The position numbers were made by a program, and so were the translations under genes. This document shows positions 1 through 64,000 of a stretch of DNA of 64,000 bases, in pieces. The notes under the pieces are model-generated. The model worked only from the letters and a program-made list of their open reading frames with translations. It did no database searches and had not been told where the DNA came from. The DNA comes from Diprion similis. Taxonomy: Eukaryota > Arthropoda > Insecta > Hymenoptera > Diprionidae. Numbering within the stretch: position 1 is the stretch's first letter; the number at the start of each line of letters is the position of its first letter. The DNA is taken from assembly GCF_021155765.1 (NCBI RefSeq), contig NC_060114.1:8985501-9049500 (forward strand), read 5' to 3'.

Positions 1-10
1 TTTTTTGGTC

Positions 11-28
11 ATTTTCGGAGCCGAAAAT
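11..28. promoter_or_regulatory. 18-bp perfect dyad in the satellite monomer (representative copy)
   Basis: ATTTTCGG-AG-CCGAAAAT is a perfect 8-bp inverted repeat with a 2-bp centre and is present once per monomer in most of the array. Such dyads can be protein-binding sites or cruciform seeds. No function is shown here. A minority monomer class (for example near 7,820, 12,188, 20,300, 25,605, 27,170, 28,100 and 29,350) reads GGAGCAAAAAAT instead and so has lost the right arm. Confidence 0.5.
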
Positions 29-201
29 TTCTCATCTCGGAATCGATTTGTATGACCTTCTCTAGAGTAATTCGACCCCCAGGAACTCAAAAAACACAGC
101 AAAACAAGCGTAGGACCAGCAGCAGAGAAATGGCGATGAAAATCATGCGTTTTTTGGCCGTAACTTTCCAGCTATCGCTCGCAGCGTATTGGGACTGCGC
201 G

Positions 202-3200
202 TAATCGATTCCTCTCGCAAAATTACGTCGGAATAGTGCCTCAAGAAATTTATTGCAGCACTTTTCGAAATCGTCGAAATTTTCGCCAAAAATCGAAAGG
301 GGTTAGCCTTACTTTTTTGGTCATTTTCGGAGCCGAAAATTTCTCATCTCGGAATCGATTTGTATGACCTTCTCTAGAGTAATTCGACCCCCAGGAACTC
401 AAAAAACACAGCAAAACAAGCGTAGGACCAGCAGCAGAGAAATGGCGATGAAAATCATGCGTTTTTCGGCCGTAACTTTCCAGCTATCGCTCGCAGCGTA
501 TTGGGACTGCGCGTAATCGATTCCTCTCGCAAAATTACGTCGGAATAGTGCCTCAAGAAATTCATTGCAGCACTTTTCGAAATCGTCGAAATTTTCGCCA
601 AAAATCGAAAGGGGTTAGCCTTACTTTTTTGGTCATTTTCGGAGCCGAAAATTTCTCATCTCGGAATCGATTTGTATGACCTTCTCTAGAGTAATTCGAC
701 CCCCAGGAACTCAAAAAACACAGCAAAACAAGCGTAGGACCAGCAGCAGAGAAATGGCGATGAAAATCATGCGTTTTTCGGCCGTAACTTTCCAGCTATC
801 GCTCGCAGCGTATTGGGACTGCGCCTAATCGATTCCTCTCGCAAAATTACGTCGGAATAGTGCCTCAAGAAATTCATTGCAGCACTTTTCGGAATCGTCA
901 AAATTTTCGCCAAAAATCGAAAGGGGTTAGCCTTACTTTTTTGGTCATTTTCGGAGCCGAAAATTTCTCGTCTCGGAATCGATTTGTATGACCTTCTCTA
1001 GAGTGATTCGACCCCCAGGAACTCAAAAAACACAGCAAAACAAGCGTAGGACCAGCAGCAGAGAAATGGCGATGAAAATCATGCGTTTTTCGGCCGTAAC
1101 TTTCCAGCTATCGCTCGCAGCGTATTGGGACTGCGCCTAATCGATTCCTCTCGCAAAATTACGTCGGAATAGTGCCTCAAGGAATTCATTGCAGCACTCT
1201 TCGGAATCGTCAAAATTTTCGCCAAAAATCGAAAGGGGTTAGCCTTACTTTTTTGGTCATTTTCGGAGCCGAAAATTTCTCATCTCGGAATCGATTTGTA
1301 TGACCTTCTCTAGAGTAATTCGACCCCCAGGAACTCAAAAAACACAGCAAAACAAGCGTAGGACCAGCAGCAGAGAAATGGCGATGAAAATCATGCGTTT
1401 TTCGGCCGTAACTTTCCAGCTATCGCTCGCAGCGTATTGGAACTGCGCCTAATCGATTCCTCTCGCAAAATTACGTCGGAATAGTGCCTCAAGAAATTCA
1501 TTGCAGCACTTTTCGAAATCGTCAAAATTTTCGCCAAAAATCGAAAGGGGTTAGCCTTACTTTTTTGGTCATTTTCGGAGCCGAAAATTTCTCATCTCGG
1601 AATCGATTTGTATGACCTTCTCTAGAGTAATTCGACCCCTAGAAACTCAAAAAACACAGCAAAACAAGCGTAGGACCGGCAGCAGAGAAATGGCGATGAA
1701 AATCATGCGTTTTTCGGCCGTAACTTTCCAGCTATCGCTCGCAGCGTATTGGGACTGCGCCTAATCGATTCCTCTCGCAAAATTACGTGGGGATAGTGCC
1801 TCAAGAAATTCATTGCAGCACTTTTCGGAATCGTCAAAATTTTCGCCAAAAATCGAAAGGGGTTAGCCTTACTTTTTTGGTCATTTTCGGAGCTGAAAAT
1901 TTCTCGTCTCGGAATCGATTTGTATGACCTTCTCTAGAGTAATTCGACCCCCAGGAACTCAAAAAACACAGCAAAACAAGCGTAGGACCGGCAGCAGAGA
2001 AATGGCGATAACAATCATGCGTTTTTCGGCCGTAACTTTCCAGCTATCACTTGCAGCGTATTGGGACTGCGCCTAATCGATTCCTCTCGCAAAATTACGT
2101 CGGAATAGTGCCTCAAGAAATTCATTGCAGCACTTTTCGGAATCGTCAAAATTTTCGCCAAAAATCGAAAGGGGTTAGCCTTACTTTTTTGGTCATTTTC
2201 GGAGCCGAAAATTTCTCGTCTCGGAATCGATTTGTATGACCTTCTCTAGAGTAATTCGACCCCCAGGAACTCAAAAAACACAGCAAAACAAGCGTAGGAC
2301 CAGCAGCAGAGAAATGGCGATGAAAATCATGCGTTTTTCGGCCGTAACTTTCCAGCTATCGCTTGCAGCGTATTGGGACTGCGCCTAATCGATTCCTCTC
2401 GCAAAATTACGTCGGAATAGTGCCTCAAGAAATTCATTGCAGCACTTTTCGAAATCGTCAAAATTTTCGCCAAAAATCGAAAGGGGTTAGCCTTACTTTT
2501 TTGGTCATTTTCGGAGCCGAAAATTTCTCATCTCGGAATCGATTTGTATGACCTTCTCTAGAGTAATTCGACCCCCAGGAACTCAAAAAACACAGCAAAA
2601 CAAGCGTAGGACCAGCAGCAGAGAAATGGCGATGAAAATCATGCGTTTTTTGGCCGTAACTTTCCAGCTATCGCTCGCAGCGTATTGGGACTGCGCGTAA
2701 TCGATTCCTCTCGCAAAATTACGTCGGAATAGTGCCTCAAGAAATTTATTGCAGCACTTTTCGAAATCGTCGAAATTTTCGCCAAAAATCGAAAGGGGTT
2801 AGCCTTACTTTTTTGGTCATTTTCGGAGCCGAAAATTTCTCATCTCGGAATCGATTTGTATGACCTTCTCTAGAGTAATTCGACCCCCAGGAACTCAAAA
2901 AACACAGCAAAACAAGCGTAGGACCAGCAGCAGAGAAATGGCGATGAAAATCATGCGTTTTTTGGCCGTAACTTTCCAGCTATCGCTCGCAGCGTATTGG
3001 GACTGCGCCTAATCGATTCCTCTCGCAAAATTACGTCGGAATACTGCCTTGAGAAATTCATTGCAGCACTTTTCGGAATCGTCAAAATTTTCGCTAAAAA
3101 TCGAAAGGGGTTAGCCTTACTTTTTTTGTCATTTTCGGAGCCGAAAATTTCTCGTCTCGGAATCGATTTGTATGACCTTCTCTAGAGTAATTCGACCCCC

Positions 3201-6200
3201 AGGAACTCAAAAAACACAGCAAAACAAGCGTAGGACCAGCGGCAGAGAAATGGCGATGAAAATCATGCGTTTTTCGGCCGTAACTTTCCAGCTATCGCTC
3301 GCAGCGTATTGGGACTGCGCCTAATCGATTCCTCTCGCAAAATTACGTCGGAATAGTGCCTCAAGGAATTCATTGCAGCACTCTTCGGAATCGTCAAAAT
3401 TTTCGCCAAAAATCGAAAGGGGTTAGCCTTACTTTTTTGGTCATTTTCGGAGCCGAAAATTTCTCATCTCGGAATCGATTTGTATGACCTTCTCTAGAGT
3501 AATTCGACCCCCAGGAACTCAAAAAACACAGCAAAACAAGCGTAGGACCAGCAGCAGAGAAATGGCGATGAAAATCATGCGTTTTTCGGCCGTAACTTTC
3601 CAGCTATCGCTCGCAGCGTATTGGGACTGCGCCTAATCGATTCCTCTCGCAAAATTACGTCGGAATAGTGCCTCAAGAAATTCATTGCAGCACTTTTCGG
3701 AATCGTCAAAATTTTCGCCAAAAATCGAAAGGGGTTAGCCTTACTTTTTTGGTCATTTTCGGAGCCGAAAATTTCTCGTCTCGGAATCGATTTGTATGAC
3801 CTTCTCTAGAGTGATTCGACCCCCAGGAACTCAAAAAACACAGCAAAACAAGCGTAGGACCAGCAGCAGAGAAATGGCGATGAAAATCATGCGTTTTTCG
3901 GCCGTAACTTTCCAGCTATCGCTCGCAGCGTATTGGGACTGCGCCTAATCGATTCCTCTCGCAAAATTACGTCGGAATAGTGCCTCAAGGAATTCATTGC
4001 AGCACTCTTCGGAATCGTCAAAATTTTCGCCAAAAATCGAAAGGGGTTAGCCTTACTTTTTTGGTCATTTTCGGAGCCGAAAATTTCTCATCTCGGAATC
4101 GATTTGTATGACCTTCTCTAGAGTAATTCGACCCCCAGGAACTCAAAAAACACAGCACAACAAGCGTAGGACCAGCAGCAGAGAAATGGCGATGAAAATC
4201 ATGCGTTTTTCGGCCGTAACTTTCCAGCTATCGCTCGCAGCGTATTGGAACTGCGCCTAATCGATTCCTCTCGCAAAATTACGTCGGAATAGTGCCTCAA
4301 GAAATTCATTGCAGCACTTTTCGAAATCGTCAAAATTTTCGCCAAAAATCGAAAGGGGTTAGCCTTACTTTTTTGGTCATTTTCGGAGCCGAAAATTTCT
4401 CATCTCGGAATCGATTTGTATGACCTTCTCTAGAGTAATTCGACCCCCAGGAACTCAAAAAACACAGCAAAACAAGCGTAGGACCAGCAGCAGAGAAATG
4501 GCGATAAAAATCATGCGTTTTTCGGCCGTAACTTTCCAGCTATCGCTCGCAGCGTATTGGGACTGCGCCTAATCGATTCCTCTCGCAAAATTACGTCGGA
4601 ATAGTGCCTCAAGAAATTCATTGCAGCACTTTTCGGAATCGTCAAAATTTTCGCCAAAAATCGAAAGGGGTTAGCCTTACTTTTTTGGTCATTTTCGGAG
4701 CCGAAAATTTCTCGTCTCGGAATCGATTTGTATGACCTTCTCTAGAGTAATTCGACCCCCAGGAACTCAAAAAACACAGCAAAACAAGCGTAGGACCAGC
4801 AGCAGAGAAATGGCGATGAAAATCATGCGTTTTTCGGCCGTAACTTTCCAGCTATCGCTCGCAGCGTATTGGGACTGCGCCTAATCGATTCCTCTCGCAA
4901 AATTACGTCGGAATAGTGCCTCAAGAAATTCATTGCAGCACTTTTCGGAATCGTCAAAATTTTCGCCAAAAATCGAAAGGGGTTAGCCTTACTTTTTTGG
5001 TCATTTTCGGAGCCGAAAATTTCTCATCTCGGAATCGATTTGTATGACCTTCTCTAGAGTAATTCGACCCCCAGGAACTCAAAAAACACAGCAAAACAAG
5101 CGTAGGACCAGCAGCAGAGAAATGGCGATGAAAATCATGCGTTTTTCGGCCGTAACTTTCCAGCTATCGCTCGCAGCGTATTGGGACTGCGCCTAATCGA
5201 TTCCTCTCGCAAAATTACGTCGGAATAGTGCCTCAAGAAATTCATTGCAGCACTTTTCGGAATCGTCAAAATTTTCGCCAAAAATCGAAAGGGGTTAGCC
5301 TTACTTTTTTGGTCATTTTCGGAGCCGAAAATTTCTCGTCTCGGAATCGATTTGTATGACCTTCTCTAGAGTGATTCGACCCCCAGGAACTCAAAAAACA
5401 CAGCAAAACAAGCGTAGGACCAGCAGCAGAGAAATGGCGATGAAAATCATGCGTTTTTCGGCCGTAACTTTCCAGCTATCGCTCGCAGCGTATTGGGACT
5501 GCGCCTAATCGATTCCTCTCGCAAAATTACGTCGGAATAGTGCCTCAAGAAATTCATTGCAGCACTTTTCGGAATCGTCAAAATTTTCGCCAAAAATCGA
5601 AAGGGGTTAGCCTTACTTTTTTGGTCATTTTCGGAGCCGAAAATTTCTCGTCTCGGAATCGATTTGTATGACCTTCTCTAGAGTGATTCGACCCCCAGGA
5701 ACTCAAAAAACACAGCAAAACAAGCGTAGGACCAGCAGCAGAGAAATGGCAATGAAAATCATGCGTTTTTCGGCCGTAACTTTCCAGCTATCGCTCGCAG
5801 CGTATTGGGACTGCGCCTAATCGATTCCTCTCGCAAAATTACGTCGGAATAGTGCCTTGAGAAATTTATTGCAGCACTTTTTGGAATCGTCAAAATTTTC
5901 GCTAAAAATCGAAAGGGGTTAGCCTTACTTTTTTTGTCATTTTCGGAGCCGAAAATTTCTCGTCTCGGAATCGATTTGTATGACCTTCTCTAGAGTAATT
6001 CGACCCCCAGGAACTCAAAAAACACAGCAAAACAAGCGTAGGACCAGCAGCAGAGAAATGGCGATAAAAATCATGCGTTTTTCGGCCGTAACTTTCCAGC
6101 TATCGCTCGCAGCGTATTGGGACTGCGCCTAATCGATTCCTCTCGCAAAATTACGTCGGAATAGTGCCTCAAGAAATTCATTGCAGCACTTTTCGGAATC

Positions 6201-9200
6201 GTCAAAATTTTCGCCAAAAATCGAAAGGGGTTAGCCTTACTTTTTTGGTCATTTTCGGAGCCGAAAATTTCTCGTCTCGGAATCGATTTGTATGACCTTC
6301 TCTAGAGTAATTCGACCCCCAGGAACTCAAAAAACACAGCAAAACAAGCGTAGGACCGGCAGCAGAGAAATGGCGATGAAAAACATGCGTTTTTCGGCCG
6401 TAACTTTCCAGCTATCGCTTGCAGCGTATTGGGACTGCGCCTAATCGATTCCTCTCGCAAAATTACGTCGGAATAGTGCCTCAAGAAATTCATTGCAGCA
6501 CTTTTCGGAATCGTCAAAATTTTCGCCAAAACTCGAAAGGGGTTAGCCTTACTTTTTTGGTCATTTTCGGAGCCGAAAATTTCTCGTCTCGGAATCGATT
6601 TGTATGACCTTCTCTAGAGTAATTCGACCCCCAGGAACTCAAAAAACACAGCAAAACAAGCGTAGGACCAGCAGCAGAGAAATGGCGATGAAAATCATGC
6701 GTTTTTCGGCCGTCACTTCCCAGCTATCGCTCGCAGCGTATTGGGACTGCGCCTAATCGATTCCTGTCGCAAAATTACGTCGGAATAGTGCCTTGAGAAA
6801 TTCATTGCAGCACTTTTCGGAATCGTCAAAATTTTCGCCAAAAATCGAAAGGGGTTAGCCTTACTTTTTTTGTCATTTTCGGAGCCGAAAATTTCTCGTC
6901 TCGGAATCGATTTGTATGACCTTCTCCAGAGTAATTCGACCCCCAGGAACTCAAAAAACACAGCAAAACAAGCGTAGGACCAGCAGCAGAGAAATGGCGA
7001 TGAAAATCATGCGTTTTTCGGCCGTAACTTTCCAGCTATCGCTCGCAGCGTATTGGGACTGCGCCTAATCGATTCCTCTCGCAAAATTACGTCGGAATAG
7101 TGCCTTGAGAAATTCATTGCAGCACTTTTCGGAATCGTCAAAATTTTCGCTAAAAATCGAAAGGGGTTAGCCTTACTTTTTTGGTCATTTTCGGAGCCAA
7201 AAATTTCTCGTCTCGGAATCGATTTGTATGACCTTCTCTAGAGTAATTCGACCCCCAGGAACTCAAAAAACACAGCAAAACAAGCGTAGGATCAGCAGCA
7301 GAGAAATGGCGATGAAAATCATGCGTTTTTCGGCCGTAATTTTCCAGCTATCGCTCGCAGCGTATTGGGACTGCGCCGAATCGATTCCTCCCGCAAAATT
7401 ACGTCGGAATAGTGCCTCAAGAAATTCATTGCAGCACTTTTCGAAATCGTCAAAATTTTCGCCAAAAATCGAAAGGGGTTAGCCTTACTTTTTTGGTCAT
7501 TTTCGGAGCCGAAAATTTCTCATCTCGGAATCGATTTGTATGACCTTCACTGGAGTAATTCGACCCCCAGGAACTCAAAAAACACAGCAAAACAAGCGTA
7601 GGACCAGCAGCAGAGAAATGGCGATGAAAATCATGCGTTTTTTGGCCGTAACTTTCCAGCTATCGCTCGCAGCGTATTGTGACTGCGCGTAATCGATTCC
7701 TCTCGCAAAATTACGTCGGAATAGTGCCTCAAGAAATTCATTGCAGCATTTTTCGGATTCGTCGAAATTTTCGCCAAAAATCCATAGGGGTTAGCCTTAC
7801 TTTTTTGGTCATTTTCGGAGCAAAAAATTTCTCATCTCGGAATCGATTTGGATGACCATCTCTAGAGTAATTCGACCCCCAGGAACTCAAAAAACACAGC
7901 AAAACAAGTGTAGGACCAGCAGCAGAGAAATGGCGATGAAAATCATGCGTTTTTCGGCCGTAACTTTCCAGCTATCGCTCGCAGCGTATTGGAACTGCGC
8001 CTAATCGATTCCTCTCGCAAAATTACGTCGGAATAGTGCCTCAAGAAATTCATTGCAGCACTTTTCGAAATCGTCAAAATTTTCGCCAAAAATCGAAAGG
8101 GGTTAGCCTTACTTTTTTGGTCATTTTCGAAGCCGAAAATTTCTCATCTCGGAATCGATTTGTATGACCTTCTCTAGAGTAATTCGACCCCTAGAAACTC
8201 AAAAAACACAGCAAAACAAGCGTAGGACCGGCAGCAGAGAAATGGCGATGAAAATCATGCGTTTTTCGGCCGTAACTTTCCAGCTATCGCTCGCAGCGTA
8301 TTGGGACTGCGCCTAATCGATTCCTCTCGCAAAATTACGTCGGAATAGTGCCTCAAGAAATTCATTGCAGCACTTTTCGGAATCGTCAAAATTTTCGCCA
8401 AAAATCGAAAGGGGTTAGCCTTACTTTTTTGGTCATTTTCGGAGCCGAAAATTTCTCGTCTCGGAATTGATTTGTATGACCTTCTCTAGAGTAATTCGAC
8501 CCCCAGGAACTCAAAAAACACAGCAAAACAAGCGTAGGACCAGCAGCAGAGAAATGGCGATGAAAATCATGCGTTTTTCGGCCGTAACTTTTCAGCTATC
8601 GCTCGCAGCGTATTGGGACTGCGCCTAATCGATTCCTCTCGCAAAATTACGTCGGAATAGTGCCTCAAGAAATTCATTGCAGCACTTTTCGGAATCGTCA
8701 AAATTTTCGCCAAAAATCGAAAGGGGTTAGCCTTACTTTTTTGGTCATTTTCGGAGCCGAAAATTTCTCGTCTCGGAATCGATTTGTATGACCTTCTCTA
8801 GAGTGATTCGACCCCCAGGAACTCAAAAAACACAGCAAAACAAGCGTAGGACCAGCAGCAGAGAAATGGCGATGAAAATCATGCGTTTTTCGGCCGTAAC
8901 TTTCCAGCTATCGCTCGCAGCGTATTGGGACTGCGCCTAATCGATTCCTCTCGCAAAATTACGTCGGAATAGTGCCTCAAGAAATTCATTGCAGCACTTT
9001 TCGGAATCGTCAAAATTTTCGCCAAAAATCGAAAGGGGTTAGCCTTACTTTTTTGGTCATTTTCGGAGCCGAAAATTTCTCGTCTCGGAATCGATTTGTA
9101 TGACCTTCTCTAGAGTGATTCGACCCCCAGGAACTCAAAAAACACAGCAAAACAAGCGTAGGACCAGCAGCAGAGAAATGGCAATGAAAATCATGCGTTT

Positions 9201-12200
9201 TTCGGCCGTAACTTTCCAGCTATCGCTCGCAGCGTATTGGGACTGCGCCTAATCGATTCCTCTCGCAAAATTACGTCGGAATAGTGCCTTGAGAAATTCA
9301 TTGCAGCACTTTTCGGAATCGTCAAAATTTTCGCTAAAAATCGAAAGGGGTTAGCCTTACTTTTTTTGTCATTTTCGGAGTCGAAAATCTCTCGTCTCGG
9401 AATCGATTTGTATGACCTTCTCTAGAGTAATTCGACCCCCAGGAACTCAAAAAACACAGCAAAACAAGCGTAGGACCAGCAGCAGAGAAATGGCGATAAA
9501 AATCATGCGTTTTTCGGCCGTAACTTTCCAGCTATCGCTCGCAGCGTATTGGGACTGCGCCTAATCGATTCCTCTCGCAAAATTACGTCGGAATAGTGCC
9601 TCAAGAAATTCATTGCAGCACTTTTCGGAATCGTCAAAATTTTCGCCAAAAATCGAAAGGGGTTAGCCTTACTTTTTTGGTCATTTTCGGAGCCGAAAAT
9701 TTCTCGTCTCGGAATCGATTTGTATGACCTTCTCTAGAGTGATTCGACCCCCAGGAACTCAAAAAACACAGCAAAACAAGCGTAGGACCAGCAGCAGAGA
9801 AATGGCGATGAAAATCATGCGTTTTTCGGCCGTAACTTTCCAGCTATCGCTCGCAGCGTATTGGGACTGCGCCTAATCGATTCCTCTCGCAAAATTACGT
9901 CGGAATAGTGCCTCAAGAAATTCATTGCAGCACTTTTCGGAATCGTCAAAATTTTCGCCAAAAATCGAAAGGGGTTAGCCTTACTTTTTTGGTCATTTTC
10001 GGAGCCGAAAATTTCTCGTCTCGGAATCGATTTGTATGACCTTCTCTAGAGTGATTCGACCCCCAGGAACTCAAAAAACACAGCAAAACAAGCGTAGGAC
10101 CAGCAGCAGAGAAATGGCAATGAAAATCATGCGTTTTTCGGCCGTAACTTTCCAGCTATCGCTCGCAGCGTATTGGGACTGCGCCTAATCGATTCCTCTC
10201 GCAAAATTACGTCGGAATAGTGCCTTGAGAAATTTATTGCAGCACTTTTTGGAATCGTCAAAATTTTCGCTAAAAATCGAAAGGGGTTAGCCTTACTTTT
10301 TTTGTCATTTTCGGAGCCGAAAATTTCTCGTCTCGGAATCGATTTGTATGACCTTCTCTAGAGTAATTCGACCCCCAGGAACTCAAAAAACACAGCAAAA
10401 CAAGCGTAGGACCAGCAGCAGAGAAATGGCGATAAAAATCATGCGTTTTTCGGCCGTAACTTTCCAGCTATCGCTCGCAGCGTATTGGGACTGCGCCTAA
10501 TCGATTCCTCTCGCAAAATTACGTCGGAATAGTGCCTCAAGAAATTCATTGCAGCACTTTTCGGAATCGTCAAAATTTTCGCCAAAAATCGAAAGGGGTT
10601 AGCCTTACTTTTTTGGTCATTTTCGGAGCCGAAAATTTCTCGTCTCGGAATCGATTTGTATGACCTTCTCTAGAGTAATTCGACCCCCAGGAACTCAAAA
10701 AACACAGCAAAACAAGCGTAGGACCGGCAGCAGAGAAATGGCGATGAAAAACATGCGTTTTTCGGCCGTAACTTTCCAGCTATCGCTTGCAGCGTATTGG
10801 GACTGCGCCTAATCGATTCCTCTCGCAAAATTACGTCGGAATAGTGCCTCAAGAAATTCATTGCAGCACTTTTCGGAATCGTCAAAATTTTCGCCAAAAC
10901 TCGAAAGGGGTTAGCCTTACTTTTTTGGTCATTTTCGGAGCCGAAAATTTCTCGTCTCGGAATCGATTTGTATGACCTTCTCTAGAGTAATTCGACCCCC
11001 AGGAACTCAAAAAACACAGCAAAACAAGCGTAGGACCAGCAGCAGAGAAATGGCGATGAAAATCATGCGTTTTTCGGCCGTCACTTCCCAGCTATCGCTC
11101 GCAGCGTATTGGGACTGCGCCTAATCGATTCCTGTCGCAAAATTACGTCGGAATAGTGCCTTGAGAAATTCATTGCAGCACTTTTCGGAATCGTCAAAAT
11201 TTTCGCCAAAAATCGAAAGGGGTTAGCCTTACTTTTTTTGTCATTTTCGGAGCCGAAAATTTCTCGTCTCGGAATCGATTTGTATGACCTTCTCCAGAGT
11301 AATTCGACCCCCAGGAACTCAAAAAACACAGCAAAACAAGCGTAGGACCAGCAGCAGAGAAATGGCGATGAAAATCATGCGTTTTTCGGCCGTAACTTTC
11401 CAGCTATCGCTCGCAGCGTATTGGGACTGCGCCTAATCGATTCCTCTCGCAAAATTACGTCGGAATAGTGCCTTGAGAAATTCATTGCAGCACTTTTCGG
11501 AATCGTCAAAATTTTCGCTAAAAATCGAAAGGGGTTAGCCTTACTTTTTTGGTCATTTTCGGAGCCAAAAATTTCTCGTCTCGGAATCGATTTGTATGAC
11601 CTTCTCTAGAGTAATTCGACCCCCAGGAACTCAAAAAACACAGCAAAACAAGCGTAGGATCAGCAGCAGAGAAATGGCGATGAAAATCATGCGTTTTTCG
11701 GCCGTAATTTTCCAGCTATCGCTCGCAGCGTATTGGGACTGCGCCGAATCGATTCCTCCCGCAAAATTACGTCGGAATAGTGCCTCAAGAAATTCATTGC
11801 AGCACTTTTCGAAATCGTCAAAATTTTCGCCAAAAATCGAAAGGGGTTAGCCTTACTTTTTTGGTCATTTTCGGAGCCGAAAATTTCTCATCTCGGAATC
11901 GATTTGTATGACCTTCACTGGAGTAATTCGACCCCCAGGAACTCAAAAAACACAGCAAAACAAGCGTAGGACCAGCAGCAGAGAAATGGCGATGAAAATC
12001 ATGCGTTTTTTGGCCGTAACTTTCCAGCTATCGCTCGCAGCGTATTGTGACTGCGCGTAATCGATTCCTCTCGCAAAATTACGTCGGAATAGTGCCTCAA
12101 GAAATTCATTGCAGCATTTTTCGGATTCGTCGAAATTTTCGCCAAAAATCCATAGGGGTTAGCCTTACTTTTTTGGTCATTTTCGGAGCAAAAAATTTCT

Positions 12201-12681
12201 CATCTCGGAATCGATTTGGATGACCATCTCTAGAGTAATTCGACCCCCAGGAACTCAAAAAACACAGCAAAACAAGTGTAGGACCAGCAGCAGAGAAATG
12301 GCGATGAAAATCATGCGTTTTTCGGCCGTAACTTTCCAGCTATCGCTCGCAGCGTATTGGAACTGCGCCTAATCGATTCCTCTCGCAAAATTACGTCGGA
12401 ATAGTGCCTCAAGAAATTCATTGCAGCACTTTTCGAAATCGTCAAAATTTTCGCCAAAAATCGAAAGGGGTTAGCCTTACTTTTTTGGTCATTTTCGAAG
12501 CCGAAAATTTCTCATCTCGGAATCGATTTGTATGACCTTCTCTAGAGTAATTCGACCCCTAGAAACTCAAAAAACACAGCAAAACAAGCGTAGGACCGGC
12601 AGCAGAGAAATGGCGATGAAAATCATGCGTTTTTCGGCCGTAACTTTCCAGCTATCGCTCGCAGCGTATTGGGACTGCGCC
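202..12681. repeat. Higher-order repeat unit, copy A (40 monomers, 12,480 bp)
   Basis: Monomer variants recur with a period of 12,480 bp, which is exactly 40 x 312. The match begins right after position 201 (g here, c at 12,681) and runs base for base against 12,682 onwards. Private variants are shared at this offset, for example GGGGATAGTG near 1,790 and 14,270, GCACAACAAGCG near 4,155 and 16,635, and a GATAACAATC variant near 2,010 and 14,490. Copy A contains the internal 14-monomer duplication listed separately. Confidence 0.9.
5131..8362. repeat. Nested 3,232-bp satellite block, first copy in unit A
   Basis: This block recurs at +4,368 bp (14 x 312) as 9,499-12,730. Limits are set by mismatches at 5,130/9,498 (g/a) and 8,363/12,731 (c/t). 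It carries several rare variants: GGCAATG, GCCAAAACTCG, TCACTTCCC and the AGCAAAAAATTT monomer near 7,820. It recurs again in unit B (17,611-20,842). Confidence 0.88.
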
Positions 12682-12730
12682 TAATCGATTCCTCTCGCAA
12701 AATTACGTCGGAATAGTGCCTCAAGAAATT
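9499..12730. repeat. Nested 3,232-bp satellite block, second copy in unit A
   Basis: This matches 5,131-8,362 at an offset of 4,368 bp through all the private variants I checked. The corresponding copy in unit B starts at 21,979 but is cut at 23,846, where the higher-order copy itself ends. Confidence 0.87.
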
Positions 12731-15700
12731 TATTGCAGCACTTTTCGAAATCGTCGAAATTTTCGCCAAAAATCGAAAGGGGTTAGCCTTACTTTTTTGG
12801 TCATTTTCGGAGCCGAAAATTTCTCATCTCGGAATCGATTTGTATGACCTTCTCTAGAGTAATTCGACCCCCAGGAACTCAAAAAACACAGCAAAACAAG
12901 CGTAGGACCAGCAGCAGAGAAATGGCGATGAAAATCATGCGTTTTTCGGCCGTAACTTTCCAGCTATCGCTCGCAGCGTATTGGGACTGCGCGTAATCGA
13001 TTCCTCTCGCAAAATTACGTCGGAATAGTGCCTCAAGAAATTCATTGCAGCACTTTTCGAAATCGTCGAAATTTTCGCCAAAAATCGAAAGGGGTTAGCC
13101 TTACTTTTTTGGTCATTTTCGGAGCCGAAAATTTCTCATCTCGGAATCGATTTGTATGACCTTCTCTAGAGTAATTCGACCCCCAGGAACTCAAAAAACA
13201 CAGCAAAACAAGCGTAGGACCAGCAGCAGAGAAATGGCGATGAAAATCATGCGTTTTTCGGCCGTAACTTTCCAGCTATCGCTCGCAGCGTATTGGGACT
13301 GCGCCTAATCGATTCCTCTCGCAAAATTACGTCGGAATAGTGCCTCAAGAAATTCATTGCAGCACTTTTCGGAATCGTCAAAATTTTCGCCAAAAATCGA
13401 AAGGGGTTAGCCTTACTTTTTTGGTCATTTTCGGAGCCGAAAATTTCTCGTCTCGGAATCGATTTGTATGACCTTCTCTAGAGTGATTCGACCCCCAGGA
13501 ACTCAAAAAACACAGCAAAACAAGCGTAGGACCAGCAGCAGAGAAATGGCGATGAAAATCATGCGTTTTTCGGCCGTAACTTTCCAGCTATCGCTCGCAG
13601 CGTATTGGGACTGCGCCTAATCGATTCCTCTCGCAAAATTACGTCGGAATAGTGCCTCAAGGAATTCATTGCAGCACTCTTCGGAATCGTCAAAATTTTC
13701 GCCAAAAATCGAAAGGGGTTAGCCTTACTTTTTTGGTCATTTTCGGAGCCGAAAATTTCTCATCTCGGAATCGATTTGTATGACCTTCTCTAGAGTAATT
13801 CGACCCCCAGGAACTCAAAAAACACAGCAAAACAAGCGTAGGACCAGCAGCAGAGAAATGGCGATGAAAATCATGCGTTTTTCGGCCGTAACTTTCCAGC
13901 TATCGCTCGCAGCGTATTGGAACTGCGCCTAATCGATTCCTCTCGCAAAATTACGTCGGAATAGTGCCTCAAGAAATTCATTGCAGCACTTTTCGAAATC
14001 GTCAAAATTTTCGCCAAAAATCGAAAGGGGTTAGCCTTACTTTTTTGGTCATTTTCGGAGCCGAAAATTTCTCATCTCGGAATCGATTTGTATGACCTTC
14101 TCTAGAGTAATTCGACCCCTAGAAACTCAAAAAACACAGCAAAACAAGCGTAGGACCGGCAGCAGAGAAATGGCGATGAAAATCATGCGTTTTTCGGCCG
14201 TAACTTTCCAGCTATCGCTCGCAGCGTATTGGGACTGCGCCTAATCGATTCCTCTCGCAAAATTACGTGGGGATAGTGCCTCAAGAAATTCATTGCAGCA
14301 CTTTTCGGAATCGTCAAAATTTTCGCCAAAAATCGAAAGGGGTTAGCCTTACTTTTTTGGTCATTTTCGGAGCTGAAAATTTCTCGTCTCGGAATCGATT
14401 TGTATGACCTTCTCTAGAGTAATTCGACCCCCAGGAACTCAAAAAACACAGCAAAACAAGCGTAGGACCGGCAGCAGAGAAATGGCGATAACAATCATGC
14501 GTTTTTCGGCCGTAACTTTCCAGCTATCACTTGCAGCGTATTGGGACTGCGCCTAATCGATTCCTCTCGCAAAATTACGTCGGAATAGTGCCTCAAGAAA
14601 TTCATTGCAGCACTTTTCGGAATCGTCAAAATTTTCGCCAAAAATCGAAAGGGGTTAGCCTTACTTTTTTGGTCATTTTCGGAGCCGAAAATTTCTCGTC
14701 TCGGAATCGATTTGTATGACCTTCTCTAGAGTAATTCGACCCCCAGGAACTCAAAAAACACAGCAAAACAAGCGTAGGACCAGCAGCAGAGAAATGGCGA
14801 TGAAAATCATGCGTTTTTCGGCCGTAACTTTCCAGCTATCGCTTGCAGCGTATTGGGACTGCGCCTAATCGATTCCTCTCGCAAAATTACGTCGGAATAG
14901 TGCCTCAAGAAATTCATTGCAGCACTTTTCGAAATCGTCAAAATTTTCGCCAAAAATCGAAAGGGGTTAGCCTTACTTTTTTGGTCATTTTCGGAGCCGA
15001 AAATTTCTCATCTCGGAATCGATTTGTATGACCTTCTCTAGAGTAATTCGACCCCCAGGAACTCAAAAAACACAGCAAAACAAGCGTAGGACCAGCAGCA
15101 GAGAAATGGCGATGAAAATCATGCGTTTTTTGGCCGTAACTTTCCAGCTATCGCTCGCAGCGTATTGGGACTGCGCGTAATCGATTCCTCTCGCAAAATT
15201 ACGTCGGAATAGTGCCTCAAGAAATTTATTGCAGCACTTTTCGAAATCGTCGAAATTTTCGCCAAAAATCGAAAGGGGTTACCCTTACTTTTTTGGTCAT
15301 TTTCGGAGCCGAAAATTTCTCATCTCGGAATCGATTTGTATGACCTTCTCTAGAGTAATTCGACCCCCAGGAACTCAAAAAACACAGCAAAACAAGCGTA
15401 GGACCAGCAGCAGAGAAATGGCGATGAAAATCATGCGTTTTTTGGCCGTAACTTTCCAGCTATCGCTCGCAGCGTATTGGGACTGCGCCTAATCGATTCC
15501 TCTCGCAAAATTACGTCGGAATACTGCCTTGAGAAATTCATTGCAGCACTTTTCGGAATCGTCAAAATTTTCGCTAAAAATCGAAAGGGGTTAGCCTTAC
15601 TTTTTTTGTCATTTTCGGAGCCGAAAATTTCTCGTCTCGGAATCGATTTGTATGACCTTCTCTAGAGTAATTCGACCCCCAGGAACTCAAAAAACACAGC

Positions 15701-18700
15701 AAAACAAGCGTAGGACCAGCGGCAGAGAAATGGCGATGAAAATCATGCGTTTTTCGGCCGTAACTTTCCAGCTATCGCTCGCAGCGTATTGGGACTGCGC
15801 CTAATCGATTCCTCTCGCAAAATTACGTCGGAATAGTGCCTCAAGGAATTCATTGCAGCACTCTTCGGAATCGTCAAAATTTTCGCCAAAAATCGAAAGG
15901 GGTTAGCCTTACTTTTTTGGTCATTTTCGGAGCCGAAAATTTCTCATCTCGGAATCGATTTGTATGACCTTCTCTAGAGTAATTCGACCCCCAGGAACTC
16001 AAAAAACACAGCAAAACAAGCGTAGGACCAGCAGCAGAGAAATGGCGATGAAAATCATGCGTTTTTCGGCCGTAACTTTCCAGCTATCGCTCGCAGCGTA
16101 TTGGGACTGCGCCTAATCGATTCCTCTCGCAAAATTACGTCGGAATAGTGCCTCAAGAAATTCATTGCAGCACTTTTCGGAATCGTCAAAATTTTCGCCA
16201 AAAATCGAAAGGGGTTAGCCTTACTTTTTTGGTCATTTTCGGAGCCGAAAATTTCTCGTCTCGGAATCGATTTGTATGACCTTCTCTAGAGTGATTCGAC
16301 CCCCAGGAACTCAAAAAACACAGCAAAACAAGCGTAGGACCAGCAGCAGAGAAATGGCGATGAAAATCATGCGTTTTTCGGCCGTAACTTTCCAGCTATC
16401 GCTCGCAGCGTATTGGGACTGCGCCTAATCGATTCCTCTCGCAAAATTACGTCGGAATAGTGCCTCAAGGAATTCATTGCAGCACTCTTCGGAATCGTCA
16501 AAATTTTCGCCAAAAATCGAAAGGGGTTAGCCTTACTTTTTTGGTCATTTTCGGAGCCGAAAATTTCTCATCTCGGAATCGATTTGTATGACCTTCTCTA
16601 GAGTAATTCGACCCCCAGGAACTCAAAAAACACAGCACAACAAGCGTAGGACCAGCAGCAGAGAAATGGCGATGAAAATCATGCGTTTTTCGGCCGTAAC
16701 TTTCCAGCTATCGCTCGCAGCGTATTGGAACTGCGCCTAATCGATTCCTCTCGCAAAATTACGTCGGAATAGTGCCTCAAGAAATTCATTGCAGCACTTT
16801 TCGAAATCGTCAAAATTTTCGCCAAAAATCGAAAGGGGTTAGCCTTACTTTTTTGGTCATTTTCGGAGCCGAAAATTTCTCATCTCGGAATCGATTTGTA
16901 TGACCTTCTCTAGAGTAATTCGACCCCCAGGAACTCAAAAAACACAGCAAAACAAGCGTAGGACCAGCAGCAGAGAAATGGCGATAAAAATCATGCGTTT
17001 TTCGGCCGTAACTTTCCAGCTATCGCTCGCAGCGTATTGGGACTGCGCCTAATCGATTCCTCTCGCAAAATTACGTCGGAATAGTGCCTCAAGAAATTCA
17101 TTGCAGCACTTTTCGGAATCGTCAAAATTTTCGCCAAAAATCGAAAGGGGTTAGCCTTACTTTTTTGGTCATTTTCGGAGCCGAAAATTTCTCGTCTCGG
17201 AATCGATTTGTATGACCTTCTCTAGAGTAATTCGACCCCCAGGAACTCAAAAAACACAGCAAAACAAGCGTAGGACCAGCAGCAGAGAAATGGCGATGAA
17301 AATCATGCGTTTTTCGGCCGTAACTTTCCAGCTATCGCTCGCAGCGTATTGGGACTGCGCCTAATCGATTCCTCTCGCAAAATTACGTCGGAATAGTGCC
17401 TCAAGAAATTCATTGCAGCACTTTTCGGAATCGTCAAAATTTTCGCCAAAAATCGAAAGGGGTTAGCCTTACTTTTTTGGTCATTTTCGGAGCCGAAAAT
17501 TTCTCATCTCGGAATCGATTTGTATGACCTTCTCTAGAGTAATTCGACCCCCAGGAACTCAAAAAACACAGCAAAACAAGCGTAGGACCAGCAGCAGAGA
17601 AATGGCGATGAAAATCATGCGTTTTTCGGCCGTAACTTTCCAGCTATCGCTCGCAGCGTATTGGGACTGCGCCTAATCGATTCCTCTCGCAAAATTACGT
17701 CGGAATAGTGCCTCAAGAAATTCATTGCAGCACTTTTCGGAATCGTCAAAATTTTCGCCAAAAATCGAAAGGGGTTAGCCTTACTTTTTTGGTCATTTTC
17801 GGAGCCGAAAATTTCTCGTCTCGGAATCGATTTGTATGACCTTCTCTAGAGTGATTCGACCCCCAGGAACTCAAAAAACACAGCAAAACAAGCGTAGGAC
17901 CAGCAGCAGAGAAATGGCGATGAAAATCATGCGTTTTTCGGCCGTAACTTTCCAGCTATCGCTCGCAGCGTATTGGGACTGCGCCTAATCGATTCCTCTC
18001 GCAAAATTACGTCGGAATAGTGCCTCAAGAAATTCATTGCAGCACTTTTCGGAATCGTCAAAATTTTCGCCAAAAATCGAAAGGGGTTAGCCTTACTTTT
18101 TTGGTCATTTTCGGAGCCGAAAATTTCTCGTCTCGGAATCGATTTGTATGACCTTCTCTAGAGTGATTCGACCCCCAGGAACTCAAAAAACACAGCAAAA
18201 CAAGCGTAGGACCAGCAGCAGAGAAATGGCAATGAAAATCATGCGTTTTTCGGCCGTAACTTTCCAGCTATCGCTCGCAGCGTATTGGGACTGCGCCTAA
18301 TCGATTCCTCTCGCAAAATTACGTCGGAATAGTGCCTTGAGAAATTTATTGCAGCACTTTTTGGAATCGTCAAAATTTTCGCTAAAAATCGAAAGGGGTT
18401 AGCCTTACTTTTTTTGTCATTTTCGGAGCCGAAAATTTCTCGTCTCGGAATCGATTTGTATGACCTTCTCTAGAGTAATTCGACCCCCAGGAACTCAAAA
18501 AACACAGCAAAACAAGCGTAGGACCAGCAGCAGAGAAATGGCGATAAAAATCATGCGTTTTTCGGCCGTAACTTTCCAGCTATCGCTCGCAGCGTATTGG
18601 GACTGCGCCTAATCGATTCCTCTCGCAAAATTACGTCGGAATAGTGCCTCAAGAAATTCATTGCAGCACTTTTCGGAATCGTCAAAATTTTCGCCAAAAA

Positions 18701-21700
18701 TCGAAAGGGGTTAGCCTTACTTTTTTGGTCATTTTCGGAGCCGAAAATTTCTCGTCTCGGAATCGATTTGTATGACCTTCTCTAGAGTAATTCGACCCCC
18801 AGGAACTCAAAAAACACAGCAAAACAAGCGTAGGACCGGCAGCAGAGAAATGGCGATGAAAAACATGCGTTTTTCGGCCGTAACTTTCCAGCTATCGCTT
18901 GCAGCGTATTGGGACTGCGCCTAATCGATTCCTCTCGCAAAATTACGTCGGAATAGTGCCTCAAGAAATTCATTGCAGCACTTTTCGGAATCGTCAAAAT
19001 TTTCGCCAAAACTCGAAAGGGGTTAGCCTTACTTTTTTGGTCATTTTCGGAGCCGAAAATTTCTCGTCTCGGAATCGATTTGTATGACCTTCTCTAGAGT
19101 AATTCGACCCCCAGGAACTCAAAAAACACAGCAAAACAAGCGTAGGACCAGCAGCAGAGAAATGGCGATGAAAATCATGCGTTTTTCGGCCGTCACTTCC
19201 CAGCTATCGCTCGCAGCGTATTGGGACTGCGCCTAATCGATTCCTGTCGCAAAATTACGTCGGAATAGTGCCTTGAGAAATTCATTGCAGCACTTTTCGG
19301 AATCGTCAAAATTTTCGCCAAAAATCGAAAGGGGTTAGCCTTACTTTTTTTGTCATTTTCGGAGCCGAAAATTTCTCGTCTCGGAATCGATTTGTATGAC
19401 CTTCTCCAGAGTAATTCGACCCCCAGGAACTCAAAAAACACAGCAAAACAAGCGTAGGACCAGCAGCAGAGAAATGGCGATGAAAATCATGCGTTTTTCG
19501 GCCGTAACTTTCCAGCTATCGCTCGCAGCGTATTGGGACTGCGCCTAATCGATTCCTCTCGCAAAATTACGTCGGAATAGTGCCTTGAGAAATTCATTGC
19601 AGCACTTTTCGGAATCGTCAAAATTTTCGCTAAAAATCGAAAGGGGTTAGCCTTACTTTTTTGGTCATTTTCGGAGCCAAAAATTTCTCGTCTCGGAATC
19701 GATTTGTATGACCTTCTCTAGAGTAATTCGACCCCCAGGAACTCAAAAAACACAGCAAAACAAGCGTAGGATCAGCAGCAGAGAAATGGCGATGAAAATC
19801 ATGCGTTTTTCGGCCGTAATTTTCCAGCTATCGCTCGCAGCGTATTGGGACTGCGCCGAATCGATTCCTCCCGCAAAATTACGTCGGAATAGTGCCTCAA
19901 GAAATTCATTGCAGCACTTTTCGAAATCGTCAAAATTTTCGCCAAAAATCGAAAGGGGTTAGCCTTACTTTTTTGGTCATTTTCGGAGCCGAAAATTTCT
20001 CATCTCGGAATCGATTTGTATGACCTTCACTGGAGTAATTCGACCCCCAGGAACTCAAAAAACACAGCAAAACAAGCGTAGGACCAGCAGCAGAGAAATG
20101 GCGATGAAAATCATGCGTTTTTTGGCCGTAACTTTCCAGCTATCGCTCGCAGCGTATTGTGACTGCGCGTAATCGATTCCTCTCGCAAAATTACGTCGGA
20201 ATAGTGCCTCAAGAAATTCATTGCAGCATTTTTCGGATTCGTCGAAATTTTCGCCAAAAATCCATAGGGGTTAGCCTTACTTTTTTGGTCATTTTCGGAG
20301 CAAAAAATTTCTCATCTCGGAATCGATTTGGATGACCATCTCTAGAGTAATTCGACCCCCAGGAACTCAAAAAACACAGCAAAACAAGTGTAGGACCAGC
20401 AGCAGAGAAATGGCGATGAAAATCATGCGTTTTTCGGCCGTAACTTTCCAGCTATCGCTCGCAGCGTATTGGAACTGCGCCTAATCGATTCCTCTCGCAA
20501 AATTACGTCGGAATAGTGCCTCAAGAAATTCATTGCAGCACTTTTCGAAATCGTCAAAATTTTCGCCAAAAATCGAAAGGGGTTAGCCTTACTTTTTTGG
20601 TCATTTTCGAAGCCGAAAATTTCTCATCTCGGAATCGATTTGTATGACCTTCTCTAGAGTAATTCGACCCCTAGAAACTCAAAAAACACAGCAAAACAAG
20701 CGTAGGACCGGCAGCAGAGAAATGGCGATGAAAATCATGCGTTTTTCGGCCGTAACTTTCCAGCTATCGCTCGCAGCGTATTGGGACTGCGCCTAATCGA
20801 TTCCTCTCGCAAAATTACGTCGGAATAGTGCCTCAAGAAATTCATTGCAGCACTTTTCGGAATCGTCAAAATTTTCGCCAAAAATCGAAAGGGGTTAGCC
20901 TTACTTTTTTGGTCATTTTCGGAGCCGAAAATTTCTCGTCTCGGAATTGATTTGTATGACCTTCTCTAGAGTAATTCGACCCCCAGGAACTCAAAAAACA
21001 CAGCAAAACAAGCGTAGGACCAGCAGCAGAGAAATGGCGATGAAAATCATGCGTTTTTCGGCCGTAACTTTTCAGCTATCGCTCGCAGCGTATTGGGACT
21101 GCGCCTAATCGATTCCTCTCGCAAAATTACGTCGGAATAGTGCCTCAAGAAATTCATTGCAGCACTTTTCGGAATCGTCAAAATTTTCGCCAAAAATCGA
21201 AAGGGGTTAGCCTTACTTTTTTGGTCATTTTCGGAGCCGAAAATTTCTCGTCTCGGAATCGATTTGTATGACCTTCTCTAGAGTGATTCGACCCCCAGGA
21301 ACTCAAAAAACACAGCAAAACAAGCGTAGGACCAGCAGCAGAGAAATGGCGATGAAAATCATGCGTTTTTCGGCCGTAACTTTCCAGCTATCGCTCGCAG
21401 CGTATTGGGACTGCGCCTAATCGATTCCTCTCGCAAAATTACGTCGGAATAGTGCCTCAAGAAATTCATTGCAGCACTTTTCGGAATCGTCAAAATTTTC
21501 GCCAAAAATCGAAAGGGGTTAGCCTTACTTTTTTGGTCATTTTCGGAGCCGAAAATTTCTCGTCTCGGAATCGATTTGTATGACCTTCTCTAGAGTGATT
21601 CGACCCCCAGGAACTCAAAAAACACAGCAAAACAAGCGTAGGACCAGCAGCAGAGAAATGGCAATGAAAATCATGCGTTTTTCGGCCGTAACTTTCCAGC

Positions 21701-23846
21701 TATCGCTCGCAGCGTATTGGGACTGCGCCTAATCGATTCCTCTCGCAAAATTACGTCGGAATAGTGCCTTGAGAAATTCATTGCAGCACTTTTCGGAATC
21801 GTCAAAATTTTCGCTAAAAATCGAAAGGGGTTAGCCTTACTTTTTTTGTCATTTTCGGAGTCGAAAATCTCTCGTCTCGGAATCGATTTGTATGACCTTC
21901 TCTAGAGTAATTCGACCCCCAGGAACTCAAAAAACACAGCAAAACAAGCGTAGGACCAGCAGCAGAGAAATGGCGATAAAAATCATGCGTTTTTCGGCCG
22001 TAACTTTCCAGCTATCGCTCGCAGCGTATTGGGACTGCGCCTAATCGATTCCTCTCGCAAAATTACGTCGGAATAGTGCCTCAAGAAATTCATTGCAGCA
22101 CTTTTCGGAATCGTCAAAATTTTCGCCAAAAATCGAAAGGGGTTAGCCTTACTTTTTTGGTCATTTTCGGAGCCGAAAATTTCTCGTCTCGGAATCGATT
22201 TGTATGACCTTCTCTAGAGTGATTCGACCCCCAGGAACTCAAAAAACACAGCAAAACAAGCGTAGGACCAGCAGCAGAGAAATGGCGATGAAAATCATGC
22301 GTTTTTCGGCCGTAACTTTCCAGCTATCGCTCGCAGCGTATTGGGACTGCGCCTAATCGATTCCTCTCGCAAAATTACGTCGGAATAGTGCCTCAAGAAA
22401 TTCATTGCAGCACTTTTCGGAATCGTCAAAATTTTCGCCAAAAATCGAAAGGGGTTAGCCTTACTTTTTTGGTCATTTTCGGAGCCGAAAATTTCTCGTC
22501 TCGGAATCGATTTGTATGACCTTCTCTAGAGTGATTCGACCCCCAGGAACTCAAAAAACACAGCAAAACAAGCGTAGGACCAGCAGCAGAGAAATGGCAA
22601 TGAAAATCATGCGTTTTTCGGCCGTAACTTTCCAGCTATCGCTCGCAGCGTATTGGGACTGCGCCTAATCGATTCCTCTCGCAAAATTACGTCGGAATAG
22701 TGCCTTGAGAAATTTATTGCAGCACTTTTTGGAATCGTCAAAATTTTCGCTAAAAATCGAAAGGGGTTAGCCTTACTTTTTTTGTCATTTTCGGAGCCGA
22801 AAATTTCTCGTCTCGGAATCGATTTGTATGACCTTCTCTAGAGTAATTCGACCCCCAGGAACTCAAAAAACACAGCAAAACAAGCGTAGGACCAGCAGCA
22901 GAGAAATGGCGATAAAAATCATGCGTTTTTCGGCCGTAACTTTCCAGCTATCGCTCGCAGCGTATTGGGACTGCGCCTAATCGATTCCTCTCGCAAAATT
23001 ACGTCGGAATAGTGCCTCAAGAAATTCATTGCAGCACTTTTCGGAATCGTCAAAATTTTCGCCAAAAATCGAAAGGGGTTAGCCTTACTTTTTTGGTCAT
23101 TTTCGGAGCCGAAAATTTCTCGTCTCGGAATCGATTTGTATGACCTTCTCTAGAGTAATTCGACCCCCAGGAACTCAAAAAACACAGCAAAACAAGCGTA
23201 GGACCGGCAGCAGAGAAATGGCGATGAAAAACATGCGTTTTTCGGCCGTAACTTTCCAGCTATCGCTTGCAGCGTATTGGGACTGCGCCTAATCGATTCC
23301 TCTCGCAAAATTACGTCGGAATAGTGCCTCAAGAAATTCATTGCAGCACTTTTCGGAATCGTCAAAATTTTCGCCAAAACTCGAAAGGGGTTAGCCTTAC
23401 TTTTTTGGTCATTTTCGGAGCCGAAAATTTCTCGTCTCGGAATCGATTTGTATGACCTTCTCTAGAGTAATTCGACCCCCAGGAACTCAAAAAACACAGC
23501 AAAACAAGCGTAGGACCAGCAGCAGAGAAATGGCGATGAAAATCATGCGTTTTTCGGCCGTCACTTCCCAGCTATCGCTCGCAGCGTATTGGGACTGCGC
23601 CTAATCGATTCCTGTCGCAAAATTACGTCGGAATAGTGCCTTGAGAAATTCATTGCAGCACTTTTCGGAATCGTCAAAATTTTCGCCAAAAATCGAAAGG
23701 GGTTAGCCTTACTTTTTTTGTCATTTTCGGAGCCGAAAATTTCTCGTCTCGGAATCGATTTGTATGACCTTCTCCAGAGTAATTCGACCCCCAGGAACTC
23801 AAAAAACACAGCAAAACAAGCGTAGGACCAGCAGCAGAGAAATGGC
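12682..23846. repeat. Higher-order repeat unit, copy B (truncated at 11,165 bp)
   Basis: This is near-identical to 202-11,366. The only mismatch I noted is c at 15,282 against g at 2,802. The match breaks at 23,847 (a, against g at 11,367). From there the array continues with monomers resembling those 2,184 bp (7 monomers) upstream (compare 21,661 onwards), so the copy ends at an apparent recombination breakpoint about 1.3 kb short of full length. Confidence 0.88.
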
Positions 23847-26800
23847 AATGAAAATCATGCGTTTTTCGGCCGTAACTTTCCAGCTATCGCTCGCAGCGTA
23901 TTGGGACTGCGCCTAATCGATTCCTCTCGCAAAATTACGTCGGAATAGTGCCTTGAGAAATTCATTGCAGCACTTTTCGGAATCGTCAAAATTTTCGCTA
24001 AAAATCGAAAGGGGTTAGCCTTACTTTTTTTGTCATTTTCGGAGTCGAAAATCTCTCGTCTCGGAATCGATTTGTATGACCTTCTCTAGAGTAATTCGAC
24101 CCCCAGGAACTCAAAAAACACAGCAAAACAAGCGTAGGACCAGCAGCAGAGAAATGGCGATAAAAATCATGCGTTTTTCGGCCGTAACTTTCCAGCTATC
24201 GCTCGCAGCGTATTGGGACTGCGCCTAATCGATTCCTCTCGCAAAATTACGTCGGAATAGTGCCTCAAGAAATTCATTGCAGCACTTTTCGGAATCGTCA
24301 AAATTTTCGCCAAAAATCGAAAGGGGTTAGCCTTACTTTTTTGGTCATTTTCGGAGCCGAAAATTTCTCGTCTCGGAATCGATTTGTATGACCTTCTCTG
24401 GAGTAATTCGACCCCCAGGAACTCAAAAAACACAGCAAAACAAGCGTAGGACCAGCAGCAGAGAAATGGCGATGAAAATCATGCGTTTTTCGGCCGTAAC
24501 TTTCCAGCTATCGCTCGCAGCGTATTGGGACTGCGCCCAATCGATTCCTCTCGCAAAATTACGTCGGAATAGTGCCTCAAGAAATTCATTGCAGCACTTT
24601 TCGGAAACGTCAAAATTTTCGCCAAAAATCGAAAGGGGTTAGCCTTACTTTTTTGGTCATTTTCGGAGCCGAAAATTTCTCATCTCGGAATCGATTTGTA
24701 TGACCTTCTCTAGAGTAATTCGACCCCCAGGAACTCAAAAAACACAGCAAAACAAGCGTAGGACCAGCAGCAGAGAAATGGCGATGAAAATCATGCGTTT
24801 TTCGGCCGTAACTTTCCAGCTATCGCTCGCAGCGTATTGGGACTGCGCCTAATCGATTCCTCTCGCAAAATTACGTCGGAATAGTGCCTTGAGAAATTCA
24901 TTGCAGCACTTTTCGGAATCGTCAAAATTTTCGCTAAAAATCGAAAGGGGTTAGCCTTACTTTTTTGGTCATTTTCGGAGCCGAAAATTTCTCGTCTCGG
25001 AATCGATTTGTATGACCTTCTCTAGAGTAATTCGACCCCCAGGAACTCAAAAAACACAGCAAAACAAGCGTAGGATCAGCAGCAGAGAAATGGCGATGAA
25101 AATCATGCGTTTTTCGGCCGTAATTTTCCAGCTATCGCTCGCAGCGTATTGGGACTGCGCCGAATCGATTCCTCCCGCAAAATTACGTCGGAATAGTGCC
25201 TCAAGAAATTCATTGCAGCACTTTTCGAAATCGTCAAAATTTTCGCCAAAAATCGAAAGGGGTTAGCCTTACTTTTTTGGTCATTTTCGGAGCCGAAAAT
25301 TTCTCATTTCGGAATCGATTTGTATGACCTTCACTGGAGTAATTCGACCCCCAGGAACTCAAAAAACACAGCAAAACAAGCGTAGGACCAGCAGCAGAGA
25401 AATGGCGATGAAAATCATGCGTTTTTTGGCCGTAACTTTCCAGCTATCGCTCGCAGCGTATTGTGACTGCGCGTAATCGATTCCTCTCGCAAAATTACGT
25501 CGGAATAGTGCCTCAAGAAATTCATTGCAGCATTTTTCGGATTCGTCGAAATTTTCGCCAAAAATCCATAGGGGTTAGCCTTACTTTTTTGGTCATTTTC
25601 GGAGCAAAAAATTTCTCATCTCGGAATCGATTTGGATGACCATCTCTAGAGTAATTCGACCCCCAGGAACTCAAAAAACACAGCAAAACAAGTGTAGGAC
25701 CAGCAGCAGAGAAATGGCGATGAAAATCATGCGTTTTTCGGCCGTAACTTTCCAGCTATCGCTCGCAGCGTATTGGGACTGCGCCTAATCGATTCCTCTC
25801 GCAAAATTACGTCGGAATAGTGCCTCAAGAAATTCATTGCAGCACTTTTCGGAATCGTCAAAATTTTCGCCAAAACTCGAAAGGGGTTAGCCTTACTTTT
25901 TTGGTCATTTTCGGAGCCGAAAATTTCTCGTCTCGGAATCGATTTGTATGACCTTCTCTAGAGTAATTCGACCCCCAGGAACTCAAAAAACACAGCAAAA
26001 CAAGCGTAGGACCAGCAGCAGAGAAATGGCGATGAAAATCATGCGTTTTTCGGCCGTAACTTCCCAGCTATCGCTCGCAGCGTATTGGGACTGCGCCTAA
26101 TCGATTCCTCTCGCGAAATGACGTCGGAATAGTGCCTTGAGAAATTCATTGCAGCACTTTTCGGAATCGTCAAAATTTTCGCTGAAAATCGAAAGGGGTT
26201 AGCCTTACTTTTTTTGTCATTTTCGGAGCCGAAAATTTCTCGTCTCGGAATCGATTTGTATGACCTTCACTAGAGTAACTCGACCCCCAGGAACTCAAAA
26301 AACACAGCAAAACAAGCGTAGGACCAGCAGCAGAGAAATGGCGATGAAAATCATGCGTTTTTTGGCCGTAACTTTCCAGCTATCGCTCGCAGCGTAATGG
26401 GACTGCGCGTAATCGATTCCTCTCGCAAAATTACGTCGGAATAGTGCCTCAAGAAATTCATTGCAGCATTTTTCGGATTCGTCGAAATTTTCGCCAAAAA
26501 TCCAAAGGGGTTAGCCTTACTTTTTTAGTCATTTTCGAAGCAAAAAATTTCTCATCTCGGAATCGTTTCGGAAGACCATCGCTAGAGTAATTCGACCCCC
26601 AGGAACTCAAAAAACACAGCAAAACAAGCGTAGGACCAGCAGCAGAGAAATGGCGATGAAAATCATGCGTTTTTCGGCCGTAACTTTCCAGCTATCGCTC
26701 GCAGCGTATTGGGACTGCGCCTAATCGATTCCTCCCGCAAAATTACGTCGGAATAGTGCCTTAAGAAATTCATTGCAGCACTTTTCGAAATCGTCAAAAT

Positions 26801-29800
26801 TTTCGCCAAAAATCGAAAGGGGTTAGCCTTACTTTTTTGGTCATTTTCGGAGCCGAAAATTTCTCATCTCGGAATCGATTCGTATGACCTTCTCTGGAGT
26901 AATTCGACCCCCAGGAACTCAAACAACACAGCAAAACAAGCGTAGGACCAGCAGCAGAGAAATGGCGATGAAAATCATGCGTTTTTTGGCCGTAACTTTC
27001 CAGCTATCGCTCGCAGCGTATTGGGACTGCGCGTAATCGATTCCTCTCGCAAAATTACGTCGGAATAGTGCCTCAAGAAATTCATTGCAGCATTTTTCGG
27101 ATTCGTCGAAATTTTCGCCAAAAATCCATAGGGGTTAGCCTTACTTTTTTGGTCATTTTCGGAGCAAAAAATTTCTCATCTCGGAATCGATTTTGATGAC
27201 CATCTCTAGAGTAATTCGACCCCCAGGAACTCAAAAAACACAGCAAAACAAGTGTAGGACCAGCAGCAGAGAAATGGCGATGAAAATCATGCGTTTTTCG
27301 GCCGTAACTTTCCAGCTATCGCTCGCAGCGTATTGGGACTGCGCCTAATCGATTCCTCTCGCAAAATTACGTCGGAATAGTGCCTCAAGAAATTCATTGC
27401 AGCACTTTTCGGAATCGTCAAAATTTTCGCCAAAAATCGAAAGGGGTTAGCCTTACTTTTTTGGTCATTTTCGGAGCCGAAAATTTCTTGTCTCGGAATC
27501 GATTTGTATGACCTTCTCTAGAGTAATTCGACCCCCAGGAACTCAAAAAACACAGCAAAACAAGCGTAGGACCAGCAGCAGAGAAATGGCGATGAAAATC
27601 ATGCGTTTTTCGGCCGTAACTTTCCAGCTATCGCTTGCAGCGTATTGGGACTGCGCCTAATCGATTCCTCTCGCAAAATTACGTCGGAATAGTGCCTCAA
27701 GAAATTCATTGCAGCACTTTTCGAAATCGTCAAAATTTTCGCCAAAAATCGAAAGGGGTTAGCCTTACTTTTTTGGTCATTTTCGGAGCCGAAAATTTCT
27801 CATCTCGGAATCGATTTGTATGACCTTCTCTAGAGTGATTCGACCCCCAGGAACTCAAAAAACACAGCAAAACAAGCGTAGGACCAGCAGCAGAGAAATG
27901 GCGATGAAAATCATGCGTTTTTTGGCCGTAACTTTCCAGCTATCGCTCGCAGCGTATTGGGACTGCGCGTAATCGATTCCTCTCGCAAAATTACGTCGGA
28001 ATAGTGCCTCAAGAAATTCATTGCAGAATTTTTCGGATTCGTCGAAATTTTCGCCAAAAATCCAAAGGGGTTAGCCTTACTTTTTTGGTCATTTTCGGAG
28101 CAAAAAATTTTTCATCTCGGAATCGATTTGGATGACCATCTCTAGAGTAATTCGACCCCCAGGAACTCAAAAAACACAGCAAAACAAGCGTAGGACCAGC
28201 AGCAGAGAAATGGCGATGAAAATCATGCGTTTTTCGGCCGTAACTTTCCAGCTATCGCTCGCAGCGTATTGGGACTGCGCCTAATCGATTCCTCTCGCAA
28301 AATTACGTCGGAATAGTGCCTTGAAAAATTCATTGCAGCACTTTTCGGAATCGTCAAAATTTTCGCCAAAAATCCAAAGGGGTTAGCCTTACTTTTTTGG
28401 TCATTTTCGGAGCAAAAAATTTTTCATCTCGGAATCGATTTGGATGACCATCTCTAGAGTAATTCGACCCCCAGGAACTCAAAAACCACAGCAAAACAAG
28501 CGTAGGACCAGCAGCAGAGAAATGGCGATGAAAATCATGCGTTTTTCGGCCGTAACTTCCCAGCTATCGCTCGCAGCGTATTGGGACTGCGCCTAATCGA
28601 TTCCTCTCGCAAAATTACGTCGGAATAGTGCCTTGAGAAATTCATTGCAGCACTTTTCGGAATCGTCAAAATTTTCGCTAAAAATCGAAAGGGGTTAGCC
28701 TTACTTTTTTGGTCATTTTCGGAGCCGAAAATTTCTCGTCTCGGAATCGATTTGTATGACCTCCTCTAGAGTAATTCGACCCCCAGGAACTCAAAAAACA
28801 CAGCAAAACAAGCGTAGGACCAGCAGCAGAGAAATGGCGATGAAAATCATGCGTTTTCCGGCCGTAACTTTCCAGCTATCGCTCGCAGCGTATTGGGACT
28901 GCGCCGAATCGATTCCTCCCGCAAAATTACGTCGGAATAGTGCCTCAAGAAATTCATTGCAGCACTTTTCGAAATCGTCAAAATTTTCGCCAAAAATCGA
29001 AAGGGGTTAGCCTTACTTTTTCGGTCATTTTCGGAGCCGAAAATTTCTCATTTCGGAATCGATTTGTATGACCTTCTCTGGAGTAATTCGACCCCCAGGA
29101 ACTCAAAAAACACAGCAAAACAAGCGTAGGAGCAGCAGCAGAGAAATGGCGATAAAAATCATGCGTTTTTTGGCCGTAACTTTCCAGCTATCGCTCGCAG
29201 CGTATTGGGACTGCGCGTAATCGATTCCTCTCGCAAAATTACGTCGGAATAGTGCCTCAAGAAATTCATTGCAGCATTTTTCGGATTCGTCGAAATTTTC
29301 GCCAAAAATCCATAGGGGTTAGCCTTACTTTTTTGGTCATTTTCGGAGCAAAAAATTTCTCATCTCGGAATCGATTTGGATGACCATCTCTAGAGTAATT
29401 CGACCCCCAGGAACTCAAAAAACACAGCAAAACAAGTGTAGGACCAGCAGCAGAGAAATGGCGATGAAAATCATGCGTTTTTCGGCCGTAACTTTCCAGC
29501 TATCGCTCGCAGCGTATTGGGACTGCGCCTAATCGATTCCTCTCGCAAAATTACGTCGGAATAGTGCCTTGAGAAATTCATTGCAGCACTTTTCGGAATC
29601 GTCAAAATTTTCGCTGAAAATCGAAAGGGGTTAGCCTTACTTTTTTTGTCATTTTCGGAGCCGAAAATTTCTCGTCTCGGAATCGATTTGTATGACCTTC
29701 ACTAGAGTAACTCGACCCCCAGGAACTCAAAAAACACAGCAAAACAAGCGTAGGACCAGCAGCAGAGAAATGGCGATGAAAATCATGCGTTTTTTGGCCG

Positions 29801-32500
29801 TAACTTTCCAGCTATCGCTCGCAGCGTGATGGGACTGCGCGTAATCGATTCCTCTCGCAAAATTACGTCGGAATAGTGCCTCAAGAAATTCATTGCAGCA
29901 TTTTTCGGATTCGTCGAAATTTTCGCCAAAAATCCAAAGGGGTTAGCCTTACTTTTTTAGTCATTTTCGAAGCAAAAAATTTCTCATCTCGGAATCGTTT
30001 TGGATGACCATCGCTAGAGTAATTCGACCCCCAGGAACTCAAAAAACACAGCAAAACAAGCGTAGGACCAGCAGCAGAGAAATGGCGATGAAAATCATGC
30101 GTTTTTCGGCCGTAACTTCCCAGCTATCGCTCGCAGCGTATTGGAACTGCGCCTAATCGATTCCTGTCGCAAAATTACGTCGGAATAGTGCCTTGAGAAA
30201 TTCATTGCAGCACTTTTCGGAATCGTCAAAATTTTCGCTAAAAATCGAAAGGGGTTAGCCTTACTTTTTTTGTCATTTTCGGAGCCGAAAATTTCTCGTC
30301 TCGGAAACGATTTGTATGACCTTCTTTAGAGTAATTCGACCCCCAGGAACTCAAAAAACACAGCAAAACAAGCGTAGGACCAGCAGCAGAGAAATGGCGA
30401 TGAAAATCATGCGTTTTTCGGCCGTAACTTCCCAGCTATCGCTCGCAGCGTATTGGGACTGCGCCTAATCGATTCCTCTCGCAAAATTACGTCGGAATAG
30501 TGCCTTGAGAAATTCATTGCAGCACTTTTCGGAATCGTCAAAATTTTCGCTGAAAATCGAAAGGGGTTAGCCTTACTTTTTTTGTCATTTTCGGAGCCGA
30601 AAATTTCTCGTCTCGGAATCGATTTGTATGACCTTCTCCAGAGTAACTCGACCCCCAGGAACTCAAAAAACACAGCAAAACAAGCGTAGGACCAGCAGCA
30701 GAGAAATGGCGATGAAAATCATGCGTTTTTTGGCCGTAACTTTCCAGCTATCGCTCGCAGCGTAATGGGACTGCGCGTAATCGATTCCTCTCGCAAAATT
30801 ACGTCGGAATAGTGCCTCAAGAAATTCACTGCAGCATTTTTCGGATTCGTCGAAATTTTCGCCAAAAATCCAAAGGGGTTAGCCTTACTTTTTTGGTCAT
30901 TTTCGGAGCCGAAAATTTCTCATCTCGGAATCGATTTGGATGACCATCTCTAGAGTAATTCGACCCCCAGGAACTCAAAAAACACAGCAAAACAAGCGTA
31001 GGAGCAGCAGCAGAGAAATGGCGATGAAAATCATGCGTTTTTCGGCCGTAACTTTTCAGCTATCGCTCGCAGCGTATTGGGACTGCGCCTAATCGATTCC
31101 TCTTGCAAAATTACGTCGGAATAGTGCCTCAAGAAATTCATTGCAGCACTTTTCGGAATCGTCAAAATTTTCGCTAAAAATCGAAAGGGGTTAGCCTTAC
31201 TTTTTTGGTCATTTTCGGAGCCGAAAATTTCTCGTCTCGGAATCGATGTGTATTACCTTCTCTGGAGTAATTCGACCCCCAGGAACTCAAAAAACACAGC
31301 AAAACAAGCGTAGGACCAGCAGCAGAGAAATGGCGATGAAAATCATGCGTTTTTCGGCCGTAACTTTCCAGCTATGGCTCGCAGCGTATTGGGACTGCGC
31401 GTAATCGATTCCTCTCGCAAAATTACGTCGGAATAGTGCCCCAAGAAATTCATTGCAGCATTTTTCGGATTCGTCGAAATTTTCGCCAAAAATCGAAAGG
31501 GGTTAGCCTTACTTTTTTGGTCATTTTCGGAGCCGAAAATTTCTCGTCTCGGAATCGATTTGTATGACATTTTCTAGAGTAATTCGACCCCCAGGAACTC
31601 AAAAAATACAGCAAAACAAGCGTAGGACCAGCAGCAGAGAAATGGCGATGAAAATCATGCGTTTTTCGGCCGTAACTTTGCAGCTATCGCTCGCAGCGTA
31701 TTGGGACTGCACCTAATCGATTCCTCTCGCAAAATTACGTCGGAATAGTGCCTTAAGAAATTCATTGCAGCACTTTTCGGAATCGTCAAAATTTTCGCTA
31801 AAAATCGAAAGGGGTTAGCCTTACTTTTTTGGTCATTTTCGGAGCCGAAAATTTCTCGTCTCGGAATCGATTTGTATGACCTTCTTTAGAGTAATTCGAC
31901 CCCCAGGAACTCAAAAAACACAGCAAAACAAGCGCAGGACCAGCAGCAGAGAAATGGCGATGAAAATCATGCGTTTTTCGGCCGTAACTTTCCAGCTATC
32001 GCTCGCAGCGTATTGGGACTGCGCCTAATCGATTCCTCTCGCAAAATTACGTCGGAATAGTGCCTCAAGAAATTCATTGCAGCACTTTTCGGAATCGTCA
32101 AAATTTTCGCTAAAAATCGAAAGGGGTTAGCCTTACTTTTTTGGTCATTTTCGGAGCCGAAAATTTCTCGTCTCGGAATCGATTTGTATTACCTTCTCTA
32201 GAGTAATTCGACCCCCAGGAACTCAAAAAACACAGCAAAACAAGCGTAGGACCAGCAGCAGAGAAATGGCGATGAAAATCATGCGTTTTTTGGCCGTAAC
32301 TTTCCAGCTATCGCTCGCAGCGTATTGGGACTGCGCCCAATCGATTCCTCTCGCAAAATTACCTCGGAATAGTGCCCCAAGAAATTCATTGCAGCACTTT
32401 TCGGAATCGTCGAAATTTTCGCCAAAAATCCAAAGGGGTTAGCCTTACTTTTTTGGTCATTTTCGGAGCCTAAAATTTCTCGTCTCGGAATCGATTTGTA
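23847..32500. repeat. Shuffled, older part of the satellite array
   Basis: The 12,480-bp register is lost here. Smaller block copies remain: about 26,130-26,640 resembles 29,560-30,070 at an offset of 3,432 bp (11 monomers), sharing GCTGAAAATCG, TTCACTAGAGTAACTCG and CGTAATGG/CGTGATGG. A stretch from about 25,270 resembles about 29,010 at 3,744 bp (12 monomers). Dyad-broken monomers (GGAGCAAAAAAT, linked to GGATGACCATC and ATCCATAGG or ATCCAAAGG) are much commoner here than in the higher-order units. Confidence 0.75.
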
Positions 32501-32987
32501 TGACATATACCGGAGTGATTCGACCACCAGGAACTCAGAAAACACATCAAAAAGAGCGTAGGGCCAGCAGCAGAGAAATGGCGATGAAAATCATGAGTTT
32601 TCCGGCCGTAACTTTTCAGCTATCGCTCGCAGCGTATTGGGACTGCGCTCAATCGATTCCTCTCGCAAATTTACGTCGAAATAGTGCCTCAAAGAATTGA
32701 TTGTAGCATTTTTCGAAATCGTCAAAATTTTCGCTAAAAATCCAAAGGGGTTAGCCTTACTTTTTTGGTCACTTTCGGAGTCAAAAATTTCTTCACTTTG
32801 AATCGATATCTACAACCCTCTCTAGGTTAATTGCATTCCACTGAACTCAGAGAATACAGCAAAAAGTGCTTGGAAACATCGGCAGAGCGATTACGACTAA
32901 AAGATCAGCAGCATTAGAATGGTCAAACGAACGTTTTGTTTTTCGGCCGTAACTCTTGAACCGCTGCTCGCAGCATATTCGGACTGG
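32501..32987. repeat. Degenerate terminal satellite monomers at the array edge
   Basis: From about 32,500 the monomers accumulate many substitutions (TGACATATACCGGAGTG, CACATCAAAAAGAGCG). The final unit, starting at 32,761, also carries an extra stretch of roughly 30-35 bp (around 32,885-32,925, GATTACGACTAAAAGATCAG). Recognisable satellite ends near 32,987 in CAGCATATTCGGACTGG, about two thirds through a monomer. This is the true proximal boundary of the array. Confidence 0.85.
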
Positions 32988-33764
32988 CGGTCTGGTATGG
33001 CGGTCCGGTCAAAAATCCGACACGTTACAGTTATCGAGCAGTCACACGTCGAACAAATGAAAATTCTTGGAGAAGTTCGATGTAGTTGATTGAATGCATT
33101 TCATATATCATCATGATTTTCTACAGGTAAAAGAGGTGGTCCGTCGGCTACACCACAGACAAAGTAGTCATTAGCCGTGAAACCCGCAGTAAGAAGTAAC
33201 TCTTAGGAATTATCAACTGTAGGTATCGCAGTGTATTTGAATTACCATTTTAGTTGAACACTCCATGATTTGATAAAAGGAATTCGTTCGATTAATTTCA
33301 TAAAAAGGTCCGTTTCATCGGATTCGTTGCGGAAGTTCAGCTCACTATACATCTTTTTCTAGTATTTATGTCGTTGCTTGGTAAGGCCGCCCCCAATCTT
33401 GAGTACGCCAGTACCCAGTGATTCCTGATTTTGGAAAACCCCATCGGACGGTATCGGCTGAATGAAGCAGCACGTTCAGGATTTCGTTTTCACCGCTAAC
33501 GGTAAAATTTCTTATCCAAATGAATTCTCCGTTGAAAAAAGAGATCGAACGTTAGGTCGTCGAACAGTCTTAAAACTGCGTTCAAGTCTCTTCTACAAGC
33601 ATCCTAGTACAGTGATCATGGACTCAATATGACACATGCGCTCTCTTGATTGTTCTCTCTTATTCTTTACTTTGACCCTTTCAATATTTACATTATTTTG
33701 ACTACTTAATCAAATCAAAAGTGATTACAATGTATGCAATATGGCCATAATATATAAATTAGGA
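32988..33764. other. Unique flank between satellite and esterase
   Basis: No coding region, RNA gene or recognised repeat is seen. The sequence is ordinary AT-biased unique DNA and ends at the esterase poly(A) signal. Confidence 0.6.
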
Positions 33765-33770
33765 TTTATT
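33765..33770 (-). terminator. Poly(A) signal of the carboxylesterase
   Basis: TTTATT on the plus strand reads AATAAA on the minus strand, 46-51 nt beyond the esterase stop codon at 33,816-33,818. This is the normal spacing for a short 3' UTR. Confidence 0.6.
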
Positions 33771-33815
33771 AATGTGATTCGTACATATGTGGCACTATTT
33801 CATCGAAATACAACG

Positions 33816-37109
<3,294 letters not shown>

Positions 37110-37569
37110 GACACCACGACAACGTAACCGTTAGCTGAATCTTCAGTAAACGACGTAACGAACACCACGACTGCCTGACCGATCTAGTCGCGTATACTTG
37201 GATGCGATCATTCCTTGAGATAGCTTGCTCTGCCCCCTCATAGCGAAATCATTTTCTTCGTTTTATAAGATTATCGCGTCTGGTGCTGGGCCATTCATTA
37301 TCATACATCCGCAAATAACATCGATGTTAGATATACAAAAGGCATAGTCATCCAAACGAAGATATCAAACAGATGGATGGCCATTCTTACCGAGTGTACA
37401 ATATTGAGTTCGGACTGATTTTTCTTTATTGGTACAAAATTTAACCATAGAAAGGATACTATTGTAAACGAATCTTGCACTGTTTGCGAATGTACTCGGT
37501 GGAAATGCACTTTGCAAATTGCAATCTTCGGTTAGGAAAATTTTGCTGACCTTTGACACTGCAAAAAGT
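37110..37569. other. Upstream region of the esterase
   Basis: This stretch between the esterase start codon and the neighbouring pseudogene presumably holds the esterase promoter. I see no convincing TATA box or other site. The short frames here are not supported. Confidence 0.4.
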
Positions 37570-38265
37570 CACGGCTTCCACGTGGCTTATAGTAAGCCCT
37601 CGCCCAAAATTACGCACGCTCAGAGTCAGGATTCACGCCAGTATTTGTATCCCATCTGAATATATTCAAAAAGTTGAACGCATTTAGGGTACGGGCTTCC
37701 AGCTAACCGTGTCTCTAGCAGGAGTTCGATTCATAACGAAGAAGGGATGGTAGGAGAGAAAATTATACATCGAGCAGATAGAATCGCCGGTCGTTATAGC
37801 CGTATTTTGCAAAATTTATCCCGAGGCGAGTAATAGCCTTGATAATTACGTATTCATCTTCAGAACCAACCGGTGACCTTCTACAGAACACACTTTCATC
37901 TCATGATGGAAAAAACATCTAAGTTCGTCGCCATAAGCCGCACCTACATTTTACGCAATCATACAGGGTCATTTATTCGATCTAGACTACTACGAATCTC
38001 TACTATTTCCACATTGACATATCACTCGTGTTCAGCTACGAATAAATAATCCTGTATAATCTTATGTCACTTACAATTAGATATTTTCACGAAAGGTGAG
38101 TTTTGTAAAGGTGTAAATTTCGCGAGAGCCGTTTGGATGCCATATCGACTGCAGGATCGTTAGACCGACCATGTAGGATGATGTCCAGCATGAATTTGAG
38201 TAACTTCTTGCCGTGACTATGGCCATCCATATTCATTGTCAGTGTCGATTTGCTCACCTGACGAC
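37570..38265 (-). pseudogene. Decayed carboxylesterase copy (3' exons only)
   Basis: Remnants of esterase exons 5/6, 8 and 9 lie in the right order on the minus strand. Exon-8-like: 37,943-37,800, beginning after ATGTAG. It reads AAYGDEL and later GSEDEYV and RLGINFAKYG in two different frames, against SHGDDLG and GSDDEHV in the intact gene, so it holds a frameshift. Its donor GT is now CT. Exon-9-like: about 37,731-37,583, reading TPARDTVSWKPVP before stops. Its acceptor AG is lost. Exon-5/6-like: about 38,260-38,085, with GHSHGKK then a degraded stretch like LATSIRKFY. Upstream exons are not found. It is a dead or fragmentary tandem duplicate, which shows that this was an esterase cluster. 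Confidence 0.75.
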
Positions 38266-38956
38266 ATGCGCAGTGTGGCAGCCCTGAAGATGATGCCAAT
38301 CGTATCGGAGACGTAATTTGATCGTATTCAAGCGAAAATTAAAGCATTTTTGGGTTATATGAAAATGATACCATTAATAATGTATATAATAATTCAAATT
38401 TCAATATCGTAACTGTATATTGCACGCATTACTCCATTTATTTTTTATTTTACGATCTTTCCTCTTATCGGTCACCTGCATGGTGCGAAAACGTGCATAT
38501 TCAAAAACTATCTTGATATCAAAGTAGATCCAATTTCAATTTATCAGTTGATTATTATGACGAATATTGAAATCAAAACAAATATATATCGCATATTATC
38601 TATCGTCGTCTGTTTTTTTCGTTTATTTATGCATAAATGTATACGTATATTTCATCATGGATTAGCGATTTTAGTACATATATCATAAGTATAGTCTTCA
38701 AATTAAAAAAAAAAACCGTTAGCAGAATGTCGGACACAAGCCGAAAATATTTCGCAAGCAAGCGTAGTTATGTAAAATTGAACTAAATTTCATTTTACTG
38801 CTATTTTTTGTTCGATACTTACTCGAAGTTATCGTATACTTTCGCACGTTACTGTTACGTGATCGTATATCATATGATGACGTACACATAATTATCGTAG
38901 GTTGCCATATAATTGTCTGAGTGCCCTGTAGTAAATTTCGCTGTTTCAATTCGATT
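38266..38956. other. AT-rich intergenic stretch
   Basis: No exon with family resemblance and no RNA gene is seen. An A-run lies near 38,706. The short minus-strand frame 38,719-38,985 has no recognisable features. Confidence 0.45.
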
Positions 38957-39401
38957 TTAACGATTCGCCCTGGGAGCTGCGTCAATCCAAAGGATCAAAT
39001 GATACGTCACGAGTCTTTTATCTAGTACGTGTAGATGGATATCCTTGGACAGTCCTATGGTCGTATCGTCCGTTCTTATTTCGTTATGGTTGAACTGCAA
39101 AATCAAATCTGGATCATAGAGGTAATATTTTCCGCTGAGTTTTTTGTCTTTCAAATCTCTTGTTTTACATGATCAATAAAAAAAACCTCAATTCGAAAGG
39201 CACACATGGAGAACAAAATATTGTGGTGGTTAATTTTTCCGCCATTGCCGTAATCCATTCCACGCAAGCGCTATCTAAGTCAAAAACATGCACGTACAGT
39301 CTCATACATAATACGTACGTCAGCATTGATGTGACCAAGTGCTGATTCAATTCAAGCAATAATAAGAATACCTTTTCCCTTGGGATACTCGAATCAGCCA
39401 T
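38957..39401 (-). CDS. Possible small gene of unknown function
   Basis: Two minus-strand segments look exon-like. A short ATG exon at 39,401-39,372 (MADSSIPREK) is followed by GTATTC. A 65-codon frame at 39,154-38,957 contains the hydrophilic/aromatic stretch KYYLYDPDLILQFNHNEIR and ends DAAPRANR-stop. I could not find a splice that joins them in a consistent phase, and I do not recognise the family. It could be a small gene, part of a longer decayed gene, or chance. Confidence 0.2.
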
Positions 39402-39648
39402 GACCCTTCCTCATCATATAAGCTAAATTGGAAGTGTGCTTATCGATTGATGCTAGAGCGCAAACTCCGCAGTATCGTTGTGCAGATACCTCTCAGTCCC
39501 TGCTCAAACACGGCGATGGAAAGAATGGGATTGTTAAAAAAGGTATCAAAGTCATCAAGCCCTGTAAGCCACGGTTCAAATTCTATACCTACATTTCTTC
39601 TTTTTTTTCCAGAGAATGGTATATCCGGTGCAATTGGAGCTAAACAAA

Positions 39649-42600
39649 ATGTCATCCGATAAACCGAGTATAGGATCCTGGTGCGACGGTGATCACAGCT
39701 TGCTCTGTAGCCCGAACAACTCTAGTGAGCGGTTGCTATCGGGTATAATATATAATACAACCTTATGATACTGTAGCTTTTCAATTCAGTCTTCCCTCCA
39801 AAAGCGAGTGCCAAGCGATTCGAAAGCCTTGAAGAATAAGGCGACCATCAAAATATGACTAGATCACAGTTACAGGAGGATCTAGAGTCGCGGACCCCGA
39901 TCCTTTGGCGGGCCTCGAAGAGTTGGAAAAGCTTTACGAGAAAGTTCCTCACCTCACCAAAGACAGTGAGGAAGAAAGAAGCAACTATCGCGGGATTTGC
40001 GAGTCTGGGAGCAACACTTACACGTCCGTAACTTAATTTATCGTCTAGTCGATGACATCACAGGGTTGATTTTAGCTCCATGTTTTTGCTGCAGTCTTCA
40101 CTCGAACGGTCAGCTGTTCATCCAGGAAAGAATGCAGCATCTTGTACGCGCGTTCACCGAACGAGCGCAGCGAATTCGTCGACGTCTCGATTTCCCACCA
40201 ACTCCTTCGACCGCCAGCAGCGAGCAAGGTGAGCTGGGCAAGGTGAGAAGTAACCTAAAAGAAGCTTGACAGTACGATTCTCTAGACTTCCAAGCTTCCG
40301 GCTAACTCGTTAATTCAATGCTTATATGCAGGAGACAACTGCAACTGCGCGAACGCGACGCAGGCTGGAATATCAACGACAATTCAGGACGACAACGGCT
40401 GGTCGAGTACGGACGATCAACCTCGGAGTTTGTGGTGGCGTTTAAAAAACATCGATTGGAACAGATCTATAGATCCACAAAGTATAAAATTCAAACGCAT
40501 TTGTTTCCCCTGAAAGAATATCATTGATCTTCTTGCTTTCTCTTTCGGCAGGTTACACTTATATTTACTGGTTGCTGAGCGTCACACTATGTTTCACTTA
40601 CAATTGTTGCGTTATTCCGTTGCGGAGCACGTTTCCGTATCAAAATACGAAGAACACTGTGATCTGGCTCGTTTGCGACTATGTCGCTGACCTCTTCTAC
40701 CTGGTTGACATTGTCGTGGTCAGACCGCGCGTGATGTTCTTGGAAGACGGTTTCTGGGTAAAAGATCCAAGGCTCACGAGGAAAAACTATATGAGGAAAT
40801 GGCAATTCAAGGTCTGTAGCCGCCAAGACATAATCCGTCGTAGTACTTCATGGTATGCATGTTTGAACTGGTTCACTTAAATCGCTCTATTCCAATGATG
40901 CAGATGGACATTCTATCGCTGCTGCCCCTGGACGTTTTGTATTTCACTTACGGATACTGTCAGCCTCTTCTTAGGATCCCTAGATTCTTGAAGGTACGAT
41001 AAGGATCAGCAGAGTTTCTTTTTTTTTCTTTCAAAGAATTCTTTGGCAAATGCCCGGGTAATTTCAGATACAGACATTCTGGGAATTGTACAACTGTATG
41101 GACAGCGTGCTGTCGAATCCTCACGTGGTCCGCATCGCGCGAACGTTATCCTACATGCTTTACCTCATCCACATCAACGCCTGTGCCTATTACGCTTTTT
41201 CCGCTTGGGAAGGCCTCGGTAGCAACGGTTGGGTATTCAATGGCTTTGGAAACGCGTGAGTTCTATTCCGCCGCAGCTGGTTATTGCCTTTTACAATCAA
41301 ACGCACCTAAAAAATGAAAAAAAAATCCCAGATATATAAGGTGCTTCTACTTCGCGACCAAGACGGCAACGTCTATCGGCAAGAACCCGAAACCAGAGAA
41401 CGAGTACGAATACATGTTCATGACTGCAAGCTGGTTGATGGGGGTATTCGTCTTCGCTCTACTGATTGGTCAGGTATAATCACGCGACCAGAGATCTGGT
41501 AGGACTGCGAACTTATTGATACGACTGGAACACGTTTCCTTTCGCAGATTCGCGATATAATAACGACGGCGACTTACTCGAGAACCGAATACCGAAAGCT
41601 GGTCGACGAAACACTGGAGTACATGCGTCGGTTAAATTTGCCCCGGGAGCTTCAAGAGCGGGTGAAACTCTGGTTCACGTTCACTTGGGAACAGCAGCAC
41701 ACTCTTGGTTGGTGAATGTTTTTATAATCTGTTTTCAACGCTCATTGTCACGTACCGTCAATCCATACCTCTCCGCTACTTCCAGACGAGGGCAGGATAT
41801 TGGATTCACTGCCAATAAAGATGAAGACCGACGTGGCAATAAACGTCCACATCCAGACCCTCAGCAAGGTGCAGTTGTTTCACGACTGTGACGAAGCATT
41901 GCTGAGGGAACTCGTCCTGAAATTACGCCCGGTGATATATCTTCCCGGTGACACAATCTGCCGAAAGGTGGCAAAGCACCACGAACTTGACCATTCGTCA
42001 TTTAATTCATCAAACGTTCACGTTACAAGCGCTCATTTGCTTTTTTAGGGAGAAGTTGGCAAGGAGATGTACATCGTGAAGACCGGGCAAGTCCAGGTGA
42101 TCGGAGGCCCTTCCGGCGACGAGGTCCTTGCGACATTAACGGAAGGCTCAGTATTCGGAGAGATAAGCCTGTTGGCTCTAAACGGTGGCAACAGAAGAAC
42201 GGCGGACGTCCGATCCCACGGTTTTTCTAACCTCTTCGTCCTGAGTAAGTCGGACCTGAACGAGGCCATCCTGCACTATCCGGACGCCCAAGAAATTCTC
42301 AAGAAGAAAGCGAGGTGCGGATCTTATAGTTGATGGTTAATATTCTTGGACCTTTCGTTCTCACTGAGTTCTTCTTTGTAATCCTCGCTCAACGCCATCA
42401 GGTCCCTGATGCGAAAGAACGCCGCACGGGAAAGACCTCTGACGGACTGCGAGTCGGAGGTGATAAAGCTGGCGAAAGATCCTCCGATGGAAATGCCACG
42501 ACTGATAAAAACTGTGCTTCAGGTATGAGCATGCAGCACGGTTCCAACGGTCTGCAGGTGATTGATCCAACCTCCTATTTCGTTTTAGGTCGTTTCCGAG

Positions 42601-43036
42601 GAGTCGATGACGGCTAGACTCCTGAAATACGGCTCCCAACGGAGGATGCGGCGTTACGGCAACAAGAAGAGGGAAGCAGGAGCGATGAGCTCGAGCCTCT
42701 TCATTCCAGCGTATCTGCAGGTGGTCTCGGTGAGAATGAACGATGAGGTACTGTTAATGTCAGTGTTTTTTTTTTACGCTTGTGGCTCTATTTTAGGCGA
42801 GTAACGAACTGGCGAGAAAGTCTACGGCGAAGCCACCCCGGGCACGACGGATCATGCCAATTACACGACCGAACGCTGTTGCAACATGTTTGAAGAAGAA
42901 TGTGAACGTGAACAATAACACTAGCCTATTCTGTCACGAAAGACGCGTCAAGAAAACTACGTCCGAACCCTGCCTCGGCCTCAGAGATATCAACACTTTT
43001 CAGTGCATGGTTGTTGTCCACAGAGAGATGCACTGA
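39649..43036 (+). CDS. CngB: Cyclic-nucleotide-gated cation channel, beta-type subunit, 14 exons
   Basis: This is a plasma-membrane cation-channel subunit opened by cGMP or cAMP, probably sensory or neuronal, usually co-assembled with an alpha subunit. Exons: 39649-39742, 39876-39965, 40064-40228, 40332-40481, 40552-40811, 40904-40993, 41068-41255, 41341-41473, 41548-41707, 41786-41967, 42049-42314, 42402-42522, 42589-42729, 42797-43036. Phases close to 759 aa. S1-S2 lie in exon 5 ([15 protein letters not shown] to [10 protein letters not shown]), S3 in exon 6, S4-S5 in exon 7, pore and S6 in exon 8, the C-linker in exon 9 and the cyclic-nucleotide pocket in exons 10-11 ([17 protein letters not shown], about residues 480-590). 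The pocket and GEVGKEMYI are of CNGB style. The filter reads SIGKNPKP, unlike vertebrate alpha or beta forms. The start is the first ATG after a strong acceptor at 39,611-39,612, implying an upstream noncoding exon. The exon 2-3 junction and the exon 13 donor (42,720 or 42,729) have alternatives. Orthology to insect CngB or Cngl is undecided. Confidence 0.9.
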
Positions 43037-43225
43037 CGAAATTAAGATTGACTAACCATTCATCTGTTCGTAAGACGGTCAAGACCGGAGTGATTTTTGT
43101 AGCATCATTGTGCCATCTCTTAGGATTGAGCATTTATTCTTAGATATAATATTTGTATCGAGTGTGATCGAGTGTGAAACGTCATGTCTATTTTTACTAC
43201 TGTAGTGGGACCATCATAATAATTC

Positions 43226-43235
43226 AATAAATAAA
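43226..43235 (+). terminator. Overlapping poly(A) signals of the CNG gene
   Basis: AATAAATAAA, two overlapping AATAAA hexamers, lies about 190 nt after the channel's stop codon on the same strand. Confidence 0.6.
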
Positions 43236-43239
43236 ATAT

Positions 43240-45588
43240 TCCATGGGTATAAAGTTTTTACATGTTGCCACACTGCGAAAATTGCATTGAAGGCAAATTG
43301 CCGAAGGTCAATCGGCACCGGCAAAGTAATATCCAGTGTATTGAGGTAAGTGTACCAATTATTGATCCTTTTATTTCACGAAATTTGAAATTTATGGGAC
43401 AAATTGTGTATTTCTCGATGACTAAAGCCAATTGCCAGAGGCTAGACACTCCAAATTTTTTTTAAAAATAATTTTAGAACTAAGGATCAAACAGATACAA
43501 CCAAAAAAGGTCAATAATTTGGACAGGGTCATTAACTGGTACACTTACCTTATAAGTAAATACATTTCGACTTGCACACGATTATCTTGGGTGCGTTATT
43601 AATGGAGTATTAACTCACTCTGAGTGAATACGTGGTTCTTCGTTCCGAGGAAAATGCAGGCAAGTATTTCAGACTTTCTCATACGCCGCAACATCGTTAG
43701 TGTTGAGGAACATTTGTTTCATAATCTAATGGAGTGCGCAAGATTTATTTATGCATATAAATCTTTTAAATGCATATGTACGAAAATTTTCCGCGTCGCT
43801 CACTGCAAAAAACCTTGATATATAAAATCAAATAATTCGGATAGGTAGTTAAAATGATTGGTCTCATGACGGTTCTTATTGTTAGTTGTTTCAAAGTTAA
43901 CATCCAGAAGTCGTTTGTATGCATCTTCGTGAAAATGGAGTTGCACACTTTGAACTTGTGCTGATCCAAACCCTAGCATACTTTCGTCTAGTATAATTGA
44001 GAGTTACAATTGCAAATCATTGAAATATTTTTATAAAAATTTACTATTGAAATTCCATTCACAAATTCCATAAACCAGAAATAATTTGAGCTTAGATAAC
44101 TGTGCAGAAAAATAAAACCCTCAATGAACGCAAAAGTAATAAAATCACAAAAAAATATGAAAATCAAAAAAATACAAAAAATGGAAGCAAAAATGGAACT
44201 ATAACCTCTTCACCCCCTCGTAGTCAGTTTTGAGTAATACTGAGACAGAAAGTTAGTAGGAATCCTTTTTAATACAAAAAGTACACAAGTCTTTCCATAT
44301 AGGTGAATGGCTAGATTTAGGTGATTTTCAACAATTACTGATTTTACTATATATTATATTGAAATAGACTTCTAGAGGCTTCGTCCCGCGCGCTTGGCGA
44401 ATTGTTTTATAACCTGGTTATTCCCAACAACCCCCATTTTACCCACAAGAAGGGTAGGTGAAAAACCCATAAAAATGTTCTACCATATTAACCTCACTGG
44501 GGGTTGATGAGTTGTACATGACATACCGATATGCGTTTATAGGTGTTCTTTATGATAAGTTTTAGTCAAAACCAAATCGATATTGCATGGGGCCTAGAAG
44601 ATACAGAAAAACCTGCGAAGACACGTTTCATTTTCAATTTCGAAAAATGCTCAAAAATATTTTTCGATATTCAATTTTTTTGTTTTTTTCAATATGGCGT
44701 ACCTTATTGATCAATTCAAGGATGTGAGAAGTTATTCTACATCGAAAAAGACATAAAAAAAAAGGTAGTTACGAAAATGTTATAAAACGTCATCATCAAG
44801 AAAAAAAATAAATTCGGAAAAAATCATCTATTTTTAGTGATTATTATGAAGATTATGAGCTGGTATTTTTCCGAGTATAGCCTTTATGTACCTCCCAATT
44901 TCAATCAAATCAGTTCCGCCGGTTTTGAGAAAATTTATATTCTGATTCTTCGTTTTCGTCGTTTTTGTCGATTTATTTAAAAACCGAAATAAATAGAGGT
45001 CTAAACCTTGTAGAATCAATGTATCTAGTCATAAGTGTCAACATACTCTCAAAAGATGATGCAGATATCCCTCTGGGGCCGATTTACTATGCTTATCGTC
45101 CTATGTCCGTTAGTAAGAGCATTCTTGAAACATGCATCTGTCACAAAATGAAAACGAACGAAAAATTTCGATTAACAGAAAAATGTTATGAACAAATGAA
45201 ACACCAACTTTTTTTTGCGTAGACTTTTGAAATACGTATTTCAGATACATGAAAAAAAAATTCAGAACAACTTCATCACGCGCATCATTTTCCAAAGTGA
45301 AATTCTTAATCGATTGGACTAATAATTCCATTCACGTTCCATTCGTTCCATTATTGATTCGTTTAATGCTAAACTTCAAGACAAATTATAAATATCCGTG
45401 ATATCGTAGTGGGGACATTATGCTTGAGGGTAAAGAGAATTTTCTGTACAGCAGGGACACATAATCGAAAAAGTGAAAGTACGGAGACGCCAGTGACGGA
45501 CGTCGTCAAAATATAAAGAAAATCTACTTACTCCATCACCCCTTGGGAAAAAGAGGGAGTAATTAGTGCCAGCTGGTCTATCGTTTTG
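43240..45588. other. AT-rich intergenic region between CNG and cuticle genes
   Basis: There is no supported gene in 2.35 kb. Scattered short frames on both strands lack motifs and splice partners. A-rich and T-rich runs are common around 44,140-44,200 and 44,660-44,820. A moderately GC-rich patch at 44,385-44,460 has no recognisable identity. Confidence 0.5.
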
Positions 45589-45590
45589 TA

Positions 45591-45598
45591 TATAAATA
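45591..45598 (+). promoter_or_regulatory. TATA box of the cuticle-protein gene
   Basis: TATAAATA lies 50 nt upstream of the ATG. About 25-30 nt downstream is ATTCAATAG (A at 45,618), a plausible though not perfect arthropod initiator. This spacing implies a very short 5' UTR of about 30 nt, typical of strongly and transiently expressed cuticle genes. Confidence 0.55.
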
Positions 45599-45647
45599 GC
45601 TCTATACCGAAACATTCAATAGTACGTGATCAATATCATCAGGAAGC

Positions 45648-46478
45648 ATGACTGTCCCGGCTGCGTTTAAGGTAAATTGAATATCACGAAGATATTTAGA
45701 AACGAATCGCAGTTTATAAACAGATTTTTCGCTCCCAGTTTCTCCTTCTCGCGGGTCTCCTTGCCGGAGTCTTCGCCCGCGGTATCAACGTCGAGACCGC
45801 ACAAGAACCGGAAACTTTTGAAGCCGAGACGGCACAGAACCCAGGATCGGAAACTATCGAGTCCAGGCGGAAACTGGCAGAGGCAAAGCTGTTCCACGAG
45901 CAGGCCGAAAACGCGGTATACAATTACACTACCAACCTCGTCGACAGTATAATGGATGTAACCCAGGGAAAGATAGAAGTCAGGAAGGGCGTCCACGTAG
46001 AGGGAAAATACTGGTACAGCAATGGAGTCGAGAAGCGAACGGTCGTCTACGTTGCTGACGATAAAGGATACAGAGTAGTCTCGTAAGTCTGGTGCAATTA
46101 TCGTCTGGTACTTTTTTCATAAGTACCACTGCTCTAGTCGACTAAGATCATAACGTGCCGCATTCCGTGGTACATTCAGCTGCACTGCAGAGTCTATTAT
46201 TGGCTTCAGCCTTATACTTTCGATTGGCTGGAATCGGTTGACTGGTGATGTCCAATTTCACCAAAGTCTGGTAATTGTTATACGATGATCGCATTGTTTT
46301 ATAAAAACTTTTTTCTTGCAGGGATACAGTCGAGCTTCTTGCCCCGGAACCTAAGTTCGACGCTAATGGACATATCTCTGTCCACACGAATATTGCCGGT
46401 CAAGACTTCTCATACAGCGTTACCGCGGACGATATCGCCCACTACAAAGAGGACGCGGCAAAAAGAGCCCGAGTTTAA
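45648..46478 (+). CDS. Secreted RR-type (chitin-binding 4-like) cuticle protein
   Basis: This is a probable structural protein of the exoskeleton, secreted by epidermis. Exons 45648-45671, 45724-46082 and 46322-46478 join in phase to 179 aa. A signal peptide spans residues 1 to about 28 (FRSQFLLLAGLLAGVFARG). The next 70 residues are Glu- and Gln-rich. An Rebers-Riddiford-like core follows at about 101-135 (YWYSNGVEKRTVVYVADD, then KGYRVV and AP.P), matching the family pattern Y-x-A-x-x-x-G-Y-x-x. The tail is short and charged. The 24-nt first coding exon, split inside the signal peptide, is the usual cuticle-gene arrangement. The RR core is weaker than a textbook RR-1 or RR-2 domain, so subclass is not assigned. 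A TATA box and a poly(A) signal flank the gene. Confidence 0.8.
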
Positions 46479-46527
46479 GGTTTCCGCCAATTGCTTCTTG
46501 ACGAAACCGAGTTCAACACGCATGTTC

Positions 46528-46533
46528 AATAAA
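46528..46533 (+). terminator. Poly(A) signal of the cuticle-protein gene
   Basis: AATAAA lies 50 nt after the stop codon at 46,476-46,478, followed by a short ATA-rich run. Confidence 0.65.
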
Positions 46534-46539
46534 ATACAA

Positions 46540-48559
46540 TAATAATAATAACCTAAATGCGAGTTTCTTACACCCACCTTTCCCTCGGCGTCGCCATCAG
46601 CTTTTTCGCAAATCCGTAATGCACGTCGACGCGATTGTCCCGCGGACAGTGGGATGGGGTTTCTGGTATGGCGTGACGGCAGACATTCGTCATGGGCTTA
46701 ATAATAAGCCGGTTCAGACCGCGAGCCCTGTATACGTAACATTGTTCAATACCAATATCAGAGAATCCGGAACACGCAAGGGGACCCCTCGTTCATTCAT
46801 TCGTCTATCGATTAATAATTATATGGAAATATTAGCCAGTATCTCGATGTTATACTCAAGAATATACCCCAGTATTGTTCCTTGCATCGGTCGCCCAAGA
46901 CCCGCTTCTCGGTCCGTCCGGAGTCTGCGGAATAATTCAACTCGTCGCAACTGCAGCGGCATCGAAAAAACGCGGGTAAGACGCACGTTGAAAAGAACCG
47001 CTGTCGTAAAAACCCTTCGACGAAGAGCATCATGCTATGCTATGCTTATCAATCCGTGCATCGATGAATTCGCATCAAGACCACACGGACCGGTTGATCA
47101 AAGGTGATGAACGTCGATGAGCCTTTGCTCGGAGGGTAGGAGGAAACAAGCCTGAGGGGTTGATAGGCCTTGTGGCCGTCGGAGCTATTAGTTAATTGCC
47201 GAGTTAAGTACAGGGTTGCCGTAGCTATAACTACAGCCTTGGTCATATCAAACACGCTAACAATGACCGAACTCAAGCTTGCGCATTCCGGGCATGATTC
47301 TTCCCCTTCCTTACCCCAAACTTTAGAGTTTGTCAGACAGCAGTGCCCGCGTAATTACCTCGATGATCGTCGCATGCCGCGCGGTTAACAAAATTCCTTG
47401 CATAGAGATTGTGTAATAGACTACGTTACCGCACGATGCAACGGTAGCAACAAACAATATGGTAATTGTCACATAGACAGGCTGTACCAGGACGCGATCT
47501 TACATCCCCGGTTTTCAGAGGGACTGGGGGTGCCCCGGTAATTTGACGTCCAATTATTTGTCCTTTCGATCCGTCAGCCGTCTCGTCAAGATCCCAATCG
47601 ACCAAGTTAGCCGGCGGTTAATTGTCGGGCACAGGTATAACCGCGTGGCAGACACGCTAAGTGAACCCGAGCTTGCGCTCTCCCCGCATAAGATCGGATC
47701 AACGAGCTATTGCTTCTCTAGGCGAACCGAATCCCTGACCTTATTGCCTTCTCTTATTCAGCTCAGAGTACAGCCACCGTCATCGGGAAGAACACTAGGC
47801 TGTTTCCTTGACCGACTGATCGGTTGTCGTATCATCCTCATATTTTGGATCAACAGCGTAACGACGATGTCAAGGGACGTGTTCTTTTAGTCATCATCAA
47901 CGACGCTTCTAGGAATGTGAACAGCAAAAAGAAGTAAGTCGATGAAAACACCATGCTATCGGCAAGTATACCAACAATTCAGTCAAATTGTAGCTCATCG
48001 GTATGTTACAAAGTTTACCAAAAACTTGCCGAATTATCTTTACCCTCGTCGGGGCGTGGCGATGAAGAAATGACACGTTATAGTTTCACTTTACCATTAG
48101 CGGTTGGTGGTCGCGGGTTGTAACAATGATAAATTTGGCCCGGGTACGGGAGCACTGCCAGCAGCAATTACTGGATTCAAAACCTAACTTCATACATTGC
48201 AGATGCCAGGCACGGCCTGTCCCGGGTAAAACGTCGTACAAAAAATTTGCTAATCATGGAGCGAGAGGCTGAAGCTATCCATTTTTCATCCAATTCTTTC
48301 TGATCCACCTCACGATCCTGCAGAGCTTTTATACTTAGCTCTTCCGTTGTTCAGAAGCCTTCGCACTGTTCTGCGAACTCTGGGACTGAACGCATCGGAA
48401 CGGTCGGCGTTCCTCTCCTGCTTCTTCATCTTCTTCTTCTTCTTTTTCTGACCTTGGTTTCCAAAGGTCAGGATCATGAACTGGCACAAATATAAATCAT
48501 TGGCCTGGCTGAGATGCTGAAGACCTGATCAGCAAAAGCGGTAAAAAGGAAAAACTAGC
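46540..48559. other. Intergenic region upstream of the TPR gene
   Basis: The base composition is more balanced here than in neighbouring intergenic DNA, which leaves longer open frames (46,619-47,107 and 47,543-47,890). These are Arg/Ser/Thr-rich without domains or splice context, so I do not call them genes. Two short stretches near 47,250-47,285 and 47,650-47,685 share ACGCTAA and GAGCTTGCGC, perhaps an old duplication. The 5' end and promoter of the TPR gene should lie near the right end. Confidence 0.4.
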
Positions 48560-55412
<6,853 letters not shown>

Positions 55413-55511
55413 ATATTGGCACAACCATTGTTAGTTACAGTTCTAATTATACAATAATAAGTACTCTTATGAACGGTATTTAAATCAGAAACATGATACA
55501 ACGTATACGTA

Positions 55512-55517
55512 AATAAA
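55512..55517 (+). terminator. Poly(A) signal of the TPR gene
   Basis: AATAAA lies 100 nt after the TAA at 55,410-55,412. It supports 55,291-55,412 being the real last exon rather than an internal exon. Confidence 0.5.
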
Positions 55518-55519
55518 AT

Positions 55520-56773
55520 TTTACTATACACCGACGTGTGTTTTGTATATTATACATACTTGACAAACAAATACGTGATTTATAGGTACGTGCTTGAAAT
55601 TACTTTTAAAAAAAAAAAGAAGAAATTGAACTGTACGCGAGTGGCGTTGCGATAGCAGTGTTTTTACGACATCTGTTGCATAATTACATAATTGTCGATT
55701 GAGAACGATTTATTTCGAGTTATTTTTAATTAAAACTCGAAGACGAGAATAATTATATACCTACATAAGTATTCAGAAACAGCTGGTGTTTTGCATTTCC
55801 TTCGTTTGTATATATATGGTATAATATATAGATTCTATATTATAGTATTGAAAATCATAATACGTATAATATAGAAAAAAATCATTTGTCAATAACAACA
55901 GGACGGCGCATAAGCGCTTTGATTATTCAATACAGCGTATCTGTCATTTTCTTTTCGTTTTCTTTCTGATGATAAATATAACATAGAGATCATATCTGTG
56001 TATTATACGTATACATGCAATACGCAGGTATCTGCAATAGGTACACACGGTAAAATCGTTGCAAACAAACTTGAAACAGAATAGGAATTGGAAGAAAAAC
56101 AAAAAAAAACAACAGCTGTGGAAATACGGAAAGAATAGTTGCACAATGTACATTCAATATATAATTATATTAATAACAATAATAAAAATCTTCGGTATAT
56201 TATTAATTCTACTACTTATGCGTGGGAAACCTTATTCATTGCGCATTAAAACATCACTTTTTCAAACGTACCAAAAAATGTTGTTTACCCACGCAATTAT
56301 TCGCGATTATAGTTCATGATTGGTTTATCGGTTGGTCTTATTTCTTTTTCTTTCTTTTTTTTTGCCCTTTTTTGTTTTGTTTTTCTTTGTTTCTTTACTA
56401 AAAATAATGAATTATTATTCAAATTGTATCTACACATTAATATATCAATTATAAGAAGAATTTCCACTAAGCAACTTTACAATTTTTCATCGTCATCGCG
56501 AGGATATTTTGCCAGTGATCGAAAGTCATCACCATCACGATTTAAAACAATTTTAGGTATTATTAATTATACCGATAATAATAATAATAATAGTAACTGT
56601 CCCGTCAAGGCAAAAGTACACGTTATATTCTTATAAATAACAATAATAATAATAGTAATAATAAATGATTATTTATACTGCCGTTGTAGTTGTTATTATT
56701 ATTATTATTATCATCATAATTATTGCCGCTGTTATAATAAATTAGAAAAGTGACCAATACCTACGCCCTAATA
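55520..56773. other. AT-rich region between two convergent genes
   Basis: This separates the 3' ends of the TPR gene and SETD2. It is strongly AT-rich, with T-rich runs near 56,341-56,400 and trinucleotide tracts at its right end. No gene is supported. Part must be SETD2 3' UTR, but I could not find a clear minus-strand AATAAA. Confidence 0.5.
56572..56725. repeat. AAT and ATT trinucleotide tracts in inverted arrangement
   Basis: AAT-rich runs at about 56,572-56,597 and 56,637-56,665 are followed by an ATT-rich run at about 56,690-56,712. The last two are complementary and could fold into a hairpin in RNA. They lie just beyond the SETD2 stop codon, probably in its 3' UTR. Confidence 0.6.
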
Positions 56774-59700
56774 TTAATCTTCGTCCGAACCTTTTTGGTA
56801 AACAGGGCCAAACTTGTTCATGTACTTGCGAACAAAGTCCTTGGCCTTGTGTTTTACATTTTCGTTGCACTGCAGTTCGTCGACGCTTTTGCAATGCTTC
56901 AGTTCTTTGGCGAGCACGAAGTGGGTCAGCTGTGCGAAATTAATACAAAGAGTTGATCATCCTCCAGATCGAAATTATTTTTACATACGGGAGCAACAGT
57001 AAGAAATAGACGATTGGCCCTTACCTTTCTAGCAAGATGTTTAAAGTCCTCGGTGTTCGTGATTCTACCCTGCTTGCAGTCGTTTTTTCGATAAGGGTTT
57101 AAAAAGTGTACCATAACGTTCGCCATGTTTATCCTAAATGTGTCCTTGATCTTCCGTTCCAAAGTAACAGATGGGTCGGCCGTTATCGCTTGAATTTTAC
57201 TCAAGGTATGACTGGTCCGCGAGTGAGATTTCGATTTACCGCCACGTCTGTGCTTCTTCAATTTCTCCACGTGCTCCTTGAGCTTCGCCTTCTCTTTCTG
57301 CCGTCTTAACTTCTCCTTTGTTTCCTTGTACTTTTTGTGATCGACGCGCTCATCTTCTCGCCGTGGCTGTTGTGAACAAAGTAATCTACCAGTTTTATAC
57401 TCTCAACTTACAAGGAAAATATTCGAAGTGTACCTGACTAGTTTTATTCATTCTGTGATATATTGTGGTATATCAAGAGATCTCAGCATTAACGTATTTT
57501 TTTCTTACGTGCAAATTCAACAGTTTAAGAGCAAAAAGCACCCCTGAAATTTCCCGCCACCAAACAAATGATCACTGCACGTTTGATAGTCTGTTAATAG
57601 TGAACAATCTCTAGGTTGTGTCAAAATATCTTACGTCAATATCGAGAAATCGTGGAAAAACGATTGTTGAGGGGTAAATGCTACCGGTGATTTTTACCCC
57701 TTCAAATACCGCATTGAACGTGAAAAAAATTCGCGTTCAATGTTTCTAGATGTAGTACAACATATCGCAGGATGAAAAAAATCGATGAGGTGCATCTCGG
57801 ATAGTTTCTTAATATTAGACGTTGTCACGACTCTGCAACAATAAAAAAAAAAGAAAACCAATCGAATACTAACGCTGATGATCCTCTCCTGAACAAGTCC
57901 ATCCCTCCTCTTCTTTGGTTCAGAAATGATAATAGAACTGGCCTCATCACCAGCCACCGCATCAAATTTCTCCGCAAAATTAGACTTCAGGGCAGCGAGG
58001 GCCGCCTGATTACTGACGGCAAGGTCGACGTCCATCTGGCAAACGGTTTCGTCCGCACCAATATCCTCGTCCTCGTCCTCCTCAAGTTCCTCATCTTCCG
58101 CCTCGTCGGAAGAGCTACTTTCATCGCTCGACTCGGAGCTGGATGATGTTTCGGGCAGTGCTGCAAGGTGGTCAGGCGGTGGCGGCAGCCATTGAGAGAT
58201 CCGCTCGTTAACGTTATAGTAATAGGTCCGACCCCTCGAATCCTTGGCCGATTTCCACTTCGGCGGCAAGTCGAGCGGCGGAGGTGATGCGACTTCGGCA
58301 TTTTCGAGCCCCTCGGGCATTTTATCACCGGCATAAATGCTCGCTGGATCTGGATGAATTCCAACCTGACTAACGGCCGCCGCCGCTGCCGTTGTGCTGC
58401 CGTTCTGTATTGGTATCAGATTACCGGATATCCTGAGCTGACTGTCGGCGAATTGGTGATCGTGATGATGCGCTCCGAGAAGCGGCGCGTACGCGCCGAC
58501 GGAGTTCAGCTGCTGTTGCTGTTGGGTCTGAGGGAAAACGACGGGCGGCGGCACTCCGGGCGGTATCAAATGCTGTGTTTGTCCCATTATTCCAGATTGA
58601 ACAGCGAGTGGTTGAGATCCTCCAAGGTAGACAGGCGCGCACTGCACCGTCAAGTCAGCGGCGTCTGAAAAACAGGGCTAAGATTTTTTGCAACAGACAC
58701 GACCGGACGATCGCATTTCTAGTTTGCTATAGCTCGGTTCATTGTTAGTTCGTTGGATGCTTGAATGAAGAAGATCTGGGCAATTGTTCTACAAGGAAAA
58801 ATGTTCAAGTCTTGAAAGATACCAAGAAAGAAACGAATATACACGAAAGAAAGAAGCAATTTAAACAATCAAAAAACGTTTAGAAATGAATTATATATTA
58901 ATAAGTGACGGCCAACTACAACAAATTGAAAACGAAAGGTCATATACCAAATTCTAGGAAAGTTTGGGGAAAATTCTGAGTTACGTATGTTCTTGAAGTT
59001 ACGGCTACTGCTATTTGGTAACTGAGGAACGAGAGATACCCGAAAAAATTATGTCACATCTCCAAGGTAGATCTTTTTCCCAAATTTGATATCAAAAGTT
59101 TCGTGACACGTCTTCACCAAGCACTTGATGTATCACTGAAATTTTGTTCAAACCGCTTGAGCCATTCCTTTGCAATTCATGAGTACACGAAATAATCATT
59201 GAGAGATTTAAAAATCTGCCATATGGAACCGGATTTGGTAACAGCTTGGAAAATACAAGTATAACAGGAACTCCACTTTACAATCGTGCATGAAAACGTT
59301 TTCAACATTGTTCGAACTCGGTAAACTATTTTTCCCAGATAAGGATGAAGACCTGTATTTACCCTGTATCGGTGGATAATGTTGCCATTGTCCGAGCGAG
59401 GGGTTGAAGAATAGAGGATATCCGGTTTGCGGGTCGAGAGCAGCAGTAGTGTGAGGATCCATGCCGAGAGCCAGACAACGAGCTTCGTGTTCTTGCCAAG
59501 TTTCCTGCTGCTGACGTCGCTGGCGCTCTTCCTCCTCCTTGGCAACTTTCATCGCAAACAATTGTCGTCGTTCATGTTTCGACATCCTTGGTATCGGCAC
59601 CAGATTTACCCGCTCCTCGACCCTCTTCTCTTTCCCTCTACTGCTGTAGTCGAACTCTGGAGAGTCCCTGCCTCGTCGACGATCCGATCGCTTCTCAGTG

Positions 59701-62700
59701 CTGCCACTGTCACTCCGTCCATATCTGTAGGATCTGGAATTTCAGTTTTTTGCTATCGTATGAGGCACTACTCGCCCTTTTAGGCCTAAATCGATCCGGT
59801 CTATAAGTCTTTCTTTATCTTCTATGGGATATTTTACCTCTCGTATGATTTGTCCCGCCTGTCCTCCTTTTCCAGATCCTCCTTGTAGCCGCGATCTGTA
59901 CAAAGTAACCGTTGATGTATCGTTCTTGCCTTTTTTCTTTACAGAAAAGGAATCGTGTGCGTTTCGAGCTCGTAAAACATCATCACTTGCAACGTTGTTT
60001 TTTCACATAATTTTCTTGCTATCGGTAGTTAAATAATTTAAAAACTACTGGACTGAATAAATCAAGAGTTCAATCAATTCTAAGCTAAGAGTTGCATCAA
60101 TTGAGACCAAAATCATCTAAATCCTTTGATACAATTGTCGAGATATGATCATCTTCATTTTTTTATAATGTTATAAACACATGAAATTATAGGAATGAGA
60201 AGTTGAAAGTTAAGCGTGTCCCACTCTACGCCTATCATAGCGTGTCTAGAAACTCATGCAAATGATTTTAGCCAAAACGACAGAATAAATATGTTGACAT
60301 AGACAACCTTGAACTGATACAAACCTGCTTCTCTCTCATGTTCCTTCATCTGTTCGATCCTTTCTTTCTTGGGTATGCGAAATACCTCCTTGAGATTAGA
60401 CCATTCGCATAAAAGGCTGTTTGCAAGCTCAGTAAAGGCAGTTTGCTCCTCGAGGGCCTTGGCAACGTCCTCAGGGTCGTTTTTGACCTCGCTTATATGT
60501 TCAGTAATCGAGACATCTAATTCCTTCAATCCTTTGCCAGGATCAGAACCAGGAATCACGGGATCAGTGCTGGCGAGCTTTTCGTTGCTGTCGATGTCGC
60601 AACTACTGTCAGGCTCGTCACTGTTCAACTTGGGCTTCACCGAGTCTTCGTCTTCTGGCGATCCACTGATCGTGGGCGAGGAGTAAAGCTGTTTAGCCCA
60701 CTTTTCAACAACGGCGAAAATCTTGCTGTCCATCAGCATGGTCTTGTTTGGTATCGGGAGCGTGCTTAACGTCCTAAGAATCTCAAGGCGGAAGTTTTGC
60801 GCCTCTGACGAGGTGTTTGAGCCCACGTCCATCGTGTAGCTCCATATAAGACGTAAGCCATGATAGTCGAGGAAAAGACGACGGCAAGGCTGCTCTCCGC
60901 TCTGTATTAGACGTAGCAGCCGTGTCCTGTGCTCCAATTCTCTGCTGCGCACCATCAGCCTGCTCAGTGTCAGTGTGTGTGCCCGATTCTTCAGTCCACC
61001 CGCGCAGAGTTTTTCAATTTCCTCCTCCAGCTAAAAAGCAACAATTACGAAACATTCGCAAAAGAAATGAAGTCACGATCTTAGGACCGTAGTTCTAAAA
61101 TCGAGAACACGTACTGAGTAAAAAAAAAACAAAATAAAGAGTATAAGTTGTGAAAGTAACTAACATCCTCATCCTCGGTATAATCGTGTATCTTCTTCTC
61201 CTCCTTCTTCTTCTTTGTCACATCTTTTTCAGTCTTCTCCTTCTTCTCAGTTTTTTCCGTCTCCTCGTCAGGCCTCTCACCAATCCATCCACGACAATTT
61301 TCAGCTTCGCAGTAACACTTCTGCGCTTCCTTTCTAAATGGTTTAATTTTTTTTCTATATTATTCGTACATTTATTTCTTTCAAAGTGGCAGAGTAACAA
61401 TGATTTCACATATTAAATATCAGAACCGATAGATGAATAAAACAATAGACCCACCCATATCGTTGAAAGTGATAATCAAAGGTGATTTCTTCTCCCGCAG
61501 CGATGAACTGCTTGTTAAAAAAGCCGATCCTCAATTCGCCGTTCACTGTCCACTGCGAAAGAAACCGTAAATTCACTACAATCAGTTACTGATGATTTTC
61601 GCAAACGTATGCTGCTCGAAAATATCAAATACAAAATAAGAAAAACGTTCGCGAACCTTCTGCGTTTCCGAATTCGGATCGCAGCTGTGGTTTATGAAAC
61701 GGGATATGTTTCCCTTGGCAGTCGCGTCGATTATCTGATCCGATTTCAACGCCATGAAATAGTAGTGCCTATTTTTGTCCTTGGAATAATCCTTCGCGCG
61801 GCGACGAAAGTCCTTGGGATCGACCACCTCACCCACATACTCCATCAGAAATTCACCCCTGTCGTATTTTTACAATTTACAATGTACAGACTCATTGGTC
61901 GAATTAAACGTTACAAAAATAGTAGCAATCAACAAAAAATACGGAAAATATTTTTAACTTACGATTGGAGATCGACGATGGCACGTAAACCAAAGCCCTT
62001 TTTGTCAGTGCGAAAGACTTCACATTTGGCGTATTCACAGTTTTGAAACCGTTTGTTAGTACAGCGATCGCCGACAACACATCTCGGTCCACTATAAAGG
62101 GTTGTTTTGGCATTATAAAAGCGTAACCATACTATATTTCGTGTCTGACGTTGCACTCACGTACCATTCTATCATCAAAAGCCTATTCAGGCAATCTTCG
62201 CCGCAGCCCAATTCACCCCTAGCTATTTCTTCCTCTGTCAGGAAACAGTCACAAACCATACGCTTCGTCTCCTTATTAGTATATCTGAGAATTTGGGCAA
62301 AAAACAAATGGTTAACCGGATGTCTTTTGAACTAGTAAAACATTAACAATGAAATTTTCGGATTCATTTTCCATGACTGCATTTAAATAATTCGAAGACT
62401 ACTACACCGATCGGATCCAAAATGTAATCAGTTTTAGCTATAAAGATCCTCATTAATTGAGATTAAAATCATCAAAATGTGTTGATCCATTCGATCAAAA
62501 TCAATTTTTACTGTCAAACTCGGCAGAGGTATTTCTAAAACTTACAAACAACTCTATGACAACCTGACTTTTTTCAAAAAATGAGTGTCTAAGTTCACAT
62601 GAGTTAACTAGCCTTGGTTTACAGTACAGAAAAAAGTAGTGTGAAGTCCAAAAAGTAAACACTTGATTTTTCATTTCCAATTCATAAGCAAGGATAACAT

Positions 62701-64000
62701 TATGAACTAGTATCAGGAAAGAACTCCTTCTCACCTTTCGGTCAGATACAAATTCTCCGTTAGATGTTCAAATTGGCTCAGTCTCTCCTCCATCTCCTTA
62801 TCCTTAACCTCGAGCACAGTCGGTAGCATGGAATTCCTGCCGACATTCACCTTGCTCGCGACAGCCACAAGACTGAGATCCGCAGAAGGGCTACCGAGCA
62901 CGAGAGGCAGGTTGATCTCGGCGCTAACATCGCCCTCCGACTGAAGCTGGTGAACCTTGGTGGACGATCCATTCCCACCCATTTCAAGCTCACTGGATCT
63001 CCGCCAGCGCGATTTCACCTTAACGGGTTTCGAAGTGTCGGACTCATAGCCGGCGGTGCCCGACAGTGCGGACAGAGGTGCAGGTGAGTCGAAAATACCG
63101 ACAGTTTTATTCCCACCATTTTCCCTGTCCGACTGAGTCTCAGACTGGTTGTCCGAATTGTCCTTGGAGTTGTCCTGTGATAGAGCACTACTGCTGGTAA
63201 GTAGCTTCTCTCTTTCCTGGTGCTGAAACACTGCTCTGGATAAATCCAGGTTCGGCTTAGTGACCAAGCCTCGCCCCCTCGACCTGAGAAAAGAAACGAA
63301 CAGCGTCGTAATAATGAAAATAAATTGTGGAATACTGAAAAAAGATGTGGCCGCTTCCTTACCTCTGTTTCATCAGACCTATAGTCCTGATGCGGCTGCT
63401 GCGTCGAACGCCGGAGCTGTTAGAGCCACTTTCGGATCCCGTCGTATCAGTACTGCCACTGCGGCTCCTGAATCCAGTCTTTTTCTCCACGTCGTTCTGT
63501 TGATTGGGAATGTTTTTAACATCCGTGAACTCAGGTAGTTTGTAGCCCGAGTTACCGGAAATCAAAGTGTCGTTGCTGTTCTCACTGCTGCTCGACATTT
63601 TGATGTCCTCCGTGTCTGCTTTGATGTCCATCTCGCTGTCACCTGACGATGATTCATCAACTATGTTGTTGGCGCTCTTCTCCTTCCCTACGACTTTTGA
63701 CGCAGCAACATTGTCGCCGCTTTTTGTCGCCTCTAATCTCTGCATCGGCTTTTCTCCACTCGAGCACTCATCTTCAATCGAACAATGTGGCTTTTCGGTG
63801 TCTTCGACTTTCTTCGCACTTTTGCTTATTAAATTATCTGTCCGTATATTTTCACTAGACTGAGTGCAACGATTGGCGTTCAATTCGGTCTGAACGTTGT
63901 TTTCCGCTGTGACGTTCGAAATAAAATTAATATCGCTATCTAAATTTACAGGTAAATCCAAAGAAATTGCACTCGAATCTACGGAGACGTTGGTGTCACC
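56774..64000 (-). CDS. Set2: SETD2/Set2 histone H3K36 methyltransferase (5' end outside window)
   Basis: This nuclear enzyme trimethylates H3K36 while bound to elongating RNA polymerase II. Minus-strand exons: 64000-63363 (partial, open to the edge), 63283-62735, 62284-62165, 62091-61963, 61858-61657, 61552-61455, 61333-61165, 61030-60325, 59895-59838, 59733-59363, 58664-57874, 57366-57025, 56929-56774. Phases agree throughout and give 1,442 codons plus stop. From the N-terminus: a Ser/Glu-rich low-complexity region, then the AWS domain (CGEDCLNRLLMIEC, CTNKRFQNCEY) and the SET domain (YVGEVVDP, RFINHSCDPNSETQK, EEITFDYHFQRYG). The post-SET segment CYCEAENCRGWIG follows, then a Lys-rich linker and a helical region (LTLSRLMVRSRELE). 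A WW domain (PPKWKSAKDSRGRTYYYNV) and an acidic run come next. The protein ends with the SRI domain (LNPYRKNDCKQGRI to KYMNKFGPVYQKGSDED), which binds the polymerase tail. All zinc and catalytic SET residues I can check are present. Confidence 0.95.

Follow-up and report, generated by a model that had tools for sequence, protein, structure and literature searches.

The window (the whole stretch of 64,000 nucleotides analysed here) raises the question of how two segments of satellite DNA longer than 11 kb came to be almost identical. The preliminary description read them as higher-order organisation like that of primate alpha satellite. Our comparison makes it very probable that they belong to an array of a multi-locus satellite, self-homogenised by out-of-register recombination, in which one recent large block duplication occurred. 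Tandem Repeats Finder reports a single 312-bp array of 105.1 copies at positions 1–32792 of the window. BLAST with the monomer over 264 kb of contig C10 delimited the entire array to C10:8978134–9018364 (40.2 kb), which runs from about −7366 to 32864 on the numbering of the window; the array extends leftward past the window start. At its edges identity is lost over two to three monomers, and the outermost monomer on the right bears an extra stretch. The monomers have one length and are arranged head-to-tail in long arrays, as is characteristic of satellite DNA. No sub-period was found within the monomer, and the best dyad in a search with arms of 8–39 bp and loops <30 was a perfect one of 8 bp. 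In the papers searched, no 312-bp satellite was described from Hymenoptera. On both strands, three 17-base words taken from the monomer had no match in these papers either, a result that tells little on whether the satellite was described before because full texts seldom print sequences.

The same family is present at several loci. A 34-base core yielded 5,232 matches with at most 3 mismatches (0 in the reversed control), and among the matches listed the satellite lies at no fewer than ~21 places on 8 contigs. Identity is 95.8–98.0% within arrays versus 89.1–91.7% between arrays (n = 5 arrays), and between two arrays on C10, separated by 161 kb, identity is only 90.8%, as in concerted evolution. 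Mean monomer identity in the window's array is 97.1%, i.e., a divergence of ~3%. Homogenisation of the 1.688 satellite was reportedly also found by Sproul et al. in 2020 to be stronger within arrays than between them. In its organisation the family resembles the euchromatic 1.688 and Rsp-like satellites of Drosophila (PMC7919458; PMC5844308 for 1.688) and TCAST of Tribolium (PMC5844308), which the available portions of these sources present as one family found at many places, some of them near genes.

The loose clustering of arrays on some contigs (C10 8.07–9.31 Mb, C2 8.06–10.14 Mb) would suit a centromeric satellite with functional higher-order structure. We consider this highly improbable. 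Among the matches listed, counted irrespective of array size, at least two places are found on 7 of the 8 contigs (C1, C2, C3, C6, C8, C10, C12), and the satellite is also present at C10 22.3 of 22.56 Mb, at C7 0.39 Mb and at C1 1.65, 4.52 and 10.35 Mb. The window's array measures just 40 kb and an esterase-like exon starts ~2.6 kb from its right edge. No centromere marks were found among the sequence features tested on the arrays; the consensus monomer has no match to the CENP-B-box, which says little in an insect.

Compared at an offset of 12,480 bp (40 × 312 bp), 202–11366 (block U) and 12682–23846 (block U′) differ by one mismatch in 11,165 bp, G at 2802 versus C at 15282, and the next mismatches, at 201 and 11367, flank the block (Table 1). 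The coordinates, length and single mismatch in the preliminary description are exact to the base. Beyond the block, the same offset gives 97.5% identity over −6600 to 201 and 96.0% over 11367–20384, where the partner stretch enters the decayed right edge. When an 11,165-bp stretch was placed 2,000 times within this array at other offsets (overlapping placements with starts every 624 bp, at multiples of 312 with offset 40 omitted), the fewest mismatches were 168 and the median 281. The match between U and U′ is thus far from chance. The proposal that a large block was amplified very recently is supported. One substitution in 11,165 bp would correspond to an age of ~12,800 generations (Poisson 95% interval 320–71,000) if a hymenopteran rate of 3.5e-9 per site per generation applies. 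The C at 15282 is unique among the monomer positions checked, so that it is either a change derived in copy 2 or a consensus error.

Table 1. Features of the satellite array, in window coordinates.
Feature	Position	Strand	Basis or detail
312-bp satellite array, part within the window	1..32792	+	TRF
Array right edge, decaying monomers	32338..32986	+	Identity to array consensus 93%, then 80%, then 69%
Block U, copy 1 (11,165 bp, 35.8 monomers)	202..11366	+	Offset-12,480 comparison
Block U′, copy 2 (one mismatch versus copy 1)	12682..23846	+	Offset-12,480 comparison
Differing site, G, the base at 126 of the 127 monomer positions compared	2802	+	Monomer comparison
Differing site, C, unique among 127 monomer positions	15282	+	Monomer comparison
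S, filler (1,315 bp) separating U from U′; same sequence as 6999–8313 and 19479–20793	11367..12681	+	Exact string identity, best-match scan
X, one member of an older pair at 14-monomer offset	5131..8362	+	Exact tract, 3,232 bp
X′, exact copy of X	9499..12730	+	Exact tract, 3,232 bp
49-bp interval that would hold junction 2 in the model; matches both 8314–8362 and 202–250	12682..12730	+	Mismatch lists

At 11.2 kb on C10 and 9.8 kb on C3 (see below), the doubled blocks appear to be close in length to common long reads, which might point to an assembler that wrote a single true block twice. Sequence signs of such a false duplication are absent and we consider it quite unlikely. Neither the 264 kb of C10 that were examined nor the read parts of the other arrays contain an N, and the copies differ by a substitution private to copy 2, which none of the other 126 monomer positions carries. 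The flanks of the two copies diverge by 2.5–4%, so that two distinct junctions would each need support from reads, and the array on C3 shows a doubling of its own. Assemblers collapse such repeats more often than they expand them. The block copy number of two is that of the assembly.

Could the block be a true higher-order repeat, in which 40 monomers were amplified together and two such copies were left or assembled? As in alpha satellite, the block copies are far more alike than the monomers within them, one mismatch in 11,165 bp being far above the mean monomer identity. In addition TRASH counts as a higher-order repeat a pair of blocks with at least three matching monomers, according to the excerpt of PMC10199239 that gives the definition; applied to our offset comparison, this loose sense covers the present block, with 35 full monomers and one mismatch in total. 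The structure of the array leaves this reading little probability. The whole 40.2-kb array as assembled contains 1.9 copies of the block with no third on either side, and one tract at offset 40. The supposed 40-monomer unit is a copied block of only 35.8 monomers, and the 1,315 bp separating the copies are not the remainder of a unit repeated head-to-tail over its whole length: this filler (11367–12681) is a further copy of 6999–8313, an inner part of the block. The parallel with primate alpha satellite that was initially drawn is not supported, for these reasons. We reject a regular 40-monomer higher-order repeat in view of the absent third copy together with a block (11,165 bp) shorter than the period (12,480 bp).

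What the locus shares with primate alpha-satellite higher-order repeats is the very long unit and multi-monomer block copies that are more similar than their own monomers. The chromosome 21 33mer has four complete copies, 5% divergent, of monomers 19% divergent (PMC6718397, in the part available), and a Y 34mer is mentioned in the accessible text of PMC8997354. Those units are reiterated in register, whereas here 1.9 copies are found, with monomers ~3% and copies 0.01% divergent, the filler copies the inner part of the block, and the sequence features tested gave no sign of a centromere. The preliminary description called such organisation rarely described in insects and unusually long. The literature does mention higher-order repeats in Tribolium castaneum, in Chrysolina (dimers, trimers) and in Drosophila Rsp (dimers); none of the insect cases in the literature extracts consulted approaches 40 monomers, and were the block a higher-order repeat, its length would therefore be unusual.

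Nearly exact copies of blocks ≥1 kb long occur in each of the five arrays examined, three of which were read in part. The longest tract lies at an offset of 8 monomers in C1 (3,066 bp, 0 mismatches; 10 kb read), 12 in C2 (3,143 bp, 2 mismatches; 20 kb read), 17 in array C10a (3,111 bp, 2 mismatches; 31 kb, left end beyond the read part), 31 in C3 (9,772 bp, 0 mismatches; 40 kb read) and 40 in the window's array. In view of these differing offsets, in arrays of which C1, C2 and C10a were read in part, we reject a higher-order period common to them. No tract of at least 1 kb at 40-monomer offset was found in C2, C3 and C10a, the three of the four other arrays that are long enough, the 10 kb read of C1 being too short to reveal it. 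The C3 copy is a plain 31-monomer tandem doubling, its tract of 9,772 bp exceeding its 9,672-bp offset as such a doubling predicts. Same-strand matching blocks that overlap and occur at many offsets are also found as TRASH block pairs in Arabidopsis CEN178; these are centromere arrays of 178-bp monomers (PMC10199239, as far as its accessible text describes them), whereas the 312-bp arrays span tens of kb where seen and that of the window lies beside genes. A striking 40-monomer higher-order repeat can, as this locus shows, be the trace of recent local recombination with no organised unit. Neither selection nor function is needed for the 40-monomer spacing, and the history of the array is ordinary satellite turnover, finely recorded.

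The layout of the duplication is U–S–U′, S being an exact copy of the inner part of U (0 mismatches in 1,315 bp against 6999–8313). In copy 2 the match to the X/X′ pair ends after its initial 1,868 bp (21979–23846), which places junction 1 at or before 11366. The 49-bp interval is bracketed by two tract ends, 201/202 for the 40-monomer offset and 12730/12731 for the 14-monomer offset. This layout fits two out-of-register junctions that probably lie in perfectly homologous stretches of 1,868 bp and 49 bp. Ancestrally, U would have directly adjoined the sequence that now starts at 23847. Within X′ (9499–11366), a break or crossover would have engaged the 1,868 identical bp of X (5131–6998), 14 monomers upstream, and copying would then have continued from X to ~8313. 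Junction 2, in the 49-bp identical stretch, would have jumped back to 202, all of U being recopied to 23847 with a net gain of 12,480 bp (40 monomers). Two unequal exchanges between sister chromatids could have produced this layout, as could a single break-induced replication event that included a template switch. The exact path to U–S–U′ is less certain than the one-off recent block duplication.

The same letters, in almost the same layout, would result if one unequal crossover had produced a plain tandem duplication of 40 monomers and 11367–12681 had then undergone gene conversion from 6999–8313 of copy 1, which S copies exactly; C3 exemplifies that plain tandem doublings do occur in this genome. 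This sequence of events requires the conversion tract to end by chance in the 49 bp of the duplication junction, and we regard it as rather unlikely. It shares one recent block duplication with our main proposal and differs only in the path.

The two out-of-register junctions, which we favour, could tentatively be taken further. It is conceivable, though doubtful, that U–S–U′ is the nearly unmutated footprint, outside a centromere, of a single break-induced replication event with template switching, and that the same process, represented by the C3 31-monomer doubling, gives steps of ~10 kb in many arrays of the genome. If true, the building of higher-order repeats would not require kinetochores. 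In the break-induced replication model of Rice, out-of-register re-initiation leads to nested copies like U–S–U′; it was built for kinetochore-bearing arrays, whereas no centromere mark was found here among the sequence features tested (model as reviewed in the available part of PMC8997354). The junction intervals (1,868 and 49 bp) are sharp and almost unmutated, which makes this locus, together with the C3 doubling, a usable record of satellite array growth.

Some lesser offsets are each shared by two arrays: 8 by C1 and C10a, 12 by the window's array and C2, and 26 by the window's array and C3. We tentatively take these recurrences as coincidence among small numbers. A scan of nearby and other offsets revealed further tracts in C10a, at offsets 6, 10 and 34.

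In the 269-Mb genome of Diprion similis (60 contigs), the window corresponds to C10:8985501-9049500 (C1 to C12 denote contigs of assembly GCF_021155765.1) and its left end falls within a 312-bp tandem array. Segments 202-11366 (U) and 12682-23846 (U′) are identical over 11,165 bp at an offset of 12,480 bp, except for a single site (2802 G, 15282 C), exactly as given in the preliminary description. The nearest mismatches beyond this tract at the same offset lie at 201 and 11367. Placing the 11,165-bp stretch at other multiples of 312 in the same array (2,000 overlapping control placements) gave at least 168 mismatches (median 281). One substitution per 11,165 bp means that the duplication is young, whatever plausible rate is used. 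Because G occupies the variant site in 126 of 127 monomer positions (C is found solely at 15282), the C would either have arisen in copy 2 after the duplication or represent a consensus error.

The 40-monomer unit proposed earlier did not hold: the copied block measures 35.8 monomers, and the remaining 1,315 bp between the copies (S, 11367-12681) are identical to 6999-8313 and also to 19479-20793. The sequence that follows copy 2 (23847-25161) differs from S; even the array segment closest to it has 13 mismatches in 1,315 bp. An older exact pair (X and X′) is present at full length in copy 1 and cut to 1,868 bp in copy 2. This layout could be produced by reading through U to 11366, within X′, and resuming at 6999 inside X; this first junction would fall within 1,868 bp that match perfectly. 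Copying would then run to ~8313 and jump back to 202 within a 49-bp identical stretch (junction 2), after which U would be copied a second time, running on into 23847. The 49-bp stretch is indicated by the tract ends at both offsets, 14 and 40 monomers. Since these ends meet there, we prefer a compound event, which may have been either two unequal exchanges or break-induced replication with a template switch, neither being favoured (both models are set out in the review PMC8997354). A separate gene conversion that made S is improbable: being later and unrelated, it would have arrived at the same 49-bp stretch only by chance. The likeness to alpha-satellite higher-order repeats (HORs) was not borne out either. 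Those are reiterated and repeated head-to-tail at full length, whereas U-S-U′, tested for both features, shows neither; the U/U′ pair does fall within the loose block-pair definition of HOR used by the TRASH annotator (PMC10199239). Among insects, HORs are mentioned for Tribolium castaneum (PMC7598501; PMC5844308), for Chrysolina as dimers and trimers (PMC8122249) and for Drosophila Rsp as dimers (PMC12871663).

With 200 kb added to the left, both ends of the window's array were reached (C10:8978134-9018364, 40.2 kb). Edge slots aside, its core monomers have 95-100% identity to the consensus; identity drops from 93% to 80% and 69% in the last pieces on the right, the values on the left being 85%, 78% and 68-71%. 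At each end, some of these outer monomers are lengthened by ~30 bp near consensus positions 225-259; the additional sequence is similar at the two ends, and the longer monomers are apparently an older form. The CpG observed/expected ratio in the monomer is 1.49.

Four other arrays were read in whole or in part: C10a, a second array on C10 (31 kb), and arrays on C3 (40 kb), C2 (20 kb) and C1 (10 kb). All five arrays contain near-exact copies of blocks 1 kb or longer (8 tracts in the window's, 12 in C10a, 9 in C3, and one each in C2 and C1). Their longest tracts have offsets of 40, 17, 31, 12 and 8 monomers, respectively; lesser offsets common to two arrays are 8 (C1, C10a), 12 (C2, window's) and 26 (C3, window's). 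No 40-monomer offset was found in C10a, C3 or C2 (the 10 kb of C1 are too short to show it), and no common higher-order unit was found in the arrays sampled. The tract of the C3 doubling is longer than its offset, which is the mark expected of a simple tandem duplication. This doubling is cleaner than the window's.

Monomers of the same array share on average 95.8-98.0% identity, those of different arrays 89.1-91.7% (each mean taken over at most 800 randomly drawn pairs, using monomers that measure exactly 312 bp between anchors: 125 from the window's array, 99 from C10a, 63 from 20 kb of C3, 63 from C2, 31 from C1). The window's array and C10a, on the same contig, are just 90.8% identical, a value within the different-contig range and slightly above the other pairs of the window's array (89.1-90.4%). 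As identity is higher within than between arrays, this same-contig pair included, homogenisation is mostly local, array by array. That the U/U′ doubling is an assembly artefact seems unlikely: no N occurs across 264 kb of C10, one substitution is private to copy 2, the flanks of the two copies differ by 2.5-4%, and another array has a doubling of other length, although one assembly does hold two doublings, each about a read length.

Features of the satellite and of the window's right flank. Coordinates without a contig are window positions; satellite places are a lower bound, grouped by eye, some from one or a few copies.
Feature	Position	Strand	Remark
X	5131-8362		3,232 bp, exact match to X′, offset 14 monomers
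X′	9499-12730		3,232 bp, exact match to X, older duplication
Edge monomers with extra stretch	32651-32986; also ~7.6-6.7 kb left of window		
C10a	C10:8785501-8816853		at least 31.4 kb, 161 kb from window's array, left end beyond sequence read
C3 doubling	C3:2539730-2549501		31 monomers, tract 9,772 bp, offset 9,672 bp, 0 mismatches
Satellite places, C1	1.65, 4.52, 10.35 Mb		among the matches listed
Satellite places, C2	8.06, 8.34, 9.63, 10.12 Mb		among the matches listed
Satellite places, C3	2.54, 2.71 Mb		among the matches listed
Satellite places, C6	7.93, 19.54 Mb		among the matches listed
Satellite places, C7	0.39 Mb		among the matches listed
Satellite places, C8	7.70, 14.82 Mb		among the matches listed
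Satellite places, C10	8.07, 8.79, 8.98, 9.30, 22.31 (of 22.56) Mb		among the matches listed
Satellite places, C12	17.22, 17.50 Mb		among the matches listed
Carboxylesterase exon	35.5 kb	-	Pfam
Insect cuticle protein exon	45.7 kb	+	Pfam
V-type ATPase subunit A, three pieces	51.4-55.0 kb	+	Pfam
WW domain protein	57.7 kb	-	Pfam

A 34-base core gave 5,232 matches genome-wide with up to 3 mismatches (none for the reversed control). Were every match one monomer, the family would total ~1.6 Mb (0.6% of the genome). The places listed do not suggest one centromeric block per chromosome, though some clusters may be pericentromeric. The copies at 22.31 Mb on C10 (C10:22302815-22315912) lie ~0.25 Mb short of the contig end. 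In the gene-bearing flank (35538-64000), eight open frames right of the window's array were compared with Pfam, of which six matched and two had no match; the WW-domain protein presumably resembles SETD2. TTAGG repeats start at base 5 of contig C1; like the cuticle-protein match, they are in keeping with an insect. The window also has a short TCCTT microsatellite (9 copies, 49338-49383).
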